NCBI RefSeq assembly: GCF_027359925.1
Contig: NZ_CP114767.1
Coordinates: 124,001 to 188,000 of the forward strand
Direction of reading: 5' to 3'
DNA: 64,000 bases
Source of the DNA: Hymenobacter canadensis
GTDB lineage: Bacteria; Bacteroidota; Bacteroidia; Cytophagales; Hymenobacteraceae
A program made the translations under genes and the position numbers. The notes beneath the pieces are model-generated. The model was not told where the DNA came from and did not search any database. It saw only the letters and a list, made by a program, of their open reading frames with translations. Below are positions 1 through 64,000 of the stretch, in pieces (position 1 is the first letter of the stretch; every line of letters starts with the position of its first letter).

Positions 1-799
1 GCAGCTGGAGTTTGCCTTTGATGTGGTGCAGCTGGCCGCCGGCCGCTACCGCACCGCCGACTACCAGCGCTACATCGGGTTTCAGGTGAGCAAGCCGGTG
101 TTGGAGCGGGCTTTCCTCAAAACCTACGGCCTGGAGCTGGGCAAGGTGATTTTCAACGTGGACCTGGCCATCAGCTCGTTTCGGTTTGCGGTGCGTAGTC
201 TGATTCCGATTGCCAGCCGGGCCGCGTGGCACTCGCAGAAAAAGGAAATCCGTCGCCTCAGCCCTCAGGCCCGCCGCCGCGAGTACATCTACGACCAGAG
301 TGAGGAAGAGTACCGCGAAAAGTACGGTACCGATTACCAGAAGCCCGGCACGGGCGCCCGGCTGCTGTCGTACTTCGTGCGGGTGCTGCCCAAAATAGGC
401 CCCTTGCAGCCCTTTGCCTTCAAGCTGCCAACCCCGGAGGCGCAGACGCTGTTCCGGGCCAGTTTCCGCAGCGTGATGGTCAACTACTGCCGCCACGTAG
501 ACGCCGAGCCGACTGACACGACCACCATTTCCACGCAGGTGCTGCCCAACACCGACTTCGATACCGGCCGCCCGACGGTGGTAGGGGAGTATGAGCTGAC
601 CGACGAGGCCTACGGCGAATGGGTGCGCAAGCTGGCCGACAACAAGTTTGACGGCCTGACAGCTCCGGTGAAGAAAAACATCCTCGCGTTCTTCGGTTCC
701 GCTCCCAAACAGCCCATCGACGAAGACGAGAAGGAGAAGGGCACCCGCGCCAAAACCATGGAAGCTTTGGCGCAACTGAAAACAGCGGAGGCCAAGTAG
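1..799 (+). CDS. zinc-dependent phospholipase C family protein, C-terminal part (5' end outside window)
   Basis: The frame is open from base 2 to the TAG at 797-799, so only about the last 265 residues are present and the true start lies upstream. The visible part has helical stretches (DYQRYIGFQVSKPVLERAF, then a basic central segment) and a charged C-terminus. From memory this resembles the C-terminal half of secreted zinc-dependent phospholipase C / S1-P1-like proteins of Cytophagales; a second, more divergent member lies at 30506-31783. The metal-binding His and Asp residues would be in the missing N-terminal half, so activity cannot be judged. A 23-bp perfect inverted repeat follows the stop. 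Family assignment is from recognition only; the alternative is an unassigned helical protein. Confidence 0.6.
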   Translation, partial: QLEFAFDVVQLAAGRYRTADYQRYIGFQVSKPVLERAFLKTYGLELGKVIFNVDLAISSFRFAVRSLIPIASRAAWHSQKKEIRRLSPQARRREYIYDQSEEEYREKYGTDYQKPGTGARLLSYFVRVLPKIGPLQPFAFKLPTPEAQTLFRASFRSVMVNYCRHVDAEPTDTTTISTQVLPNTDFDTGRPTVVGEYELTDEAYGEWVRKLADNKFDGLTAPVKKNILAFFGSAPKQPIDEDEKEKGTRAKTMEALAQLKTAEAK

Positions 800-823
800 C
801 GTATCCTGCCTGATTCATACCTA

Positions 824-885
824 CAACACAGCGAGGGGCGCAACCCGGACCATAATGGCCGTGGGTTGCGCCCCTCGCTGTGTTG
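824..885. terminator. bidirectional terminator-like inverted repeat
   Basis: Perfect 23-bp arms (824-846 and 863-885) flank a 16-nt loop between two convergent genes. The arms are GC-rich and there is no clear T-run, so this may be a dispersed repeat that also terminates transcription. Confidence 0.6.
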
Positions 886-900
886 CGTCTGCGGTGCTTA

Positions 901-1083
901 TTACTGGCGGTACATCTTGTACGTACGGTACACCGGCCGATGGATTTTGCCAGCTTTCTGCTTGGAAGCGGTACGCAGGATGGGCAACCGGAAAAACGGT
1001 TGCGCCGCTGCCGTAAACGCCGAAAAAACGCTTAGCAAAGCAAAAACCAGAACCAAAACCAGACGGCAGACAACAGTGAACAT
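901..1083 (-). CDS. small secreted basic peptide (60 aa), unknown function
   Basis: The 60-residue product begins with a clear signal peptide (hydrophobic core about residues 7-26, Ala-rich cleavage site near AAAQ). The remaining 30 or so residues are basic and end in an RPVYRTYKMYRQ tail. Secreted peptides with Lys/Tyr/Arg-rich tails are familiar in Hymenobacter genomes but have no known role. A TAGGTTTG box at 1153-1160 on the same strand lies about 70 nt upstream, and the inverted repeat at 824-885 follows the stop, so the unit looks complete. The overlapping longer minus-strand frame 821-1231 has no such features and was not chosen. Confidence 0.55.
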   Translation of the reverse strand: MFTVVCRLVLVLVFALLSVFSAFTAAAQPFFRLPILRTASKQKAGKIHRPVYRTYKMYRQ

Positions 1084-1152
1084 AGTGCAATAGGTGTGCG
1101 GGGCGAGCTTCCGGCCGGGCTACCACTGCGGCAGCTCTGAAAAGGAAGTACA

Positions 1153-1160
1153 CAAACCTA
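1153..1160 (-). promoter_or_regulatory. putative -7 box TAGGTTTG
   Basis: Exact match to the Bacteroidota -7 consensus TAnnTTTG on the minus strand, about 70 nt upstream of the small secreted peptide gene. No convincing TTTG box is seen at 19-21 nt. Confidence 0.4.
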
Positions 1161-1261
1161 CCGCTCTGACCGGCCCGAAAACGCCGGTTTCGCCGGGCCA
1201 AGCCGGTTTGCCCGTCAAACCCGCGTTTCACCCGACGAAGCTTCGGCGGCGGCCGCGTAGC

Positions 1262-2695
1262 CTAGCGCGGTTGCCCGCTTTCCTGCACTAGGCCGCTGCT
1301 CAGGCGGCGCAGGATAATCTCGGCCTGCTTGGCTTGGTAGCGGATGTCGAGCAGGCGTACTTCGGCGTCGAGCTGGGTGCGTTGGGCTTCGCGCAGAGCC
1401 AGGGGCACTAAGAGGCCCAGGCGGTAGCGCTCTAGGGCAATGGCCACGTTTTCGCGGGCCAGCAGAATGTTGGCTTCTTCCAGCTCCAGCAACTGCAGGC
1501 GGTTCTGGTACTGGGCATAGGCCTGCTCGGCTTCGGTTTCCAGCTGCAGCTGCGTCTGGCCCAGCAGCAGGCTGCTTTGCACTTCGCCGATGCGGGCGTT
1601 CTGCTCCAGCCGGTTGCGGTTGAAACCATCGAAGATGGGAATGGTGGCCACCACGCCGTAGTTGAGGCCATACGTGCGGCCCGTGTTGGTCACGAGCTGA
1701 TTGCCGAAGAACGCGGCCCCGTTGATGTTGCGGTTGTAGCCGTAGCCGGTCGTCAGGCCGATCTGCGGGAAGCGGGAGGCGCGCACCAGCTTCCGGTCGT
1801 AGGTGGCAATTTCGGTGTTGAGGCGGGCCTGTTGCAGGCGAGGGTTGTTCTGCTGCACGGCCTGCGCCACGCTTTCCCGGCTCAGGTCGGTAGCCACTAC
1901 AATGGAGTCGGCGGGGCGGAAGTTGAGGCGCGGAGTGCGGCCCAGCAGGTTGTTGAGGTTGATTTTGGCCGTCTGCAGCGCTTCCTGCTGCTGAATCAGC
2001 AGCGAGCGGTCGGCGTTGTAGTCCACGCGGGCCGTCAGCACTTCCACTTTGGCGCTCACGCCCACATCCACGCGGGCCTGCGTGAGGTCGATGCGCGCCT
2101 GTCCGATTTTCAGGGCCTCCTCGCTGGCCCTGATCTTGCCGGACTCGCGCACCACCACATAATAGGCGTCGGTGATGGTGGCCACGGTTTCCTCGACGGT
2201 GGCGCGGGTGAGCTGGCGCTGGCTTTGCTCCAGCGACTTCAGCCGGTCGTAGGCGATGAACATGCCCAGCCCGTCGAAAAGGGTCCAGGTGGCGGCTACG
2301 TTGGCGTTGAGCAGGTTGGACTGTGCGCCGTTGGCAATGCTGGCCTCGGGCCGCGCCGACGACTCCTGCCGCACGTTGTTGCGGTTGAAGTTGCGGGTCA
2401 GGTTGCCGTTCACCACGGGCAGCTGGCCGGCGTTGCCGCGGGTCACGTTGTTTTCGGCGATGCGCTCATCCTGCCGCGAAACCCGAATGTCGTAATTGCT
2501 TTCCAGGCCCAGCCGGATGGCCTCGGCCAGCGTGAGGGGCGGGGCGTCGGCTACGGTTTCCGGCTTCTCCGTCTGGGATTTGCTCTGGGGCTTCGAGGCT
2601 GGTTCCCGGGTGGGCAGCACCGGCTGTTGCGCCAGCATCGGCAGAGGCAAAGCCAGTAGGAGAGTGAAAAAGAAGGAGCGGGGCATGAAATACAT
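1262..2695 (-). CDS. TolC family outer-membrane efflux protein
   Basis: Last gene of the adaptor-pump-TolC operon. The product (477 aa) has a signal peptide (MPRSFFFTLLLALPLPMLAQQ), a Pro/Lys/Ser-rich linker, then the two OEP repeats of a TolC trimer subunit, starting at PLTLAEAIRLGLESNYDI and with long coiled-coil helices (for example the ALERYRLGLLVPLALREAQ region). It should form the outer-membrane and periplasmic tunnel that docks with the RND pump just upstream. The frame stays open into the pump gene, but homology begins at the signal peptide. ATG at 2695 or 2686 both fit; 2695 is used here. The gap to the pump gene is 41 nt. Confidence 0.9.
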   Translation of the reverse strand: MYFMPRSFFFTLLLALPLPMLAQQPVLPTREPASKPQSKSQTEKPETVADAPPLTLAEAIRLGLESNYDIRVSRQDERIAENNVTRGNAGQLPVVNGNLTRNFNRNNVRQESSARPEASIANGAQSNLLNANVAATWTLFDGLGMFIAYDRLKSLEQSQRQLTRATVEETVATITDAYYVVVRESGKIRASEEALKIGQARIDLTQARVDVGVSAKVEVLTARVDYNADRSLLIQQQEALQTAKINLNNLLGRTPRLNFRPADSIVVATDLSRESVAQAVQQNNPRLQQARLNTEIATYDRKLVRASRFPQIGLTTGYGYNRNINGAAFFGNQLVTNTGRTYGLNYGVVATIPIFDGFNRNRLEQNARIGEVQSSLLLGQTQLQLETEAEQAYAQYQNRLQLLELEEANILLARENVAIALERYRLGLLVPLALREAQRTQLDAEVRLLDIRYQAKQAEIILRRLSSGLVQESGQPR

Positions 2696-2736
2696 CAACT
2701 GTAAAGGAAATCGGACGCCGGCAGCGGCGGTGGCAA

Positions 2737-5700
2737 TTATGCCGTTACGGCCTTCTTTTTGGCGGCCTCCTGCTTCTGGCTGTGCTTTTTGGCCGTGGCG
2801 AAGTAGGAGTACATCACGGGCACTACGTAGAGCGTGAGGCCGGTGGCAAAGAACAGGCCGCCTACCACCCCAATGCCCATGGCCCGGCGGCTCAGGGCGC
2901 CGGCGCCGGTGGCAATGGCAATCGGCAGAATGCCCAGGATGGCGCACAGGCTGGTCATCAGAATAGGGCGGAAGCGGGCAGTGGCGCCTTCAATCAGGCC
3001 GGTCATGTAGTCCTTGCCGTTTTCCACCTGCTGGTTGGCAAATTCCACGATGAGGATACCGTTTTTGGTCACAAGGCCCACCAGCATGATGATGCCGATC
3101 TGCGAAAACAGGTTCAGGGTCTGGTTGAAGTACCACAGGCTGAGCAGCGCGCCCGACAGCGCCAGCGGCACCGTCACCATGATGATGACCGGGTCGCGGA
3201 AGCTCTCAAACTGCGCAGCCAGCACCAGGTAAATCAGCACCAGCGCCAGCCCGAAGGCAAACACGAGGCTGCTAGAGCTCTCCTGGAAGTCGCGGGAGGC
3301 ACCCGACAGCTCGGTGGAAAAGGTGTCGTCGAGGTTCTTCTCGGCGATGCTCTGCATAGCCGCAATACCGTCGCCGAGGGTTTTGCCGGGCGCCAGCGAG
3401 GCCGAGAAGGTGGCCGAGTTGTAGCGGTTGAAGCGGTAGAGCTGCGGCGGCGTGCTGCTTTCCGTGAGGCGAATCACGTTGTCGAGCTGCACGAGCTGGC
3501 CGTCGGCGTTCTTCACCGACAGCAGGCGCACGTCCAGCGGCTGGTTGCGGTCTTCGCGCGCCACCTGCCCGATGATCTGGTACTGCTTGCCCTCCCGGAT
3601 GAAATAGCCGAAACGCTGCCCGCTCAACCCCGACTGCAGCGTCTGGCTGATGCTCTGCACCGACACGCCCAGGCTCTGCGCCTTTTCGCGGTCGATGTTT
3701 ACGCGCAGCTCGGGCTTGTTGAACTTCAGGTTCACATCCACGAACTGGAAGGTGGGGTCCTGGCGGGCGGCATCGAGGAACTTGGGCACTGCGGCCCGCA
3801 GCTTCTCGAAGTCCTGGGTCTGGATAACGAACTGCACCGGCAGGCCACCACCGCCGCCGCCGCCACCCCCGATGCTCTGGTCCTGCGACACCGACGTACG
3901 GGCGGCGGTCAGCTTTTTCACGCCGGCGCTGAGGCCGGCCGCCACTTGGTCCTGGTTGCGGGGGCGCTGGTCGGCATCGAGCAGCAGCACGCGGGCCGTG
4001 CCGGAGTTGGAGCCGCCGCCAAAGCCGGGCGAAGTCACGGCAAACACGCTGCTCAGGCTGCTGCCGGCCGAGTCCATGGCCATCTTGGTAATCTGGTTCA
4101 TGTAGGCATCCATGTACTCAAAAGATGCCCCTTCCGGCCCCGTTGCGTTGACGTTGACGCGGCTGCGGTCTTCCACCGGCGCCAGCTCCGACGGAATGGC
4201 TTTCATGAAAAACCAGATGCCCACGCCCGTGCCCAGCACCACCAGCCACGCCATCCAGCGGTTGCGCAAAAAGGTTTGCAGGCTGCTCTGGTAGCCCCCG
4301 ATCATCTTCTGGAAGAAGGGCTCGGTTTTGCGGTAAAACCAGTTGTGCTTTTCCTGCCGCTTGAGCAGCACCGAGCACATCATGGGCGTGAGAGTGAGCG
4401 ATACAAACGCCGAAATCAGCACCGAGCCGGCCACCACAATCCCGAACTCGCGGAATAGGCGCCCGGTGATGCCGGTCAGGAATACCACCGGCAGGAACAC
4501 CGCCGCCAGCACCACCGTGGTACTGATAACGGCCATCAGAATTTCCTCGGAGCCTTTGATGGCGGCCGTTTTGGGGTCTTCGCCTTCCTCGATGCGCGAG
4601 TAGATGTTTTCCAGCACCACAATGGCGTCGTCCACCACCAGGCCAATGGCCAGCACCACGGCCAGCAGCGTCAGCACGTTGATGGAGAAGTCGAGCAGAT
4701 ACATCACGAAGAAAATACCCACCAATGACACCGGAATGGCCACCACCGGAATAAGGGTGGAGCGCCAGTCGCGCAGAAACAAGAAGATGATAATCACCAC
4801 CAGCACGAAGGCCTCGATGATGGTGTGCTCTACCTCGGTGATGGATTTGCGGATGAACACCGAGTTGTCGAAGCCGGGCTTGAGCACCAGGTCTTTCGGC
4901 AAGTCTTTGCCGTAGAGCTCAATGCGCTTGTTGAACTCGTCGGCAATGTCAATCTGGTTGGAGCCCGGCTGCGGAATCACGGCCAGGCCCACCATCGGCA
5001 CGCCGTTTACTTTAAAGATGGTCTGGTCGTTTTCGGGGTACAACTCGGCATAGCCGATATCCGACAGCCGCACCAGCGACGAGGCATCTTTGCGGATAAT
5101 CAGGTTGTTGAAGTCCTCCACCGACGTCAGGCGGCCCATTGTGCGCAGCGTGAGCTGGGTGTTCTGGCCCTGCACCGAGCCGCTGGGCAGCTCCACGTTT
5201 TCGCGGGTGAGGGCGGCCTGCACGTCCACGGGGCTCACGCCCAGCGCCGACAGCTTAACGGGGTCCATCCAGAGGCGCATGGAGTACTTCCGCTCGCCGT
5301 ACACCCGCACCTCCGACACGCCCGGAATCGTCTGGAGGCGCTCTTTCAGGGCGTTGTTGGCGTAGTCGGTCAGTTCCAGCAGGGTGCGCTTGCTGGAGCT
5401 GAGGTAGGTCATCACAATCGGCTGCGAGTCGGCGTTGGCCTTGCTCACGATGGGCGGGTCGATGTCGCGCGGAAGGCGGCCCTGCGCGCCCGAAACCTTG
5501 TCGCGCACGTCGTTGGCAGCGGTTTCCAGGTCGGCGTCGAGGTCAAACTCCACCGTAATCTGGGTGCGGCCGTCGCGGGAGTTGGAGGTCAGGTTCTTGA
5601 TGCCCGCAATACCGTTAAGGGCTTCTTCGAGCGGCTCAGTCACCTGGCCCTGCATCACGTCGGCGGAGGCGCCGGTGTAGCTGGCCGACACGGTAATAAT

Positions 5701-5829
5701 CGGCGGGTCTACACTCGGGTATTCCCGGATGCTGAGGTAGCGAAACCCAATCACACCGAAAATCACGATGACGAGGCTCATCACGATTGCGAGGACGGGG
5801 CGGTTGATGCTGGTGGAGGAAAGGCTCAT
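2737..5829 (-). CDS. efflux RND transporter permease (HAE1/AcrB type)
   Basis: The 1030-residue length is typical of AcrB/MexB pumps. The N-terminus (SLSSTSINRPVLAIVMSLVI) is the first membrane helix, followed by porter domains, and the TM4 motif GLVVDDAIVVLEN carries the proton-relay aspartates at about 400-401. A second porter half starts near residue 550. An odd feature is a run of nine glycines at about 654-662, directly followed by LPVQ, in the second porter domain. The same Gly-run-LPVQ string occurs in the neighbouring adaptor. The drug or metabolite exported cannot be told from sequence; heavy-metal (CusA) type is unlikely given the HAE1-like motifs. Confidence 0.95.
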   Translation of the reverse strand: MSLSSTSINRPVLAIVMSLVIVIFGVIGFRYLSIREYPSVDPPIITVSASYTGASADVMQGQVTEPLEEALNGIAGIKNLTSNSRDGRTQITVEFDLDADLETAANDVRDKVSGAQGRLPRDIDPPIVSKANADSQPIVMTYLSSSKRTLLELTDYANNALKERLQTIPGVSEVRVYGERKYSMRLWMDPVKLSALGVSPVDVQAALTRENVELPSGSVQGQNTQLTLRTMGRLTSVEDFNNLIIRKDASSLVRLSDIGYAELYPENDQTIFKVNGVPMVGLAVIPQPGSNQIDIADEFNKRIELYGKDLPKDLVLKPGFDNSVFIRKSITEVEHTIIEAFVLVVIIIFLFLRDWRSTLIPVVAIPVSLVGIFFVMYLLDFSINVLTLLAVVLAIGLVVDDAIVVLENIYSRIEEGEDPKTAAIKGSEEILMAVISTTVVLAAVFLPVVFLTGITGRLFREFGIVVAGSVLISAFVSLTLTPMMCSVLLKRQEKHNWFYRKTEPFFQKMIGGYQSSLQTFLRNRWMAWLVVLGTGVGIWFFMKAIPSELAPVEDRSRVNVNATGPEGASFEYMDAYMNQITKMAMDSAGSSLSSVFAVTSPGFGGGSNSGTARVLLLDADQRPRNQDQVAAGLSAGVKKLTAARTSVSQDQSIGGGGGGGGGLPVQFVIQTQDFEKLRAAVPKFLDAARQDPTFQFVDVNLKFNKPELRVNIDREKAQSLGVSVQSISQTLQSGLSGQRFGYFIREGKQYQIIGQVAREDRNQPLDVRLLSVKNADGQLVQLDNVIRLTESSTPPQLYRFNRYNSATFSASLAPGKTLGDGIAAMQSIAEKNLDDTFSTELSGASRDFQESSSSLVFAFGLALVLIYLVLAAQFESFRDPVIIMVTVPLALSGALLSLWYFNQTLNLFSQIGIIMLVGLVTKNGILIVEFANQQVENGKDYMTGLIEGATARFRPILMTSLCAILGILPIAIATGAGALSRRAMGIGVVGGLFFATGLTLYVVPVMYSYFATAKKHSQKQEAAKKKAVTA

Positions 5830-5837
5830 AGTAGCAG

Positions 5838-5937
5838 TAACACCAAGCTCTAGCTTGGTGAGACGTTAGGGTGGTAATCAAATCGTTGCACCGCCGGCTG
5901 GCCGTTCAACGATTCACCAAGCTGGAGCTTGGTGTTA
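5838..5937. repeat. nested palindromic intergenic repeat
   Basis: Two copies of the palindrome CACCAAGCT-nn-AGCTTGGTG (5841-5860 and 5915-5934) lie in a larger inverted repeat (5838-5860 / 5915-5937). An inner 8-bp stem pairs AATCGTTG (5881-5888) with CAACGATT (5907-5914). The outer edge supplies the TAA stop codon of the adaptor gene. Confidence 0.7.
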
Positions 5938-7092
5938 CTTGGTGGCCTTCACCGCGTCGCCGGGTTTCACCTGCAGAATGCCGGTGCGAATTACGGAGTC
6001 GCCTACGGCCAGGCCGTCGGTGATTTGAATCACCTTATCGGAGCGGATGCCAATCTTGATTTTCTTGGGTACCATCTTGCCGTCCTTCACGGTGTAGACG
6101 CTGTAGCCGCTGGCCTCCGGAATTACGGCTTCCGTCGGCACCTGCAGCGCGTCGGTGGATTCGCCGAGCTGTAGGTTCACTTTCACGAAAGCGCCGGGGC
6201 GCAGCTCGTTGTTGGTGTTGGCGTAGCGGGCGCGCACCGGCTGGGTGCGGCTCACGGGGTCAATCTGCGGGTCGATGGCGTAGACCTTGGCCTCGTACTT
6301 CTTGTTAGTGCCTTCGTCGGTGATGCTCACTACGTCGCCCACGCGCACTTTGGTAGCAAAGCGGCCCGGTACAGCAAAGTCGATTTTCACGGGCCGCACG
6401 CGGGAAAGGGTCGTTATTTCAGAGCCTGGGCTCACGTAGGTGCCCACGGTGGCCGTGGTCAGGCCCAGCACGCCGCTGAACGGCGCCCGTACGTAGGCCC
6501 GGTCCAGCGAGGCCTGCAGCGCCTTCAGGTCCGACTGCGCCGTGAGCAGCTGGTTGTTGGACTGCTCGTACTCCTGGGCGCTGATGTACTCCTTGTCCAG
6601 CAGCGTGCGCTGGCGCTTTTCTTGGTCGCGGAAGAGCTTGATGTTGTACTGCTGCTTGCGGATGGCCGCCTGGGCCTCATCGGCGTTGATGCTGAACAGC
6701 AACTGGCCCTTGCTCACCGGCTGGCCTTCTTTTATGTTCAGGCTGGTGATTTTGCCCGATAGCTCACTTTTGATAACCACCGACTCGTCGGCCAGAATGG
6801 AGCCGGTGGCCGCTACCTCGTCGGAGAGGTTGGTCGGCTTCACCACATACACCTGCACCGGCAGGCCACCGCCCCCGCCACTTTTGCCGCCCGGGGCACC
6901 CTTGCCACCGCCAGCCGCCCCTTTACCGCCGCCTTTGACATCGGCGTTAGGAGAGGGGAAATACGTTATCTTGACGAACGCCAGCGCGGCAATGAGTACC
7001 ACGGCAATGATCAGCCAGCGCAGCCCGTGGCTTTTGCCGGGGGTTTCTTCGGCGGCCTGTAGTTCTGCTGGTTCGTGTTCCTGAGTCTGCAT
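5935..7092 (-). CDS. RND efflux periplasmic adaptor subunit (HlyD/MexA family)
   Basis: First gene of the efflux operon. The 385-residue product has a short cytoplasmic N-terminus, one membrane anchor (about 25-43), a Gly/Lys linker (53-76), then barrel-sandwich and lipoyl halves (SGKITSLNIKEGQPVSKGQLLF; APFSGVLGLTTATVGTYV) flanking a coiled-coil hairpin (about 160-195), and a beta-barrel and membrane-proximal domain at the end. It should bridge the pump (2737-5829) and TolC (1262-2695). The linker ends in Gly-run-LPVQ, as in the pump. The TAA stop lies in a palindromic repeat that separates this gene from the pump gene by about 105 nt. Confidence 0.92.
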   Translation of the reverse strand: MQTQEHEPAELQAAEETPGKSHGLRWLIIAVVLIAALAFVKITYFPSPNADVKGGGKGAAGGGKGAPGGKSGGGGGLPVQVYVVKPTNLSDEVAATGSILADESVVIKSELSGKITSLNIKEGQPVSKGQLLFSINADEAQAAIRKQQYNIKLFRDQEKRQRTLLDKEYISAQEYEQSNNQLLTAQSDLKALQASLDRAYVRAPFSGVLGLTTATVGTYVSPGSEITTLSRVRPVKIDFAVPGRFATKVRVGDVVSITDEGTNKKYEAKVYAIDPQIDPVSRTQPVRARYANTNNELRPGAFVKVNLQLGESTDALQVPTEAVIPEASGYSVYTVKDGKMVPKKIKIGIRSDKVIQITDGLAVGDSVIRTGILQVKPGDAVKATK

Positions 7093-7273
7093 AGTTGAGT
7101 GTCGGAGTTCTGTCCGTCTGCGGCGGCCCCTGGTCGTGCGGGCCGGGCAACGGATGACAACGCGAATCAGCCGGCCGGGGTTTACTTCCCCACCCGACTG
7201 GTCGGGCCAGCCATGCGCTTAAGACACCGAAATCAACCCCGGGTTGCGCCCGTGGCCGGAAATTGTGGGGTGG

Positions 7274-7281
7274 TAGTTTTG
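7274..7281 (+). promoter_or_regulatory. putative -7 box TAGTTTTG
   Basis: Exact TAnnTTTG match, 81 nt upstream of the ATG at 7363. It lies inside the 5' extension of that open frame, which supports the later start. The rest of the gap 7093-7362 holds no gene I can support. Confidence 0.4.
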
Positions 7282-7362
7282 CGGGCTGATGCGCTATCCT
7301 TGCCCAATGCGGACTGCGGCTGCCTTATATTTCGCCGTCCTTCACCGTCTGCCCCTCCGCCC

Positions 7363-7716
7363 ATGATTCCGCGTAATCCTACGGAAGCTCACCGCAATTT
7401 CTTTCAGGAAGTGCACGAAGTAGTGCGCCTGGTGCCGGCCGGCCGCGTAACCACCTACGGCGCTATTGCCCACTACTTAGGGGCCCGGCACGGCGCCCGC
7501 ATGGTGGGCTGGGCCATGATGGCCGCCCACACCGCCGACGCGTACGTGCCAGCTCACCGCGTCATCAACCGCAACGGCCAGCTCACCGGCCGCCTGCACT
7601 TCGCCACGCCTACCGCCATGCAGGAAGCCCTGGAAGCCGAAGGCGTGCGCGTGCTGGATGATGAGGTGCAGGATTTCCGGCGCCTGTTCTGGGACCCCAC
7701 CACGGAACTGGAGTAG
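7363..7716 (+). CDS. MGMT-fold alkyltransferase-like protein lacking the reactive cysteine
   Basis: The 117-residue product matches the DNA-binding domain of O6-alkylguanine-DNA alkyltransferases: a helix-turn-helix (GRVTTYGAIAHYLG, about 28-40), then the active-site loop. Where true enzymes have PCHR, this reads PAHR (Ala64), so it cannot accept an alkyl group. Alkyltransferase-like (ATL) proteins have Trp or Ala here; they bind O6-alkylguanine, flip it out and hand the lesion to nucleotide excision repair. That role is inferred by family. The start at 7363 fits the domain; the upstream frame contains a promoter-like box. The gene converges with the frameshifted gene at 7722 with a gap of 5 nt. 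Confidence 0.85.
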   Translation: MIPRNPTEAHRNFFQEVHEVVRLVPAGRVTTYGAIAHYLGARHGARMVGWAMMAAHTADAYVPAHRVINRNGQLTGRLHFATPTAMQEALEAEGVRVLDDEVQDFRRLFWDPTTELE

Positions 7717-7721
7717 CGGCG

Positions 7722-9109
7722 CTAGTTGGCCGGCTTCCGTTCGCGGGCTTTGATGTGCTTGAGCTGGAAAAGACCTTCCTTGGCTGCCACTGGCTGCACG
7801 GTTGGCGCCGCGGCGCCGCTGCCCGGGGCGCAGGCCAGAAACGTAGTGGTACCGAACAGGGGCATAAACGTGTGGCATTTTTCCTGTTCGCCCTGCACGC
7901 AGATAGCCATGTCGCGGCGCTTGTCGCGCCAGTTCAAGGCCAGGTATTGGCCGGGTCCCAGCTGGCCCGCCTCTTTGCCGTCCACCAGCACCCGCAGGGG
8001 CGTGGCAGGCCCGGCGTCGGCGCGGCGGTACAGGTAGATGGCGGCAGTGTCGGCCGCGGCGGCAAAACCGTCTGCGCCGACGGGCTGCAGGCTGGTAGCT
8101 ACCCGTCCCGAGGCTAGGCGTAGCTCGTACAGCTGCGGCTGGTTGGTGCCGATGCTGCCGGCAATGGCCGCGCCGGCCAGGCGGCCGCCCAGCATGGCCC
8201 CGGCCAGCACGTTGCTGCCGTCGGGCTGCCGGAAGCCGACGAAGCTGTAGTAGTTGGCAGCGGCCTGCAAGGGTAGCGGCCCTGGTAGAAGATATAGACT
8301 TTCTCGCCGTCGCTCAGGCCCCAGGCGCCGCGCACCAAGCGGCGGGGCTGGTCGTCGCTGAGGTGCAGGTACCAGGCTTCCACTTCTTCGGTGCCGGCCC
8401 ATTGTGCGCCCTTGCGGGTTTTGCGCTGCAGCTCAAACGGCCCGGCCGTAAGCGTGGGCGCGTTCTGGCGAAACTCCTCAAACGACCGGTAGATGCCGCG
8501 CTGCAGCGGCTGGGTCTGCACCGGGAAGCGCGGCAGCGCACCTTCTTCGCCGGCCAGCACCTGCGCCCACGTCAGGGTGGGGGCGGTGGCGGGCGGCACG
8601 GCAGTAGCCAGGCGCTGCAGGCTTTGCTGCACGGCGCGGCGGATGTTGTCGGGGTGTTTGCTGGTGACATCCAGGCCTTTGCCCTCCACAAGTTCCGCTG
8701 TGCTGAGCAGCAGCCGGTAGGTATCGGGGCTAGTGGCTTCCAGAAAGTCCATTTCCACCTCGGCGCTGCCTGTCTCCGACATGGCCGTGATGGTTTCGTG
8801 TACATTCAGGGCGTAGATGCGCACCACCACCGGCCGGGTCGTCGGGCCGGCCGGCAGAGCCTGCTTGAGCATGGGCGTCAGCTCGGTTTCCAGGCTGCCG
8901 CCCAGCACGGCGGGCACTAGGTGGTTGTCGAGGCCGCGGTGTACGCTGCCGATGCTGGAGTGGTCGGGGCGGGCATCCACCAGCTTATCGAAGTGAAAGG
9001 CTGTGCCGGCGGCCGGCAGAACCTGCTGGGCGAGGCTGATTTCCAGTTTGGTGCTTTGGGAATAGCCGGCCAGGGGCAACAATAGCAGCGGTAAGTAGAG
9101 AAGCTTCAC
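7722..9109 (-). pseudogene. frameshifted secreted protein, paralogue of 9166-10506
   Basis: Two overlapping frames together make one protein. The upstream frame runs from a GTG start at 9109 (signal peptide KLLYLPLLLLPLAGYSQ) to about 8270. The downstream frame continues from LQAAANYYSFVGFRQPDG to the TAG at 7722. Near 8270-8280, inserting one base rejoins them in the order seen in the intact neighbour, so a 1-nt deletion or a sequencing error is likely. The shared architecture is an N-terminal part with a DARPDHSS / DARASAE-like motif, a central FEFRQNAP segment, an AWG(L/F)xDGxx(V/I)YI(F/R)xxxxY segment, and a C-terminal part ending in a short charged tail. The function is unknown. If it is only a sequencing error, this is a normal CDS of about 462 aa. 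Confidence 0.7.
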
Positions 9110-9165
9110 GAGGGATGAGTGAAAATCCAGAAACAAAGAATAAAAAGCTACTTGGCGCAGTACGC

Positions 9166-10506
9166 TCAGCGGCTGGCCATGCGCGTTACTTGGGTTTTGC
9201 CTTCGCGCACCGGCACCAGCTGCAAAGCAGCGGGTGCCCCAGGCTGGTACTCGATGTAATTGGCTTCGCTGAAGCTCGGCGTTAACTCCAGACAGGCATC
9301 GGTACCCACGCACAGGCGCACCGGTTGGTTGCTGTCGTGCCAGGGCAGCGAAAGATAATCGCCTTCCCGCAGTTCGCCAGCCGCCTGGCCATTGAGTTGT
9401 ACCGGCAGCGGGGGAGCATTTTTCTGGCGCCGCCTGTACACCATCAAATGGGTAACCAGGCCTTCTTTGTTCAGGGAAATCAGGTTCGATGGGCCCGCGT
9501 AATTGGTGGTAAGCCCACTGAATAGATTAAGCGAATAGGCATGCTTGGGCGGCCCACCATTGAAAAGCAGCGTGTTATTGTTGTTGTAGAGCGCCGGCGC
9601 AAAAAAGAGAAAGGCCGCGCCGCGCTTTTCCAGCAAAAAGTAATCAGCGCCGAAACGGATGTATATCTGCTGGCCGTCGCAAAAGCCCCAGGCTTGTTCT
9701 ACCGCCACATGCTGGCCTTCCGGTGTGAGCATAAACGGGGCCACGGCGCGCAGCCCCTGCCACTCGGCGGTCTGGTAGGCGCGGGCATCGGCTTGCACGT
9801 TGCCCGGCCGGCCCGGTGCATTGTAGCGAAACTCGAAAAAGTTGCTGTACACACCCGGGCGCAGGCACTCTTCGCTCTGAATCGCATAGGGTTGGGTTGG
9901 TAGCCGGCGTTGCAGCGCCGCTGCCTGGCAGCGCGGGTTAGCCGTCAGTTGCGCCGCCCAGTCGACGCCCGCCATCTGCTGTAAGCTGGCCTCCAGCAGT
10001 GCCCCCAGGTTAGCTATATGGCTGTTTTTCGGCTCCGCGCTGCTGATAAGCTGCGTGGTGCGGGAGGTGCGGCACAACAGGTAATAAGTGCTATCGGGCT
10101 GGCGGGCGTACCATTCGGCGGAAAGCTCAGCCGCCATTTGCACGCGAAAGTTGCCAACGGGGGCCTCCGCCACGCCCATAGACAGAATGCGCAACACCAC
10201 AGGCCGGGCCCCGGCAGCTGGAAGGCGGTTGTGCAGGAGCCCGGCTAGTTCCGGCACGAAACCCTGCTGCAGCTGTACTTCCCGCAACGTGCTGTTCAGG
10301 CCGCGCACTACCAGGCCCAGCGGCTCGGCGCTAGCCCGCGCGTCAATCACCTGCTCCACATACACGCCCGGTACGGAAAGATTCTGCAGTTCGGTCTGCA
10401 GGCTGATGACCACAGGCGCGCCTGTTGAAAGCTGAGCAGTAGCCGGGCCGCAACCCATACATAGCAGAAAGCTGATGCCGATTTGCAGCAAGAATAATAG
10501 GCGCAT
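9166..10506 (-). CDS. secreted or lipid-linked protein of unknown function, intact paralogue
   Basis: The 446-residue product has a signal sequence (RLLFLLQIGISFLLCMGCGPATAQ). CMGC could act as a lipobox, otherwise cleavage falls after TAQ. The body aligns by eye along its whole length with the frameshifted gene 7722-9109 (shared FFEFRYNAP / FEEFRQNAP and AWGFCDGQQIYIRF / AWGLSDGEKVYIFY), so the two are a tandem duplication. Divergence is high, so the duplication is old. No enzyme motif is recognised. A TTTG-20-TACATTTG promoter lies at 10559-10590 on the same strand, and the paralogue follows 56 nt downstream, probably in the same transcript. Confidence 0.75.
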   Translation of the reverse strand: MRLLFLLQIGISFLLCMGCGPATAQLSTGAPVVISLQTELQNLSVPGVYVEQVIDARASAEPLGLVVRGLNSTLREVQLQQGFVPELAGLLHNRLPAAGARPVVLRILSMGVAEAPVGNFRVQMAAELSAEWYARQPDSTYYLLCRTSRTTQLISSAEPKNSHIANLGALLEASLQQMAGVDWAAQLTANPRCQAAALQRRLPTQPYAIQSEECLRPGVYSNFFEFRYNAPGRPGNVQADARAYQTAEWQGLRAVAPFMLTPEGQHVAVEQAWGFCDGQQIYIRFGADYFLLEKRGAAFLFFAPALYNNNNTLLFNGGPPKHAYSLNLFSGLTTNYAGPSNLISLNKEGLVTHLMVYRRRQKNAPPLPVQLNGQAAGELREGDYLSLPWHDSNQPVRLCVGTDACLELTPSFSEANYIEYQPGAPAALQLVPVREGKTQVTRMASR

Positions 10507-10558
10507 GCGAGAAAAAAATAGAGCTGAATCAGATAAAAACGGAATTGTAGAATAGGGC

Positions 10559-10590
10559 CAAATGTACGGCCGACAGGCAGCTCCCGCAAA
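10559..10590 (-). promoter_or_regulatory. Bacteroidota promoter (TTTG, 20 nt, TACATTTG)
   Basis: On the minus strand, TTTG at 10587-10590 is followed after 20 nt by TACATTTG at 10559-10566, the full group consensus. It should start the transcript of the two paralogous secreted proteins with a leader of roughly 45 nt. Confidence 0.7.
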
Positions 10591-10603
10591 CCCCGCGCTT
10601 CCG

Positions 10604-10635
10604 TTTTTCGGCTCCCCGTCAATCCCTTACCTTTG
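10604..10635 (+). promoter_or_regulatory. Bacteroidota promoter (TTTTTC-like box, TACCTTTG)
   Basis: A perfect -7 box TACCTTTG lies at 10628-10635, with a T-rich TTTTTC element about 19 nt upstream. It is 35 nt upstream of the TonB-dependent receptor ATG and back-to-back with the minus-strand promoter at 10559-10590, only 13 nt away. Confidence 0.65.
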
Positions 10636-10669
10636 CTAAGCGCAAACCCCGCGCGTCCTGCTTTCTGGT

Positions 10670-13435
10670 ATGAAAAAACCCTTACTGTCTTTTTTACTTG
10701 CTTCTCTGACTGTCGTGTCGGCGGCAGCACAAAGTACTTTTTCCATCCGGGGCCGGGTGCTCGATAAGCTCACCGGGGAAGGCCTGCCCGGGGCCACCGT
10801 GCAGATCAGCGGCAACGGCGTGAACACCGGTGCCGGCACCGAGGTAAACGGCTCCTACACGGTGCCCAACCTCAAGCCCGGCACCTACGTGGTGAAGGCC
10901 TCGTTCATCGGCTACAAGCTGAGCGAGCAGAAAGTGACGATTGGCAGCCAGAACGCCGTGGCTACCTTCTCGCTGAACTCCGACAACGCCACGCTCAGCG
11001 AGGTGCAGGTAGTAGGCTCGCTCGGTATTGCCGTGGAGCGCTCCACGCCGGTGGCCTTTTCGGCGGTGAACGAGGTGAAGCTGCGCGAAACGCTGTCTAA
11101 CCGCGACCTGCCGATGATTCTCAACGAAACGCCCGGCGTGTATGCCACGCAGGGCGGCGGCGGCACCGGCGACTCGCGCATCAACATCCGCGGCTTCGAC
11201 CAGCGCAACGTGGCCGTGATGGTGAACGGCGTGCCCGTCAACGACATGGAAACCGGCCAGGTGTTCTGGTCGAACTGGGATTTGGGCGACGTGACCAAGA
11301 GCCTGCAGGTGCAGCGCGGCCTGTCGGCTTCGCGCATTGCGGTGCCCTCGGTGGGCGGCACCATCAACGTGCTGACGCGCGGCTTCGACGACAAGCGCAG
11401 CATGTTGGCTCGCCTCGAAACCGGCTCCAACAATTACCGCAAAGCCTCCCTGATGCTGAGCAGCGGCGCGCTAAAGGGCGACTGGGCCTTCACGTTCTAC
11501 GGCTCGCGCCGCACCTCCGACGGTTGGGTGACTAATGCTTTCGACGACGCCTGGACCTACTTCGGCAACGTCAGCAAGAAGCTGGGCAGCCACCGCCTCT
11601 CGCTCACGGGCCTGGGCTCGCCGCAAAGCCACGGCACCCGCTCGTTTCAGTCGAACGTAGGGCTGTACTCGGAGGCGAAGGCCCGCGAGCTGGGCGCTAC
11701 ACCTATGGCCAACGGCGACAAAGGCTTCAAGTACAACCCGTTCTGGGGCACGCTGCAGCGCTATGACTACGACCGCGCCACCAGGACCGTGAGTAATGTG
11801 CAGGGGGAGAAAGTGCTGAATGAGCGCAGCAACTTCTACCACAAGCCCCAGATCAACCTCAACGACTTTTGGCAGGTAAACGACAAGCTGTTCGTCTCGA
11901 CGGTGGTGTATGCTTCCTACGGGCGCGGCGGCGGCGTAAGCGGCCTGACCAGCGGCAACTCCAGTACCATCAGCACCATTTCGACCACCGGCCAGACAAA
12001 CTTCCAGGGTATTTACGATGCCAACATCGGCCTGCCCACGCCTGCCAACGCCGACCCCAATCCCACCCGCCGCTCCACGCAGTTCTTGGTGAATAACGTG
12101 AACAGCCACCGCTGGTATGGCTTCGTGACCGGGGCCGACTACACGCTTTCCGACAAGCTCACGCTGTCGGCCGGCGTAGATGGGCGCACCTACTACGGCC
12201 TGCACTACCGCGAAATCCGGGATTTGCTGGGTGGCAACTATGCTCTCCCAATCGGTGACCGGAATTCCGACCCTACCACACGGCTTGGCGTCGGCGACAA
12301 GCTTAGCTACAACTACGACGGCAAAACGCAGTGGCTGGGCGGCTACGGCCAACTCGAATACAAAACGCCGGTGCTGTCGGCCGTGGTGAGTGGCACAATA
12401 TCGCGCATCGGCTACAAGCGCATTGATTATTTCCAGGCCAAAACTGTGGACGTGGACGGTGCCAAGCGCCCCGTGGGCTTCGGCCAGACCTACACCGCCG
12501 CCGACGGCCAGGTGTACACCAATGCCGACGGCAGCACCGTGGAAACTGACTGGGCCCGCTACACCGGCTACAGCGTGAAGGCCGGGGCCAACTACAACCT
12601 CAGCGAGTTCAACAACCTGTTTCTGAACGTGGGCTACAATAGCAAGGTGCCCTTCTTCAACCAGGTGTACACCACGCAGGGCCTGCTCTACCCGAACGTG
12701 CGCCCCGAAGGCATCACCAGCATCGAGCTGGGCTACAGCATCAACTACCCTAGCATGAAGGCCACGCTGAACACGTACTACACGCTGTGGGCCAACAAAG
12801 CTACCAACTCGGTGAACACTACCTCCGGCGAGGCGATATACAGCAACGTGCGCAACGTGGATGCCCGCCACATGGGCGTGGAGCTGAGCGTGGCGCAGGA
12901 AATCAGCCGCCGCCTGCAGCTGAACGCCGCCATTGCCCTCGGCGACTGGCGTTGGATTGGGGAAGGCCTGCTCAACCAGACCGACGAAGGCGGCAACCCC
13001 GCTCCCGGCACCCAGCTCGACGAGCGAGTGTACCTCGACAACACCCACGTAGGCGACGCCGCCCAAAACCAGTTTCAGCTAGGCTTGCGCTACGAGCCGA
13101 TCCGGGGCCTGTACATCCGGCCATCGTTTCTGCTGTTCACCAAGTACTACGCCGCCTTCAACCCCGAGAGCATCCGGAATCCGGCCACCCGCACCGACTC
13201 CTACCGCCTGCCTACCAGCCGCAACCTCGACTTGCACTTCGGCTATGACATCAAGCCGCTGTTCAACGACCGGGTGAAGCTGGGCCTGAAGGCCTCCATC
13301 CTCAACGTGCTGGACGAATACTACTTCACCGACGTCTCGAACCGCAACAACTCCAACGTCATCGACCCCAACCTGATTCAGGCCTTCTTCAACCGGGGCC
13401 GCACGTTCACGGTCGGCCTGTCGGCTACGCTGTAG
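10670..13435 (+). CDS. TonB-dependent receptor with carboxypeptidase-like regulatory domain
   Basis: The 921-residue product has a signal peptide (to about AAAQ, residue 21), then a CarboxypepD_reg-like beta-sandwich (FSIRGRVLDKLTGEGLPGATVQI, about 25-105). A plug follows (about 125-235: ETPGVYATQ..., INIRGFDQRNVAVMVNGVPVNDME, GGTINVLTRG), and then a 22-stranded outer-membrane barrel ending in a hydrophobic residue (TVGLSATL). It imports a substrate across the outer membrane with TonB energy. No SusD-like partner lies nearby, so it is unlikely to be a polysaccharide locus, and the substrate is unknown. The stop codon TAG merges into a GAGTAGCTGAGTAG-type repeat. Confidence 0.93.
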   Translation: MKKPLLSFLLASLTVVSAAAQSTFSIRGRVLDKLTGEGLPGATVQISGNGVNTGAGTEVNGSYTVPNLKPGTYVVKASFIGYKLSEQKVTIGSQNAVATFSLNSDNATLSEVQVVGSLGIAVERSTPVAFSAVNEVKLRETLSNRDLPMILNETPGVYATQGGGGTGDSRINIRGFDQRNVAVMVNGVPVNDMETGQVFWSNWDLGDVTKSLQVQRGLSASRIAVPSVGGTINVLTRGFDDKRSMLARLETGSNNYRKASLMLSSGALKGDWAFTFYGSRRTSDGWVTNAFDDAWTYFGNVSKKLGSHRLSLTGLGSPQSHGTRSFQSNVGLYSEAKARELGATPMANGDKGFKYNPFWGTLQRYDYDRATRTVSNVQGEKVLNERSNFYHKPQINLNDFWQVNDKLFVSTVVYASYGRGGGVSGLTSGNSSTISTISTTGQTNFQGIYDANIGLPTPANADPNPTRRSTQFLVNNVNSHRWYGFVTGADYTLSDKLTLSAGVDGRTYYGLHYREIRDLLGGNYALPIGDRNSDPTTRLGVGDKLSYNYDGKTQWLGGYGQLEYKTPVLSAVVSGTISRIGYKRIDYFQAKTVDVDGAKRPVGFGQTYTAADGQVYTNADGSTVETDWARYTGYSVKAGANYNLSEFNNLFLNVGYNSKVPFFNQVYTTQGLLYPNVRPEGITSIELGYSINYPSMKATLNTYYTLWANKATNSVNTTSGEAIYSNVRNVDARHMGVELSVAQEISRRLQLNAAIALGDWRWIGEGLLNQTDEGGNPAPGTQLDERVYLDNTHVGDAAQNQFQLGLRYEPIRGLYIRPSFLLFTKYYAAFNPESIRNPATRTDSYRLPTSRNLDLHFGYDIKPLFNDRVKLGLKASILNVLDEYYFTDVSNRNNSNVIDPNLIQAFFNRGRTFTVGLSATL

Positions 13436-13645
13436 AGTAGCTGAGTAGTGGAGTAACTGAGTAATTTCTGTGTCTTAACGCAAAAGCGCCTGCTTCCTCA
13501 TGAGGAGCAGGCGCTTTTGCGTTGGTGGAACCTGAATGCTTTTGGAGCTTGCGGAAACACGAAAGCGCCGGCCTCCTTCAGGAAGCCGACGCTTTTGAGT
13601 TTTTGACAAAAAACATACTCCGCTACTCCATTACTCAGTTACTCC
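13432..13645. repeat. GAGTAACTGAGTA-type inverted repeat between convergent genes
   Basis: A low-complexity arm built of units like GAGTAACTGA / GAGTAGTG at 13432-13465 recurs in inverted orientation at about 13615-13645. The left arm contains the stop of the TonB-dependent receptor gene; the right arm encodes the last residues and stop of the response regulator. Two stem-loops lie between the arms. Confidence 0.7.
13478..13523. terminator. stem-loop terminator after the TonB-dependent receptor gene
   Basis: Arms of about 22 bp (one-base bulge) around 13500/13501, with AAAAGCG / CGCTTTT ends. A second stem with the same AAAGCG-type base lies at about 13562-13597 and could serve the convergent response-regulator transcript. 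Confidence 0.7.
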
Positions 13646-14053
13646 CAAAGGAGCCAGCGCGGGGCGGGACTCGTTGTTGTTGTAGGCGGCCAGAATGGCG
13701 CCGCGCACTTCTTCAGGGTTGGCGTTTTTGAGCAGGTAGCCGTGGGCGCCTTCGGCTTTGAGGCTCTCAATCAGCTCGGGCTCGTCGTGCATGGAGATGA
13801 TGATGACGCGGATGTACGGGTATTGGGCCCGCAGCAGGCGCACGGTCTGCAGGCCGTCGAGGTTGGGCATCTGCAGGTCCATGAGAATGACGTCGGGCCG
13901 GTTGCCCTGGTCGAGGCGCTCCAGCAGCTCTTCGCCGTCGCCGGCTTCGAAGAGCACTTCCATGCCCGGAAACCCGCTGATCAGGGCGCGCAGGCCCTTG
14001 CGGAACAGGATATGGTCGTCGGTAACGGCAAGTCGAATAACAGGAGGTGTCAT
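13631..14053 (-). CDS. receiver-only response regulator (NarL/FixJ-type receiver without HTH)
   Basis: The 140-residue product is a complete CheY-like receiver: acidic pair D12-D13, phospho-acceptor D59 in VILMDLQMP, Ser87 in IIISMHD and K109 in YLLKN. NarL-type partners normally continue with a LuxR helix-turn-helix of about 65 residues. Here the chain stops about 20 residues after the receiver, and the last codons (GVTE, TAA) are part of the GAGTAACTGAGTAA repeat. No HTH remnant can be read downstream. Its ATG overlaps the stop of the histidine kinase (ATGA), so the two are translationally coupled. It could be a true single-domain regulator or one truncated by the repeat. Confidence 0.85.
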   Translation of the reverse strand: MTPPVIRLAVTDDHILFRKGLRALISGFPGMEVLFEAGDGEELLERLDQGNRPDVILMDLQMPNLDGLQTVRLLRAQYPYIRVIIISMHDEPELIESLKAEGAHGYLLKNANPEEVRGAILAAYNNNESRPALAPLGVTE

Positions 14054-14865
14054 AGGGTAGGAGAAAGGGCAGGAGCCTGATTGGTAGTAAGATACGGAAT
14101 GGGGCAGGATATCCAAACGCGGCTGCCACCCCCGGTTTCCGACTCGTAGCGGAGGGTGCCTTGCAGCACCGCCACGCGGCTGCGCAGGTTGGTGAGGCCG
14201 TGGCCGGTGCGGGCGCCGGGCAGTGGGGCTGCTTCCACCAGCGCCGGGTCGAAGCCGACGCCGTTGTCGGAGTAGAAGACGGAAAGGGTATTGGGGCCGA
14301 ATTCGACGGCAATGTGGATGGTTTCGGCGTGGGCGTGGCGCAGGCCGTTGCCGAGCAGCTCCTGCACCACGCGGTACACAATCAGCTCGTACTTGGGGTC
14401 GAGGCGCCGGGGCTGGCCTTTCTGCTCCAGGGTGAGGTGGGTGGCACCGTCGGCGGGCACGGTGCGGGCCAGGGCATCTAGGGCAAACGGCAGCCCGAAC
14501 TTCTGCAAGGCGGCCGGCAGCAGGTTGCGTGAGATACGCCGCACTTCGGTAATGGCTTGGTCGAGGAGGGCGGTGGCTTCCTGGGTGTGCGTAGGCTGGC
14601 CCAGCGTGCTCAGGTGCAGCTTCACGATGGCCAAGGTGGTGCCCACGCCGTCGTGCAGGTCGGCGGCAATGCGGCGGCGTTCTTCTTCCTGCGCCAACAG
14701 GGCCGCTTCAAGGGCTTGCTGCTGGCCCATTTCGCGGGCCAGCCGCAGCTGCTCCTGCTGCCGTAGTAGCCGCCGCTGGTAGCGCAGCACAAACGCCACG
14801 ATACCCAACGCCAGCAGCAGCAGCACCGGAGTAGCCAGCAGCACCGGAATCAGCCAGTTGTTCAT
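14050..14865 (-). CDS. sensor histidine kinase, HisKA_3 type, with a single membrane helix
   Basis: The 271-residue product has one N-terminal membrane helix (about 5-28), a coiled-coil linker (30-60), and the HisKA_3 dimerisation motif EEERRRIAADLHDGVGT with phospho-accepting H71. It then has an HATPase_c domain with N box (ELLGNGLRHAHA, N173) and G1 box (DNGVGFD, D200). There is no periplasmic or cytosolic sensory domain, so the signal probably comes from a partner; the three seven-helix proteins encoded upstream on the same strand are the obvious candidates. It should phosphorylate the receiver at 13631-14053, whose start codon overlaps this stop. Confidence 0.92.
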   Translation of the reverse strand: MNNWLIPVLLATPVLLLLALGIVAFVLRYQRRLLRQQEQLRLAREMGQQQALEAALLAQEEERRRIAADLHDGVGTTLAIVKLHLSTLGQPTHTQEATALLDQAITEVRRISRNLLPAALQKFGLPFALDALARTVPADGATHLTLEQKGQPRRLDPKYELIVYRVVQELLGNGLRHAHAETIHIAVEFGPNTLSVFYSDNGVGFDPALVEAAPLPGARTGHGLTNLRSRVAVLQGTLRYESETGGGSRVWISCPIPYLTTNQAPALSPTL

Positions 14866-15088
14866 GAAGGCGAAAGAGACGAACGCCGGGCGGCGCAGGT
14901 AATGTGCGAAGCAGACAAGGAGTAGGAAACGAAAACGGCCAGGTGAATAGGTAAAGCTACTATGTTTTGCTCCAGTAGCCTACGCTACTACCCGCAGGTT
15001 AGGGATGGGAAAGTACGCCACGCGCCTCGAAATCACCACAGCCGCCACGGATTTTAGGCAGACTGCTGCTGCGGGCCGGGCCGGCAAC

Positions 15089-15796
15089 CTACCGTGGCAA
15101 GACTACGCCGACAGCAGCCGGCGGCGGGTGGCGGCCCAGCCAGAACGCCCGCGTCAGCAGCAGGTGCAGTACCAGATTGACGACTCCAAGCCCCGTGTAC
15201 ACTATGCGCCCCACGCTGGCCGTGATGAGGTGCCGCGCCAGAAACAGCATGAGCGTGCTGGAATAGAACAGCAGAAATCCTACACTCACTACAAACATGG
15301 CATCCTGCCACAAGCTCATAGGGCGCAATTCGGTCAGGCACTGCTCGAAATACAGAAGCATCAACCCGATAACCAGCAGGTGCTTAAGCAGAGTGGTATA
15401 AGTGTCGTTGAAGATGAGCGTCTGCGTGATGGCCTGCCACAGACCGCTTATTGCAAAAAAGTCGAACAGCGCCAGTGCCGTGAACACCACCCCAATCAGC
15501 GGAAAGTAGCGCCGCCAGGGCAACCGTAGCGTGTGATAGTAAGCTGCGCCAATAAACCAGAATTCCAGAATTTCAACTGACTGGTTTATGCCATTGTTGT
15601 TGCCCCAGGCCCAGCCGGCATATTCGCTGAAACTCATCATAGCCAGCCACATCAGGCAACAGTACACCAGAATGCGCAAGTTGCGCGGCAGCTGCTGCCG
15701 CCACATCCACCCAGTCACCACCGGTAATAGAATGGACGACTGACAAACCAGGAACAGCACCTTCAACAAATACATGATGTTGCTCGGGTGGGGCAT
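15089..15796 (-). CDS. seven-helix membrane protein, third tandem copy
   Basis: This 235-residue protein has about seven hydrophobic helices and a conserved core, CCLMWLAMMSFSEYAGWAWGNNNG, then AAYYHTLRLPWRRYFPL and LLYFEQCLTEL. It is nearly collinear, with no length change, with the product of 15884-16591, so these two are a recent tandem duplication; 16674-17393 is an older copy. The start at 15796 is set by alignment with that copy (MPHPSNIMYLL vs MPDLSDIMYWL), not by the longer open frame to 15883. The protein is probably the membrane sensor for the kinase encoded downstream across a 223-nt gap (inference). No enzyme motif is seen. A shorter gap of 87 nt separates it from the preceding copy. 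Confidence 0.75.
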   Translation of the reverse strand: MPHPSNIMYLLKVLFLVCQSSILLPVVTGWMWRQQLPRNLRILVYCCLMWLAMMSFSEYAGWAWGNNNGINQSVEILEFWFIGAAYYHTLRLPWRRYFPLIGVVFTALALFDFFAISGLWQAITQTLIFNDTYTTLLKHLLVIGLMLLYFEQCLTELRPMSLWQDAMFVVSVGFLLFYSSTLMLFLARHLITASVGRIVYTGLGVVNLVLHLLLTRAFWLGRHPPPAAVGVVLPR

Positions 15797-15883
15797 AGCA
15801 AGCGGAAGCAACGAGAAGGAAACGGCTCGTAAGGCAATCCACGGCGTAAGGTACACCATGAAGCTGCCCGTCGGCACCGCCAC

Positions 15884-16591
15884 CTACCGTGGTGTGGCCG
15901 CGGCGGCGGTAGCCGGCAGCGGTTGCCGACCCAGCCAGAAAGCCCGCGTCAGCAGCAGGTGCAGTACCAGATTGATGACGCCCAGCCCTGCGAATGCTAG
16001 GCGGCGCTCGGGTCCTAGAATCAGGTGCTTGGTCAGGAATAGCATGAGCGTGCTGGTGTAGAATAGCAAGAATCCTACACTCACCACAAACATAGCATCC
16101 TGCCACAGGCTTATGCGGCGCAGTTCCGTCAGGCACTGCTCGAAATACAGCAGCACCAGCCCGATCATCAGGATATAGCGCAGTAGAGTGGCATAGTAGT
16201 CGTTGAAAATAAGCGTTTGCGTGATGGCCTGCCACAGGCCGCTGAGCACAAAATAGTCGAACAGCGCCAGCACCGTAAACGTCACCCCAACCAATGGAAA
16301 GTAGCGCCGCCAGGGCAACCGCAGCGTGTGATAGTAAGCCGCGCCAATAAACCAGGGTTCCAAAGTGTCGACCAACTGATAGACCCCATTGTTGTTGCCC
16401 CAGGCCCAGCTGGCGTATTCGCCAAAGCTCATCAACACCAGCCACATCAGGCAGCAACTAACCAGTATGCGCAGACTGCGCGGCAAGCGTCGTCGCCACA
16501 GCAGCCCGGCCATCACTGGTATCAGAATGGATGCTTGGCAGACGAGATACAGCACCCGCAGCCAGTACATGATGTCGCTCAAGTCTGGCAT
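15884..16591 (-). CDS. seven-helix membrane protein, second tandem copy
   Basis: This 235-residue, roughly seven-helix protein shares long identical runs with the third copy (GAAYYHTLRLPWRRYFPL; SGLWQAITQTLIFND; SLWQDAMFVVSVGFLLFY). The DNA is also very similar, so duplication is recent. Charged or polar residues inside membrane segments are conserved among all three copies: the Glu in FGEYA/FGEFA, the Trp-Phe-Ile-Gly-(A/V)-Ala-Tyr block and the Tyr-Phe-Glu-Gln block. These could bind a ligand or pair with a partner helix. From memory, similar proteins of about 220 residues are often found beside small histidine kinases in Bacteroidota. No characterised function is known to me. Confidence 0.75.
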   Translation of the reverse strand: MPDLSDIMYWLRVLYLVCQASILIPVMAGLLWRRRLPRSLRILVSCCLMWLVLMSFGEYASWAWGNNNGVYQLVDTLEPWFIGAAYYHTLRLPWRRYFPLVGVTFTVLALFDYFVLSGLWQAITQTLIFNDYYATLLRYILMIGLVLLYFEQCLTELRRISLWQDAMFVVSVGFLLFYTSTLMLFLTKHLILGPERRLAFAGLGVINLVLHLLLTRAFWLGRQPLPATAAAATPR

Positions 16592-16673
16592 GGTAAACGT
16601 AGCAGGAAGGAAAGACGATTCGTAAGATACCTGCCCTGCTAGCCTGAATGGCGAGGCGGCTCTACGGCCGCGG

Positions 16674-17393
16674 CTAAGCTGGCCGCTGAGCCGTGGCCGC
16701 CGTCAGCGGCTCCACGGCCAGCTGCGGCTGCCGCCCCGCCAGCCAGAAGCCCCGCGCAATAAGCCCGTGCATGACCAGATTGAGCACGGAGTTGACGGCG
16801 TAGACTATTTGTGATTGTAAGATGGCATCCTGATCAATAAAATAGCCCCGCATCATTATGGCTACGACTGTACCGGCGTAGTACAGCAATAAAGCCACGC
16901 TGATGACAAACATCGGGTCGTGCTCCAGCCGGATATTGCGCAGTTCCCGCAGTATTTGCTCGAAATACAGTAGGGTCAGCACCACAAAGAGGGTGCTTTT
17001 AAGCACAATCGTGTAAGTTATTGACCGCATCAGCCCGTGCAACACAAAAATGTCCAGTAGAGCAAATGCCGTGTACAGAATACCCAGCGGCAAAAAGTGG
17101 CGGCGGAGCCGGAACCGCAGGACTCGGTGGTAGGCTACCCCGATAAACCACATTTCTAGGATATCTACCGCATCCCAGATGACTACATTGTAATGCCAGA
17201 ATTTGCGAGCGAATTCTCCGAATGCCATCATTACCAGCCACATCAGGCAGCAATAAAAGATGATACGAGAAGCCGGCGCCAGCCGCTGTCGGCGCTGAAA
17301 CCCAATCACTATTGGCACTAGTATCGACGCTTGGCCAAGGTAACTCAATGCGTAGAACAGTTGAATCAGCTTAGCGGATTCCGGCGTCGACAT
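16674..17393 (-). CDS. seven-helix membrane protein, first and most divergent tandem copy
   Basis: The 239-residue product has the same helix pattern and signature blocks as the two copies downstream (FYCCLMWLVMMAFGEFA, MWFIGVAYHRVLRFRLRRHFLPLG, LLYFEQILREL, MFVISVALLLYYAG), but with many substitutions; for example, WAWGNNNG becomes FWHYNVV. The start at 17393 lies 10 nt after the stop of the small soluble protein gene, which indicates one transcript. The difference between the copies suggests that each could respond to a different ligand, or form hetero-oligomers (speculation). The C-terminus is Ala/Thr/Gln-rich and probably cytosolic. Confidence 0.75.
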   Translation of the reverse strand: MSTPESAKLIQLFYALSYLGQASILVPIVIGFQRRQRLAPASRIIFYCCLMWLVMMAFGEFARKFWHYNVVIWDAVDILEMWFIGVAYHRVLRFRLRRHFLPLGILYTAFALLDIFVLHGLMRSITYTIVLKSTLFVVLTLLYFEQILRELRNIRLEHDPMFVISVALLLYYAGTVVAIMMRGYFIDQDAILQSQIVYAVNSVLNLVMHGLIARGFWLAGRQPQLAVEPLTAATAQRPA

Positions 17394-17403
17394 AGCAGCA
17401 GGA

Positions 17404-17736
17404 TTAGTGTTGCAGTGGGCTGGCTACGTGGTTAGGAGGCGTGACCTGCCCACCATCAAACAGCTTGTTGCCGTCGTCTACCAGGTCGGTGGAGGAGTTG
17501 GCACTCACCAGCACCATCGTATCGGTGCTGCCGTTATTGGCCAAGTAGATCCGGATGCCTTTGCCTCCCTGCGCTATGAGCTCCGTGAAGACGCTGCTGG
17601 AGAAGTACACCGAGCGCAACTTGTCTGGATTGTCGTGCTGGTAGGTGCCGGTCCAGGTTTTTGCTTCGTCGAGGGTGATGCTCTGGCCGATGGTTGCCTC
17701 GTCGTCGTCGGAGTAGGAGCGGATTGTAGGGTTCAT
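17404..17736 (-). CDS. small soluble protein heading the seven-helix/kinase cassette
   Basis: The 110-residue product has no signal peptide or membrane helix. It shows a patterned domain (IGQSITLDEAKTWTGTYQHDN; SSSVFTELIAQGGKGIRIYLANNG; TMVLVSANSSTDLV) and a Pro-rich end (GGQVTPPNHVASPLQH). From memory a Bacteroidota family has the same order: an amphipathic start, a GIRIYY-like strand, then a VGVN-like strand and a proline tail, often beside seven-helix membrane proteins; it is uncharacterised. The start at 17736 is preferred over 17805 because a TATATTTG promoter box lies at 17807-17814, so the longer form would begin inside the promoter. It is the first gene of the operon. Confidence 0.65.
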   Translation of the reverse strand: MNPTIRSYSDDDEATIGQSITLDEAKTWTGTYQHDNPDKLRSVYFSSSVFTELIAQGGKGIRIYLANNGSTDTMVLVSANSSTDLVDDGNKLFDGGQVTPPNHVASPLQH

Positions 17737-17806
17737 GCGCAACAGGTAAACGGTGTGTAAAGCAGGAGGGCGGAATGGAACAAAAACAGTATGGATTTGA
17801 GCCATT

Positions 17807-17837
17807 CAAATATAGCTGAAACCCCATTGTATGCAAG
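17807..17837 (-). promoter_or_regulatory. Bacteroidota promoter (CTTG, 19 nt, TATATTTG) for the signalling cassette
   Basis: On the minus strand CTTG (17834-17837) is followed after 19 nt by a perfect TATATTTG (17807-17814). The predicted leader to the ATG at 17736 is about 65 nt. Confidence 0.6.
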
Positions 17838-17880
17838 CCGCTCATTTTTTCTTTACCGGTTACCGGCTACTGCACCGCCG

Positions 17881-18168
17881 CTAGAACAGCAGGCCGCCGC
17901 TGGTGTCGCGCGGGGTTTTGGGGGCGCGCTTGGTGGGTGGCGTAGGGGCGGGGGCTTCGGGCTCGGGCAGTTCTTCGTCCTGGTCGAGGTTCTCGAAAAC
18001 CCGGTCAATGGCGTCTTCGGCGGTGCGCAGCTTCTGCTTGCAGAGGCGGATGAGCGTGGCCGAGCGCTGCACGCGGGCCGTCAGCTCGTCCACATCCACA
18101 GTGTCGGTTTCGAGGGCCCGCAGAATGGTTTCCAGTTCGGCTATAGCGTCGCGGTAGGTGGTTTCCAT
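17881..18168 (-). CDS. xseB: exodeoxyribonuclease VII small subunit
   Basis: The 95-residue product has the short helical hairpin of XseB (TYRDAIAELETILRALETDTVDVDELTARVQRSATLIRLCKQKL), which binds the helical arm of XseA in exonuclease VII, a single-strand DNA nuclease. After about residue 68 comes an acidic, Pro/Ala-rich tail longer than in Escherichia coli XseB. It lies 83 nt downstream of xseA on the same strand, the usual order. A perfect inverted repeat sits in the gap and could attenuate expression of this subunit. Confidence 0.92.
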   Translation of the reverse strand: METTYRDAIAELETILRALETDTVDVDELTARVQRSATLIRLCKQKLRTAEDAIDRVFENLDQDEELPEPEAPAPTPPTKRAPKTPRDTSGGLLF

Positions 18169-18209
18169 TTAGGTGATTTTTTGTGATAGGGTTATGAGGT
18201 GATGCGGGC

Positions 18210-18253
18210 GATGGGGTGATGAAGTGATGACCTCATCACTTCATCACCCCATC
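18210..18253. repeat. GATGGGGTGATGAAGTGATGA inverted repeat
   Basis: Perfect 21-bp arms (18210-18230 and 18233-18253) with a 2-nt loop, built of GTGATGA-like units. The right arm overlaps the TGA stop codon of xseA (18252-18254). Confidence 0.75.
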
Positions 18254-19592
18254 ACTTCCTCGTCATTTCCAGCAGCCGGATTTCGGCGCGGTGGAGCAGG
18301 CGCTCAGCTGCCAGCTGCAGTTGGAAGCGCCGCGTGAGCAGCTGCTCGCGGCGGCGGCGGTGCAGGTAGCGGAAGCGCCGGGCCAGCAGCTGGCCCAGGC
18401 GGCGCAGGTGGCGGTGCTGGTCTTCGGCCGCGTGGTGGGCGGCCCGCTGCAAGGCCTGCCGCTGCTGGCTCAGCAGCACCTCCTGCTGCCGCAGGCGCTG
18501 CCGGGCCAGCGGCGCGGTAGCGCGCACGCGCTGGCGCAGGGCTGTGTGGTGGTCTTGCAGGCAGCCTTGCGCCGATTGGTGGGTGCGGCGGCCCAGGCGG
18601 TCGAGGTGGGCGGCGGCGGCATAGAGGCTCTGTTGGGCCAGCTCCTGCACCCGGGCGCCATAGCTCTCGAACACGGCATCGAGGCGGGCCAGCCTTTCGG
18701 AAAGGAAGGCGGCCACGGCAGTCGGCGTTTTCAGGGCCAGGTGTGCGGCCATGTCCACCACGGCCTCGTCCCGCTCGTGCCCGATGCCGGTGAGCACGGG
18801 CAGCGGAAACGCGCCAATGGCGGCCGCCAGCCCGTAGTCGTCGAAGGCCAGCAAATCGGTTTTGGAGCCGCCACCCCGAATGATAACCACCGCATCAAAC
18901 CGCTGGCGGTGGGGCCGGATGGCATCCAGCGCGGTCCGGATGCTGGCCGGCGCGTCGTCGCCCTGCATGGCGGCCGGAAACAGGGCCAGCGAAAACGCAT
19001 ATGCCGACTCCTCCAGCTGGCGCACGAAATCCTGGAAGCCCGCCGCCGTCGGCGACGAAATGATGGCCAGCCGCTGCGGGGCCAAAGCCAGCGGCAACGC
19101 CCGCTGCCGCTCCAGCAGGCCTTTTTCTTCGAGCTTACGAATGGTTTCGAGGCGCTGCCGGGCCAGCTCGCCCACAGTGTAGGTGGGGTCGAGGGCCAGC
19201 ACGTCGAGGCTCAGGCCGTACTGCTCATGAAACTTCACCTGCACCCGCAGCATAATTTTCAGGCCGGGGCGCAGCTCCTGACCGGTGTGCTCGGCGAAGG
19301 CCGGAGCCAGCTGCTGGTAGCGCTGGCTCCAGATGGTGGCGCGGGCCTGGGCCTTGAGCTGGGCGCCGCGGCCGGTCTGGTGCTGGTCGGTGAGAGTGAG
19401 GTAGCAGTGGGCGCCGGCAAAGCGCGGCAGTGTGAGGTCGGCAATTTCGGCCACCACCCAGTAGGAGTCGGCAAACCGCTCAGTCAGGGTCTGCTTCACG
19501 CGCAGCAGCAGCTCGGCCAGCGGCAAAGCCACGGGCGGCGCGGCAGGGGCGGGCAAACCCGGTTCGGAACGGCGGTTGTAGAGCGGTGGCAT
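18252..19592 (-). CDS. xseA: exodeoxyribonuclease VII large subunit
   Basis: The 446-residue product has an N-terminal OB fold (residues about 15-110: LLLRVKQTLTERFADSYWVVAEIADL, then HCYLTLTD), and the catalytic domain with ISSPTAAGFQDF, VVIIRGGGSKTDLLAFDDYGLAAAIGAFPLPVLTGIGHERDEAVVD and ALKTPTAVAAFL. A long Arg/Gln-rich coiled arm follows for XseB binding. The start at 19592 fits the OB fold; a TACCTTTA box (19599-19606) lies only 6 nt upstream, so the mRNA may be almost leaderless. The TGA stop falls in the adjoining inverted repeat. The product degrades single-stranded DNA in repair. Confidence 0.95.
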   Translation of the reverse strand: MPPLYNRRSEPGLPAPAAPPVALPLAELLLRVKQTLTERFADSYWVVAEIADLTLPRFAGAHCYLTLTDQHQTGRGAQLKAQARATIWSQRYQQLAPAFAEHTGQELRPGLKIMLRVQVKFHEQYGLSLDVLALDPTYTVGELARQRLETIRKLEEKGLLERQRALPLALAPQRLAIISSPTAAGFQDFVRQLEESAYAFSLALFPAAMQGDDAPASIRTALDAIRPHRQRFDAVVIIRGGGSKTDLLAFDDYGLAAAIGAFPLPVLTGIGHERDEAVVDMAAHLALKTPTAVAAFLSERLARLDAVFESYGARVQELAQQSLYAAAAHLDRLGRRTHQSAQGCLQDHHTALRQRVRATAPLARQRLRQQEVLLSQQRQALQRAAHHAAEDQHRHLRRLGQLLARRFRYLHRRRREQLLTRRFQLQLAAERLLHRAEIRLLEMTRK

Positions 19593-19650
19593 GGGCCGTA
19601 AAGGTAGGGCCTGCGCGCCGCCCATGCCAGCGCGGGCGCCAGCGCAAACG

Positions 19651-20271
19651 CTAGCGGCGGGCCAGCGGCTGGAACCGGTAGCCCACCTGCAGGCCCACGC
19701 CGCCCTCAATCCACACACCCTGCGTGCGGTTTGTCGAAGCGGACGGCCGCCGCCGTAGGTTCACGCCCAGATAGCTGTCGAGCGTCAGGCGGCGGCCCAA
19801 CGACGACTGCCGGCCCAGCAGGAACTGCACCTGCGCGGTGGTGCGGGAGAGGTTGTAGTTCAGGTTGGTGTAGCGGGAATGCTGCTCCCTGCTGTTGCGC
19901 AGGTAGGTGTGCAGGTTGGCGGCCGCAAACCAGCCGGCCAGCGGCCGGATCGTGTGGCGCCGGAAGTAGCGGCGCAGCTGCACGTTGGTGTTGTAGTATC
20001 GCTCCCGTGTCGTGTAGTTGTCCTCTATGATGCTGCCGTCGTAGTCGTAGAAGATGGTGCCGCTGCGCCGCGAGTAGCCCAGGTAGCCCACGCTGCCCAG
20101 CACCGACCACTGGCTTGACAGCTGCCGCTCGTAGGTCAGGGCAAAGAAACCGGGCCCGAAACCCTGTATGCCCAGCTTGATAATCTGCCGGGGTGGGGTG
20201 GCAGCAATGGTCGTGTCGGGCGCAGGCAGCAGGGCGGCGGCGCTCAGGGCCAGCACGTAGCAAGCAGGCAT
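19651..20271 (-). CDS. predicted outer-membrane beta-barrel protein (DUF3575-like)
   Basis: The 206-residue product has a signal peptide (PACYVLALSAAALLPAP) followed by alternating aromatic/polar strands (GIQGFGPGFFALTYERQLSSQWSVLGSVGYLGYSRRSG, then repeated amphipathic strands to GGVGLQVGYRFQPL). This is the pattern of a small 8-stranded barrel. The resemblance to DUF3575 is weak and by eye. The start at 20271 is chosen because the upstream frame lacks a signal sequence. The gene is 58 nt upstream of xseA on the same strand and might be co-transcribed. It diverges from the GT2 gene. Confidence 0.6.
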   Translation of the reverse strand: MPACYVLALSAAALLPAPDTTIAATPPRQIIKLGIQGFGPGFFALTYERQLSSQWSVLGSVGYLGYSRRSGTIFYDYDGSIIEDNYTTRERYYNTNVQLRRYFRRHTIRPLAGWFAAANLHTYLRNSREQHSRYTNLNYNLSRTTAQVQFLLGRQSSLGRRLTLDSYLGVNLRRRPSASTNRTQGVWIEGGVGLQVGYRFQPLARR

Positions 20272-20396
20272 ATGGATAGGAATTAACAGGTAGAAATATG
20301 GGGCTAAACCTACGCAAATTCCGGCAGCGGTCAAGTACTTGTATGGCGGGACACAAGGCCCGCAACTTCGGGCCGGATCTGCCAGTATGGGTTACG

Positions 20397-20404
20397 TATC
20401 TTTG
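20397..20404 (+). promoter_or_regulatory. putative -7 box TATCTTTG
   Basis: Perfect -7 consensus 30 nt before the GT2 start at 20435. It lies within the longer open frame starting at 20339, which argues for the internal ATG. Confidence 0.55.
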
Positions 20405-20434
20405 CTGCTGATTTTCTGGTCTGCTCTATTATCT

Positions 20435-21199
20435 ATGCCCCAACCGCTCGCCGCTGCCACGTATCTTTCCCAGCAAACCCTCACCGTGCTCGTGCCGGTG
20501 TACGACGAAGAAGAAAGCCTGCCGCAGTTTGTGGTAGAGATGGATAAATTTCTGGCCCAGACGCCGGTGCCCACCACCGTGCTGTTCGTAAACGATGGCT
20601 CCAAAGACGGCTCTTTGGCGCTGCTGCGCGACATTACGCGCCAGAACCCGGCCTACCACTTCATCAGCCTGAGCGAGAACCGGGGCCTGAGCACGGCCAT
20701 CAAAGCCGGCGTCGACCACTGCCGCACCACGCTGGTCGGCTACATCGACTCCGACATCCAGACCACGCCGCTGGATTTTCTGCAGTTCTTCGAGTTCCTG
20801 CCCGAATACGACATGGTGAACGGCATCCGGGCCAAGCGCCAGGATACGGTGGTGAAGAAACTGTCCTCGAAAATTGCCAACACCGTGCGCCGCACGCTCA
20901 TCAACGACGGCATCGAGGACACGGGCTGCCCGCTGAAAATCATGAAGATTGAGTATGCCCGGCGGCTGCCGCTGTTCCACGGCATGCACCGCTTTCTGGG
21001 GGCGCTGGTGCAGCTGCAGGGCGGCCGCGTGAAGCAGTTGCCAGTACGCCACTTCCCCCGCTTCGCCGGCACGGCCAAATACAATCTTTGGAACCGCGCC
21101 TGGAAGCCGCTGGTGGACACGTTCGGCTTCCGCTGGATCCGGAGCCGCTGGAAAAACTACGAAATAGGTGAGCAACACCGCCCCGAGGCGCATGCTTAG
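20435..21199 (+). CDS. family 2 glycosyltransferase (DPM1/ArnC-like)
   Basis: The 254-residue product is a GT-A fold enzyme: LTVLVPVYDEEESLPQFV at the N-terminus, VNDGSKDGS (about 52-60), metal-binding DSD in GYIDSDIQTTP (about 103-112), and DTGCPLKIMK. Such enzymes move a sugar from a nucleotide donor to a polyprenyl phosphate on the cytosolic face. No C-terminal membrane helices are present; the enzyme is soluble or peripheral. The stop overlaps the start of the LAB_N gene by 8 nt, and two ArnT-like genes lie close by. Together they suggest a polyprenyl-linked sugar route to lipid A or another envelope target. Confidence 0.85.
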   Translation: MPQPLAAATYLSQQTLTVLVPVYDEEESLPQFVVEMDKFLAQTPVPTTVLFVNDGSKDGSLALLRDITRQNPAYHFISLSENRGLSTAIKAGVDHCRTTLVGYIDSDIQTTPLDFLQFFEFLPEYDMVNGIRAKRQDTVVKKLSSKIANTVRRTLINDGIEDTGCPLKIMKIEYARRLPLFHGMHRFLGALVQLQGGRVKQLPVRHFPRFAGTAKYNLWNRAWKPLVDTFGFRWIRSRWKNYEIGEQHRPEAHA

Positions 21200-21830
21200 T
21201 GCCACGCAGGTAGCGCTGGGCATCGGGCTTACCTCGCAGCTGCTGTTCAGCAGCCGCATTGTGCTGCAATGGGTGCAGAGCGAACGGGCCAAGCGGGTGC
21301 TGGTGCCCACGCTGTTCTGGCAGATCAGCCTGATTTCATCGTTTCTGATGATTATCTACGGCATGCTGCGCCAGGACCCCGTGATTCTGGCGGCGCAGCT
21401 GGTCAGCTACGCCATCTACATCCGCAACCTGCAGCTGCTGGGCGAGTGGCGCAAGCTGAGCGCGCCGTTTCGGGTGGGCGCCTACGTGTTTCCGCTGGCC
21501 ATGCTGGCGTGGTTTGCGGTCGGCAACCAGCATTTTGGCCTGCAGGCCATGCTCAGCCACGGTATTCCGGCCGGGGTGCTGCTGCTGGGCGCAGTAGGGC
21601 AGGCCGTGTTTCTGCTCCGGTTCGTGTACCAGTGGCTGTACTCGGAGCGCAAAGGCGAGTCGATTCTACCACTGAGCTTCTGGGTGGTGAGCTTCGTGGG
21701 CTCGGTGATGATCCTGACCTACGCCATCCTGCGCCGCCCCGTCGATGTAGTCCTGATTGTGGGCAACATCTTCGGTACCGTGGTCTACGCCCGCAACATC
21801 GTGCTGCTGCGCCGGGAGCAGCAGGGATAG
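21192..21830 (+). CDS. protein with two lipid-A-disaccharide synthase N-terminal (LAB_N) domains
   Basis: The 212-residue product has six membrane helices arranged as two repeats. The first repeat is about residues 1-75 (GLTSQLLFSSRIVLQWVQSERAKRVLVPTLFWQISLISSFLMIIYGMLRQDPV). The second is about 125-205 (GAVGQAVFLLRFVYQWLYSERKGESILPLSFWVVSFVGSVMILTYAILRRPVD). Each matches the LAB_N fold, known as a small-drug-transporter-like module. Its place straight after a polyprenyl-phosphate glycosyltransferase suggests that it flips or presents the lipid-linked sugar, as ArnE/ArnF do (inference). ATG at 21192 overlaps the GT2 stop; a GTG at 21168 is an alternative start. Confidence 0.85.
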   Translation: MLSATQVALGIGLTSQLLFSSRIVLQWVQSERAKRVLVPTLFWQISLISSFLMIIYGMLRQDPVILAAQLVSYAIYIRNLQLLGEWRKLSAPFRVGAYVFPLAMLAWFAVGNQHFGLQAMLSHGIPAGVLLLGAVGQAVFLLRFVYQWLYSERKGESILPLSFWVVSFVGSVMILTYAILRRPVDVVLIVGNIFGTVVYARNIVLLRREQQG

Positions 21831-21836
21831 TTAGTT

Positions 21837-21999
21837 TATATAGTTGTTAGGTGTTGGTTGTCAGTTGTTAGTAGCAAACACATGTTACGTGCCTGCCGCC
21901 GTTACGTGGCTACACTGTAGTTATCTATTGCTTGTTGTAAGTTGAAAAACGGTACTGACAACTGACAACCAGCAACTGACAACCAGCAACTGATAACTT
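21837..21999. repeat. GTTGTCAGTTGTTAG-type low-complexity inverted repeat
   Basis: Units like GTTGGTTGTCAGTTGTTAG (about 21850-21872) face inverted units ACTGACAACCAGCAACTGA (about 21955-21996) between two convergent genes. The right arm touches the TAA stop of the ArnT-like gene (21998-22000). Confidence 0.6.
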
Positions 22000-23695
22000 A
22001 TTTCGGCTCCACGATGGTGACGTGCCAGAAGCCGCCCTTGCGGTTGCGGTCGAGGTAGAAGCTGTCGACGACGCGCAGGCGCATTTGGTCGCGCCATGCG
22101 GGGGGCAGTTGCCGGGCTATTTTCGAGCCGGTGAGCACGGCTATCGGGCGGGTTGGGCGCAGCAGCACCGAATCGGCGCTGCGGGGCCAGGAGGGGGCGG
22201 CGCGGCCGGCCCGCCACACTTCCTTCATGTGCAGCTCTTCCAGCGTGTACCAGGGCAGGCGGGCCAGCGCCGGGTTGCGCTGCAGGGCATCGGCGCGGCG
22301 CAGGCCCGGCTCGGCCTTGCGCTCCGACCACACTGCATGCGCCGGCAGGATCAGGGACACCAGCACCGCCATGGCCGTCAGCGCCACGCCCGTCACGAAG
22401 GCGGGCCGCACCACGTGGCGCAGTGCGCGGCCCAGCACTACGGCCAGCCCCCAGAACAACACTAGCGCGCAGCCGAACGGTGACGAGCTAATGCCAAAGC
22501 CCGGCAGGTTAGCCACGGCCATAGCCACCGGCACCAGTGCAAACAGCAGCGCCAGCAGGCCGGCCCAGATGCGGAGCAGCCGGGTTTCGGGCTGCAGCGT
22601 AGGTTGCTGGCGCAGGGCGGTTTCGAAGTGGCGCAGCAGCCCGGCCATCAGGATGGCCAGCGGCGGCATCAGGGGCAGCATATAGCGCTCCTTTTTCTCA
22701 GGCACGAGGCTCAGCAGCAGCAACGAGAGCAGCAGCCAGGCCAGCGCCGTAGTGTAGGGCACGTAGCGGCCGGCGCGGGGCCGCGCAAACCGCACGGCCA
22801 GCACTGCCACCGCCACCGGCGCCCAAATACCGGCAAACACCGCGAAGTTCCAGTAGTCCCAGAACGGGCGGGAGTGGCGCTCCACCCACGAGGTAGCCTC
22901 CAGCCGGGCCACGGCCAGCGCAGCCGGCGCCACCGTGTCCTGAATGGCGAGGTAGGCCGGCCAGGCCAGGCCCACCAGTAGCCCCAGCGCCGCCAGCAGC
23001 AGCAGGCCGCGCTGCCGGGCGGGCGTGAGCGAGCCGCGCTCCGGGTTCAGGCGCGGCACGCCGAAGGCCACCAGAAACGGCAGCAGCATGGCGTAGGGCG
23101 TTACGGGGCCTTTGCTGAGGATGGCGCCGCCCAGCAGTAGCCCGCTGAGCGCAAACCACCAGCCGCTGCCTTTGGCCGTATTCCAGGCCCGGGCCAGCGC
23201 CCAGAGCGTGCCCACCATCAGGCTGTTGGCGAAAATGTCCCAGTGGCCCTCGCGCCCGACCGTAATCATGAGCAGGCTGCTGGCCAGCACCAGCGCCCCT
23301 AGCCAGGCGGTGCGGCCCGGGGCCTCGGTTTCGCCGGGCAGCTGCCGGGTCAGCTCGCGGAGCAAGCCCCAGAAGAAAAACACGAGCAGCGTGGACATAA
23401 CGGCCGCTGGCAGCCGCAGCAGCGCGGGGTTGGCGGGCTGCTGCGTGAGCTTGATGACGCCAGCCACGGCCCAGGTGGGCAGTGGCGGCTTGGCCAGGCG
23501 CAGCGCGCCGTTCATCGTCGGGATGAGCCAGGAGCCACCGGCGGCCATTTCGCGGGCGGCCACGAAGTTGCGGGCTTCCATCAGGTTCACCTCGGCCTGG
23601 CCCAGGTGCACAAAAAAAGAAAAGGCGCACACCAGCGCCACCAAAGCCACGCGCAGCCGCGGGCTCTCGAAATCAGCAAACAAACCAGTGGGCAT
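21998..23695 (-). CDS. ArnT-like family 39 glycosyltransferase
   Basis: The 565-residue polytopic protein has the GT39/ArnT N-terminal signature: a first helix, then an acidic periplasmic loop with EVNLMEARNFVAAREMAAGGSWLIPTMNGALRLAKPPLPTWA, containing the Glu and the KPPLP motif. About 11-12 helices follow, and a C-terminal periplasmic segment. These enzymes transfer a sugar from a polyprenyl phosphate to lipid A or another acceptor on the periplasmic side. The gene starts 6 nt after the epimerase stop, so the two form an operon. It differs greatly in sequence from the second ArnT-like protein at 24895-26568, so the two probably have different sugars or targets. Confidence 0.88.
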   Translation of the reverse strand: MPTGLFADFESPRLRVALVALVCAFSFFVHLGQAEVNLMEARNFVAAREMAAGGSWLIPTMNGALRLAKPPLPTWAVAGVIKLTQQPANPALLRLPAAVMSTLLVFFFWGLLRELTRQLPGETEAPGRTAWLGALVLASSLLMITVGREGHWDIFANSLMVGTLWALARAWNTAKGSGWWFALSGLLLGGAILSKGPVTPYAMLLPFLVAFGVPRLNPERGSLTPARQRGLLLLAALGLLVGLAWPAYLAIQDTVAPAALAVARLEATSWVERHSRPFWDYWNFAVFAGIWAPVAVAVLAVRFARPRAGRYVPYTTALAWLLLSLLLLSLVPEKKERYMLPLMPPLAILMAGLLRHFETALRQQPTLQPETRLLRIWAGLLALLFALVPVAMAVANLPGFGISSSPFGCALVLFWGLAVVLGRALRHVVRPAFVTGVALTAMAVLVSLILPAHAVWSERKAEPGLRRADALQRNPALARLPWYTLEELHMKEVWRAGRAAPSWPRSADSVLLRPTRPIAVLTGSKIARQLPPAWRDQMRLRVVDSFYLDRNRKGGFWHVTIVEPK

Positions 23696-23701
23696 CAGGA
23701 A

Positions 23702-24739
23702 CTACGAACGGGGAGTGAGGGCAACCGGAGCCTGCCCGGCTGGCGCTAAGGTAGCCGGTTCAGCCGGGGCCACCTGCGTGTCAAGCCAGCCAACAAACTG
23801 GCGCAAGCCCTCGGCCAGGGTGGTGCGGGGCTGGTAGCCCAGCAGGCGCGCGGCCTTCTCGTTGTCGGCGTAGGTGATGTCGACGTCGCCGGCCTGAGCG
23901 GGCTGGAACTGCAGCACCGGCGCCACGCCCACGGCCAGCCCGATGGCGGCCACCAGCTCCAGCAGCGGCACGGGCTGGCTGTTGCCCAGGTTCACGGTTT
24001 CGTAGGCGCCGGGGTGGGCCAGCAGGTACTCCAGGCCGCGCACGATGCCGTCCACGGTGTCGGCCACGAAGGTGTAGTCGCGGGCCATACTGCCGTCGCC
24101 GTACACCGGAATGGGCTGGCCGGCCCGCAGCAGGCGCGCAAACTTATGGATGGCCAGATCGGGGCGCTGGCGCGGGCCATACACCGTGAAAAAGCGCGCA
24201 TTCAGCACGCTCAGCTGATACAGATGATGATAGGTGAAGGTGAGGGCCTCGCCGGCCAGCTTGCTGGCGGCGTAGGGCGAGATGCTGCGCGCCAGTAGCG
24301 ACTCGTCCTCCCGGAACGGCGTGCGGGGCGTGTTGCCATACACCGACGACGACGACGCAAACACCAGCGTCTTGACCTCCTGCTGCCGCATCCATTCCAG
24401 CAGGTGGGTGGTGCCCAGCACGTTGTTTTCCATGTAGGCGGCCGGCTCGCGCAGCGAGGGGCCTACCCCGGCCTTAGCCGCTAAGTGAACCACGGCTTCG
24501 TACGTAAACCCGGCCGGCAGTGCTGCCTGCAGCGCCGCCGCGCCCTGCCGCAAATCGGCCTGGCAGAAGCGAAAGTGCGGGTGCTGCCGCAGCGCCGCCA
24601 GATTACCTTCTTTAATCGACTGACTGTAAAATGGGTCGAAATTATCGACCCCCACGACGCGGTGACCATCGGCCAGGAGCCGCTCACAAAGGTGTGAGCC
24701 AATAAAGCCAGCCGAGCCGGTCACCAGTACTGTACGCAT
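23702..24739 (-). CDS. NAD-dependent sugar epimerase (UDP-glucuronate 4-epimerase-like)
   Basis: The 345-residue extended-SDR enzyme has NAD-binding GSAGFIGSH (residues about 8-16), a Ser-rich active-site strand (FASSSSVYGN) and catalytic YxxxK in SPYAASK. RFFTVYGPRQRPD is typical of UDP-GlcUA/UDP-GalA epimerases, and ARDYTFVADTVDGI follows. It should supply a nucleotide sugar to the transferases around it. ATG at 24739 precedes the nucleotide-binding strand directly; the upstream extension has no homology. The C-terminus has an Ala/Pro-rich tail of about 25 residues not usual for the family. Confidence 0.88.
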   Translation of the reverse strand: MRTVLVTGSAGFIGSHLCERLLADGHRVVGVDNFDPFYSQSIKEGNLAALRQHPHFRFCQADLRQGAAALQAALPAGFTYEAVVHLAAKAGVGPSLREPAAYMENNVLGTTHLLEWMRQQEVKTLVFASSSSVYGNTPRTPFREDESLLARSISPYAASKLAGEALTFTYHHLYQLSVLNARFFTVYGPRQRPDLAIHKFARLLRAGQPIPVYGDGSMARDYTFVADTVDGIVRGLEYLLAHPGAYETVNLGNSQPVPLLELVAAIGLAVGVAPVLQFQPAQAGDVDITYADNEKAARLLGYQPRTTLAEGLRQFVGWLDTQVAPAEPATLAPAGQAPVALTPRS

Positions 24740-24894
24740 GCAGCAGCGATAGAATGAATGTGCCAAAGATCGGGAAGTTCGGCAACTAACGGATAGAACG
24801 CACGCCATTGCGGGTAGATGCTATTTCCGTAGCTGGCCGGTGCCTCGGCTAGGAATAGACGCAATGTCACGTTCTTTGTTTTAATTTTATTTTA

Positions 24895-26568
24895 ATGAGT
24901 CAGCCCCTGCCTACGCCTGCCGGTACTTTTCCGTATTCCCGCTACTGGCTGTGGGGCTTTGTATTGCTGCTGGCTGTTAGTCTGTTAGCCGGCCTGAACG
25001 CCTGGGGGCCGCTGGAAAGCAGTGAGGCCCGATATGCCGAAATCGGGCGCGAAATGCTGGCCAGCCACGACTGGCTGCACCCGCGGCTGCTGGGAATCGG
25101 GCATTTTCATAAGCCGCCCTTCACGTATTGGCTCACGGCCGCCGGGCTGGCCCTGGCCGGCCCCACGGCGCTGGGCGTGCGCCTGCTGCCGGTGCTGGCC
25201 GTGCTGGCACAGGTGCTGCTGGTATACGGCCTGGGCAAGCTGTTTTTTGGCGGCGACCAGACCCGGGCCCGCACGGCGGCCATCATCTACGGCACGCTGC
25301 CAGTGGTGCTGGTGTCGGCCCTCAACGTCACGACCGATGCCTACCTGGCCACCCTGGAGCTGGCCGCCGCCTACGGCATCCTGCGCCACTACCACGACGG
25401 ACGCTGGTGGGGCCTGTATCTGTTCTGGCTGGCACTGGGGCTGGCATTTCTCACGAAAGGTCCGGTGGGCTTCGTGCTGCCGCTGATGGCAGTGGTGGGG
25501 CACTACTTCCGGCGCGGGCAGGCGCCGCGACCTTTCACTAGGCATCACGCGCTGGGCATCGGGCTGTTTATACTGGTGGGGCTGAGCTGGTACCTGCTGC
25601 TGCTGCGCGAAAATCCGGCGTTCCTGCGCTACTTCGTGATTGGGCATACCCTCGACAGGTTTGCCCACGCCGAGGCTTTTGACCGGGCCAAGCCGTGGTG
25701 GTTTTACCTGGTGCTGGCCCCCGCCACCAGCCTGCCGTGGGCTGCACTGTTCATTGTGCAGGCCATCCGGACGGGCTGGGCCAGGCTGCCGCAAATATGG
25801 CGCAACGTGCTGGTGTTCTGGGTGCTGGTGCCATTGGTGTTCTTCTCGTTGTCGCAGTCCAAGCTGCTGTTGTACGTGCTGCCCATGTTCCCGGGCGTGG
25901 CGCTGCTCACGGCCTACTACCTGCACGTGCTACCCGAAACCGCCGCCCACCGCTGGTACCATGGCTTTGTGACGCTGTGGGTGTTGCTGCTGCTGGCGCT
26001 GGCCGGGCTGCCCGCCGTAGCTGAACTTCTGCAACTCACGCTGGCGCCTGCCGCTGCCCTGCTGCCGTTGGCTGGGCTGGTTGTGTTAACCCTGAGTGCG
26101 TGGCGCAGCCGAAAGCTGCCTTCGGCCATACGGCTGCTGCCAGTCGCGGCTGTTTTCACGGCTACGCTGGTGTTGGCCGCCAAGCCCGTTTTTCAGCAGA
26201 ATGAAGCAAAATTCCACGGGACGCGGCCGGTGGCGGCGCTGCTACAGGAGCACGGCCTCGCCGATCGGCCGGTGCTGGTCTATAATGAGCTGCTGCCTTC
26301 GCTGGCGTTTGCGCAGGGTCGCGTGCCGATTTCACTCTATGCCGGCAACCACTACCTGCGGCGCGAAACGCAGTTCGAGCGGGATTCGCGCTGGCGCCAG
26401 ACCAACCTGAGTGCCATCGATATGCCGCCGGCCCGCCTGGATTCGTTGCTACGGCTGCGGCCGGTGCTGCTGGTGCGGGATGAGGCGGCCGTGGGCGAAA
26501 ACTGGCTGGGCCAGCGCTTCTCGCATCACCTCGATTTGCCACCGTGGCGCGTGTACTACGACTGGTAA
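24895..26568 (+). CDS. ArnT-like family 39 glycosyltransferase
   Basis: The 557-residue membrane protein has the signature GPLESSEARYAEIGREMLASHDWLHPRLLGIGHFHKPPFTYWLTAAGLALAG. This includes the Glu/Arg loop and HKPP motif of GT39 enzymes. About 11 helices follow, and then a C-terminal periplasmic domain (FHGTRPVAALLQEHGLADRPVLVYNELLPSLAF). It is divergent from the epimerase operon, and the 155-nt gap between them is unusually AT-rich next to this start. From family knowledge it should transfer a lipid-linked sugar in the periplasm. Read together with the GT2, LAB_N and epimerase genes it completes a sugar-decoration locus. Confidence 0.85.
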   Translation: MSQPLPTPAGTFPYSRYWLWGFVLLLAVSLLAGLNAWGPLESSEARYAEIGREMLASHDWLHPRLLGIGHFHKPPFTYWLTAAGLALAGPTALGVRLLPVLAVLAQVLLVYGLGKLFFGGDQTRARTAAIIYGTLPVVLVSALNVTTDAYLATLELAAAYGILRHYHDGRWWGLYLFWLALGLAFLTKGPVGFVLPLMAVVGHYFRRGQAPRPFTRHHALGIGLFILVGLSWYLLLLRENPAFLRYFVIGHTLDRFAHAEAFDRAKPWWFYLVLAPATSLPWAALFIVQAIRTGWARLPQIWRNVLVFWVLVPLVFFSLSQSKLLLYVLPMFPGVALLTAYYLHVLPETAAHRWYHGFVTLWVLLLLALAGLPAVAELLQLTLAPAAALLPLAGLVVLTLSAWRSRKLPSAIRLLPVAAVFTATLVLAAKPVFQQNEAKFHGTRPVAALLQEHGLADRPVLVYNELLPSLAFAQGRVPISLYAGNHYLRRETQFERDSRWRQTNLSAIDMPPARLDSLLRLRPVLLVRDEAAVGENWLGQRFSHHLDLPPWRVYYDW

Positions 26569-26692
26569 ACAGGCGGCTAACCCGGCCAAAACCAACCACT
26601 TCTTTGCCGCGTGCTATTGCGGGCGGCGCACCAATTGGCAGTTTCCGCTTACTTTGGTACCTGCAAACTGCCTTTCCACCAATCAAATTCCC

Positions 26693-28804
26693 ATGAAAAA
26701 CCGCAATACGCTGACCCTGGCAGCCCTGGCCGCCACCGGCCTGGCCCTGTCGGGCTGCGCCTCTGGCACGGCGCCCACGGCGGCTACCACCGCCCCGGCC
26801 ACCACGGCATCCACCCCTACGGAAGCGCCCATCGTGCCCGGCATCGGCCTGAACGTAGCCAACCGCGACCTGTCGGTTTCGCCCTGCGACAACTTCTTTC
26901 AGTATGCTTCGGGCTCGTGGCTGAAAAACAACCCGATTCCGGCTGCTGAAACGCGCTGGGGCTCCTTCAACGAGCTGGCCGACAAGAACAACGCCGTGAT
27001 GCGGCAGATTCTGGACGAAGCCTCGGCCAACACCTCGGCGGCCAAAGGCACCAACGCCCAGAAAGTTGGCGACTACTACGCCACGGCCATGGACTCGATG
27101 GCCATTGAGGCTGCCGGCCTCAAGTTCCTCAAGCCGGAGCTGGACCGCATCAACGGCATCAAAGACCTGAAAGGATTGCAGGGCGCCGTGGTACGGGCCC
27201 AGAAAATCCAGACCGGAGCCTTTTTCAACGGCTACGTTGGTCAGGACGACAAAATCAGCACCCAGTACGCCGTAAACCTGTATCAGGGCGGCCTAAGCCT
27301 GCCCGATCGGGACTACTACCTCAAGGACGATGCCCGCTCGAAAGGCATCCGCTCGGCCTACATGACCTATCTGGTCAACACGTTCAAGATGCTGGGCGAA
27401 AATGACGCCACGGCTGCCAAGAACGCCGCCACGGTGCTGCGCCTGGAAACGCGCATGGCCAAAGCCAGCAAGAGCCGCGTAGACCTGCGCGACCCGTACG
27501 CCAACTACAACAAGATGACGGTGGCGGCGGCCAACCAGCAGTTTCCGAACCTGAACCTGCCCGGTGTACTCCAGCAGATGGGCCTGGGCGCGGCCAAGGA
27601 GGTGATTGTGGGCCAGCCGGCTTTCTTCAAGGAGGTGAGTGCAATGATGAAGGCCGAGCCGCTGGCCGACCTCAAAACCTACATGCGCTGGCACCTGGTA
27701 ACGTCGGTTTCGTCGGCGCTGCCTAAGGCGTATGCCGATGAGAGCTTCAAGTTCACGCAGGTACTGAGCGGGGCCAAGAAGCAGCAGCCCCGCTGGAAGC
27801 GCATGCTGCGCTCCACCGACGGCGCGCTGGGCGAGGCGTTCGGCCAGCTCTACGTAGACAAGGCCTTCACGCCCGAAGCCAAGCAGAAGGCCATGGCCAT
27901 GGTCGACAACATCAAAGCTGCCCTCGCCGAGCACATTCAGCAGCTGGAATGGATGAGCCCCGCCACCAAGGTGGAAGCCATGAAGAAGCTGAACGCCTTC
28001 ACCGTGAAAATCGGCTATCCGGATCAGTGGAAGGACTATTCAGCCCTCACCATCTCGCGGGAATCGTACCTGAAGAACGTGCTGGCCTCGCGCGAGTGGG
28101 CCATCAACGACAACGTGAAGAAGTTTGGTAAGCCGATTGACCGCAAGGAGTGGGGCATGACCCCGCCCACGGTGAATGCCTACTACAACCCGAGCATGAA
28201 CGAAATCGTGTTTCCGGCCGGCATCATGCAGCCTCCGTTCTTCGACCCCAAGGCTGATGACGCGGTAAACTACGGCGGCATGGGCGCGGTTATTGGCCAC
28301 GAAATCACGCACGGCTTCGACGACCAGGGCCGGCAGTACGACGCCGAGGGCAACCTGAAAGACTGGTGGACCAAGGAAGACGCCGAGAAGTTCGACGCCC
28401 GCGCTGCCATCGTCGGCAAGCAGTTCGATGCCTTCTCGCCGCTGGACTCGGTGTACGTGAACGGCAAGCTGACCATGGGCGAAAACCTCGCCGACCTAGG
28501 CGGCCTCAACATTGCCTACACCGCCCTGCAGAAGCAGCTGCAGAAGCAGTACGGCACCAATGAGCGGCCCAAGTACGACGGCCTGACGCCCGAGCAGCGC
28601 TTCTTCCTGGCCTACGCCCAGATCTGGCGCACCAACGCCCGGCCGGAGTACCTGCGCCAGCAGGTGATGACTGACCCGCACTCGCCGGCCCAGTTCCGCA
28701 CCAACGGCCCGCTCATGAACATGCCCCAGTTCTACGAGGCCTTCGGCTGCAAGGAAGACGCCAAGATGGTGCGTGTGCAGACCGAGCGCGCCAAAATCTG
28801 GTAG
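26693..28804 (+). CDS. M13 family zinc metallopeptidase lipoprotein (PepO/neprilysin-like)
   Basis: The 703-residue product begins with a lipoprotein signal (LALSGCASG, acylated Cys about 22) and a Thr/Ala-rich linker. Peptidase_M13_N follows (DLSVSPCDNFFQYASGSWLKNNPIP from about 62) and then the catalytic domain. The zinc site is HEITH at 536-540 (GAVIGHEITHGFDDQG), with the third ligand in MGENLADLGG about 60 residues later and the substrate strand NAYYNPSMNEIVFPAG. It should cleave peptides at the cell surface or in the periplasm. The start is the ATG preceding the lipobox; the open frame extends 94 codons upstream without a signal sequence. A TTACTTTG box lies 36 nt upstream. Confidence 0.95.
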   Translation: MKNRNTLTLAALAATGLALSGCASGTAPTAATTAPATTASTPTEAPIVPGIGLNVANRDLSVSPCDNFFQYASGSWLKNNPIPAAETRWGSFNELADKNNAVMRQILDEASANTSAAKGTNAQKVGDYYATAMDSMAIEAAGLKFLKPELDRINGIKDLKGLQGAVVRAQKIQTGAFFNGYVGQDDKISTQYAVNLYQGGLSLPDRDYYLKDDARSKGIRSAYMTYLVNTFKMLGENDATAAKNAATVLRLETRMAKASKSRVDLRDPYANYNKMTVAAANQQFPNLNLPGVLQQMGLGAAKEVIVGQPAFFKEVSAMMKAEPLADLKTYMRWHLVTSVSSALPKAYADESFKFTQVLSGAKKQQPRWKRMLRSTDGALGEAFGQLYVDKAFTPEAKQKAMAMVDNIKAALAEHIQQLEWMSPATKVEAMKKLNAFTVKIGYPDQWKDYSALTISRESYLKNVLASREWAINDNVKKFGKPIDRKEWGMTPPTVNAYYNPSMNEIVFPAGIMQPPFFDPKADDAVNYGGMGAVIGHEITHGFDDQGRQYDAEGNLKDWWTKEDAEKFDARAAIVGKQFDAFSPLDSVYVNGKLTMGENLADLGGLNIAYTALQKQLQKQYGTNERPKYDGLTPEQRFFLAYAQIWRTNARPEYLRQQVMTDPHSPAQFRTNGPLMNMPQFYEAFGCKEDAKMVRVQTERAKIW

Positions 28805-28842
28805 GCTGAATGGCGTAATTGCTCAATGGTTGAATTGCTGAG

Positions 28843-28869
28843 AGGCGGCCCGCACAGCGCGGGCCGCCT
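28843..28869 (+). terminator. rho-independent terminator of the M13 peptidase gene
   Basis: AGGCGGCCCGC pairs with GCGGGCCGCCT around a 5-nt loop, followed by a T-run, 39 nt after the stop. Confidence 0.85.
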
Positions 28870-28901
28870 TTTTCGTGTTTGGCAGCAACTGGCCCGACTG
28901 A

Positions 28902-29073
28902 CCCGGTCTGAGCGGCGCAGCCGCGGCGACCGGTGGCCGCCAAACCGCCCCGGTCTCCGACCGGAGGATGCGCAGCAGCCATCCCGCCCCGCGCCGCCAT
29001 GGGCCTATTGCCGGTCTGGAGACCGGCCCGGTTTTGGGCCACCGGTCGCCGCGGCTGCGCCGCTCAGACCGGG
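28902..29073. repeat. 172-bp palindromic element with 37-bp perfect arms
   Basis: Arms 28902-28938 and 29037-29073 are perfect reverse complements (37 bp). The 98-nt core holds further inverted CCGGTCTCC / GGAGACCGG segments. With the terminator before it, it fills the 310-nt gap between the M13 gene and the small lipoprotein gene; no coding sequence is seen there. Confidence 0.85.
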
Positions 29074-29114
29074 GCCAGCGCCCGGAATCTGGTGTACTTG
29101 CCTAACTTGCTGCC

Positions 29115-29477
29115 ATGCTTAAGATGTTTCGTTTGCTGTTGTGGCTGCCGCTGCTGGCTGCCTGTTCCGGTTCTGAGAGTGTGCAGGAGCAGGTGGCCGA
29201 CCCGCAGGTAGGCGACGTGTACGTGGTGCAGTTTCAGCCCCAGGGCAGTCCGGCCCCGCGCTACTACTTCTACCACCTGTTCCGGGTAGCGCCCGACAGC
29301 GTGTACCTGCACCCCGCCCGCCAGGACTCGCCCAGCCCCGACGCCGACCTGCGCCAGCTGGCCTTCGAGCCCACCCCCAAAACCATCGTCTACACCCGCG
29401 CCGAGCTGCGCGAGCTGCTTGAGCTCCAGCCCGGCGACGTCACGAAAAGCCATCTGATACAAGTGCGCCGGCCGTAG
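29115..29477 (+). CDS. small predicted lipoprotein, unknown function
   Basis: The 120-residue product has a lipoprotein signal (MFRLLLWLPLLAACSGSES, lipobox LAAC). The compact domain has beta-strand-like YVVQFQPQG, PRYYFYHLFRVAPDSVYLHPA and a helical end (ELRELLELQPGDVTKSHLIQV). No family name comes to mind; similar short lipoproteins are common in Hymenobacter. Two starts are possible, ATG 29115 or ATG 29124; the latter gives a tighter signal peptide. It stands alone between two palindromic elements. Confidence 0.6.
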   Translation: MLKMFRLLLWLPLLAACSGSESVQEQVADPQVGDVYVVQFQPQGSPAPRYYFYHLFRVAPDSVYLHPARQDSPSPDADLRQLAFEPTPKTIVYTRAELRELLELQPGDVTKSHLIQVRRP

Positions 29478-29508
29478 CGCGATTGTCGTGTGAGGTAGCT
29501 AAGTCCAA

Positions 29509-29613
29509 AAAGAACGTCATGCAGAGGCGCAGCCGAAGCATCTCGCCAGTATGGTAAATTGATTCTACCACACTAGCGAGGTGCTTCGGCTGCGCCTCTG
29601 CATGACGTTCTTT
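29509..29613. repeat. dispersed palindrome, family AACGTCATGCAGAGGCGCAG
   Basis: Perfect 32-bp arms (29509-29540 and 29582-29613), with the inner part also largely self-complementary. The same family recurs at 58427-58524 (both arms) and at 42543-42586 (one arm). Confidence 0.85.
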
Positions 29614-29630
29614 ATTAACAGCAAACCACT

Positions 29631-30407
29631 TTATGGCAGTATCTCCACCCGGATGCCCACGTCCTTGAGGGGCCATTTGTAGGCGTCGACGGGCTCGTTG
29701 GCTATTTTATCGACGACGTCCAGGCCCTCGGTGATTTCGCCGAACACGGTGTACTTGCCATCCAGCGAGGGCACGCCGCCCATGGTGGCGTACACGCGCT
29801 GCTGCTCGGGCGTGAGGGGCCGGCCGGCCATGGCCTGGCTTTGGGCGGGCGTCATGGTGGAGCCCTGCACGAAGTAGAAATCGGTGCTGGAAGAGAGCTT
29901 GCCAGGGTTCTGCTCGTCGTCGTAGCGGGCCATGCCCAGGGCCCCGCGCCGGTGGAAGTGGGCGGGCCGGAACTCGGGCGGCAGCCGGTAGCGGTTCACC
30001 CGGATGGTGCGGTGCTCGGAGCGCCCGCCCTGGATGGCAAAGCCCTTCACGATGCGGTTGAACACGGTTTCATCGAACACGCCCCGGCGCGAAAGCAGCA
30101 GGAAGTTGGCTTTGTGGATGGGCGTATCGTCGTAGAGCTTCACCCGGATGGCGCCGTGGCGGGTGTGCAGCACCACGCCCGAGGCCGGATATTGCCGGCC
30201 GTAGGGCAGCAGCAGGGCCGCCGCGCTGCTGTCGGCCAGCGCCAGCAAGGCCGGGCCGGGCGTGGGCTTCTCGTTCGAGACGACCGGCGGCGCCGTTTCT
30301 TCCACGGGCTGCTGGCGGTTGCAGGCCGGCAGTGTCAGGCTGGCTGCGGCCAGCAGCAAAATGCCCGTCAAAGTGCCTTTTGGGGTCGAAAAAGGAAGGT
30401 GTAGCAT
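29631..30407 (-). CDS. cyclophilin-type peptidyl-prolyl isomerase lipoprotein
   Basis: The 258-residue product has a lipoprotein signal (LLLAAASLTLPACNRQQ, lipobox LPAC), then a cyclophilin domain: VVLHTRHGAIRVKLYDDTPIHKANFLLLSRRGVFDETVFNRIVKGFAIQGG, later ALGMARYDDEQNPGKLSSSTDFYFVQG and DGKYTVFGEITEGLDVVDKIANEP. The cyclophilin active-site Arg/Phe/Gln pattern is kept (FNRIVKGFAIQGG, DFYFVQG). It should aid folding of exported proteins. An insert of about 35 residues between FYFVQG and GGVPSLDGKYTVFG is common in the Bacteroidota members. The ATG at 30407 is chosen over the long upstream frame because of the signal peptide. Confidence 0.92.
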   Translation of the reverse strand: MLHLPFSTPKGTLTGILLLAAASLTLPACNRQQPVEETAPPVVSNEKPTPGPALLALADSSAAALLLPYGRQYPASGVVLHTRHGAIRVKLYDDTPIHKANFLLLSRRGVFDETVFNRIVKGFAIQGGRSEHRTIRVNRYRLPPEFRPAHFHRRGALGMARYDDEQNPGKLSSSTDFYFVQGSTMTPAQSQAMAGRPLTPEQQRVYATMGGVPSLDGKYTVFGEITEGLDVVDKIANEPVDAYKWPLKDVGIRVEILP

Positions 30408-30505
30408 AGCCGGAAGCAAGGCGGACAGCGGAAACAAAACAAAGGCGTCGGCCGGGCTCCGCACGGAACCTGGCCGACGCCAAAGGTAGCAGGGCCGCCG
30501 GTAGT

Positions 30506-31783
30506 CTACCAGCCCGAACCGGCCGGCGCGCCCCAGCCGTCGTCTTTCTGGGCGGCCTTCTTCTTGCGGTTCGGCTCCTTTTCCTTGGTTTTGGTGCTGC
30601 CGCCGTCCGCCGACTTGGTTTTGGTCTTCACCTTTTCCGGGCCCTTCCCGGCGGGCGCTGGGGCAGGCGTCGGGGTGGCGGCCGTGGCGGCTTTGGGCGC
30701 GGCAGCCGGCGCGGGGGCTACCGGCGGCGAAGTGGTTTCCAGCATCGGCGGCGCCATATCTTTGGCCGCGTTGATCTGGTCGGCCTGCACCACCACGGCC
30801 TGCTTCTGCATGGCCAGTAGCATTTGCTGGGGCACTAGGCCGTTGTCTTTCCAGATTTTCAGCTGCGCGTCCAGCGAGTCTTTGTCGGCTTTGTCGGGCT
30901 TGCGGCCCATCAGCTCGTTGAGGTTGGGGCTGCCGCCATCCTTCCACGCCGTCAGCCACAATGACGAGATGAACGTGGGGGCCAGCTTCAGGCGGAAAGC
31001 CACCATGCCGCCCACTTCCTTGTGGTAGGCATCGGCAAAGGCATCGGAGTAGAAGCGGCGGGTCTTGCCGAACTTATGCGAGAAGCTGTACTTGGTTTCG
31101 GGTGTAAACTGCCGGGTCACCTTCTCTTCCCGGTCGAAGGTTTCGCCCAGGAAGCCGTACGACTCCTGCAGCACCTTCCAGACGTCGTTGAGCGGCTCCT
31201 TCACGTATTTGGCCGACTCCGAATCCAGCTTGTACTCGGCAATGTGGCGCTCGGGCAGCTTGCTTTCCCAGAGCGAATGCATGCCGGCCTGGTTGGTAAG
31301 CTGACCGTCGTAGTTTTCGGTGGTGTGCAGCGGCACGTAGGCGTCGGCCACGTAGTGGCACAGCTCGGCCGAGAGCCGCACAATGGCCACGGTGTCGCGC
31401 TGCTTAAAGGCCGTTGTGAGCTGGTCTTTCACGTCGATGATGGTCCAGGGCACGGTGCCGTACTTGCGCAGGGTGTCGGCCGTGTATTTGGCCTCAGCTT
31501 TTTCCCAGGCCTTGGGCATGGCGCCGAAGGGGTTGTCGCCGAAGTGGTCGAGGTCGATGAAGTGCTTGCTGGCCTCCGTGGGGTCGGAGTCGCGCCGCTC
31601 GTCGGGGGACGTCGATAGGCGCACAATTTCCTTCATATGCCGGAAATAAAAGGCCTGCATGCTGGCCGGCAGGGCATACACGGAAATCTGCGCAATGGTG
31701 CGGTGCGCAAAAAAGCCCCAGCCCGGCGACGTAACCGGGACCAACAGCACCAGGCACAACAAAAGGAGAAACTGTTTTTTCAT
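30506..31783 (-). CDS. zinc-dependent phospholipase C / S1-P1-like secreted protein
   Basis: The 425-residue product has a signal peptide ending before WGFFAHR; Trp22 and His27 would be the N-terminal metal ligands of the S1-P1/PLC fold. Further ligand-like residues are DLDHFG (about 76-80), HYVADAYVPLH (H142, D146, H152) and MHSLWE (H168). So the three-zinc site looks intact. After about residue 340 comes a low-complexity tail rich in Ala/Pro/Thr, then Lys/Thr, ending DDGWGAPAGSGW; the tail may bind the cell wall or nucleic acid (speculation). The start at 31783 is fixed by the signal peptide. It is a relative of the partial gene at the window start. Confidence 0.8.
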   Translation of the reverse strand: MKKQFLLLLCLVLLVPVTSPGWGFFAHRTIAQISVYALPASMQAFYFRHMKEIVRLSTSPDERRDSDPTEASKHFIDLDHFGDNPFGAMPKAWEKAEAKYTADTLRKYGTVPWTIIDVKDQLTTAFKQRDTVAIVRLSAELCHYVADAYVPLHTTENYDGQLTNQAGMHSLWESKLPERHIAEYKLDSESAKYVKEPLNDVWKVLQESYGFLGETFDREEKVTRQFTPETKYSFSHKFGKTRRFYSDAFADAYHKEVGGMVAFRLKLAPTFISSLWLTAWKDGGSPNLNELMGRKPDKADKDSLDAQLKIWKDNGLVPQQMLLAMQKQAVVVQADQINAAKDMAPPMLETTSPPVAPAPAAAPKAATAATPTPAPAPAGKGPEKVKTKTKSADGGSTKTKEKEPNRKKKAAQKDDGWGAPAGSGW

Positions 31784-32008
31784 AGCGGAAGGGCAGGGCC
31801 GTGAGGTGGACCGCAGCGAAGTTAGCGGATTGACACCGGGAAGTCGTAACTCAGTGAGTGTTTGCGTGCTGGTTCTGCGTATAAGCAAAACTCACGTTCC
31901 CAAAACACAATACCTTGCCGGGCCGCCGCCGGCAAAGCCCCTGAATTTGTGCTGTTTCCAGTTGAAGCCGCCGCGCCTTCCGTCCCACCGTTCCAGCTCT
32001 GCCCGCCC

Positions 32009-33043
32009 GTGACGCTTATCACCAAAAAGAAAATCACCTACGCCATTCAGGAGCCGCTCCGAACCTACCTGCAGCACTACGACCGCGAAGCCACGCTGCC
32101 CGTCACGTACCAGGACCTCACGCGCAGCAGCGGCTCCTACCCGCTGGCCGACCGCCAGGGCCGCGACACGATGTGGGAAACCGTGTTCTACGAGCCCCAG
32201 ACCCTGCGCGAGCTGGGAACCGGCTTGGCCGAGGTGTACGCCATCCTGAAAACGGCCGGCGACCTGAGCTTTACGGAGCACCTGCTGGCCGACCGGGTGG
32301 ATTACTGCCGCTTTGGCAACTCCAACCCGTTTCGGGTGCGCATCGTCAACCAGCTCAACGACAACTACGACTACTTCTACGTGAAGCGCGCCGACGCCTC
32401 GCGTGTGTACGGCCTGGAGTTGGAGCACCTGCTCTCGCCCAACAGCCTCAACTACCTCGTTTTCGGCGATACCATCATCGAGGAGCATATTGTGGGCATT
32501 CCCGGCGACGACTTCATCCGCGACCGGTTGGCGGCCCCGCACCTCAACCAGGTGCGCATTGCCAAGGAGTTTGTGAAGTTCAACGAGCGGTGCTTTGCGC
32601 GGCTGCTGGGCGATATGCGGGCCTACAATTACGTCATCGACGTGACGCCCGACTTCGAAGATGAGCAGTACCGCGTGCGAGCCATCGACTTTGACCAGCA
32701 GTGCTACGAGGGCAAAAAGACCATGTACCTGCCTCAGTATTTCAAGGACAACCGGGCCGTGGTGCAGCTTTGCAGCCGCCTGCTCAACGCCGAAACCACC
32801 CGCCAGTACCAGACCGAGGAACGCGCCCTAATGGCCCGCCGGGCCCGTTCGGAGCGCTACCGCCTCAAAGACCTCATCGACTGCCTCCGCCGCGACGAGG
32901 TGTCGCCGCCGGAGAAGGTGGAGCAACTCAAGGAGCAGCTGGGCCTGCACCACCACACCGACCAGTTCCGCCGCTGCCGCTCCATGGGCGACATCGTGCG
33001 CCTCAATCTCAAGCTCATGCTGACGAAGGCGAAGAAGGAGTAG
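32009..33043 (+). CDS. conserved hypothetical protein of Hymenobacter
   Basis: The 344-residue soluble protein shows recognisable blocks: TYAIQEPLRTYLQHYDREATLPVTY, RDTMWETVFYEP, RVRIVNQLNDNYDYFYVKRADASRVYGLELEHLLSPN, EEHIVGIPGDDFI, EFVKFNERCFARLLGDMRAYNYVIDVTPDF and RAIDFDQQCYEG. From memory near-identical proteins are frequent in Hymenobacter and have no known function. The FVKFNERC...D...IDFDQQ spacing vaguely recalls kinase-like or HipA-like active sites, but I cannot show this. GTG at 32009 is favoured since the domain begins right after it; the upstream frame to 31862 is Pro/Ala-rich and unlike protein. Confidence 0.7.
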   Translation: MTLITKKKITYAIQEPLRTYLQHYDREATLPVTYQDLTRSSGSYPLADRQGRDTMWETVFYEPQTLRELGTGLAEVYAILKTAGDLSFTEHLLADRVDYCRFGNSNPFRVRIVNQLNDNYDYFYVKRADASRVYGLELEHLLSPNSLNYLVFGDTIIEEHIVGIPGDDFIRDRLAAPHLNQVRIAKEFVKFNERCFARLLGDMRAYNYVIDVTPDFEDEQYRVRAIDFDQQCYEGKKTMYLPQYFKDNRAVVQLCSRLLNAETTRQYQTEERALMARRARSERYRLKDLIDCLRRDEVSPPEKVEQLKEQLGLHHHTDQFRRCRSMGDIVRLNLKLMLTKAKKE

Positions 33044-33079
33044 TTTTTGGTGATGAGGTAACGGGGTAACGGGTTAATG

Positions 33080-33184
33080 AAGAACGTCATTCCGAGCAGA
33101 GCGAGGAATCTCGCGTGCTGACGTAGGGACGACCCGAGTTACCACGCTGGCGAGATTCCTCGCTCTGCTCGGAATGACGTTCTT
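33080..33184. repeat. dispersed palindrome, family AACGTCATTCCGAGCAGAGC
   Basis: Perfect 35-bp arms (33080-33114 and 33150-33184) between two convergent genes. The ends AAGAACGTCAT are shared with the 29509 and 58427 elements, while the middle of the arm differs. Flanking it are low-complexity strings GTGATGAGGTAACGGGGTAACGG (33050 on) and three GTCACCT units (33193-33213). Confidence 0.85.
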
Positions 33185-33211
33185 ATTTTGTCACATGTCA
33201 CCTGTCACCTG

Positions 33212-35032
33212 TCACCGCTCAAACGCCTCTACCCGCACTTCGTCGATGAGGATGCGCTGGGGGCCGTCGGCGTTCCAGAAGGCCACCCGGATGTTGTCGT
33301 AGGACTGGTTGCGCGGGGCCTGCAGGTCGAGGTAGACCTCGGCGGGCCAGTCTTGGCCGACTACGCGCTGCAGCCTGATAAAGCCTTCCTTCACCTTGTC
33401 GTCGCCCTGCCGGTAGCTGACCACCAACTGGGTCATTTTCCAGGTGTCCCATTCCTTCTGCACGCATTTGGCGCGGGCGCGCACCCGCACCCACTGCACG
33501 TCGTTCTGGAAGATATTGATGCGGTAATCGGGGCTGGACTGGTGGGTTTGGTCGAGGGCCAGCGAGCAGCGGCCCTGCAGCGCCGGCGTGCCGCAGCCGG
33601 CCGTGGTGTCCTGCTCGAAATCCGTGTGCCACAGCTCCCGCACGTTTTTGCGGTCGGAGTCATTCACCAGCTGGTCGGGGTTGTCGAGGAGCCAGAAGGT
33701 GGAAACCGGCACGGCGTTGCGGCCCACCACCTGCCAGAAAAACGACCGGGTCATGTCGCCGGCCGCAATCAGGCCGGAGCCGCCGTGGGCCTGGTGCGTC
33801 ATCCAGAGGTTGTAGTAGATGCCAAGCAGCAGCAGCACGGCAAAGGCAGCCACGCGCACCCGCTGGGCGAGCAGCCAGCTCATGGCCGCGGCCATGGGCC
33901 AGGCCAGCACGGGGTAGCTCTGCACCATGGCCCGCTGCCCCAACGAGCCGCCATACCACCAGATGTCCCAGGCAAACGTGACGTAGATGAACAGCACCGA
34001 GTAAATCAGCATGGCCCAGAAAACCTCCGGGTAGCGCCGCCACAGCGCCCCGAAGCCCAACAGGGCCACGGCCATCAGCGGCGAGTAGGTCAGCCAGCCG
34101 CTGCGGAAGCTGAAGATACCGTCGTAGAGGTGGGGCCGCAGCCAGCTGAAGCTTTGGTCGCCGTAGCTATACACCAGCCAGCGCCCCGTAACGTAGTGCC
34201 AGTAGAGCGGCTGGATGCTGCCGATGGCCGCGCCAGCCAGGCCGGCCAGCAGCAGATGCGGCAGGTGCCGAAGCCAGAACGCCAGCCGGGCCGCCAACAC
34301 CTGCCGGTCGGGCCGCAACCCCCACAGAATGGGAATCAGCGACGCCAGCACTTCGGTTGGGCGGGTCAGGGCCATCAGGCCGCACACCGCGCCGATGGCC
34401 AGGGCCCGGCCCAGCGTGGGCCGCTTGTAGAATGCCTGGGTGAGCAGAATCAGGCCCGCATACAGCGTAAACAGCCAGTTATGCGTCATGGCCGAGTCGA
34501 TGGCGGCGTAGTTGAGGTAGTTGGAGCCCAGGGCCAGCACTACCAGCGTCAGGGCCGTGGCTTCCTCACTGAACCGCCGCCGCAGCGCATACCACACCAG
34601 CACAAAGCCCAGAATAGCCACCAGTTCCGCGCCTAGCTGCAAACTGAGCTGATACGGCGCCGAAAACCCGTCGGCCGGGTAGCCCAGCGTCTTGGCGGCC
34701 AGGTGGCCGGCCGCAAAAAAGGGTAGGCTTTGCACGGCCAGCCCCGCCGGATACTTCATCACCTGGTTGCCGCTGGTCGAGTCCAGGTAGGCCTGGTTCT
34801 GGTAGGGGTCGGGCGAGTATTTCTGGGTGATGGCCGGCAGGAAATCCAGCTTCTTCAGGTCGTGGTAGATAAACGTAGCCGGCAGATACATGTAGTACCC
34901 CGACGCGTCCCAGCTGATCAGGGCCTCGGTCTGGGGCTTGTTCCAGCGCGGGTAATACCAGAAGGAAGTCAGCAGGATAGAGGCGGAGCAAACCAGCAGC
35001 ACCCAAAAGGAAAGAGACTTGCGAAGAGGCAT
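33212..35032 (-). CDS. multi-spanning GT39-like membrane protein with C-terminal beta-sandwich domain
   Basis: The 606-residue product has about 11-12 membrane helices (residues 1-430). An early loop with ISWDASGYYMYLPATFIYHDLKKL is reminiscent of the Asp-containing loop of dolichol-phosphate-mannose-type transferases. ALTRPTEVLASL is seen in related Bacteroidota proteins. The last 150 residues form a soluble domain (FEQDTTAGCGTPALQGRCSLALD..., WVRVRARAKCV..., RILIDEVRVEAFER) like a carbohydrate-binding jelly roll, with a probable Cys pair. A glycosyltransferase role is inferred. The stop TGA sits at the edge of the GTGACAGGTGACAGGTGACA repeat. Confidence 0.7.
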   Translation of the reverse strand: MPLRKSLSFWVLLVCSASILLTSFWYYPRWNKPQTEALISWDASGYYMYLPATFIYHDLKKLDFLPAITQKYSPDPYQNQAYLDSTSGNQVMKYPAGLAVQSLPFFAAGHLAAKTLGYPADGFSAPYQLSLQLGAELVAILGFVLVWYALRRRFSEEATALTLVVLALGSNYLNYAAIDSAMTHNWLFTLYAGLILLTQAFYKRPTLGRALAIGAVCGLMALTRPTEVLASLIPILWGLRPDRQVLAARLAFWLRHLPHLLLAGLAGAAIGSIQPLYWHYVTGRWLVYSYGDQSFSWLRPHLYDGIFSFRSGWLTYSPLMAVALLGFGALWRRYPEVFWAMLIYSVLFIYVTFAWDIWWYGGSLGQRAMVQSYPVLAWPMAAAMSWLLAQRVRVAAFAVLLLLGIYYNLWMTHQAHGGSGLIAAGDMTRSFFWQVVGRNAVPVSTFWLLDNPDQLVNDSDRKNVRELWHTDFEQDTTAGCGTPALQGRCSLALDQTHQSSPDYRINIFQNDVQWVRVRARAKCVQKEWDTWKMTQLVVSYRQGDDKVKEGFIRLQRVVGQDWPAEVYLDLQAPRNQSYDNIRVAFWNADGPQRILIDEVRVEAFER

Positions 35033-35179
35033 TACGACAAAAGCTGGCCGATAGGCATGAGCCGGCAAATTGCTCAAAAATCGGCAGGATAAGCCCAGCC
35101 ATCCGCAAATCAAGGCTGGTGGAAAACGGAGGTGTGGGCCAATTTTTCGCGTTTTGCCAGCTACTCGGCGGTAGAAAAA

Positions 35180-36475
35180 TTACTCGCTGCGGTACACCAC
35201 ACCCTGCTTCATCACAAACCGCACGCGCTGCATGGCGTTGATATCCTGCACCGGGTCGCCGTCCACGGCCACCACGTCGGCTAGCTTGCCGGGCTCCAGC
35301 GTGCCCAGGCTGCTCGTCTGGCCCAGCAGCTCCGCCGCTGATACCGTGGCGCTGCGCAGGGCCTCCAGCGGCGGCATGCCGGCCTCCACCATGTAGCGGA
35401 ACTCCAGCGCATTCACGCCGTGCCGGAACACGGCCGCATCCGTCCCGAAGGCAATCTTCACCCCGGCCTTGTAGGCCCGCCCAAACGTGCCTTGCAGCTT
35501 GGGCCCGATGGCCAGCGCCTTGGGCGTCACGAGGGCCGGGTAGTAGTTCGGGATTTTGGCCGAGTCGGCCACCGACTTGCCGGCCGTGATGGTGGGCACG
35601 TACCAGGTGCCGTATTTCTTCATCAGCTGCATGGTTTCGTCGTCCATGAGCGTGCCGTGCTCGATGCTGGTCACGCCGGCCCGGATGGCGCGCTTCATGC
35701 CCTCGGCGCCGTGGGCGTGGCAGGCCACGTTCAGGCCCAGGTCGCGGGCCGTCTGCACGATGGTGCGGATTTCCTCTTCCGTCATCTGGGCGCTGCTGCC
35801 GTCTTTGGCCACGCTCAGCACGCCGCCGGTGCTGGCAATCTTGATGAGGTCGGCGCCGCGCTTGTACTGCTCGCGCACGGCCTGCCGGCCCTGCTCAGGG
35901 CCGTTGGCCACGCCGTCGGTGGGGCCGGGTATGCCCATCAGGTCGAGGCGGTAGCCGTTGGTGGGGTCCATGTGGCCGCCGGTGCCCGATATGGCCTTGC
36001 CCGCCGTGAAGATGCGCGGCCCCACCACCTGCCCCCGGTTGATGGCGTTGCGCAGGGCAATGTTCACGCCCGAGCCGCCCAGGTCGCGCACCGTAGTAAA
36101 GCCCGAAAGCAGCGTCACGCGGGCGTGGTCGAGGGTGCCGAAGGCCACGTCGGCCGGGTTCTGGGTGAATTCCTTGAGGTACTGGTCTTTGCTGGTTTCA
36201 CTTTCCAGGTGCACGTGGCAGTCGATGAGACCCGGCAGCACGGTGCGGTTTTTCAGGTCGATGACTTTATCGGTGGCGCTGGGGGGCGTGGTGTAGCCGC
36301 GTTCCACAGCCAGCACCAGGCCTTTTTCCACTACCAGCGTCATTTCGGTCTGGGCGCGGCCGTTGGACCGCATGTCCAGCAGGCGGCCGCAGTGCAGGTA
36401 GGTGCGCTGGGCCAGGGCGGTAGCAGGCAGCAGCAGGGTGGCAGCCAGCAGGCCGGGGAGTAGTTTTTTCAGCAT
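35180..36475 (-). CDS. secreted amidohydrolase family metal-dependent hydrolase
   Basis: The 431-residue product has a signal peptide (LLPGLLAATLLLPATALAQ) and an amidohydrolase TIM barrel. Metal ligands are HVH (H87, H89) in LPGLIDCHVHLE, Lys212 in LIKIASTGG (likely carboxylated), His253/255 in ACHAHGAEG, His273 in SIEHGTL and Asp346 in FGTDAAVF. A C-terminal beta-sandwich follows (TLEPGKLADVVAVDGDPVQDINAMQRVRFVMKQG). This pattern is of the Xaa-Pro dipeptidase / imidazolonepropionase-like group, so cyclic imides or dipeptides are plausible substrates. Because it is exported it acts in the periplasm. It stands alone. Confidence 0.9.
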   Translation of the reverse strand: MLKKLLPGLLAATLLLPATALAQRTYLHCGRLLDMRSNGRAQTEMTLVVEKGLVLAVERGYTTPPSATDKVIDLKNRTVLPGLIDCHVHLESETSKDQYLKEFTQNPADVAFGTLDHARVTLLSGFTTVRDLGGSGVNIALRNAINRGQVVGPRIFTAGKAISGTGGHMDPTNGYRLDLMGIPGPTDGVANGPEQGRQAVREQYKRGADLIKIASTGGVLSVAKDGSSAQMTEEEIRTIVQTARDLGLNVACHAHGAEGMKRAIRAGVTSIEHGTLMDDETMQLMKKYGTWYVPTITAGKSVADSAKIPNYYPALVTPKALAIGPKLQGTFGRAYKAGVKIAFGTDAAVFRHGVNALEFRYMVEAGMPPLEALRSATVSAAELLGQTSSLGTLEPGKLADVVAVDGDPVQDINAMQRVRFVMKQGVVYRSE

Positions 36476-36634
36476 AAGCGCAGAGCAAAAGGAGGGTGGG
36501 AGAGAAGGCTAGAAAGATACACGAAGAAAAAACGCTGCATGCCGCCTATTTTTCCGGCAATCCGTATCTTTTGCCACCGGTTCGGCACTTTGCGGCGCCA
36601 AACCCACCATTCCACCACTTCATCCCTCCAACTT

Positions 36635-36886
36635 ATGGCCACTCCCGAAGAATTTGAAGCCGCCGCCGCCCGCAGCAAAGAGCTGCCCGCCAAGCCCGAC
36701 AACTCAACCCTACTCAAGCTCTACGCCCTTTACAAGCAAGGCAGCGAAGGCGACGTTTCCGGCGACCGGCCGGGCGGCTTCGATTTCAAAGCCATTGCCA
36801 AATACGACGCCTGGGCCGGCGTGCGCGGCAAAAGCCAGGACGAAGCCCGCCAGGAATACGTGGACTTCGTGAACTCGCTGTTCTAA
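36635..36886 (+). CDS. acyl-CoA-binding protein (ACBP)
   Basis: The 83-residue product is a complete ACBP four-helix bundle: EEFEAAAARSKELPAKPDNSTLLKLYALYKQGSEGDVSGDRPGGFDFKAIAKYDAWAGVRGKSQDEARQEYVDFVN. The family signature (LKLYALYKQ..GD, KYDAW, G.S.DEA...Y) is present, including the tyrosine and lysine that hold the CoA phosphate. It should carry acyl-CoA esters in the cytosol. The upstream frame is not conserved; a TATCTTTTG box lies at 36565-36573, between the upstream ATG and this start. A strong terminator follows. Confidence 0.93.
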   Translation: MATPEEFEAAAARSKELPAKPDNSTLLKLYALYKQGSEGDVSGDRPGGFDFKAIAKYDAWAGVRGKSQDEARQEYVDFVNSLF

Positions 36887-36906
36887 GCGGCAAGTCAGTT
36901 TAACAC

Positions 36907-36947
36907 AAAACCGGCCCCGTTCCTTTAGCAGGAGCGGGGCCGGTTTT
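36907..36947 (+). terminator. rho-independent terminator of the ACBP gene
   Basis: Arms of 18 bp (one mismatch) from AAAACCGGCCCC to GGGGCCGGTTTT with a 5-nt loop, 20 nt after the stop. Confidence 0.85.
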
Positions 36948-36963
36948 GCGTCTGGTATCGTCA

Positions 36964-37041
36964 AGTAGCGCGAACTTTGCAGTTCGTGACCCTGAACGAT
37001 TACAGCGGCGCGAGGACGCGAACTACAAAGTTCGCGCTACT
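36964..37041. repeat. inverted repeat, family AGTAGCGCGAACTTTG
   Basis: Arms 36964-36986 and 37019-37041 match at 22 of 23 positions, between convergent ACBP and CDGSH genes. The right arm ends 5 nt before the CDGSH stop. Confidence 0.75.
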
Positions 37042-37046
37042 ACCGG

Positions 37047-37274
37047 CTATACTTTCGGCGCGGGCAGGTCGAAGGCCTTGGCGTCGTGCTCGAAGTGGCC
37101 TTTGTGCGAACCGTCGCAGAAGGGCTTGTTGGCGGAGAGGCCGCAGCGGCAGATGCTGATCCGCTCCCGGCCGGCCAGGCCGTATGGCTGGCCCTGGGCG
37201 TCTACGAGTTCGAAATCGGTGCCCTCCACGCGGAGGGAGCCATTGCTGAGGACGGTGAGTTTGGTGGTTGCCAT
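37047..37274 (-). CDS. CDGSH iron-sulfur domain protein
   Basis: The 75-residue product carries the full CDGSH motif: C42-R-C44-G-L-S-A-N-K-P-F-C53-D-G-S-H57. The three Cys and one His that bind a redox-active, pH-labile 2Fe-2S cluster are therefore intact. There is no membrane anchor, unlike mitoNEET, so it is cytosolic. Short single-domain CDGSH proteins are common in Bacteroidota and probably serve redox or iron-sulfur handling. The gene is flanked on both sides by inverted repeats of different families; the left arm of the 37288-37385 repeat starts 13 nt upstream of the ATG, so any promoter must lie within or beyond it. Confidence 0.93.
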   Translation of the reverse strand: MATTKLTVLSNGSLRVEGTDFELVDAQGQPYGLAGRERISICRCGLSANKPFCDGSHKGHFEHDAKAFDLPAPKV

Positions 37275-37287
37275 AGAGAAAAGGAAT

Positions 37288-37385
37288 GTAGCATAGGCTT
37301 CAGCCTGTGCCGGGAAAAAAACTGAGAAAAAAAGCGGGGTTATCGGGCTGAGCTGGAGGGCGACGCAGGCTGAAGCCTGTGCTAC
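37288..37385. repeat. inverted repeat, family GTAGCATAGGCTTCAGCCTG
   Basis: Arms 37288-37307 and 37366-37385 match at 19 of 20 positions and each is also internally palindromic (GGCTTCAGCC / GGCTGAAGCC). The right arm contains the stop codon of the GNAT gene (37382-37384). A half copy of the same family begins at the stop of the symporter gene (51427). Confidence 0.75.
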
Positions 37386-37900
37386 AGCAGCTCCTTGCGC
37401 ATTACGTAGTCGTTCATCCAGTAGGGGCCGATGGCAGTGTCTTCCTCGCGGTGCCGCACAAAGCCGGCGTGCTCGTAGAACGCCAGCGCGGGGTTGTGGC
37501 GGTTTACGTTGAGCTCCAGAATGTGGCCGCCTGCCGCCCGCACCGCCGTTTCCACGGCGCCCAGCAGCAGTTGCCCAAAGCCCTGGCCTTGGTTTGAGGG
37601 CAGGATATAGATCTTGTTGAGGTGATAGGCGCCGGGTAGCTCCTTGGCCGAATAGGAGGCGAAGCCGCCCGGCTGCTGCTCGGCATCCAGCAGCAGCAGA
37701 AACTGGTGGCCCTGCTCGGTCATCTGGCGCTGCAGCGAGGCCGGCGTGTAAATCACGCGGTACATGTAGTCGATCTGCTCTTTCGAGATGATGAAGCGGT
37801 AGGTGGGTTCCCAGGTGGCTTCAGCCAGCTCAACGATGGTAGGAATGTCGGCCGTAGTGGCCGCCCGGATGGTAGCAGAAGTAGGTTCAACGCGTGACAT
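37382..37900 (-). CDS. GNAT family N-acetyltransferase
   Basis: The 172-residue GNAT fold has an N-terminal TIRAATTADIPTIVELAEATWEPTY, a central strand GGFASYSAKELPGAYHLNKIYILPSNQGQGFGQLLLGAVETAVRAAG carrying the acetyl-CoA pyrophosphate loop (QGQGFG), and a C-terminal LELNVNRHNPALAFYEHAGFVRHREEDTAIG. This is the common single-domain type whose substrate cannot be predicted. The start at 37900 is set by the N-terminal strand. The TAG stop is formed inside the CTTCAGCC-type repeat. Confidence 0.88.
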   Translation of the reverse strand: MSRVEPTSATIRAATTADIPTIVELAEATWEPTYRFIISKEQIDYMYRVIYTPASLQRQMTEQGHQFLLLLDAEQQPGGFASYSAKELPGAYHLNKIYILPSNQGQGFGQLLLGAVETAVRAAGGHILELNVNRHNPALAFYEHAGFVRHREEDTAIGPYWMNDYVMRKELL

Positions 37901-38042
37901 AGGCCGCAAAAACGGCATTATTTCACGGAAAACCGAACCCAAAACGGTCGGCCACTCGTTTTTGGGCCAGAAGTTGCCTGTTGTGGCATACGGCTACGCT
38001 GCTGGTCAGCGTTGCTGATATTCTCCCGTTTTTCCCATCCTC

Positions 38043-38741
38043 ATGAAACCACTTTCCCTCTTGCTAGCGGCTGTGTTCCTGTCGGCTTCGGCCGCGCTGG
38101 CCCAGCAAACGCCCGCCCCGAAAGCGCCGGCTACCAAGGCTCCGGCTGCCAAAACTACCCCCAGCACTACCCGGACTACGGCCAGCAGCACGGCCTCAGC
38201 CGTGGAGCGCGACCTGCGCATCTTCTCCGACTGGGTGAGCGACAACGTAACCCGCGTGGCCGACGATATTGCCCGCGAAACGCCCCGCGTTACGGAGGAA
38301 TTCGACCGTCAGAGCAAGCGCATCGACAAGGCCGTGGACAGCCTCACGGTGGAAGGCAAGCGCGAATACGACATCCAGAAGAAGCGCTACGGCTCGTGGC
38401 AGTCCCGCCAGGACAGCCTTGACCGCGCCGCCCGCACCCCTGAAACTGCGCAGCAGTCCCAGAATAAGCTACTGGGCGAAAACGCGTCCATCAGCCGGGC
38501 CCGTGCCACCGAGCTGCCCGACCTCTACAGCCGCTTCATTGAGGCCACCCGTACCCAGCGCCGCCAGTGGACCGCCGCCGACTGGAGCAACGCCTCCGCC
38601 GTGCTGGGCCGCCTGAACGCCCGCTACGAGCAGGTACGCGAGCAGCTGCCGCTGGAAGAGCGGGTCCGCATCCGCTCGTGGCAGGGCGAGTTCCGCACCT
38701 TGGAAAAGGCCCGCGACGTGAAAGGCGTAATGGCCGAGTAA
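38043..38741 (+). CDS. secreted helical protein with Ala/Pro/Lys-rich linker, unknown function
   Basis: The 232-residue product has a signal peptide (KPLSLLLAAVFLSASAALAQQ), a low-complexity Ala/Pro/Lys/Thr linker (about 22-52), then a largely helical, charged region (AVERDLRIFSDWVSDNVTRVADDIARETPRVTEEFDRQSKRIDKAVDSL...). It ends with two helices (LNARYEQVREQLPLEERVRIRSWQGEFRTLEKARDVKGVMAE). Heptad-like spacing suggests a coiled-coil or apolipoprotein-like bundle in the periplasm. No known domain is recognised with confidence. Confidence 0.7.
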   Translation: MKPLSLLLAAVFLSASAALAQQTPAPKAPATKAPAAKTTPSTTRTTASSTASAVERDLRIFSDWVSDNVTRVADDIARETPRVTEEFDRQSKRIDKAVDSLTVEGKREYDIQKKRYGSWQSRQDSLDRAARTPETAQQSQNKLLGENASISRARATELPDLYSRFIEATRTQRRQWTAADWSNASAVLGRLNARYEQVREQLPLEERVRIRSWQGEFRTLEKARDVKGVMAE

Positions 38742-38824
38742 CACTCACCGATCCTCGTAACCGCAACCCCGGCAACGTACTATGGCAGTGCGGTGCCGGG
38801 GTTGTTGCTGTTTGGGCTGGTAGG

Positions 38825-38971
38825 CTACAGGTAGGTAAGCAGCCACTCGTAGGCGGAATCGGCATCGTATAAAAGCCGGATGGCCACGTGCGGGCGGATG
38901 CGGGTAAAGAATTCCAGCGCCGCCAGTTGGTTGTGCATGTCGGGTGAGAAAACGTAGGCGAAGGCCCGCAT
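38825..38971 (-). CDS. 48-residue STAS-like protein fragment or small protein
   Basis: ATG at 38971 reads RAFAYVFSPDMHNQLAALEFFTRIRPHVAIRLLYDADSAYEWLLTYL in short blocks and stops at the TAG 38825-38827. The order of an FxYVF strand, a helix, an RxxxxVAIRLLYD strand and a final AYEWL helix resembles the last half of single-domain STAS-like proteins of Cytophagales (from memory). An in-frame TAG lies 15 nt upstream of the ATG, so nothing can be joined to it. It is either a small protein in its own right or the surviving C-terminal piece of one. It lies between a convergent gene and the divergent deoxynucleoside kinase gene. Confidence 0.5.
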   Translation of the reverse strand: MRAFAYVFSPDMHNQLAALEFFTRIRPHVAIRLLYDADSAYEWLLTYL

Positions 38972-39010
38972 GCCGTGAACCTATCTGCTTCCGACTTGCG
39001 GCGGGTTGTG

Positions 39011-39018
39011 TACTTTTG
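39011..39018 (+). promoter_or_regulatory. putative -7 box TACTTTTG
   Basis: Exact TAnnTTTG match 47 nt before the ATG of the deoxynucleoside kinase gene. Confidence 0.55.
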
Positions 39019-39065
39019 TGGTTCGGGCCGGGCCAAGGCGGCTGGCCGCCTTTTCTATCAGACGT

Positions 39066-39689
39066 ATGCACATTGCCATCGTCGGCAACATTGGGGCCGG
39101 CAAAACCACGCTGGCCAACAAGCTGGCCCACCATTTCAACTGGGAAGTATTCCTGGAGGACGTCGACCACAATCCGTACCTGAAGGATTTTTACGATGAT
39201 ATGCCGCGCTGGGCATTTCATCTGCAGGTGTACTTCCTCAACAGCCGCTTCCGCCAGACCCAGCAGATCAAGAAGCTGCAGGCAGCCAGCAAGGGCGTCA
39301 TCCAGGACCGCACCATCTACGAGGATGCCCACATCTTCGCGGCCAACCTGCACCAGTCCAGCCTGATGACGGAGCGCGACTACCGCAACTACCTGGGGCT
39401 GTTCGAGTCGATGGTGAGCATGGTGGACCCTCCGGACCTGCTGCTCTACCTGCGCGCCGACCTGCCCAAGCTGGTGCAGCAGATCGAGCGCCGCAACCGC
39501 GACTACGAAAACAACATCAAGATCGACTACCTCAAGCACCTCAACGAGCACTACGAGGAGTGGATCAGCAGCTACAAGCACGGCAAGCTGCTCATCATCG
39601 ACGTCAACAATCTCGACTACGTCAACAACCCCGAAGACCTGAGCGTCATCATCGAAAGCATCAACAGCACCCTGTTTGGGCTGTTTTAG
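39066..39689 (+). CDS. deoxynucleoside kinase
   Basis: The 207-residue product has a P-loop GNIGAGKTT at residues 7-15, FLEDVDHNPYLKDFYDD (base and sugar contacts), IQDRTIYEDAHIFA with the DR(T/S) motif, and LLLYLRADLPKLVQQIERRNRDYE with the Arg-rich lid. It phosphorylates deoxynucleosides for salvage; the exact base preference (deoxyadenosine/deoxyguanosine type is likely) is inferred. The ATG at 39066 lies immediately before the first beta strand. A perfect stem-loop terminator follows. Confidence 0.93.
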   Translation: MHIAIVGNIGAGKTTLANKLAHHFNWEVFLEDVDHNPYLKDFYDDMPRWAFHLQVYFLNSRFRQTQQIKKLQAASKGVIQDRTIYEDAHIFAANLHQSSLMTERDYRNYLGLFESMVSMVDPPDLLLYLRADLPKLVQQIERRNRDYENNIKIDYLKHLNEHYEEWISSYKHGKLLIIDVNNLDYVNNPEDLSVIIESINSTLFGLF

Positions 39690-39714
39690 AGCTTAGGGAA
39701 CAGCGCTTGGTGCC

Positions 39715-39785
39715 TAGGGCTTAGGGTATAAGTGAAAGGCCCCGCCGTAACCCGGCGGGGCCTTTCACTTATACCCTAAGCCCTA
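39715..39785. terminator. strong bidirectional terminator with 33-bp arms
   Basis: Perfect arms 39715-39747 and 39753-39785 with a 5-nt loop; the GC core GGCCCCGCCG is framed by AAGTGAAA/TTTCACTT. The outer part consists of TAGGGCTTAGGG units that continue to both flanking stop codons, so it doubles as a dispersed repeat. Confidence 0.85.
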
Positions 39786-39796
39786 AGCCCCAAGCC

Positions 39797-40465
39797 CTAA
39801 CTCTTCATGGCTTCATTGAGGAAGCGTACGAACGGCTGGGCGGCACGCCAGGATTCCAGTACGCGGGCCGGAAAATCGGGGCTTATTACCTCCGCATCGG
39901 GGATGGCGCGCCACACAAAGAAGCGCTTGAGGCGCAGCCACTCAATATCGGGGTCGAGCCGGTCGTAGCCTTTGGGGGCGGTTTTGAGGGCGTCGCTGGG
40001 GTCGAGGCCGGCCGGGAAGTGGCGCTTGAATTCGGGGTCTTGGAGCAAAGCATGAAACGCCGGGCCGTTGTAGTGAATTTCCTGGCGGAGGCGGGCCAGC
40101 TGCTGCGGCTCGGGCTCCCAGCGCCCGGCCCCCACGTACGACTCGCCGCCCGGCTCCAGCACCACGTAGTAGCCGGCCCAGGGGCTGTGGCGGCCGCCGG
40201 GCTTGAGGCCGGCGCTCATGTGGCGCTTGTAGGTTTCGGGGTCGCGCTGCGAACGGTCGTTTTTGTGCAGGCGGTACATCACCTCGGCCGGCGTGAGGCC
40301 GCGGGTTTCGGGCTCGAACTGCTGCAGGCCGTCGAGCAGCGTGCGGAGCAGGGCCATGAATTCGGTGCGGGCCTGCTGGTAGTCGGCCCGGTGCTCGTCC
40401 ATCCAGGCTTTGTGGTTGTGGGTGGCCAGCTCGCGCAGAAACGCTAGCACCAGTGCTCGGTCCAT
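39797..40465 (-). CDS. DUF2461 (TIGR02453) family protein
   Basis: The 222-residue product shows the family's features: LAFLRELATHNHKAWMDEHRADYQQARTEFMALLRTLLDGL, MYRLHKNDRSQRDPETYKRHMSAGLKPGG, HSPWAGYYVVLEPGGESYVGAGRWEPEPQQL and a C-terminal LKRFFVWRAIPD. The function of this widespread family is not established. Full length. The TAG stop merges with the CTTAGGG-type repeat of the terminator. Confidence 0.9.
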   Translation of the reverse strand: MDRALVLAFLRELATHNHKAWMDEHRADYQQARTEFMALLRTLLDGLQQFEPETRGLTPAEVMYRLHKNDRSQRDPETYKRHMSAGLKPGGRHSPWAGYYVVLEPGGESYVGAGRWEPEPQQLARLRQEIHYNGPAFHALLQDPEFKRHFPAGLDPSDALKTAPKGYDRLDPDIEWLRLKRFFVWRAIPDAEVISPDFPARVLESWRAAQPFVRFLNEAMKS

Positions 40466-40543
40466 GGGGCAGAAATAAGTGAAAAGCTACCCCTGATACG
40501 ACAGGCCGGCTTTTCAGATGCTTCCGCGGGCGTGGTTTGTGGC

Positions 40544-41338
40544 CTATTTGCGCAAGGCCTGCGTCGTCGACAGCGGCTGTCGGTCGTTGAGGGCCCAGCT
40601 AAAGGGCAGGAAATCAACCGGGGCGGTGGCCGCCACGGGCATGTGGGCGTAGCGGTTGATGAACTCCAGCAGCTGCGGTCCGCTCCCGAACTCGGTAGCG
40701 TAGAAACTGAACAGGCCGGACAGCTGGAGTTGGGGCCCCGCGAGGGTATTGCGGCTGGGGTCATTGAGGAAGTGGCGGGTTTGCCGCTCCAGCTGCTGCG
40801 GCAGCTGTCCGCCGTCGTAGGCCTCGGGCAGCAACTGCGGCCCCGAAACCGCGCCCTGCACCAGCGCAAAGTGCAGGCGCGGGTCGTGGAAGCGCGCCGT
40901 CAGTTTTTCGCGCTCAATCTGATTGAGCGAGTACTGCTGGCCGCCTACCTCCACGCTGGGCGCTTCCCACAACGAATGCACCTTGCCTTTCAGCCGAATA
41001 TCGTTGACGTTGCTGAGCGGGTAATACTGCAGCACCAGGTACACCGTGGCGGCATTGTAGATATTGATCCAGTAGGCCTCCTGGTCGGCAGCTGACCAGC
41101 CAGCCGCTTCGGGCGACACTTTGCGCTGGGCCAGCAGGTAGTCGAGCAGCCGGTCTTCCTGCTCCAGCAGGCCCTGGTAGTTCACCAGCCCCTCGGGCGT
41201 TACGTACTGGTGCAGCAGCTCGTCCCAGGGGGCGTGCAGCTGGGCGCTGGAAAGCGTTTGGGCCACGCCAGCCAGGGGAAAGCTACCCGCAAAAAACAGA
41301 AGCAGAACGACAACCCGGCCGGCAAGCGTACGCGTCAT
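40544..41338 (-). CDS. DUF547 domain secreted protein
   Basis: The 264-residue product has a signal peptide (VVVLLLFFAGSFPLAGVAQ) and a DUF547 domain (W..LL..YV...GLVNYQGL, AYWINIYNAATVYLVLQYYPL, SLWEAPSVEVGGQQYSLNQIEREKL, DPRLHFALVQGAVSGPQLLPEAY). Most DUF547 proteins read HFALVCGA, while here Gln replaces the usual Cys (LVQGA); the cysteine has been suspected as a catalytic residue, so activity may differ. A strong promoter with a palindrome in its spacer lies 180 nt upstream. The protein is presumably periplasmic. Confidence 0.88.
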   Translation of the reverse strand: MTRTLAGRVVVLLLFFAGSFPLAGVAQTLSSAQLHAPWDELLHQYVTPEGLVNYQGLLEQEDRLLDYLLAQRKVSPEAAGWSAADQEAYWINIYNAATVYLVLQYYPLSNVNDIRLKGKVHSLWEAPSVEVGGQQYSLNQIEREKLTARFHDPRLHFALVQGAVSGPQLLPEAYDGGQLPQQLERQTRHFLNDPSRNTLAGPQLQLSGLFSFYATEFGSGPQLLEFINRYAHMPVAATAPVDFLPFSWALNDRQPLSTTQALRK

Positions 41339-41517
41339 AGAGAAAGAGTAAGTGGGAAAACAACAGGTGTGCAGCCCGAAGGCCAGCCAGCATGCAGCCA
41401 TGCCGGGTAGTGCAGATTGTAGCGCGGGAGGGTATTATGACGGTATTGTAATCAGACGACGTAGCGAAACAAGTCTGCCTGATCTTCTTAAAACACAAGA
41501 AAAAGCGTAAGAATTAG

Positions 41518-41548
41518 CAAATGTACATATTTCAAGGATATGTACAAA
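41518..41548 (-). promoter_or_regulatory. consensus promoter (TTTG, 19 nt, TACATTTG) with palindromic operator
   Basis: On the minus strand TTTG (41545-41548) and TACATTTG (41518-41525) are separated by exactly 19 nt. The spacer and edges form a perfect 9-bp inverted repeat, TGTACATAT (41522-41530) and ATATGTACA (41538-41546), with a 7-nt centre, as expected for a dimeric repressor. The 305-nt gap 41339-41643 is AT-richer than its surroundings and has no other feature I can support. Confidence 0.7.
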
Positions 41549-41643
41549 CTGCTGAAAATAGTCTGATAACTGAACGGCATTGTGCTGCCCCGTTGCTGCC
41601 CGAAAAGGCTGTGGCAGCAAATCAGGCAATAAGGCTGGCTGGC

Positions 41644-42468
41644 TTATTTCAGGCTTGATACCTGCAGCGCATAACCCACACGGAGCAGGCCGCGGCCGCG
41701 GCCGGTTACATTTTGCCCGAACATCACCTTGCTGCCTTGGGTGCGGTAGGTGGCCAGCGTGCGCAGCGGCTCACCTGCGGCATTTTTCTCGGCCGACTGC
41801 TGGTCGATGGTGGTGAGCACGCACCGGCCGCAGGCGCGCACGGCCCGAAATGGTACGTCGCCGACCTGGAATTCGGCCCAGGTATCTTCCTCGAACGGGG
41901 CACCGCCGCTGAACACGAGGTTGGGCCGGAACCGGTCCATGGGCACGGGCTCGGCGAGGCGGCCGTTGAGCTCGTCGAGGGCGCTCTGGCCGATGAGCAG
42001 AAAGGGGTAGCCGTCGGCGAAGCTCACCAGCTGACCTTCGGGGTTATGTTCGGGCTCCACGTCGCGGCGCACCATATCCGACATGTACACCAGCTTGCAG
42101 GGGCGGCCCAGCGCCTCGCTCACCCATTCGTCGGCGGCGCGGGTGCCGCGCCAGGCAAACACCATATCGTCCCAGATGGTCACGAACAGCGTGCGCTCGG
42201 GCGTGGCCTCGAAGGGCACGTACAGCGGCAGTAAATCGGGCCGTTGGGCGTGCGTGAGCAAGAAGCCGTTGTAGGCCGGCGCCACCCGCAGCAGGGCCAT
42301 ATCGGGCGTCTGGCGCTGGGTCATGAACTGGTTCTGGGCATCAACCAGCAGCCAGCGCCGGTCGTGGCGCAGGCCGCGGGGCGTCACTTCGGCCTGGGTG
42401 ACCCGAATGCCGCCCAGCGACTTGACGGGGTAGATATAAAGGTCTTGCAGGAGGAGCGGTGCGGCCAT
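41644..42468 (-). CDS. MOSC domain protein with N-terminal MOSC_N beta-barrel
   Basis: The 274-residue product has a MOSC_N domain (LQDLYIYPVKSLGGIRVTQAEVTPRGLRHDRRWLLVDAQNQFMTQRQTP) and a MOSC domain with PNLVFSGGAPFEEDTWAEFQVGDVPFRAVRACGRCVLTTIDQ. The conserved Cys of RACGRCVLT is the expected sulfur or Moco ligand. Similar proteins (YcbX, mARC) use molybdenum cofactor to reduce N-hydroxylated compounds with a ferredoxin partner. The ATG at 42468 lies 4 nt after a perfect promoter box, so the earlier ATG at 42516 would be upstream of transcription. The C-terminal FGQNVTGRGRGLLRVGY is usual for the family. Confidence 0.9.
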   Translation of the reverse strand: MAAPLLLQDLYIYPVKSLGGIRVTQAEVTPRGLRHDRRWLLVDAQNQFMTQRQTPDMALLRVAPAYNGFLLTHAQRPDLLPLYVPFEATPERTLFVTIWDDMVFAWRGTRAADEWVSEALGRPCKLVYMSDMVRRDVEPEHNPEGQLVSFADGYPFLLIGQSALDELNGRLAEPVPMDRFRPNLVFSGGAPFEEDTWAEFQVGDVPFRAVRACGRCVLTTIDQQSAEKNAAGEPLRTLATYRTQGSKVMFGQNVTGRGRGLLRVGYALQVSSLK

Positions 42469-42472
42469 GCGG

Positions 42473-42480
42473 CAAAGGTA
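42473..42480 (-). promoter_or_regulatory. -7 box TACCTTTG directly before the MOSC start (leaderless)
   Basis: Exact consensus; only four bases (42469-42472) separate it from the ATG at 42468, so the transcript should start at or next to the start codon. Confidence 0.65.
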
Positions 42481-42542
42481 GGCGTGAAACGCTGAGGTAA
42501 AAGTCCGTTTTGCCAAACGTAGCAGCTCAACATAACGGCTTT

Positions 42543-42586
42543 ACCACGCTGGCGAGATGCTTCGGCTGCGCCTCTGCATGACGTTC
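42543..42586 (+). repeat. single arm of the AACGTCATGCAGAGGCGCAG palindrome family
   Basis: Matches the right arm of the elements at 29509-29613 and 58427-58524, starting ACCACGCTGGCGAGATGC and ending TGACGTTC. No matching left arm is found between 42469 and 42542, so this is a solitary half element. Confidence 0.75.
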
Positions 42587-42596
42587 AGTACTGTTT

Positions 42597-43577
42597 CTAG
42601 TGCAAAGGCCGCTTCTTGATCATGCCGCCCTTGGTGTCTTTCACGCTGTGCATGACAATGAAGGCCTGCCGGTCAATCTGGTCGATTTCGCCCTTGAGGC
42701 GCGAGAGTTCCAAGCGGGTGACGACGGTAAACACGATTTCGACGGGGTTAGGCTGGTCGCCGTGGGTGCCGTAGCCGCGCTTGCCCATGTACACGGTGGC
42801 GCCGCGGCCCAGTTTCTCGGTAATCATGCGCCGGATGGCATCGGAGCGGCCCGAAATGATGGTGACGCCGGTGTATTCCTCGATGCCGTCAATCAGGAAG
42901 TCAATGGTTTTGGCGGCCGAAAGATAGGCCAGAATGGAATACAACGCCGTTTCGATGGATAGCACATAGGCCGCCACGGCGAAGATGCCAATGTTGAAAA
43001 GCAGGATAATGTCGCCGACGGTGAGGCTGGTTTTCTTGCTCAGGAACACGGCCAGGATTTCGGTGCCGTCGAGCACGCCGCCGCCGCGCATAGCCAGCCC
43101 GATGCCCGCCCCGAGGAAGAAGCCTCCAAACACGGAAATCAGCAGCTTATCCTGCGTCAGGGTGGGAAACGATACTACCAGCAGCACTGCGGCCAGGGCC
43201 AGGATGGCGCACAGCGACTTGAAGGCCAATGTGCGGTCCATCTGGAAGTAGGCCATAATGATGAACGGCGCGTTGATGACGATAATCAGCAACGACAAAG
43301 GCAGGCCAGTGAGCTGGCGCACCAGCAGCGAAATGCCCGTCACGCCGCCGTCGATGAAGTCGTTGGGCAGCAGAAAGGCCTTAAGGCCGAATGCGGCCGA
43401 CAGCACCCCCAGCGCCAGATACATGGCGCTGAACAGGTGGTGCCGGAACCAGCGGCGGGCGGCGGCGGCCGTGCGGCGCGGCCGGCGTTTCAGGGGGCGT
43501 TTCGGTTTGCCCAGCGGGGTGTCGGGGGTGGTCTTATTGCGCAGTTTATCCAAGAAAATAAGTTGAGGTATGAGCAT
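42597..43577 (-). CDS. YitT family membrane protein with DUF2179 domain
   Basis: The 326-residue product has a long basic cytosolic N-terminus (about 1-45, Lys/Arg-rich) and five membrane helices with LPNDFIDGGVTGISLLVRQLTGLPLSLLIIVINAPFIIMAYFQM and FGGFFLGAGIGLAMRGGGVLDGTEILAVFLSKKTSLTVGDIILLFNI. A C-terminal cytosolic DUF2179 domain follows (GVTIISGRSDAIRRMITEKLGRGATVYMGKRGYG, VEIVFTVVTRLELSRLKGEIDQIDRQAFI). YitT proteins are widespread and uncharacterised; a transporter or regulator role is supposed. The first ~45 residues may be overcalled, since the next ATG in frame, in HHLFSAMYLALG, follows at about residue 52. Confidence 0.92.
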   Translation of the reverse strand: MLIPQLIFLDKLRNKTTPDTPLGKPKRPLKRRPRRTAAAARRWFRHHLFSAMYLALGVLSAAFGLKAFLLPNDFIDGGVTGISLLVRQLTGLPLSLLIIVINAPFIIMAYFQMDRTLAFKSLCAILALAAVLLVVSFPTLTQDKLLISVFGGFFLGAGIGLAMRGGGVLDGTEILAVFLSKKTSLTVGDIILLFNIGIFAVAAYVLSIETALYSILAYLSAAKTIDFLIDGIEEYTGVTIISGRSDAIRRMITEKLGRGATVYMGKRGYGTHGDQPNPVEIVFTVVTRLELSRLKGEIDQIDRQAFIVMHSVKDTKGGMIKKRPLH

Positions 43578-43729
43578 ACAAATCAGGGTGAAGCGTCCTT
43601 TATCATACGCCCCTGGTGCCTAAACGTTGAAAAATCAGGCAAGTGCGCCGGCTTTGGCCCGGATTTTGGGAACGGCCGCCACCAGTGCTGCCGGAGGTAG
43701 CGACCCGCTATATCATTCCATAAATCACT

Positions 43730-44086
43730 ATGAAACAGTACAACTTTCTGCAGGGCCGCCTGGGCCGCTCCGACTATATGCTGCGGCTGCTGCTGGCCCT
43801 GGTGCCGTTGTTGCCGGCCAGCTTCCTGCCGGCGCCGCAGGTCTGGTATCAGGTGCTGCTGGCCGGGCTGGTGCTGGCCGTCAGCACGGCCCTGGCGGCG
43901 CTGTTTTCGGTGCGCCGCCTCCACGATCTGTATCTGAGCGGCTGGTACGCGCTGGCCCTGCTGGTGCCCGTCGTGAACGTGCCGGCCTGCGTGCTGCTGG
44001 CGGTGCTGCCTGGCACGGCCGGCCTCAACCCGTGGGGGCTGCCCACCGGGGCGCGGCTGCAGCCTGAGCCGGTGCCGGCAGAATAG
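43730..44086 (+). CDS. DUF805 family membrane protein
   Basis: The 118-residue product has about four hydrophobic helices, a start with FLQGRLGRSDY (the family's F.GR..R..Y motif) and RRLHDLYLSGWYALALLVPVVN (the RRLHD..LSGW motif). DUF805 proteins are small inner-membrane proteins of unknown function. The 152-nt gap to the divergent YitT gene carries no strong promoter match. A 23-bp inverted repeat follows the stop. Confidence 0.88.
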   Translation: MKQYNFLQGRLGRSDYMLRLLLALVPLLPASFLPAPQVWYQVLLAGLVLAVSTALAALFSVRRLHDLYLSGWYALALLVPVVNVPACVLLAVLPGTAGLNPWGLPTGARLQPEPVPAE

Positions 44087-44139
44087 CCGCGCAGCAGCGG
44101 CTTCAGACAGGAAACCGGAGCCGCTACGGCAAGAGCACC

Positions 44140-44206
44140 AAAGCCGCGTAGCGGCGACAGATTCAGTGGAAACATTCTTCCCGATCTGTCGCCGCTACGC
44201 GGCTTT
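44140..44206. repeat. inverted repeat, family AAAGCCGCGTAGCGGCGACA
   Basis: Perfect 23-bp arms (44140-44162, 44184-44206) with a 21-nt loop, between the convergent DUF805 and subtilase genes. Confidence 0.8.
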
Positions 44207-44224
44207 ACTACTACTGCGGGCTTG

Positions 44225-45865
44225 CTACTTCGCCGTTTCGGCGTCGGCGAGCTGCACGGCGCGGTAGAGATTCACGAGGCCGCCGGTGCTCGACAGCTCG
44301 GCGAAATCCACCGTTTTGCGGGTGCCGGGCTTGAGCACCTTGGTGTGGTACACCACCGCCGACTGCAGGATGATGCGCTTCAGGTCGGTGGCGGTAAGGG
44401 TAGGGAAATACGATTTCAGCACGGCCGCTATGCCCGATACCACCGGCGAGGCCATGCTGGTGCCGCTCTTGTTGCCGTACTGCTGGCCGGGCAGCGTGGA
44501 GTAGATCTGGTTGCCGGGCGCGAATACGTCCACGTTTTTACGGCCGTAGTTGGAGAAGTCCGCTACCAGGTTCTGGTCGTTGGTGCGGGCGCTGGCACCC
44601 ACCGTAATCATGTTCGGCACGGCCTTCCCATCCAGGTACACCGGCGACGGAAACTCCACGTTCACGTCGATGTCGTCGTTTTCGTTGCCGGCCGAATGCA
44701 CCAGCAGCACGCCTTTGGTGGCGGCGTAGCGCATGGCCGCATCCACGGCCTCACGCTGCGGCGAGTAGTACTTGCCGAAGCTCATGTTGATGATGCTGGC
44801 CCCGTTATCCACGGCGTAGCGGATGGCGTTGGCAATGTCCTTGTCCCGCTCGTCGCCGTTGGGCACTGCCCGCACGGCCATCAGGCGCACGTTGTCGGCA
44901 ATGCCGAGGATGCCGAGCAGGTTGGTGCGGTCGGCGCCGATGATGCCGGCCACGTGGGTGCCGTGCATGGGGTCGGGGCCGTGGTTGTCGCGGTTGCCGT
45001 AGCGGCGGTCCTGGGTGTTGGTGGGGTCGTCGCCGATGATGGTGGCGCGCGGGTTGAAGGCCGGGTTGAGGCCGAACTCCAGCTGGCTGCGGCTGTCGTC
45101 GAGGCCCTCCTTCATATCCGCCAGCACCGACTCCAGATCGGCGTAGCCGGCAGCGCGCAGGTTGGCGTAGAGGCTGAGGGCGGCGCGGTAGAGGTTGGGG
45201 TCGGTGGGGGTGGCGGCACGCAGGCTAGCCGTATCGAGGCGGGCCAGGCCGAGGGCCTCACGGAGGTTGTCGGCGCCCTTTTTATTGACCGTATAGGCTT
45301 GGTCGAGCGAAGTGACCCGCTCCTTGTTCTCGGCAATCTTGTCGGCCTGGGTTTTCTTTACTTTCTGATACAGATCATACTCGGCGCGCTTGGCGGCAGG
45401 CACGGCGGTACGGGCTTTGCCCTCGTAGAGCGGCCGGAGCCGGGCCACGAGGCGGGTATCCTCATAGGTTTCCACGTCCACGTTGCGGCCGTCGGCGCCG
45501 CCCAGGAAGTTCCAGCCGTGCACGTCGTCGACGTAGCCGTTCTGGTCGTCGTCGAGGCCGTTGCCGGCAATTTCGCGCGGATTGGTCCAGAGCAGGCGCC
45601 GCAGGTCGGCGTGGGCCGTGTCGATGCCGGCATCAATGATGGCCACCACCACCGGGGCCGAGGGCCGGTTTTTGAGCAGCTCGTCGTAGGTTTTGCGCAC
45701 GCTCACGCCCATCACGCCGTCGGCGGCCGGGTCGAGCAGGTACCACTGTTGCGGCGGCACGGCAGGCTGTGGGGCGGTAGAAACGGCATTCTGGGCCGTG
45801 CCCAGCAGGGGCAGCAGCAGGGCCAAGCCCAGCAGGCGCAGGCGGGAAGGAACGGAAAACGTCAT
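44225..45865 (-). CDS. S8 family serine peptidase (subtilisin-like), secreted
   Basis: The 546-residue product has a signal peptide (LRLLGLALLLPLLGTAQ) and no separate propeptide domain. The catalytic triad is D78 (VVVAIIDAGID), H301 (HGTHVAG) and S470 (GTSMASP), with oxyanion Asn394 (SAGNEN). The Asp and His are about 220 residues apart, against 32 in subtilisin. The insert holds a Ca-binding-like loop (GNGLDDDQNGYVDDVHGWNF) and a charged helical hairpin (about 150-215), as seen in other Bacteroidota subtilases. It lacks a C-terminal secretion (Por) domain, so it probably stays periplasmic or uses another route. Confidence 0.92.
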   Translation of the reverse strand: MTFSVPSRLRLLGLALLLPLLGTAQNAVSTAPQPAVPPQQWYLLDPAADGVMGVSVRKTYDELLKNRPSAPVVVAIIDAGIDTAHADLRRLLWTNPREIAGNGLDDDQNGYVDDVHGWNFLGGADGRNVDVETYEDTRLVARLRPLYEGKARTAVPAAKRAEYDLYQKVKKTQADKIAENKERVTSLDQAYTVNKKGADNLREALGLARLDTASLRAATPTDPNLYRAALSLYANLRAAGYADLESVLADMKEGLDDSRSQLEFGLNPAFNPRATIIGDDPTNTQDRRYGNRDNHGPDPMHGTHVAGIIGADRTNLLGILGIADNVRLMAVRAVPNGDERDKDIANAIRYAVDNGASIINMSFGKYYSPQREAVDAAMRYAATKGVLLVHSAGNENDDIDVNVEFPSPVYLDGKAVPNMITVGASARTNDQNLVADFSNYGRKNVDVFAPGNQIYSTLPGQQYGNKSGTSMASPVVSGIAAVLKSYFPTLTATDLKRIILQSAVVYHTKVLKPGTRKTVDFAELSSTGGLVNLYRAVQLADAETAK

Positions 45866-46173
45866 CAGCAGATAGCGAGCGGATACTAAAAGAGGCCTAT
45901 ACGCAGGCAGGGTCTTCACGATCATCACCTGCCAACTTCAACACCACAGACACAGTTCCGCCCCGTCCGGACGCACGAGGAAGTGGGGGCCGGTGTGGTA
46001 CTACGGCTTTTTCCAGTCGTAATACCACTACCGTTGAACGACAACCAGCCGCGCCGTCCAACGATAGTGATACCACGAGGCCCTTCGGGCAACTCGTGGC
46101 ACCACTCGTTCCGCCTCCCCGGACAGGGTCGGCCGGGGCGGCTTATCTTCACGCCTTCAAGCTGCCCAAACGT
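45866..46173. other. 308-nt palindrome-rich intergenic region between divergent genes
   Basis: No gene is supported here. It contains local stems: GTGGTACTACG (45995-46005) with CGTAATACCAC (46018-46028, one mismatch) and CCACGAG (46073-46079) with CTCGTGG (46093-46099). A TATCTTCA sequence at 46145 on the plus strand is a poor -7 box for the PIG-L gene. Confidence 0.5.
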
Positions 46174-48768
46174 ATGCGTACTCGTCTCCTGCACGTCGCC
46201 CTGTTGGCGGCACTCTTCATTACTAATTCCTCATTACTAGTTGGCGAAGCCGCCGCCCAGGCCCCCAAAACCTGGTCGTCCAGTGAAATTCTGCTGGGGC
46301 TGAAGAAGCTGAACGTGCTGGGCTCGGCCCTGTACGTGGCCGCCCACCCCGACGACGAAAACACCCGCCTGATTGCCTACCTCGCCAACGGCCGCCTCGT
46401 GGAAACCGGCTACTTGAGCTGCACCCGCGGCGACGGCGGCCAGAACCTCATCGGCCCCGAACTGCGCGAGGGGCTGGGCGTTATCCGGACGCAGGAGCTG
46501 CTGGCGGCCCGCCGCATCGATGGGGGCCGGCAGTTCTTCACCCGCGCCAACGACTTCGGCTTCTCGAAAACGCCCGAGGAAACCTTCACCATCTGGGACA
46601 AGGAGCAGGTGCTCTCCGATATGGTCTGGGTGATCCGGCAGCGCCGCCCAGACGTCATGATTACCCGCTTCCCGCCCGACGGCCGCGCCGGCCACGGCCA
46701 CCACACGGCCAGCGCCATGCTGGCCATTGAGGCCTTCTCGGCCGCCGCCGATCCCAAGCGCTTCCCCGAGCAGCTCCAATACGTGCAGCCCTGGCAGGCC
46801 AAGCGGCTGCTCTGGAACACCGGCAGCTTCTTCGTGAAGGCCGGTGACGATATGAGTGGCTACCTGAAGCTGGACGCCGGCGGCTTCAACCCGCTACTGG
46901 GGCAGAGCTACGGCGAAATTGCCGCCCGCAGCCGCTCCCAGCACCGCAGCCAGGGCTTCGGCAGCAGTGCTCAGCGCGGCGAGGCCCTGGAGTATTTCCA
47001 GCCCCTGAAAGGCGACAAAGCCACCACCGACCTGTTCGAGGGCGTGGATATGACCTGGAACCGGGTGCCCGGCGGCGCGGCCGTAGGGAAGATGATTGAC
47101 GAGGTGATTCGGAAGTACGACCCGGCCAATCCGAGTGCGAGTGTGGCCGCCTTGGCTGATTTGCACCAGCCTATCTACAAGCTAGCGGGCTTCGGCGAAA
47201 AAAAACGAAGTTATGATCCTCTAGTAGGAGCTAAGCTGGGAGCTGTAGATGAGCTGATTCGGGCTTGTCTGGGCCTGCATATAGAGGCCACGGCAGCAGA
47301 GCCGTCGGTAGTGCCTGGCCAGCCGCTGCTCCTGACGATAGGCGCACTAAACCGTTCTGTCGTGCCCGTACAGTTGCTGAATGTACAGTTAGGGGAGTAT
47401 ATGCATGGTGGTAATGACTCCACGGTGAAGAAGATGCTTACCAATGAGGGCATCTCGATCCGAATGCGTTATACCGTACCGATGGCCGAGGCAGAGCCGT
47501 TGCTACATAAGGTGCAGGTTAAAAAGTTTTCTGCTGCTATGCCTAGCGTATTGAATACCTCGCAACCATATTGGTTAGTGCAGCCGGGAACTACTGGAAT
47601 GTACCAGGTGAGTGAACAACAGCAACGCGGCAAGCCAGAAAATGAGAGTATGGTAACGGTTCAAATGGCATTTATGATCAACGGGAAGGGAATTCCGCTC
47701 ACCGTCCCCGTCCAATACAAAAGCACCGACCCGGTGGAAGGGGAGAAGTACCGCCCGCTGACGGTAGTGCCGCCAGTGATGGTGAACGTGGGCGGCCACG
47801 CCTACGTGTTTGCCGATAACCAGCCCAAAACGGTACCCGTGACGCTGCGCGCCGGCAAAGCGGGCGTGAAGGGCACCTTGGCCCTGAGCCTGCCCAAAGG
47901 CTGGACGGCCGAGCCCGCCAGCATTTCCTTCGAGCTGGCCGCCAAAGACGCCGAGCAGACCGTGCAGTTCCGGGTGCAGCCCGGTGCAGGCGCCGCGGAG
48001 GGCAAATCGGAGCTGCGGGCCGTGGCTACCGTGGACGGCCAGGCATACGCGCGCGGCTACCAGACCATTGCCTACACCCACATCCCCACCCAAACGCTGT
48101 TTCCGGAAGCCGTGGCCCCGCTGGTGAAGCTGGACCTCAAGCGCAAAGGCCAGGAAATCGGCTACCTGATGGGGGCCGGCGACGAGGTGCCCGACGCCCT
48201 GCGCCAGATCGGCTACACCGTGACCCTGCTCAAGCCCGAAGACCTCACCGAGCCGAACCTGCGCCGCTTCGATGCCGTGGTGCTGGGCGTGCGCGCCTAC
48301 AACACCCTCGACCGCCTCAAAACCCTGCAGCCCACGCTGCTCAAGTACGTGGAAAACGGTGGCAATCTGGTGGTGCAGTACGTGGTGAGCCGCGGCACCG
48401 TGCTGCCGCAAATTGGCCCCTATCCGCTCACCCTCAGCACCGACCGGGTGACGGTGGAAAACGCCCCCGTCACCTTCCTCAACCCCACCCAGCCGTTGCT
48501 CAACACGCCCAATAAAATCACGAGCAAGGATTTCGAGGGCTGGGTGCAGGAGCAGGGCCTCTACTACCCCAGCCAGTGGGACCCTAAGTACCAGACCGTG
48601 CTCAGCAGCAACGACCCCGGCGAACCGGCCAAGCAAAGCGCCATCCTGGTAGCCGACTACGGCAAAGGCCACTACATCTACACCGGCCTCTCGCTGTTCC
48701 GGGAGCTGCCCGCCGGCGTGCCAGGCGCCTACCGGATATTAACCAATATGGTGTCGTTGGGCAGGTAG
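46174..48768 (+). CDS. PIG-L (LmbE) family deacetylase, large secreted form
   Basis: The 864-residue product has a signal peptide (LLHVALLAALFITNSSLLVGEAAAQ), then the PIG-L domain: YVAAHPDDENTRL (zinc ligands H58, D61), RGDGGQNLIGPELREGLGVIRTQELLAARRIDGG, and RFPPDGRAGHGHHTASAM with the third zinc His. A middle beta-rich region (about 370-650) and a C-terminal glutamine-amidotransferase-like fold (FDAVVLGVRAYNTLDRLKTLQPTLLKYVENGGNLVVQYV) complete it. It probably removes acetyl groups from glycans. Bases about 47190-47710 (residues about 340-512) use AT-ending codons unlike the rest, as if replaced by recombination. The start is fixed by the signal peptide. Confidence 0.88.
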   Translation: MRTRLLHVALLAALFITNSSLLVGEAAAQAPKTWSSSEILLGLKKLNVLGSALYVAAHPDDENTRLIAYLANGRLVETGYLSCTRGDGGQNLIGPELREGLGVIRTQELLAARRIDGGRQFFTRANDFGFSKTPEETFTIWDKEQVLSDMVWVIRQRRPDVMITRFPPDGRAGHGHHTASAMLAIEAFSAAADPKRFPEQLQYVQPWQAKRLLWNTGSFFVKAGDDMSGYLKLDAGGFNPLLGQSYGEIAARSRSQHRSQGFGSSAQRGEALEYFQPLKGDKATTDLFEGVDMTWNRVPGGAAVGKMIDEVIRKYDPANPSASVAALADLHQPIYKLAGFGEKKRSYDPLVGAKLGAVDELIRACLGLHIEATAAEPSVVPGQPLLLTIGALNRSVVPVQLLNVQLGEYMHGGNDSTVKKMLTNEGISIRMRYTVPMAEAEPLLHKVQVKKFSAAMPSVLNTSQPYWLVQPGTTGMYQVSEQQQRGKPENESMVTVQMAFMINGKGIPLTVPVQYKSTDPVEGEKYRPLTVVPPVMVNVGGHAYVFADNQPKTVPVTLRAGKAGVKGTLALSLPKGWTAEPASISFELAAKDAEQTVQFRVQPGAGAAEGKSELRAVATVDGQAYARGYQTIAYTHIPTQTLFPEAVAPLVKLDLKRKGQEIGYLMGAGDEVPDALRQIGYTVTLLKPEDLTEPNLRRFDAVVLGVRAYNTLDRLKTLQPTLLKYVENGGNLVVQYVVSRGTVLPQIGPYPLTLSTDRVTVENAPVTFLNPTQPLLNTPNKITSKDFEGWVQEQGLYYPSQWDPKYQTVLSSNDPGEPAKQSAILVADYGKGHYIYTGLSLFRELPAGVPGAYRILTNMVSLGR

Positions 48769-48777
48769 CTCGCAAAA

Positions 48778-48872
48778 GTGGCACGTACTTCAGTCCGTAG
48801 CCCCGGGCTGTGCGTGCTAAACTGGTTGCAGGTTTCCCGACCGTGGGGGCTACGGACTGAAGTCCGTGCCAC
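48778..48872. repeat. inverted repeat, family GTGGCACGTACTTCAGTCCG
   Basis: Arms 48778-48804 and 48846-48872 match at 26 of 27 positions. The element fills nearly the whole 117-nt gap between the PIG-L stop and the PAP2 start; both genes run in the same direction. Confidence 0.8.
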
Positions 48873-48885
48873 AGCTATACGTGCT

Positions 48886-49518
48886 ATGCTTTATTACTTA
48901 CGCCTACTGCCGGTTGCTGGGCTTTCTCTGCCGCTTGCTTTGCTGCTGATTAGCGTTGTTGATGCGCCGCTGGCCGAGCTGCTGCACCAATACGGCGCGC
49001 CATTGCGGCTGTTCTTTATTGGGGTGATGCAGGTGCATGACGCGGTGGCGGGTAAGCTTCTGACGCCGTGGTTGTGGTTGCTGCTCCTCCTGCTGTTCGT
49101 GGTGGCCCGGCTGCGGCGGTGGCCCCACTGCACCATTTGGCTGGTGGCGCTCCTGACGATAATAAGTAGCCAGGGCCTGCGCAACCTGCTGGCGGTGTAC
49201 TCCAATCGGCCCCGGCCGTGGCAGGTGTTCGAGCATATTGCCCCCGATGGTAGTTTCTGGCAGGCGGCCGGGCGGTTCGATGCGTTTCCTTCGGGGCACG
49301 CGGCCGGCGCGGCCGGGTTGCTGCTGCCCTGGGCGTTGCGGTTTCCCAGGGCGCGGCCGTGGCTGCTGGGCTGGCTGGGGCTGATCTGCCTGGGCCGGGT
49401 GGTGCTGGAATACCACTGGCTCAGCGACGTGGTGGCGGGCGCGGCGCTGGGGCTGCTGCTCACCTGCGGTTGGGAGCTGGCCACCGGCTGGCTGCGGCCC
49501 CGCCCGGTTGGCACGTAG
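48886..49518 (+). CDS. PAP2 family phosphatase
   Basis: The 210-residue membrane protein has about five helices and the three PAP2 motifs: SNRPRP (motif 1), FPSGHAAGAAG (motif 2) and GRVVLEYHWLSDVVAGAALG (motif 3, catalytic His and Asp). It should remove phosphate from lipid phosphates such as phosphatidic acid or undecaprenyl pyrophosphate on the outer side of the inner membrane. ATG at 48886 comes after the repeat; the open frame to 48778 would translate the repeat itself. Confidence 0.9.
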   Translation: MLYYLRLLPVAGLSLPLALLLISVVDAPLAELLHQYGAPLRLFFIGVMQVHDAVAGKLLTPWLWLLLLLLFVVARLRRWPHCTIWLVALLTIISSQGLRNLLAVYSNRPRPWQVFEHIAPDGSFWQAAGRFDAFPSGHAAGAAGLLLPWALRFPRARPWLLGWLGLICLGRVVLEYHWLSDVVAGAALGLLLTCGWELATGWLRPRPVGT

Positions 49519-49606
49519 CGGAAACTCTGCGTCACTCTGTGTCTGGGAGTCGAAAGCCGCGTTATTTTGGCGGGTGTTGCCATGCTTTACTTTACCTTCG
49601 TTTTCT

Positions 49607-49738
49607 ATGTCTGCTATCCCTGAATCTGAAAAGCCTCCGCTGCTGCCCTCGTGGCGGGCCTGGTACTGGCTGGTGCTGGGCGCGCTGGTGGCGGAAGTAG
49701 CCTTTTTCACCTACCTCACCCGCGCTTTCGCTGCATGA
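49607..49738 (+). CDS. 43-residue single-helix membrane peptide preceding the sodium symporter
   Basis: The product has a short soluble start (SAIPESEKPPLLPSWRAW), one membrane helix (YWLVLGALVAEVAFFTYL) and a 5-residue tail. Its TGA stop overlaps the symporter ATG (ATGA), the arrangement of translationally coupled subunits. A TTATTTTG box (one mismatch to TAnnTTTG) lies at 49562-49569. Small one-helix subunits are known next to solute:sodium symporters of other groups, so an accessory role is plausible. It is too short to assign by similarity. Confidence 0.65.
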   Translation: MSAIPESEKPPLLPSWRAWYWLVLGALVAEVAFFTYLTRAFAA

Positions 49739-51429
49739 GTACCTTCGATTGGCTGGTGCTCAGCAGCACGCTGTTGTTTATTGTCGGCTACGGGGCGTGG
49801 CGCACGCGCGGCGCCGGTGCCTCGCTGGATTCCTACCTGCTCGGCGACCGGGACGCATCCTGGTGGGGCGTGGGCCTGAGCATCATTGCCACCCAGGCCT
49901 CGGCCATCACCTTCCTCAGTACGCCCGGCCAGGCCTACGACGACGGGATGCGCTTCATTCAGTTCTACTTCGGCCTGCCGCTGGCCATGGTGCTGATTGC
50001 GCTGTTTGCGGTGCCCATCTACCACCGGCTCCGCGTCTATACGGCCTACGAGTACCTGGAGGGGCGTTTCGATAGGCGCACGCGCACGTTGGCGGCGTCG
50101 CTGTTTCTGGTACAGCGCGGCCTCAGCAACGGCCTCTCCCTGTACGCGCCAGCGCTGGTGCTGTCGGCCATTCTGGGCTGGAACATCATGCTCACGGTGT
50201 GGCTGTTGGGCGGCATCATGATTGCCTACACCGTGGCCGGCGGCACCCGCGCCGTGATGGTGACGCAGCAGGGCCAGGTGGCTGTGATTTTCACGGGCAT
50301 GGTGGTGGCCGGCTACCTGCTGGTGCACTATCTGCCGGCGGATGTAGGCTTCAAGGAAGCCCTGCAGGTGGCCGGCCACCAGGGCAAGCTCAACCTCGTC
50401 GATTTCACCTTCGACCCCACGGACCGCTACAATTTCTGGTCGGGTATGACGGGCGGCCTGTTTCTGGCCCTCTCGTATTTCGGCACCGACCAAAGCCAGG
50501 TGCAGCGCTACCTGGCCGGCCGTAGCGTGACAGAAAGCCGCCTGGGCTTGCTCATGAACGGCCTCGTGAAGGTGCCCATGCAGTTTGCCATTTTGTTGGT
50601 GGGCGTGCTGCTGTTCGTGTTCTACCAGTTCAGCCCGCCGCCGCTCACCTTCAACCGCCCCGTGCGCGACCAGGTGGCGCGCTCCGCCACCTACGGCCCG
50701 CAGCTGCGCGAGCTGGAGCAAACCCACGCCACGCTGTTTCTGGCGCGCCGCCAGGCTACCACCCAGCTGGTAGAGGCCCTGCACACCGAAGACCCCGCCC
50801 AGCTGGCCGCCGCCGAAACCCATCTGCAGGCCACCACCGCCGCCACCCGCGGCCTGCGCGACCGGGCCCAGGCCCTCATCAAGAAAGCCGTGCCCTCGTC
50901 CGAGGCCAAAGACACCGACTACGTGTTCCTGACTTTCGTGCTCAACAACATGCCGCAGGGTTTGGTGGGGCTGCTGATTGCGGTGGTGCTGTCGGCGGCC
51001 ATGGGCTCGGCGGCGGCCGGCCTCAACGCCCTGGCCTCCACCACCGTCATCGACCTGTACCGCCCCAGCCGCCCCCACGTGGACGAGGCCCACAACGTGC
51101 GCGCCTCGCGCTGGGCAGCCATCGGTTGGGGCGTGCTCGGCATCGGTTTCGCCACCTTTGCCGCCCGCCTCGAAAACCTGATTCAGGCCGTGAACATCCT
51201 CGGCTCGCTGTTCTACGGTACCATTCTGGGGATTTTCATGGTGGCTTTCTTCCTGAAGCGCGTGGGCGGCACGGCGGTATTCTGGTCGGCCATCGTGGCC
51301 CAAACCGTGGTGCTGCTGCTGTTCTGGAAGACCGATATCGGCTACCTGTGGTTCAACATCATCGGCAGCCTGCTGGTGGTGGGGATGAGTCTGCTGCTGT
51401 CGGTGGCAGGAAAGAAAACTGTAGCATAA
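49735..51429 (+). CDS. sodium:solute symporter (SSS family)
   Basis: The 564-residue protein has about 13 helices with the SSS core: DRDASWWGVGLSIIATQASAITFLSTPGQAYDDGMRFIQFYFGLPLA, YTAYEYLEGRFDRRTRTLAASLFLVQRG, VAGGTRAVMVTQQGQ and YFGTDQSQVQRYLAGRSV. Between about residues 300 and 400 there is a large soluble insert rich in Gln/Ala/Thr (ELEQTHATLFLARRQATTQLVEALHTEDPAQLAAAETHLQ...), probably a coiled-coil external loop. The substrate is unknown; sialic acid, sugar or amino acid are options. The TAG stop is the first bases of a GTAGCATAAGCTTCAGC repeat. Confidence 0.9.
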   Translation: MSTFDWLVLSSTLLFIVGYGAWRTRGAGASLDSYLLGDRDASWWGVGLSIIATQASAITFLSTPGQAYDDGMRFIQFYFGLPLAMVLIALFAVPIYHRLRVYTAYEYLEGRFDRRTRTLAASLFLVQRGLSNGLSLYAPALVLSAILGWNIMLTVWLLGGIMIAYTVAGGTRAVMVTQQGQVAVIFTGMVVAGYLLVHYLPADVGFKEALQVAGHQGKLNLVDFTFDPTDRYNFWSGMTGGLFLALSYFGTDQSQVQRYLAGRSVTESRLGLLMNGLVKVPMQFAILLVGVLLFVFYQFSPPPLTFNRPVRDQVARSATYGPQLRELEQTHATLFLARRQATTQLVEALHTEDPAQLAAAETHLQATTAATRGLRDRAQALIKKAVPSSEAKDTDYVFLTFVLNNMPQGLVGLLIAVVLSAAMGSAAAGLNALASTTVIDLYRPSRPHVDEAHNVRASRWAAIGWGVLGIGFATFAARLENLIQAVNILGSLFYGTILGIFMVAFFLKRVGGTAVFWSAIVAQTVVLLLFWKTDIGYLWFNIIGSLLVVGMSLLLSVAGKKTVA

Positions 51430-51462
51430 GCTTCAGCTTGTGCCGGGCTTTGCGTGGGGCTC

Positions 51463-51652
51463 ACGATTGCCTCACCCCCTAGCCCCCTCTCCTAGGGGAG
51501 AGGGGGACTAGCTCTACAATCATAGCACTAAAAAAAGCCCGCCGGAGTGTCCGGCGGGCTTTTCTGATTTATTGGGCGCCTACTAGATCCAAAAATTAGC
51601 AGCTAGTTCCCCCTCTCCCCTAGGAGAGGGGGCTAGGGGGTGAGGCAATCGT
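51463..51652. repeat. inverted repeat, family CACCCCCTAGCCCCCTCTCC, around a terminator
   Basis: Arms of about 51 bp (51463-51513 and 51601-51652), identical but for one inserted base; each arm also holds a CTCTCCTAGGGGAGAG-like palindrome. It lies between convergent genes. Confidence 0.85.
51533..51563. terminator. bidirectional rho-independent terminator
   Basis: Perfect 13-bp arms AAAAGCCCGCCGG / CCGGCGGGCTTTT with a 5-nt loop, in the centre of the larger inverted repeat. Confidence 0.9.
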
Positions 51653-51659
51653 CAGGCGC

Positions 51660-52541
51660 TTACTTGGCGCCGTTCTTCTTGGCCGTGGCGATGATGTCGT
51701 CGTTCATCTTCACGTAGTCCATATTTTTGGCGGTCTGGGCCAGGGTGCGCGACTGCTCGGCGGCGGTGAGGGCGCCTTTGTAATCCTTCATTTTCATGCG
51801 GATTTTAGCCTCGGTGTGTACGTTCCAGAACTTGGGCTCCTTCTCGTTGGCTTTCTGCATCCAGGCCAGGGCCTGCTTGAGGTCCTTGTCGTTGTCGTAG
51901 TAGTAGACGGCGGCGGCGGCCAGGTCGTTGGGGGTGGGCGAGGCGTTTTGGGTTACTTTCTCCGCAATCTGGGCCATTACCTTGGGCTCCACATCGGCGG
52001 CTACCTTGAACTTGACGCCGGTTGTCTCCCACTGCAGGTCCACGTTGGCGGTGGCGGGGGTGAGGTCGGTGAAGTTCATGGTGAAGGTTTCCACCGTGGC
52101 GGCCGTTTTGTAGGGCTTCACCATAAAGGTGGCCACGTCGTCTTCGGCCTTGAAGCCGTCGACGTTGGCGCCCTGCTTGGTGTTTTTGCTCAGCACCATC
52201 TTCCAGGAGGCTTTGCCGGGCACCGTGTACAGGCCATACTCACCGGCCGGCACCTTCTTACCTTCCACGGTCACGTCGTCGGAGAATTTGACGGTGGTAG
52301 TTTGGTTGGCGCCCGTGCGCCAGCGCTTGGCGTAGGGCACAATGGCTTTAGAGGTGGAGTCGCCGAACACCATGCGGCCCTTCACGCTGGGGCGCGAGTA
52401 GGTGAGGGTGATGTCGGTGAGGCCCACGCGCTGCGTGATGGTGCTTTTGGGGCTGGCCGCGGGCGTGGCAATCTGCGCCTGAGTGGCCATCGGGGCCGCC
52501 AGCACTACCAGGCCGGCCGAAATCGAGAGAAGAGCTTTCAT
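51660..52541 (-). CDS. DUF2911 domain secreted protein
   Basis: The 293-residue product has a signal peptide (LLSISAGLVVLAAPMATQAQ), then the DUF2911 beta domain (ASPKSTITQRVGLTDITLTYSRPSVKGRMVFGD, PYAKRWRTGANQTTTVKFSDDVTVEGKKVPAGEYGLYTVPG). A C-terminal helical region looks like TPR (PTPNDLAAAAVYYYDNDKDLKQALAWMQKANEKEPKFWNVHTEAKIRMKMKDYKGALTAAEQS). The family is common in Bacteroidota and uncharacterised. A TACTTTTG box lies 33 nt upstream. Confidence 0.92.
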   Translation of the reverse strand: MKALLSISAGLVVLAAPMATQAQIATPAASPKSTITQRVGLTDITLTYSRPSVKGRMVFGDSTSKAIVPYAKRWRTGANQTTTVKFSDDVTVEGKKVPAGEYGLYTVPGKASWKMVLSKNTKQGANVDGFKAEDDVATFMVKPYKTAATVETFTMNFTDLTPATANVDLQWETTGVKFKVAADVEPKVMAQIAEKVTQNASPTPNDLAAAAVYYYDNDKDLKQALAWMQKANEKEPKFWNVHTEAKIRMKMKDYKGALTAAEQSRTLAQTAKNMDYVKMNDDIIATAKKNGAK

Positions 52542-52573
52542 GAAAGGGGAAATGATGGAATGGGGTAACGGCC

Positions 52574-52581
52574 CAAAAGTA
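52574..52581 (-). promoter_or_regulatory. putative -7 box TACTTTTG
   Basis: Exact TAnnTTTG on the minus strand, 32 nt upstream of the DUF2911 ATG. No TTTG box at the expected spacing. Confidence 0.5.
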
Positions 52582-52676
52582 GCAAACCCCGCGTTGCAAC
52601 GCAGGATTTGTGGTATTTCGATAGGTAGCCAGAAGGAAAAATGCTCCGGTCAGCTGATTACGCCATGCTACTGAAA

Positions 52677-53213
52677 CTATAGCTCCTGCACCGGAATCTG
52701 GTGCTGCTGCAGCAGCGCCAGCATCTGCTCGGGCGTGGCCGGGGCCTGCAGGCGGCGCAGATCCAGGTAGTAGCAGGCGGCTTCGGTGGGGTAGAGCAGC
52801 AGCCAGTCGGGGTGCACCCACACGGCGCGGCGCAGCACCTGCCAGCGCGCCTCAAAGTGGCCGTCGGCGCTGCGGCCGCGCAGCCGTTCGGCATCCAGCT
52901 CAAAGCTGATGGGCGCGTGCAGGCCGGTGTTGCGGGCGTAGCCGCGCCGCAGCTGGTAGCGCACCAGCTGCATCCGCACCAGCGCATACAGCACCGCCAC
53001 GGCCAGAAACACAACGGTGCTTTGGTTGCTGATGCGGCCGGTCCGGCTGATATCCAGCGCCACGCTGCCGGCCAGCAGCAGCACCGCCAGCCCCAGCAGC
53101 CAATGGTTGAAGCGGGTGCGGGGCCGCTGCCGCCACAGCCGGAAGTTCACGGCCACAAATTCATCGGCCGTCATCCGGACGCCGGGCAGTAAAAGCGGGT
53201 AGGTAGTAGGCAC
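52677..53213 (-). CDS. YcxB-like membrane protein
   Basis: The 178-residue product has a short start with TADEFVAVNFRLWRQRP, two close membrane helices (about 40-80), then a soluble beta-rich part (GLHAPISFELDAERLRGRSADGHFEARWQVLRRAVWVHPDWLLLYPTEAACYYLDLRRL). This order resembles the YcxB-like family of unknown function. It follows the CDF transporter gene on the same strand (gap 29 nt), so both may be in one transcript. Confidence 0.6.
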   Translation of the reverse strand: MPTTYPLLLPGVRMTADEFVAVNFRLWRQRPRTRFNHWLLGLAVLLLAGSVALDISRTGRISNQSTVVFLAVAVLYALVRMQLVRYQLRRGYARNTGLHAPISFELDAERLRGRSADGHFEARWQVLRRAVWVHPDWLLLYPTEAACYYLDLRRLQAPATPEQMLALLQQHQIPVQEL

Positions 53214-53242
53214 GGGCTAGCGGAGAGGAATAATGAGGGACA

Positions 53243-54238
53243 TTACACCGACTCCACCAACTGGTGGCGCTCGTTTTTCACCACGTTGGCCAGCGTCCAG
53301 GGAATTTCCTGGCTGAAGGCGTGCTGGCGCACCGGGCAGTCGGGCAGAAGGCAATGCGAGCAGGCCGAGAAGATGCAGGGGTCGGCATGCACGAACATTT
53401 CCACGTCCACCTCGAACCGGTCGCGCACCAGCTCCTCGATGCGGTGCACTTCGGTGTGGGTTTCTTCCAAGCTGAAATAGTAGGGCATGGTCACGTGGCA
53501 GTCGATGTGCAGGTTGGAGCCGTAGCGCTGCACGCGCAGGTTGTGCACATCAATCCAGGCGGGGCGACGCTGCTGCTGCAGTTCCGTTATCACCTGCAGC
53601 ACGGTGGCCTCGTCCGATTCGTCCATGAGCCCGCCCACCGAGCGGCGCACCATGCGGTAGCCGTTCACCACGATAAACAGCCCCAGGATAACCGAGGCCG
53701 CGGCGTCGAACACCACCTTGCCCGTGAGTATCACCAGCACCAGCGCCAGACACGAAACCAGCGTGCTGACGGCATCCAGGTACAGGTGCTGCCCATCGCC
53801 GACCAGCGCCAGCGAGTGGTGCTTGCGGCCCGCCCGCACCAGCACGAAGCCCACCAGCAGGTTGACGACGGCCGTAGCGGCCAGCAGCGCCATGCCCCAG
53901 CCCGGCTGCTCCAGCGCGTGCGGCGCCAGCAGAGCCTTCACGGCCGAGTAGAAAATGTAGCCGCCCGCCATCAGAATCAGCCCACCCTCAAACCCTACCG
54001 ACAGGTGCTCGATTTTGCCGTGGCCGTAGGGGTGGTTTTCGTCTTTGGGCAAACTGGCCAGGTACACGCTGTAGAGCGCAAAGCCGCTGGCCACCACGTT
54101 GATAATGCTCTCCAGGGCATCGGTCAGGACGGCCTGCGAGTGGGTGAGGAAGTAGGCGTAGAATTTCACCAGCACCAACGCCACACTCACCACGAGCGAA
54201 AGCAAAGCCAGACGTTGTTTGAGGCGGGTGACGGTCAT
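53243..54238 (-). CDS. cation diffusion facilitator (CDF) metal transporter
   Basis: The 331-residue product has six helices with metal-site residues in TM2 (LTDALESIINV, D40) and TM5 (HLYLDAVSTL). Its C-terminal cytosolic domain contains DVHNLRVQRYGSNLHIDCHVTMPYYFSLEETHTEVHRIEELV. The extra C-terminus is Cys/His-rich (DPCIFSACSHCLLPDCPVRQHAF, four Cys), more than in typical ZitB or FieF, and may bind metal. It exports divalent cations such as Zn, Fe or Mn; which one is not determined by sequence here. Confidence 0.92.
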   Translation of the reverse strand: MTVTRLKQRLALLSLVVSVALVLVKFYAYFLTHSQAVLTDALESIINVVASGFALYSVYLASLPKDENHPYGHGKIEHLSVGFEGGLILMAGGYIFYSAVKALLAPHALEQPGWGMALLAATAVVNLLVGFVLVRAGRKHHSLALVGDGQHLYLDAVSTLVSCLALVLVILTGKVVFDAAASVILGLFIVVNGYRMVRRSVGGLMDESDEATVLQVITELQQQRRPAWIDVHNLRVQRYGSNLHIDCHVTMPYYFSLEETHTEVHRIEELVRDRFEVDVEMFVHADPCIFSACSHCLLPDCPVRQHAFSQEIPWTLANVVKNERHQLVESV

Positions 54239-54289
54239 GGTTAACGAAAATCGGATATGCCCGAAGTAGGGAAGGACAAGACAAACATA

Positions 54290-54314
54290 AGCCGCTCCGA
54301 ATTCCGGAGCGGCT
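54290..54314. terminator. stem-loop after the ABC exporter gene
   Basis: AGCCGCTCCG pairs with CGGAGCGGCT around AATTC, 44 nt past the ABC stop on the minus strand; no strong T-run follows. Confidence 0.5.
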
Positions 54315-54357
54315 GAAAAATATGCTGGCTGCGCCGGAGCGCTACGCTCTATACTGC

Positions 54358-56184
54358 CTAGCTCATCTCAAACTGCAGCTTGAGCAAATTAGCATACAGG
54401 CCATTATCGGCCTGCGAAAGCTCCTCGTGGGTGCCCTGCTCCACAATGCGCCCGCCGTCGATTACCAGAATCTTATCCACCTTGCGGATGGTGCTCAGGC
54501 GGTGGGCGATGATGATGCTGGTGCGGTGCTGCATCAGCTCGTCCATGGCCTGCTGCACTAGCTTCTCGCTCTCCGAGTCGAGGGCCGAAGTGGCTTCGTC
54601 GAGCAGCAGGATGGCCGGGTTTTTCAGGATGGCGCGGGCAATGGCCACGCGCTGGCGCTGCCCGCCCGAGAGCTTGATGCCCCGCTCGCCCACCAGCGTG
54701 TCGAGCCCCTCGGGGAAGGAGCTGATGAACTGCCAGGCGTTGGCTTTGCGGGCCGCCTGCATGATTTCCTCGTCGGTGGCGTTGGTTTTGCCGTAGGCAA
54801 TGTTCTCCCGGATGGAGCCGCCGAACAGGATGGTTTCCTGGGGCACGATGCCGATGTGGCGGCGCAGCTCCGTCAGGTCATACGACTGGATGGGGCGGCC
54901 GTCGATGGTGATCTGGCCGCCGCTAAGCTCGTAGAACTGCATCAGCAGCTGCACAATGGTGCTTTTGCCGGCGCCCGAGGGGCCCACCAGCGCAATTTTC
55001 TCGCCGGCCCGGATGGAGAAGGTAATATCCTGCAGCACCGTCAGATCGGGGCGGGTGGGGTATTGGAAGGCCACGTGTTCGTAGGCGATGTTGCCCTGCA
55101 GCTGGATGGGCTGCGCGCCCGGCTGGTGGGTAGGTTCGGTGGGCTCGTCCAGGATTTCCAGAATCCGCTCCGAGGCGCCCAGCGTGCTTTGCACCTTGCC
55201 GTACAGCTCGCCCAGGCCCGCCACCGAGGCCCCGATGAACATGGTGTACAAAGCAAACTGCGTTAGGTCGCCGATGGTCATCTGGCCGGCCTGCACCAGC
55301 GTGGCGGCGCGCCACAGCACCAGCACAATGCCGCCGAACAGGCCAATGATGACGAACGACACGAAGCCGCCGCGGTAGAGGTTGCTTTTCAGCGCGGCCC
55401 GCACGGTGTTAGAGAGAGAGGCTGTGTAGCGCTGGGTTTCAAACTGCTCGTTGGTGAAGGCCTTCACCGTGTTGATGCCCTGCAGGGTTTCCTCCACGAT
55501 GACGTTGGTTTTGGCCAGCTCGTCCTGAGTGGTTTTGGCCAGCCCCCGGATTTTCTTGCCGAACACCATGGCCAGCACCACAATCGGCGGAAACGTCAGC
55601 AGCATAAACATCGACAGCTTCACCGACACTATCATGATAAACACGATGCCCGCCAGCAGGGTCGTCACCTGCCGGAACAGCTCGGCCAGCGTCAGGGAAA
55701 ACGAATCCTGAATGATGCCCACATCGGAGGTAATGCGCGAGGAGATGGCGCCCACCCGATTTTTCTCGAAGTACGGAATGGGCAGCGTCACGAACTTGCG
55801 GTAGAGCGCCTGCCGGATGTCGCGGACGGTAAACTCGCTCACCTGCGTGAAAAACCAGATGCGCCCGAACGAAAACAGGCCCTGCAGCAGAATCAGTCCC
55901 GCAAAACCCAGCGCAATCTGGTTGATGGAAACGGCTGTGCCGTTGGGCAGCACTACTGGGTTGCCGCTGGCGGCATCGGCCAGCTTGCCAATCAGCCACG
56001 GGAAGGCCAGGGTGCTAAAGCTGGATAGCGTCAGCAGGACCGTGCCCACGACAAACTTGGCGCGGTAGGGCAGCGTGAAGCGGAAAATCCGCAACCCCTG
56101 CCGGAAGCTTTCCTTCGATAATTTCTTTTTCGGCACGTCCGGATCAAGGGTTGCGCCGCTGGTATTCATTCCGCTTCGGGCCAT
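54358..56184 (-). CDS. ABC transporter, permease-ATPase fusion (type IV exporter, MsbA/BmrA-like)
   Basis: The 608-residue half-transporter has six helices (about 35-330), with KFVTLPIPYFEKNRVGAISSRITSDV in the first coupling region. The ATPase domain has Walker A GPSGAGKST, Q-loop (VPQET), signature LSGGQRQR, Walker B ILLLDEATSALD and His-switch IIAHRLSTI. It works as a homodimer exporting lipids, drugs or peptides. It is followed on the same strand by the CDF gene with 119 nt between. Confidence 0.95.
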   Translation of the reverse strand: MARSGMNTSGATLDPDVPKKKLSKESFRQGLRIFRFTLPYRAKFVVGTVLLTLSSFSTLAFPWLIGKLADAASGNPVVLPNGTAVSINQIALGFAGLILLQGLFSFGRIWFFTQVSEFTVRDIRQALYRKFVTLPIPYFEKNRVGAISSRITSDVGIIQDSFSLTLAELFRQVTTLLAGIVFIMIVSVKLSMFMLLTFPPIVVLAMVFGKKIRGLAKTTQDELAKTNVIVEETLQGINTVKAFTNEQFETQRYTASLSNTVRAALKSNLYRGGFVSFVIIGLFGGIVLVLWRAATLVQAGQMTIGDLTQFALYTMFIGASVAGLGELYGKVQSTLGASERILEILDEPTEPTHQPGAQPIQLQGNIAYEHVAFQYPTRPDLTVLQDITFSIRAGEKIALVGPSGAGKSTIVQLLMQFYELSGGQITIDGRPIQSYDLTELRRHIGIVPQETILFGGSIRENIAYGKTNATDEEIMQAARKANAWQFISSFPEGLDTLVGERGIKLSGGQRQRVAIARAILKNPAILLLDEATSALDSESEKLVQQAMDELMQHRTSIIIAHRLSTIRKVDKILVIDGGRIVEQGTHEELSQADNGLYANLLKLQFEMS

Positions 56185-56289
56185 TCTGTATATAGAAGTG
56201 AGACGGGAGACGTAAGAAGTGAGGCTTGTCGGGCGTCAACAAGATGACAACCGCCAAGTCTCACTCCTGACTTCTTCTATTTCAACTCG

Positions 56290-56766
56290 TTAGTCAAATT
56301 TGGGTTTTCCTTGTTCCACCTTCAGGATCTGGGAGTTGCCGAACGGCACCGGCAGGCGCACCTGCACGGGCACCGGCTCGCCCTTGCGGGTGGCTGGCTT
56401 CCAGGCGGGCATGAGGGCCAGCACCCGCAGCGCCTCCGCGTCGCAGTCGGGGGCCAAGGATTTGGCCACCACCGGGTTGGTCAGGCGGCCATCGGCCCCG
56501 ACGGTAGCTGTGACTTCCACGTTGCCGGTAATACCCTTGACGCGCGACGCCTCCGGATACTGGATCTGCTGCTGAAAAAAAGCGCCCATGGCCTGCGCAC
56601 CGCCCGGATACTGGGGCGCCACGTCGGGCCGGTTGGCGGCCGGGCGGGCCTGCGCCTGCATACGGCCGGCTTTCAGCTCAACCGGCGCTTTGGGCGCGGT
56701 CGGCTGCTGGGCCTGCGCAGCGTGGGTGGCCACTACCGTCAGCAGAAAGAGGAAGAGGTGTTTCAT
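56290..56766 (-). CDS. secreted TonB C-terminal domain protein
   Basis: The 158-residue product has a cleavable-type signal peptide (HLFLFLLTVVATHAAQAQQ), a short linker, then a TonB_C domain (PQYPGGAQAMGAFFQQQIQYPEASRVKGITGNVEVTATVGADGRLTNPVVAKSLAPDCDAEALRVLALMPAWKPATRKGEPVPVQVRLPVPF). Classical TonB keeps an uncleaved membrane anchor and a Pro-rich spacer; both are missing. So this could be a free periplasmic TonB-C protein of unknown role, as is frequent in Bacteroidota. A 26-bp-arm inverted repeat lies between its promoter box and its ATG. Confidence 0.88.
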   Translation of the reverse strand: MKHLFLFLLTVVATHAAQAQQPTAPKAPVELKAGRMQAQARPAANRPDVAPQYPGGAQAMGAFFQQQIQYPEASRVKGITGNVEVTATVGADGRLTNPVVAKSLAPDCDAEALRVLALMPAWKPATRKGEPVPVQVRLPVPFGNSQILKVEQGKPKFD

Positions 56767-56779
56767 AGGAGGAAGGGTG

Positions 56780-56883
56780 CCGCGAAATTCTGTTTCGCGA
56801 CGAGCAGCGCGAGTGTCCGATACTGCGCAGCCCGCGCAGATGGTAACTACTCGCTCCGCTCGTCGCGAAACAGAATTTCGCGG
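56780..56883. repeat. inverted repeat, family CCGCGAAATTCTGTTTCGCG
   Basis: Perfect 26-bp arms (56780-56805 and 56858-56883); each is also palindromic inside (CGCGAAA...TTTCGCG). It sits in the 5' untranslated region of the TonB-C gene, 13 nt before its ATG. Confidence 0.8.
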
Positions 56884-56892
56884 TACGTGGCG

Positions 56893-56900
56893 CAAAGGTA
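56893..56900 (-). promoter_or_regulatory. -7 box TACCTTTG upstream of the repeat
   Basis: Exact consensus on the minus strand. The TonB-C start is 127 nt downstream with the whole palindrome between, so the transcript would begin with a long hairpin. Confidence 0.55.
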
Positions 56901-56924
56901 CGGCTACTTCCCCGTAAACACTCC

Positions 56925-58409
56925 TTATAAAGCAGGGTTCAATTCGGCGGCGGCGCGGGGGCGCGAAACGGCCAGCAGCCCCAGGAACGTGAGCAGGCCG
57001 TTAAGAATCAGAATCTCGAACCCGAACTCATAGCCCCACCAGGCCTTGGAGTTGGCATTGATGAACCACGTAACGAGCGGGGCGGCCACGCACACGGCCG
57101 GCACCAGCCGATCGTGCAGGCCGCGGCTCATAAACAGCCCGAAGGAGTACAGCCCCAGCAGCGGCCCGTAGGTGTAGCCGGCTGCCTTAAACACGGCCGT
57201 AATGACGCTCTGGTCGTTGATGGCGCGGAAAATCAGGATGATGACGATGAGCACCAGCGAGAAGCCGAAGTGCGTAAGCTGCCGCACGCGGGTCTGCTTT
57301 TTCTCCTCGTATTGCTTGATATTGAGCATATCCACGCAGAACGAGGTGGTGAGGGCCGTCAGGGCCGAGTCGGCAGAAGCGTACGTAACGGCAATAATGC
57401 CCAGGATGAACACGATGCCCGCAAACAGCGTGAAGTGGCCGGTCGCCAGCAGCGGAAACACGTTGTCGCCGATGATTTTGCCGGTGACCGGGTTGATGGG
57501 CAGCGCAATGCCCTTGGCGGCCGCGTATTGGTAGAGCAGCACGCCCAGCGACAGGAAAAACACGTTCACCACCACAATGGCAATCGTGAACCAGAACATG
57601 TTTTTCTGGGCGTCGGCCAGGTTACGGCAGCTCAGATTCTTTTGCATTAGGTCCTGGTCGAGGCCGGTCATGACGATGGTGATGAAGGCGCCCGAGGCGA
57701 ACTGCTTCCAGAAGAACTTATCGTCTTTGGGGTCGGAGAAGTAGATCTGTGACATGCTGCTTTCCTTCACCGTTTTCACCAGCCCGGCAAAGCCCAGGTT
57801 CAGCTCATCGGCCATCAGGTAGATGCTCACGCCCACGCACACGAGCATGGCCATGGTCTGGAAAGTATCGGTCCAGAGGATGGTTTTGAGGCCACCGCGG
57901 AAGGTGTAAAGGTAAATCAGGAAGATGCTGACCGTGACGGTGACGGCAAACGGCACACCCAGCCCGTCGAACACGGCCAGCTGCAGCACGCCTGCCACCA
58001 GAAATAGCCGGAACGCCGCCCCCACGGCCCGGGAAATCAGGAAGAAAAACGCCCCGGTTTTGTAGCTCCAGAACCCAAACCGCTGCTCCAGATAGGTGTA
58101 GATGCTCACGAGCCGCAGCCGGTAGTAGAGCGGCATCAGCACGGTACCAATCACGAGGTAACCCACAATGTAGCCCAGCACCACGGCCATGTAGCTCCAG
58201 CTCTGCGTGGCCACCATGCCCGGAATGGAAATGAACGTGACGCCCGACAGCGAGGTGCCAATCATGGCAAACGCCACCATGTACCAGGGCGCGTTGCGGT
58301 TGGCAATAAAGAACGACTCACTCGTGGCCTTGCGCGACGTGAGAATCGAAATAATAATGAGAACGACAAAGTAGCCCGCAATCAGGCTCAGGATCAGAGT
58401 AGGAGACAT
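56925..58409 (-). CDS. sodium:solute symporter (SSS family)
   Basis: The 494-residue product has 13 helices: SRKATSESFFIANRNAPWYMVAFAMIGTSLSGVTFISIPGMV, then YTYLEQRFGFWSYKTGAFFFLISRAVGAAFRL, LYTFRGGLKTILWTDTFQT and MTGLDQDLMQKNLSCRNLADAQKNMFWF. It lacks the 100-residue insert of the first symporter (49735-51429), so the two are distant paralogues. The transport substrate is unknown. The ATG is 4 nt after a perfect TAGCTTTG box, which suggests a leaderless transcript. A repeat element starts right behind that box. Confidence 0.93.
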   Translation of the reverse strand: MSPTLILSLIAGYFVVLIIISILTSRKATSESFFIANRNAPWYMVAFAMIGTSLSGVTFISIPGMVATQSWSYMAVVLGYIVGYLVIGTVLMPLYYRLRLVSIYTYLEQRFGFWSYKTGAFFFLISRAVGAAFRLFLVAGVLQLAVFDGLGVPFAVTVTVSIFLIYLYTFRGGLKTILWTDTFQTMAMLVCVGVSIYLMADELNLGFAGLVKTVKESSMSQIYFSDPKDDKFFWKQFASGAFITIVMTGLDQDLMQKNLSCRNLADAQKNMFWFTIAIVVVNVFFLSLGVLLYQYAAAKGIALPINPVTGKIIGDNVFPLLATGHFTLFAGIVFILGIIAVTYASADSALTALTTSFCVDMLNIKQYEEKKQTRVRQLTHFGFSLVLIVIILIFRAINDQSVITAVFKAAGYTYGPLLGLYSFGLFMSRGLHDRLVPAVCVAAPLVTWFINANSKAWWGYEFGFEILILNGLLTFLGLLAVSRPRAAAELNPAL

Positions 58410-58413
58410 AGGG

Positions 58414-58421
58414 CAAAGCTA
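58414..58421 (-). promoter_or_regulatory. -7 box TAGCTTTG directly before the symporter start (leaderless)
   Basis: Exact consensus; four bases (58410-58413) separate it from the ATG. The -33 position falls within the neighbouring dispersed repeat and shows no TTTG. Confidence 0.65.
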
Positions 58422-58426
58422 ACAAA

Positions 58427-58524
58427 GAACGTCATGCAGAGGCGCAGGCGAAGCATCTCGCCAATGTAGTAACTGATTTTGCCACACTGACGAGATGCTT
58501 CGGCTGCGCCTCTGCATGACGTTC
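58427..58524. repeat. dispersed palindrome, family AACGTCATGCAGAGGCGCAG
   Basis: Arms 58427-58460 and 58491-58524 pair at 33 of 34 positions. Same family as 29509-29613. Confidence 0.85.
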
Positions 58525-58533
58525 CCGATGAAA

Positions 58534-59550
58534 CTACTCCCAGTCCTGCCAGTGCAGCACCTCGCCCACGGCCGGGGCGTGCAGCTCGCCGCGGAGCATG
58601 CCGCCGGCCGCCACCTGCTGCAGCTCGCGCAGCGGCTCGGAGGCCGGCTCGTCGCTCAAATCGAAGGTGCCGTAGTGCATGGGCACCACGTGGCCGGCGC
58701 GCAGCAGGTTGGCCGCCTTGGCCGCTTCGTGCGGATTGACGTGGCTCATCTGCATCATGTAGGCCGGCTTGTAGGCCCCGATGGGCATCAGCACGACATC
58801 CAGCGGCCCGAATTGCTTCTCGATTTCCTCGAAGTGGCCGGCCATCGAAGTATCGCCGGCGAAATAAATCGTGCGGCCGTCGGGCAGGCGCAGCAGGAAG
58901 CTGCCCCACAGCACCTGGTTCAGGTCGGCGAGCCCGCGGCGGTGCCAGTGTGAGGCGGGCAGGTAGAACAGCTCGAACGGCGCTTCAGGGCCCAGCTCGT
59001 ACTGCTGCCACCAGCCGGCTTCCTGCACCGGCAGGCCCGGGGCCAAACGGCGCAGCAGCGGCGTCATGCTCAGCGAAGTCAGCACCTGCGCCTGCGGATT
59101 CTGGCGGGCCAGCAGCTGCATGGATTTCTCGTCGAGATGGTCGCGGTGGCCGTGGCTGAGCAGCAGGAAATCAATACTGGTAAGATCTTCGGGTCGGCAG
59201 GGCAGGGCGTGGCGGCGGCGCAGCCCCAGCGACGAGAACAGCAGCGGATCAAAAAGCAGCGTGCGGCCGGCCACCCGCAGCACGAAGCTGGCGTGCCCCA
59301 GCCACACGAGGCCATCGTCCTGGCCCCGCAGGAATTCGGTGCAGTCAACCACGTCCGGTGTCCAGAGGTCGGCTTTCTTTTCTTTTTTCTGCGGATTCTC
59401 GCTCAGCTGCCACTTCAGCAACGTACCAAATGTGGGCTCATACAGCTCCTCGCCGTTGCAGTATTGCCGGCCAATCATCTTGTTGCCGGGATAGTTGGGT
59501 TTGATGATGGGCAGCTGCGGGTTGCTGACGTAGCGCGGGGCGGAGGCCAT
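58534..59550 (-). CDS. metallo-beta-lactamase fold hydrolase (NAPE-PLD/UlaG-like)
   Basis: The 338-residue soluble enzyme has metal-binding HGHRDHLD in LLLSHGHRDHLDEKS, then SHWHRRGLAD, FAGDTSMAGHFEEIEKQFGPLDVVLMPIGAY, SHVNPHEAAKAA and VPMHYGTFDL. This is the RomA/NAPE-PLD pattern, with the LVWLGHASFVLRVAGRTLLFDP start. An N-terminal piece of about 75 residues (GRQYCNGEELYEPTFGTLLKWQL) is also usual for that group. Possible substrates are N-acyl phosphatidylethanolamine or other phosphodiesters (family inference). Confidence 0.92.
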   Translation of the reverse strand: MASAPRYVSNPQLPIIKPNYPGNKMIGRQYCNGEELYEPTFGTLLKWQLSENPQKKEKKADLWTPDVVDCTEFLRGQDDGLVWLGHASFVLRVAGRTLLFDPLLFSSLGLRRRHALPCRPEDLTSIDFLLLSHGHRDHLDEKSMQLLARQNPQAQVLTSLSMTPLLRRLAPGLPVQEAGWWQQYELGPEAPFELFYLPASHWHRRGLADLNQVLWGSFLLRLPDGRTIYFAGDTSMAGHFEEIEKQFGPLDVVLMPIGAYKPAYMMQMSHVNPHEAAKAANLLRAGHVVPMHYGTFDLSDEPASEPLRELQQVAAGGMLRGELHAPAVGEVLHWQDWE

Positions 59551-59588
59551 AGAGCGAAATGAAGCCGATAGGATGCCAAAGAAACAAC

Positions 59589-59614
59589 AAAGCCCCGGAA
59601 GGTTCCGGGGCTTT
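59589..59614. terminator. rho-independent terminator
   Basis: Perfect 12-bp arms AAAGCCCCGGAA / TTCCGGGGCTTT with a 2-nt loop, 27 nt past the stop of the outer-membrane protein gene on the minus strand. Confidence 0.85.
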
Positions 59615-59640
59615 TGTGCTGCAGCTGCGGCCAGAAAATC

Positions 59641-60234
59641 TTACCAGAACCCGCCCGACAGTCCCGGCGCGTAGCCCGGGAAGTTGGTGCCCTGGCCGTT
59701 GCTCATGCGCAGCCCACCCGAAATAGACAGGTTTTCGGTAATCAGGTAATCGGCCCGCAAGCTCATGCCCGAGCCCATGCTGCCGAAGCCGGCGTAGGGG
59801 TTGATGCGGGGCTGCGTGCCCGGAATTTCCTTCCAGGCCGTGCCTGTGAGGGCCAGCCGCGGCGACACCAGATACTGCGCGCCGCCCTGCATCAGAAACT
59901 GGTTGTAGCCGGTCCAGGGGCGCAGCTGGTTGTCGGCGGCGGCGCTGGGGTAGTAGGCCGCGCCGGGCGTGAGGCGCAGGTAGGTGAGGCCGCCGAACAC
60001 GCTCAGGCGCGGCGTGAGACGGTAGCTGGCAATCGGGCTCACCCAGGCCGCCGTGCCCAGCCGGCCGGCCGTCATCATGCCGGCGCTCAGCTGCACGTTC
60101 TGGCGCGGCCCGCGCAGGCCGGTCAGCAGCGGCGTGCCCACGCCGAGCGTGGCACCCGGCAGCGGGCTTTGGGCGAAGGCGCCGCCGGCCAACAGCAGAC
60201 CGGTAGCGAAAGTGGATAGACGGAGAACAAGCAT
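59641..60234 (-). CDS. small predicted outer-membrane beta-barrel protein
   Basis: The 197-residue product has a signal peptide (LRLSTFATGLLLAGGAFAQS), then alternating strands (VSPIASYRLTPRLSVFGGLTYLRLTPG, GGAQYLVSPRLALTGTAWKEI, SLRADYLITENLSISGGLRMSNG) and a terminal aromatic residue (GGFW), as barrel proteins need for assembly. About 8 strands fit. There is no known function. The start at 60234 (signal peptide MLVLRL) is preferred to 60261. Confidence 0.65.
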   Translation of the reverse strand: MLVLRLSTFATGLLLAGGAFAQSPLPGATLGVGTPLLTGLRGPRQNVQLSAGMMTAGRLGTAAWVSPIASYRLTPRLSVFGGLTYLRLTPGAAYYPSAAADNQLRPWTGYNQFLMQGGAQYLVSPRLALTGTAWKEIPGTQPRINPYAGFGSMGSGMSLRADYLITENLSISGGLRMSNGQGTNFPGYAPGLSGGFW

Positions 60235-60375
60235 AACGCAAGGAATCAAGACAACGAACACCCGATAGACGCACGCCGGCGCAGAAAAGTGGCACGAAGC
60301 CGGCGCCGCTTCTGAAAAGGTACCACCGGCCCGCCGAAAAGTTGGTATCTAGCGCCGAATTATTCCCGTTGCGTT

Positions 60376-61032
60376 ATGCCTTCCGAGTTTATCCAGTACC
60401 AGACCTTTCTGACGGCCGAAGCCGCCCAGCCGCTGCTCCAGCTGCTCAAACAGCAGGAAATCCCCTTCGAAACCAGCTCCGACCAGCACAGCTTCGACCC
60501 CGCTTTTGCGTACAACGCCACCCGCGCCCAGTTCACGGTGAAGCTGCGGCAGCAGGACTTCCTGACGGCCCGCGGCCTGGAGGCGGCTGTCAACGAGCAG
60601 CGTACCACCGAAGTTGAGGACGACCATTACCTATTTGGCTTCACCGACGATGAGCTGTTCGACATCCTGGCCAAACCCGACGAATGGAGCAACTTCGACG
60701 TGACGCTGGCGCGCCGGATTCTGCAGCAGCGCGGCCGCGACGTGTCGGAAGATACTGTGCAGCTGCTGCGCCAGAACCGGCTGGCGGCCCTGGCCCGGCC
60801 CGAGAAAAGTCAGCGTACTTGGATAGTGGCAGGCTACGCGCTGGCGCTGCTGGGCGGGGTGATTGGGCTGTTTATCGGCTGGCACCTGGCCTCGCACAAA
60901 AAGCTGCTGCCCGACGGCCGGCAGGTGCCGGCCTTTGCCGCCGCCGACCAAACCCACGGCCGCCGCATTCTGGCGCTGGGCGCCGTCAGTTTGGTTATCT
61001 GGACGGCGCTGCGCTGGTATCTGCAGGAGTAG
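60376..61032 (+). CDS. DUF2007-like protein with two C-terminal membrane helices
   Basis: The 218-residue product begins with a ferredoxin-like segment (FIQYQTFLTAEAAQPLLQLLKQQEIPFETSSDQHSFDP), similar to DUF2007 domains by eye. A helical middle follows (DDELFDILAKPDEWSNFDVTLARRILQQRGRDVSEDTVQLLRQNRLAALARPEKSQ), then two membrane helices (about 148-170 and 196-214). It may be a small membrane-bound regulator; the role is unknown. Its 3' end overlaps the convergent MFS gene by 38 nt. Confidence 0.7.
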   Translation: MPSEFIQYQTFLTAEAAQPLLQLLKQQEIPFETSSDQHSFDPAFAYNATRAQFTVKLRQQDFLTARGLEAAVNEQRTTEVEDDHYLFGFTDDELFDILAKPDEWSNFDVTLARRILQQRGRDVSEDTVQLLRQNRLAALARPEKSQRTWIVAGYALALLGGVIGLFIGWHLASHKKLLPDGRQVPAFAAADQTHGRRILALGAVSLVIWTALRWYLQE

Positions 61033-62257
61033 CCGTGGCGGGTGGCGTGGCGCGGTTCCAGCCGGCCAGCACCGCCACGGCCGCCAAACACAGCGCAAAC
61101 CAGGCCCACGGCAGCCGCAAGTCCAGCACCGACAGCGCCCCGAACACCAGCGTGGTAGCAAAGCTGGCCAGCCCCTGAAAGGCCTGATTCAGCCCGAAAA
61201 TCTCGCCCCGGTCGGCGTCGGTGGTGCGCTGGGCCAGCAGGCCCTCCAGCAAGCCCTGAATCAACGAGAGCGTGAAGCAGTCGATGACGACCAGCACGTA
61301 GAGCGCCACCACCGACGTGCCCACCAGCCCGTAGGCGGCCAGCACCGGCACGCCCAGCGCCGCCAGCCACACAATGGCTTTGCGCTGGTTGATGCGGTCG
61401 GCGAGGTAGGTGTAGAAGCCGTAGTTGAGGGCAATGCTCAGGGCCCCGAAGAACATAAAGAAGTAGGAGATGCCGCGCGCGTCCAGGTGCATCGGGCCCT
61501 GACTGATGAAGGGCACGAAGTAGAAATAATAGCCCGTGCTGAGCGTGAGGGCCACCTGCGTGAGCACAATGCGCCGGATGCCGGGCGTGGTGGCTTCCTT
61601 CTCGCGCAGCCGGGCCCAGAGCGTGAGCGGGTTGAGGGCCAGCGCCAGCTCGGTGCGCAGTTCGGCCCCGCGCACGCCGTTGCGGCGGGTGTGGGTTTCG
61701 CGCAGCAGCACGCTCAGCACCACGTTCAGGGCGGCCAGCACCACGGCCAGCCGCACCACGTAGGCGGCTTCCTGGCCCGGCGCCACCTGCAGCAGCGTCA
61801 GTAATATTCCCGACGCCATCGGGCCCAGCACGAAGCCCAGGGAGATGATGGCGCCCTCGATGCCCAGGTTCTTGAACAGCTTCTCGGGCGGCGAAATATC
61901 GGTGAGGGCCGAGCGGACGGTGGCGTACATGCCGTTGGTGAGGCCGTCGGAGGCGCGGTTCACGAAAAACAGGCCCGCCCGCACCGGCAGCAGCAGCGTA
62001 TTGGCCAGCAGCGTGCCCACCGCCGAAAAGATGAAGATGGGCCGCCGCCCGTAGCCATCAGAAAGCCGGCCCAGCACCGGCGCCGAAAACAGCTGCACCC
62101 CCAGAAACAGGCCCGTGCCCATCGACAGCCACAGCTGCGGCTGCGGCAGGCCCCGCACAAACTCCGGCATCACCGGCCCGATGGCCGCCCCCACAATCAC
62201 GTCGATCAGGATAATGAGGTAAATGTGGGGCAGGCGGCGGTCCTTGGGGGCGGGCAT
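60995..62257 (-). CDS. MFS transporter (TetA/DHA1-like)
   Basis: The 420-residue product has 12 helices, with the A motif variant GRLSDGYGRRPIFIFSAVG between TM2 and TM3. It starts with PHIYLIILIDVIVGAAIGPVMPEF, typical of tetracycline-resistance-like DHA1 exporters; NRASDGLTNGMYATVRSALTDISPPE is also characteristic. The C-terminal tail (ATPPATATPADTSAAPSR) lies in the region that overlaps the 3' end of 60376-61032. The ATG follows a perfect TACCTTTG box by 4 nt, so it may be leaderless. Drug specificity is unknown. Confidence 0.92.
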   Translation of the reverse strand: MPAPKDRRLPHIYLIILIDVIVGAAIGPVMPEFVRGLPQPQLWLSMGTGLFLGVQLFSAPVLGRLSDGYGRRPIFIFSAVGTLLANTLLLPVRAGLFFVNRASDGLTNGMYATVRSALTDISPPEKLFKNLGIEGAIISLGFVLGPMASGILLTLLQVAPGQEAAYVVRLAVVLAALNVVLSVLLRETHTRRNGVRGAELRTELALALNPLTLWARLREKEATTPGIRRIVLTQVALTLSTGYYFYFVPFISQGPMHLDARGISYFFMFFGALSIALNYGFYTYLADRINQRKAIVWLAALGVPVLAAYGLVGTSVVALYVLVVIDCFTLSLIQGLLEGLLAQRTTDADRGEIFGLNQAFQGLASFATTLVFGALSVLDLRLPWAWFALCLAAVAVLAGWNRATPPATATPADTSAAPSR

Positions 62258-62261
62258 GGCG

Positions 62262-62269
62262 CAAAGGTA
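62262..62269 (-). promoter_or_regulatory. -7 box TACCTTTG directly before the MFS start (leaderless)
   Basis: Exact consensus, separated from the ATG at 62257 by four bases (62258-62261), the same spacing as at the MOSC and second symporter genes. Confidence 0.65.
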
Positions 62270-62372
62270 GAGGCTTTGCGCTATGGCACCGGCCGGGATG
62301 TTGGGTGTTAGGTTAACCTGCCGCAAACCTCTAATTTGCCGCAACTTTATTACCAACTCTCACTCTATTCTC

Positions 62373-63104
62373 ATGGAAGATTTTACTTCTGAAAACTATC
62401 AGGAGCCGCAACCGCAACTCACCCTCTCGCCCGAGGAAGCCTCCCGGGTGACGTCGCGCTTTATGACGCAGGTGTACGGCTGGATGGCCGGCGCGCTGGC
62501 CGTCAGCGGGGCCGTGGCCATGCTGGTGGCCGGCTCGGCCACGCTGCAGGAGCTGGTGTTCGGCAACCGGTTTGTGTTTCTGGGCCTGATCATCGCCGAG
62601 ATTGCGCTGGTCGGTTTCCTCTCGCGCAAGGCCTTCGACTGGTCGGCGGGCACTACCACGGCGGCGTTTATGGGCTATTCGGCGCTCAATGGCCTCACGC
62701 TGGGCATCATCTTCATGGTCTACACCATGGAATCTATCAGCTCCACGTTCTTCATCACGGCCGGCACGTTTGGCCTGATGAGCCTCTACGGCTACTTCAC
62801 CCGCACCGACCTCTCGCGCTGGGGCAACCTGCTGTTTATGGGCCTGATTGGGCTGGTGCTGGCCTCGGTGGTGAATATCTTCCTGAACAGCGAGCTGCTG
62901 TACTGGATTTCCAGCTTCGTGGGCGTGCTGCTGTTCACGGCACTCACCGCCTACGACACCCAGAAAGTGAAGATGCTGGCCTTCCTCGGCTACGAAGACG
63001 AGGCCACCGACCGCAAAGCCGCCGTGCTGGGCGCCCTCACCCTCTACCTCGACTTCGTGAACCTGTTCCTGTTTCTGCTGCGCCTGTTTGGCCGCCGCCG
63101 GTAA
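62373..63104 (+). CDS. Bax inhibitor-1/YccA family membrane protein
   Basis: The 243-residue product has a soluble acidic start (MEDFTSENYQEPQPQLTLSPEEASRV in two blocks), then seven helices with FMTQVYGWMAGALAVSGAVAML, GYSALNGLTLGIIF and the terminal AYDTQKVKMLAFLGYEDEATDRKAAVLGALTLYLDFVNLFLFLLRLFG. The TM6-7 aspartates of the pH-dependent ion-leak site (AYDTQ, YLDF) are present. It may act as a calcium leak channel or protease regulator, as YccA does; this is family inference. ATG 62373 is chosen since the 30 residues before it do not fit. Confidence 0.95.
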   Translation: MEDFTSENYQEPQPQLTLSPEEASRVTSRFMTQVYGWMAGALAVSGAVAMLVAGSATLQELVFGNRFVFLGLIIAEIALVGFLSRKAFDWSAGTTTAAFMGYSALNGLTLGIIFMVYTMESISSTFFITAGTFGLMSLYGYFTRTDLSRWGNLLFMGLIGLVLASVVNIFLNSELLYWISSFVGVLLFTALTAYDTQKVKMLAFLGYEDEATDRKAAVLGALTLYLDFVNLFLFLLRLFGRRR

Positions 63105-63113
63105 CGGTAAATA

Positions 63114-63219
63114 TCTGTCATCCTGAGCAAAGTGAAGGACCTTGTTACGTCAGAACGACCATCGTGCATACGAATCGTTCCGACGTGACAAGGTCTTTCG
63201 CTTTGCTCAGGATGACAGA
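63114..63219. repeat. dispersed palindrome, family TGTCATCCTGAGCAAAGTGA
   Basis: Arms 63114-63151 and 63182-63219 pair at 35 of 38 positions, between the convergent Bax-inhibitor and M61 peptidase genes. Similar TGTCATCCTGAGC-type repeats are known to me from many unrelated bacteria. Confidence 0.85.
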
Positions 63220-63237
63220 ATCAGGCCACTCAAGCCG

Positions 63238-64000
63238 CTACTTCGCCTTGCCGCTCAGCCAGGCTTTGCGGAAGGCCAGCTGCTTGCGGGTGGCCTTGTC
63301 ATTGAGCACTACTTCCAGATCGGTACTTTCCTGCAGCGTGACCGGCACTGTGCGTTTGCCGTCGCGGGCGCGCACTTCCACCTGCAGCACGTCGCCGGGC
63401 TTGTGGGTGGCCAGTAGCTTCTGCACCTGCGGGTTGCCGGTCAGCTTCTGGCCTTCCAGCTTCAGCAGCACATCTTCCCGGTCGAGGCCGGCCAGATAGA
63501 GCGGGCTGCCGAGCAGCGTGGTGCCCAGCGTGGCGCTGCTGTCGGCAGGGTTGAACTGCAGGCGGGCGCCCAGCGTGGCCTGGCCGGGGTGGGCGCGGCG
63601 CACCAGCAATCCGGCCGAGGCCAGCAGCTCGTCGTACTTCGGCAGCTCGTGGCCGGTGATGTGCTGGCGGAAGAACTGGCCCGCAAACGTGGTGTCGCGG
63701 GTGACTTCGCCTAGCACCCGCTGCAGGTCGCGCAGGGTGTAGGGCTTGGCGGGGGCGTAGTTCTGCTGAGCGCCGTGCTGCTGCCAGAGCGTGCGCATAT
63801 ACGTGTCGAGGTCGGTGCGGTAGCGCTGGCGCAGCTCCAGGTCTAGGGCCAGCGCATTGGCCGCTCCGATGTAGTAGTAGCTCAGGTAGGTGTTCGAGCG
63901 GTTGTTGGGGTCGATGGCGGCGGCGGCATCCACGAACGGTGCCTGCTGGCTCATGTGCACCGGCGAGTACCGCTTGGGGCCCGGCATGCTAAGCATGGCA
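63238..64000 (-). CDS. M61 family metallopeptidase, C-terminal part (start outside window)
   Basis: The frame is open to the window edge, so about the last 254 residues are visible. They match the C-terminal half of glycyl-aminopeptidase-like M61 enzymes: SPVHMSQQAPFVDAAAAIDPNNRSNTYLSYYYIGAANALALDLELRQRY, TLWQQHG, a helical segment, then a PDZ domain (about the last 110 residues, LYLAGLDREDVLLKLEGQKLTG and LATHKPGDVLQVEVRARDGKRTVPVTLQES). The zinc HExxH motif would be in the missing part. Full length is normally about 600. Confidence 0.85.
   Translation of the reverse strand, partial: AMLSMPGPKRYSPVHMSQQAPFVDAAAAIDPNNRSNTYLSYYYIGAANALALDLELRQRYRTDLDTYMRTLWQQHGAQQNYAPAKPYTLRDLQRVLGEVTRDTTFAGQFFRQHITGHELPKYDELLASAGLLVRRAHPGQATLGARLQFNPADSSATLGTTLLGSPLYLAGLDREDVLLKLEGQKLTGNPQVQKLLATHKPGDVLQVEVRARDGKRTVPVTLQESTDLEVVLNDKATRKQLAFRKAWLSGKAK

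Follow-up and report, generated by a model that had tools for sequence, protein, structure and literature searches.

A candidate four-component signalling system of Bacteroidota pairing a free-standing seven-helix protein with a one-helix histidine kinase

Six adjacent genes of a Hymenobacter genome probably encode a four-component signalling system of Bacteroidota, made up of a small partner protein, a free-standing seven-helix receptor (7TM, present here in three copies), a histidine kinase with one membrane helix and a response regulator. In the proposed mechanism, the small protein and the seven-helix protein, a bundle that may be rhodopsin/GPCR-like, would form a detachable sensor; the seven-helix protein would contact the kinase's only membrane helix and switch the enzyme's kinase/phosphatase state; and the kinase would phosphorylate the regulator, which in this locus keeps its phosphorylation site, lacks a DNA-binding domain and would have to act through another protein. 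Many Bacteroidota kinases look sensor-less, and the system offers a testable reason: two families without annotation, whose genes adjoin that of the kinase, would supply the sensor. The features of the locus, in coordinates of the window (the whole 64-kb stretch of DNA that was analysed), are as follows.

17807..17836, minus strand: Bacteroidota-type promoter TTG-N19-TATATTTG, at 71 nt before the start of the small-protein gene (motif match)
17404..17736, minus strand: small partner protein, 110 amino acids (open reading frame, GIRIYL core, model)
16674..17393, minus strand: seven-helix protein copy A, 239 amino acids (open reading frame, helix scan, tree)
15884..16591, minus strand: seven-helix protein copy B, 235 amino acids (open reading frame, structure model, fold comparison)
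15089..15796, minus strand: seven-helix protein copy C, 235 amino acids (open reading frame, tree, 74% identity to copy B)
14050..14865, minus strand: one-helix HisKA_3/HATPase_c histidine kinase, 271 amino acids (Pfam domains, helix prediction)
13631..14053, minus strand: receiver-only NarL-type response regulator, 140 amino acids (Pfam, ATGA overlap with the kinase)
13477..13523, no strand assigned: likely terminator, a perfect inverted repeat of 18 nt with an 11-nt spacer, in the interval where the regulator gene and the TonB receptor gene converge

Organisation and linkage of the genes

By their open reading frames, the six genes occupy 13631-17736 on one strand, with gaps of 10, 82, 87 and 223 nt and then the ATGA overlap of kinase and regulator, as the original prediction from the sequence had described. 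The promoter predicted at the head of the cassette is also borne out: the motif TTG-N17-23-TAnnTTTG matches three times in the window, at this site among others, against an average of 0.55 in 20 base shuffles. Of the 38 small-protein genes of the genus, 8, the window gene included, have the motif at a distance of 43-73 nt upstream; no strict match was found at the other 30, nor inside the 223-nt gap before the kinase, where an unrecognised promoter could lie. A generic sigma-70 scan did not return the promoter at 17807..17836, nor did a terminator scan of the window return the inverted repeat.

The order xseB - small protein - 7TM(s) - kinase - regulator is the same in all 19 named Hymenobacter loci whose kinase reaches 68% identity or more, and thus the arrangement is not due to chance. 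The small protein had 67 matches among 395 sampled Bacteroidota genomes, of which 56 lie directly upstream of a 7TM match and 11 have no 7TM downstream, confirming the statement of the original prediction that small protein, seven-helix protein and kinase recur together in the phylum. Nor are the seven-helix genes scattered through other genomes without kinases, which would have told against a cassette: a kinase lies directly downstream of 151 of 173 7TM clusters (47 of the 56 Hymenobacter clusters and 104 of the 117 from other genera). Because the loci outside the genus were picked by the 7TM profile alone, kinase adjacency there is independent of selection. The kinase frame overlaps the 7TM frame in 25 of the 47 genus clusters and 74 of the 104 others; the downstream kinase is no longer than 300 amino acids in 44 and 95 of these, respectively, and has exactly one predicted helix in 45 and 98. 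Both a histidine kinase and a regulator are present in 90 of the 117 clusters outside the genus. The system thus provides candidate receptors for numerous kinases of the phylum, with 104 such clusters outside Hymenobacter in the present sample.

The cluster counts omit L089, L347 and L351 (weak 7TM matches, not recovered by the profiles) and L091 and L092 (kinase controls, own genome), and L153-L156, from the same genus, were left out of the outside-genus counts. Within the limits used, 22 of the 173 clusters lack a kinase; among these L036 runs up to the end of its contig, a kinase stands further away at L309 and L320, and L276 and L285 each represent a second cluster. Four clusters of the genus (L047, L062, L069, L076) precede a two-component pair, PhoB/PhoR-like by Pfam in L047, the only one scanned; the pairs beside L047, L069 and L076 have a two-helix kinase.

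A relative of the small protein lies upstream of 127 of the 173 clusters (46 of 56 in the genus, 33 of 37 in L157-L192 and 48 of 80 in L272-L351), and 46 have no recognised partner. The partner profiles drew on database proteins as well as on L153-L192 and the loci of the genus, and for two profiles upstream reading frames were chosen by position; only the L272-L351 count is independent of this building. Within the genus, a partner is present in 44 of the 47 clusters with a kinase versus 2 of the 9 without one.

The seven-helix and small partner proteins

The seven-helix family has seven hydrophobic segments on average, and the confident model of copy B (pLDDT 91, pTM 0.88) has seven long helices. 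A single-sequence helix scan gave 7, 6 and 6 helices for the three window copies and, over 85 family members, 6 helices for 33, 7 for 29 and 5 for 19. Positive charge in loops 1-2 and 3-4 and at the C-terminus indicates that the N-terminus is outside and the C-terminus inside; the loop joining helices 5 and 6 does not share this charge. In a fold comparison, the predicted bundle of copy B aligned best to receptor-type seven-helix folds and may have the helix arrangement of rhodopsins and GPCRs; the protein is probably a receptor. The hallmark of microbial rhodopsins is a retinal-binding lysine in helix 7; that identity was rejected, as helix 7 contains no lysine in any of the three window copies (helix limits from the copy B model). 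Copies B and C, which are 74% identical, group together in the tree (SH-aLRT 91), and copy C is a probable tandem duplicate. Three copies are as unusual as had been supposed, being present in 4 of the 56 Hymenobacter clusters and in 1 of the 117 others.

The window small protein has a GIRIYL core and a C-terminal tail TPPNH where many relatives have CPPxC; the best-conserved parts of the family include the GIR core and the tail proline. It is predicted to be a folded alpha-beta domain (pLDDT 89, pTM 0.77), and no signal peptide was seen in it. Partner size varies between loci, and some partners of other loci start with a stretch that looks like a signal peptide or lipobox (12 of 127 in a crude scan). 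Profile-profile comparison links the longer partners to the small protein (96.2%, E 2e-9, and 93.6%, E 2e-7); the long and the lipoprotein-like partners show no profile link to each other (11.7%).

Neither the small-protein family, window copy included, nor the seven-helix family matched Pfam or NCBIfam above cut-off (the NCBIfam search of the small protein covered the window copy only) or any PDB sequence (best E 4.9 and 0.74), and no description of a small protein/7TM/kinase system was found among the titles listed for open-licence papers, all of which fits the earlier view that the system is largely undescribed.

Kinase, regulator and co-variation of the components

The window kinase contains HisKA_3 (residues 62-119; 39.9 bits, cut-off 24) and HATPase_c (162-256; 55.7 bits, cut-off 26.4) domains, with the phospho-acceptor H71 in ADLHDGVGT. 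Pfam domains and helix prediction agree with the original prediction of a sensor-less kinase with a single, N-terminal helix. Its best NCBIfam match, MctS, is below threshold (103.8 bits, cut-off 700). The expected HisKA_3 type holds here and needed refinement for the family, in which partnered kinases are of HisKA_3 or HisKA type with a similar N-terminal helix. The kinases of L034, L045 and L059 match HisKA (27.1, 25.5 and 33.1 bits, cut-off 26.9) and begin with the HisKA_3-type helix (22 of 37 residues alike between L034 and L037, by eye), which indicates that the core has changed and the helix was kept. Since this helix is conserved while the 7TM proteins diverge, specificity does not lie in the helix. 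With much the same helix joined to different kinase cores, and with a kinase served by one, two or three receptors, the system constitutes a natural experiment in receptor modularity.

The window regulator is a receiver alone by Pfam, as predicted, and lacks a LuxR/GerE-type DNA-binding domain; it has D12, D13, D59, S87 and K109, including the aspartate of the phosphorylation site. The D, D, D, S, K set is present in 25 of 25 type-A regulators, all of 131-142 amino acids. Regulators are longer outside this locus type, and GerE is present in that of L064, the sole type-B regulator scanned. The DNA-binding domain was apparently lost once within Hymenobacter, so that the output there would have to be indirect; this is a clear case of a regulator lacking that domain with the kinase and receptors retained. 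The regulator tree included a second, unrelated regulator of L046, and a later analysis omitted that second regulator and took every third full-length outside row.

All six genes are under purifying selection relative to Hymenobacter sp. BT190 (dN/dS 0.05-0.20). In five of six Hymenobacter comparisons the kinase and regulator are 79-87% identical and the small protein and receptor 27-45%; the neighbouring xseB (67-85% in five of six pairs) diverges more than the kinase and less than the small protein and 7TM. With kinase distance removed, partner and receptor distances co-vary (partial r 0.84 for 30 units from 20 loci and 0.66 for 20 first units, only 0.25 for 58 units at phylum scale), with 0 of 500 permutations reaching the observed value in each of the three sets.

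Alternative explanations and known systems

Transporters such as UhpC and DctA double as sensors or regulators of kinases, and LiaF inhibits LiaS. It is conceivable, if somewhat unlikely, that the seven-helix protein is likewise a transporter or lipid-interacting regulator moonlighting as a kinase sensor or inhibitor, with the small protein as anti-adaptor. Kinases elsewhere are controlled by accessory membrane proteins of other build, among them LiaF, which is described as a negative regulator (PMC3543457). However, a length of 235 amino acids, short loops, the lack of any transporter family above cut-off for the window copies and the receptor-type alignment of the predicted bundle argue against a transporter; an antiporter subunit model does match single sequences among the 85 relatives, with E values down to 0.0008. 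This explanation departs from the proposed receptor only in sign or by a transport step.

Joint rapid divergence of small protein and receptor beside a conserved kinase and regulator, together with the secretion-like starts of some partners, would also suit a small protein that is itself the signal or its carrier, whether as a processed peptide or as a protein that is exported or displayed on the surface, and that the 7TM recognises as in peptide quorum sensing. That is quite improbable for a protein with no visible signal peptide, a conserved core and tail proline rather than a hypervariable peptide, a predicted folded domain and a dN/dS of 0.15 to its nearest relative. It is doubtful, too, that the two are ligand and receptor, diversifying fast as a pair comparable to a GPCR with its partner and plugged into a conserved one-helix kinase, in which repeated gain and loss of copies led to several receptors per kinase and, in Hymenobacter, to one regulator without a DNA-binding domain, possibly for kin or neighbour recognition. 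Finally, the fixed order beside xseB (19 of 19 loci) could reflect adjacency only because Hymenobacter keeps the xseAB-to-efflux segment together, but this has almost no likelihood given the presence of the 7TM family in 39 other genera of the sample, where 104 of 117 clusters stand directly before a kinase, often in overlapping frames.

The receptor-kinase arrangement has partial parallels. UhpABC, with the receptor-like transporter UhpC, the HisKA_3 kinase UhpB and the NarL-type regulator UhpA, similarly has a separate polytopic membrane protein acting on a two-component pair; however, UhpC is homologous to transporters and has 12 helices, and a large membrane part belongs to UhpB itself, whereas in the window locus the membrane protein has seven helices, the kinase one, and a partner protein is added. 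The NCBIfam UhpB model matches the window kinase below threshold (87.9 bits, cut-off 408), as does that of LiaS (68.8 bits, cut-off 450). LiaFSR and VraTSR also combine a two-component pair with an accessory membrane protein (VraT in the latter), which differs in build from the seven-helix protein, and we know of no partner of the small-protein family there; the LiaF/VraT families were not among the matches listed (25 of 42 families) for the 85 relatives.

RocA is reported to bind the kinase CsrS in the membrane through an N-terminal region with seven transmembrane domains and to form homodimers through its cytoplasmic domain (PMC6635533); the Hymenobacter protein, by comparison, consists of seven helices alone and is co-encoded with its kinase. 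BtsS/LytS-type kinases have a seven-helix ligand-binding receptor with a periplasmic N-terminus that controls the kinase (PMC10653868), but receptor and kinase form one protein there and the regulator is of LytTR type.

HisKA_7TM (PF16927) and 7TMR-DISM (PF07695) are likewise seven-helix receptors of bacterial signalling, in Bacteroidota too, but occur mostly in long open frames (about 500-1200 amino acids), as in fusions, and show no profile relation to the present family (1.9-6.6%). Both were rejected as its identity. The window copies had no HisKA_7TM match, and comparison with 24 members by hhalign gave 1.9% and 3.0%, where the controls reached 100% (the two halves of that family) and 99.9% (7TM of the genus versus outside); HisKA_7TM was also not among the matches listed (25 of 42 families) for the 85 relatives. 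For 7TMR-DISM, the hhalign values with 28 members were 6.6% and 1.9%, compared with 100% between the halves of that family as a control, and 2 of 85 members had weak matches (best E 0.014). DISM and HisKA_7TM reach only 9.5% with each other, so a very distant relation would escape profile comparison. Two seven-helix relatives are labelled HisKA_7TM in UniRef.

Organisation and divergence of the locus

The genome that carries the window is 5.09 Mb in size and, by its named relatives, belongs to Hymenobacter. The six minus-strand genes, which encode a 110-aa small protein, three seven-helix (7TM) proteins (copies A, B and C), a histidine kinase and a response regulator, are flanked by xseA-xseB on one side and by a convergent TonB-dependent receptor gene on the other.

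18252-19718: first member of the xseA-xseB pair (TIGR00237)
17881-18168: second member of the pair (PF02609)
10670-13435: convergent TonB-dependent receptor gene

The coordinates, gaps and frame overlap of the six genes in the original prediction (13631..17837) were all reproduced when the ORFs were checked; gaps and protein lengths are somewhat uncertain because start codons were picked by rule in the scripts. The kinase has a single hydrophobic helix (residues 8-26), then a charged stretch, HisKA_3 and HATPase_c, and the regulator is a complete receiver alone, with the phosphorylation residues present.

The locus was compared with six named Hymenobacter loci, of which that of Hymenobacter sp. 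BT190 (L193) is the nearest. The kinase (79-93% identity) and regulator (79-94%) are conserved in all six. The small protein is 79% identical to that of BT190 and 27-45% to the other five, and the corresponding values are 74-77% and 31-42% for the 7TM proteins, and 94% and 67-85% for xseB, taken as a neutral neighbour. Against BT190, dN/dS is 0.05-0.10 for the kinase and regulator and 0.15-0.20 for the small protein and 7TM proteins; selection is purifying on all, and looser on the latter. Distances of the small protein and 7TM correlate beyond kinase distance (partial r 0.84 and 0.66; 0.25 at phylum scale), as would be expected of partners.

Two 7TM copies are present in BT190, and the number ranges from one to three at other loci of the same type (type A). 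In the tree, copies B and C group together, at moderate support (SH-aLRT 91). The simplest reading is a tandem duplication that followed divergence from BT190, though BT190 may instead have lost a copy.

Distribution of the module

A query with copy A matched 34 of 59 genomes: 33 of the 37 Hymenobacter genomes, counting the window's own, and one from outside the genus. Besides the window's locus the genus has 55 matching places, every one of which was extracted with its flanks, giving 56 clusters in total; a kinase lies directly downstream of 7TM in 47, and a kinase and regulator in 38. Two main locus types were found. Type A adjoins xseB and has the order small protein, 7TM, (small protein), 7TM, kinase, receiver-only regulator. 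Type B lies elsewhere and comprises a long partner, 7TM and kinase, in most cases followed by a regulator of about 222 aa, and the 7TM and kinase frames overlap, in most cases by 22 nt; GerE was present in the one type-B regulator scanned (L064). In a third type (L034, L045 and L059), partner and 7TM precede a kinase matching HisKA (above cut-off in 2 of 3) that starts with a similar N-terminal helix. L034 (C1:3489000-3501500) is a second system in the window's own genome. Its partner looks like a lipoprotein, it has a single 7TM, and its HisKA-type kinase starts with the similar helix; no adjoining regulator was found.

Several 7TM genes lack a kinase of their own: L038, L051 and L063 lie behind a ligase-like gene, which we take to be Mpl-like, and L047, L062, L069 and L076 precede a different two-component pair, which at L047 is PhoB/PhoR-like according to Pfam. 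The small-protein gene of L078 and the kinase gene of L039 each look broken into two frames.

In an even sample of 395 Bacteroidota genomes (170 genera, one genome per species), matches to the 7TM profile occurred in 73 genomes (40 genera) and to the small-protein profile in 49 (26 genera); 46 genomes had both, 3 the small protein only, 27 7TM only and 319 neither. Small-protein matches lay directly upstream of a 7TM match in 56 of 67 cases (50 of 61 outside the genus). Among 117 clusters retrieved around 7TM places outside the genus set, 104 have a kinase and 90 a kinase and regulator; 74 kinases overlap the 7TM frame and 95 are of 300 aa or less. All 90 regulators are at least 204 aa long; thus, within the sets surveyed, only Hymenobacter type-A loci carry a receiver-only regulator. 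A quick tree was built from 70 kinases, and a single branch (SH-aLRT 100) separates the 26 that go with such a regulator from the rest, suggesting one origin, read as one loss. At L184 (genome G191), a lipoprotein-like partner is followed by a tandem pair of 7TM genes; neither a kinase nor a regulator was recognised in the 11.6 kb covered.

The partner protein

At most type-B loci the ORF preceding 7TM encodes 216-305 aa with a PP-containing tail at the end, and several partners outside the genus have a lipoprotein-like start. In profile comparisons, the small protein matched both the second half of the long partners (96.2%, E 2e-9) and the lipoprotein-like partners (93.6%, E 2e-7); these two were not related to each other (11.7%). 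By partner profiles, a partner lies upstream of 7TM in 46 of 56 genus clusters and, in two further sets, in 33 of 37 and 48 of 80 clusters. Within the genus, 44 of the 47 kinase-bearing clusters have a partner, compared with 2 of the 9 that lack a kinase. The window's small protein has TPPNH where a CPPxC tail stands in many relatives, and the tails of eight database relatives contain no cysteine (six) or one (two), so that the cysteine pair is not essential. At L041:6949-7692, between two 7TM genes, a 247-aa partner has a lipoprotein-type N-terminus and two tandem small-protein domains.

Novelty, proposed mechanism and possible target

The three 7TM proteins and the 110-aa protein matched no Pfam or NCBIfam family above cut-off. 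Only scattered weak families were matched by 85 relatives of 7TM in Pfam and NCBIfam (commonest in 2) and by 67 relatives of the small protein in Pfam (commonest in 8), and a PDB sequence search with both profiles gave a best E of 0.74. Among the open-licence paper titles listed, none describes the module. Accessory membrane proteins of kinases, such as UhpC, are already a known kind. Two more are LiaF (PMC3543457) and RocA, which has a seven-helix region and binds CsrS (PMC6635533). The two families are nameless in Pfam and NCBIfam as searched, and the module is described here as a multi-component system with a putative receptor family of its own.

Linkage, overlap, catalytic completeness, co-variation and a confident seven-helix model are shown for this system. 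The partner and 7TM together would form the sensing unit, 7TM would move the single helix of the kinase, and the kinase would phosphorylate the regulator, which in type A would act on another protein. A detachable receptor predicts that the kinase core can change while the helix stays similar, and that receptor number can change while the kinase stays conserved; both are seen.

At the 19 named type-A loci, the four long ORFs that come next after the regulator include MFP in 14 cases and RND in 13; an opposite-strand gene usually intervenes. By position, the MFP-RND efflux operon is a possible target. In the window, 1919-7713 holds an MFP-RND-OMF operon (minus strand; MFP and RND genes, 2791-7107) and a plus-strand gene.

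5938-7107, minus: HlyD-type (MFP)
2791-5829, minus: ACR_tran (RND)
1919-2629, minus: part of an OMF-like match
7372-7713, plus: gene with a match to the O6-methylguanine-methyltransferase DNA-binding domain

Two adjacent minus-strand ORFs (8114-10506) lie between this operon and the gene for the TonB receptor. One of them (9166-10506) clusters with ORFs from six named type-A loci, L194 and L202 having two each.
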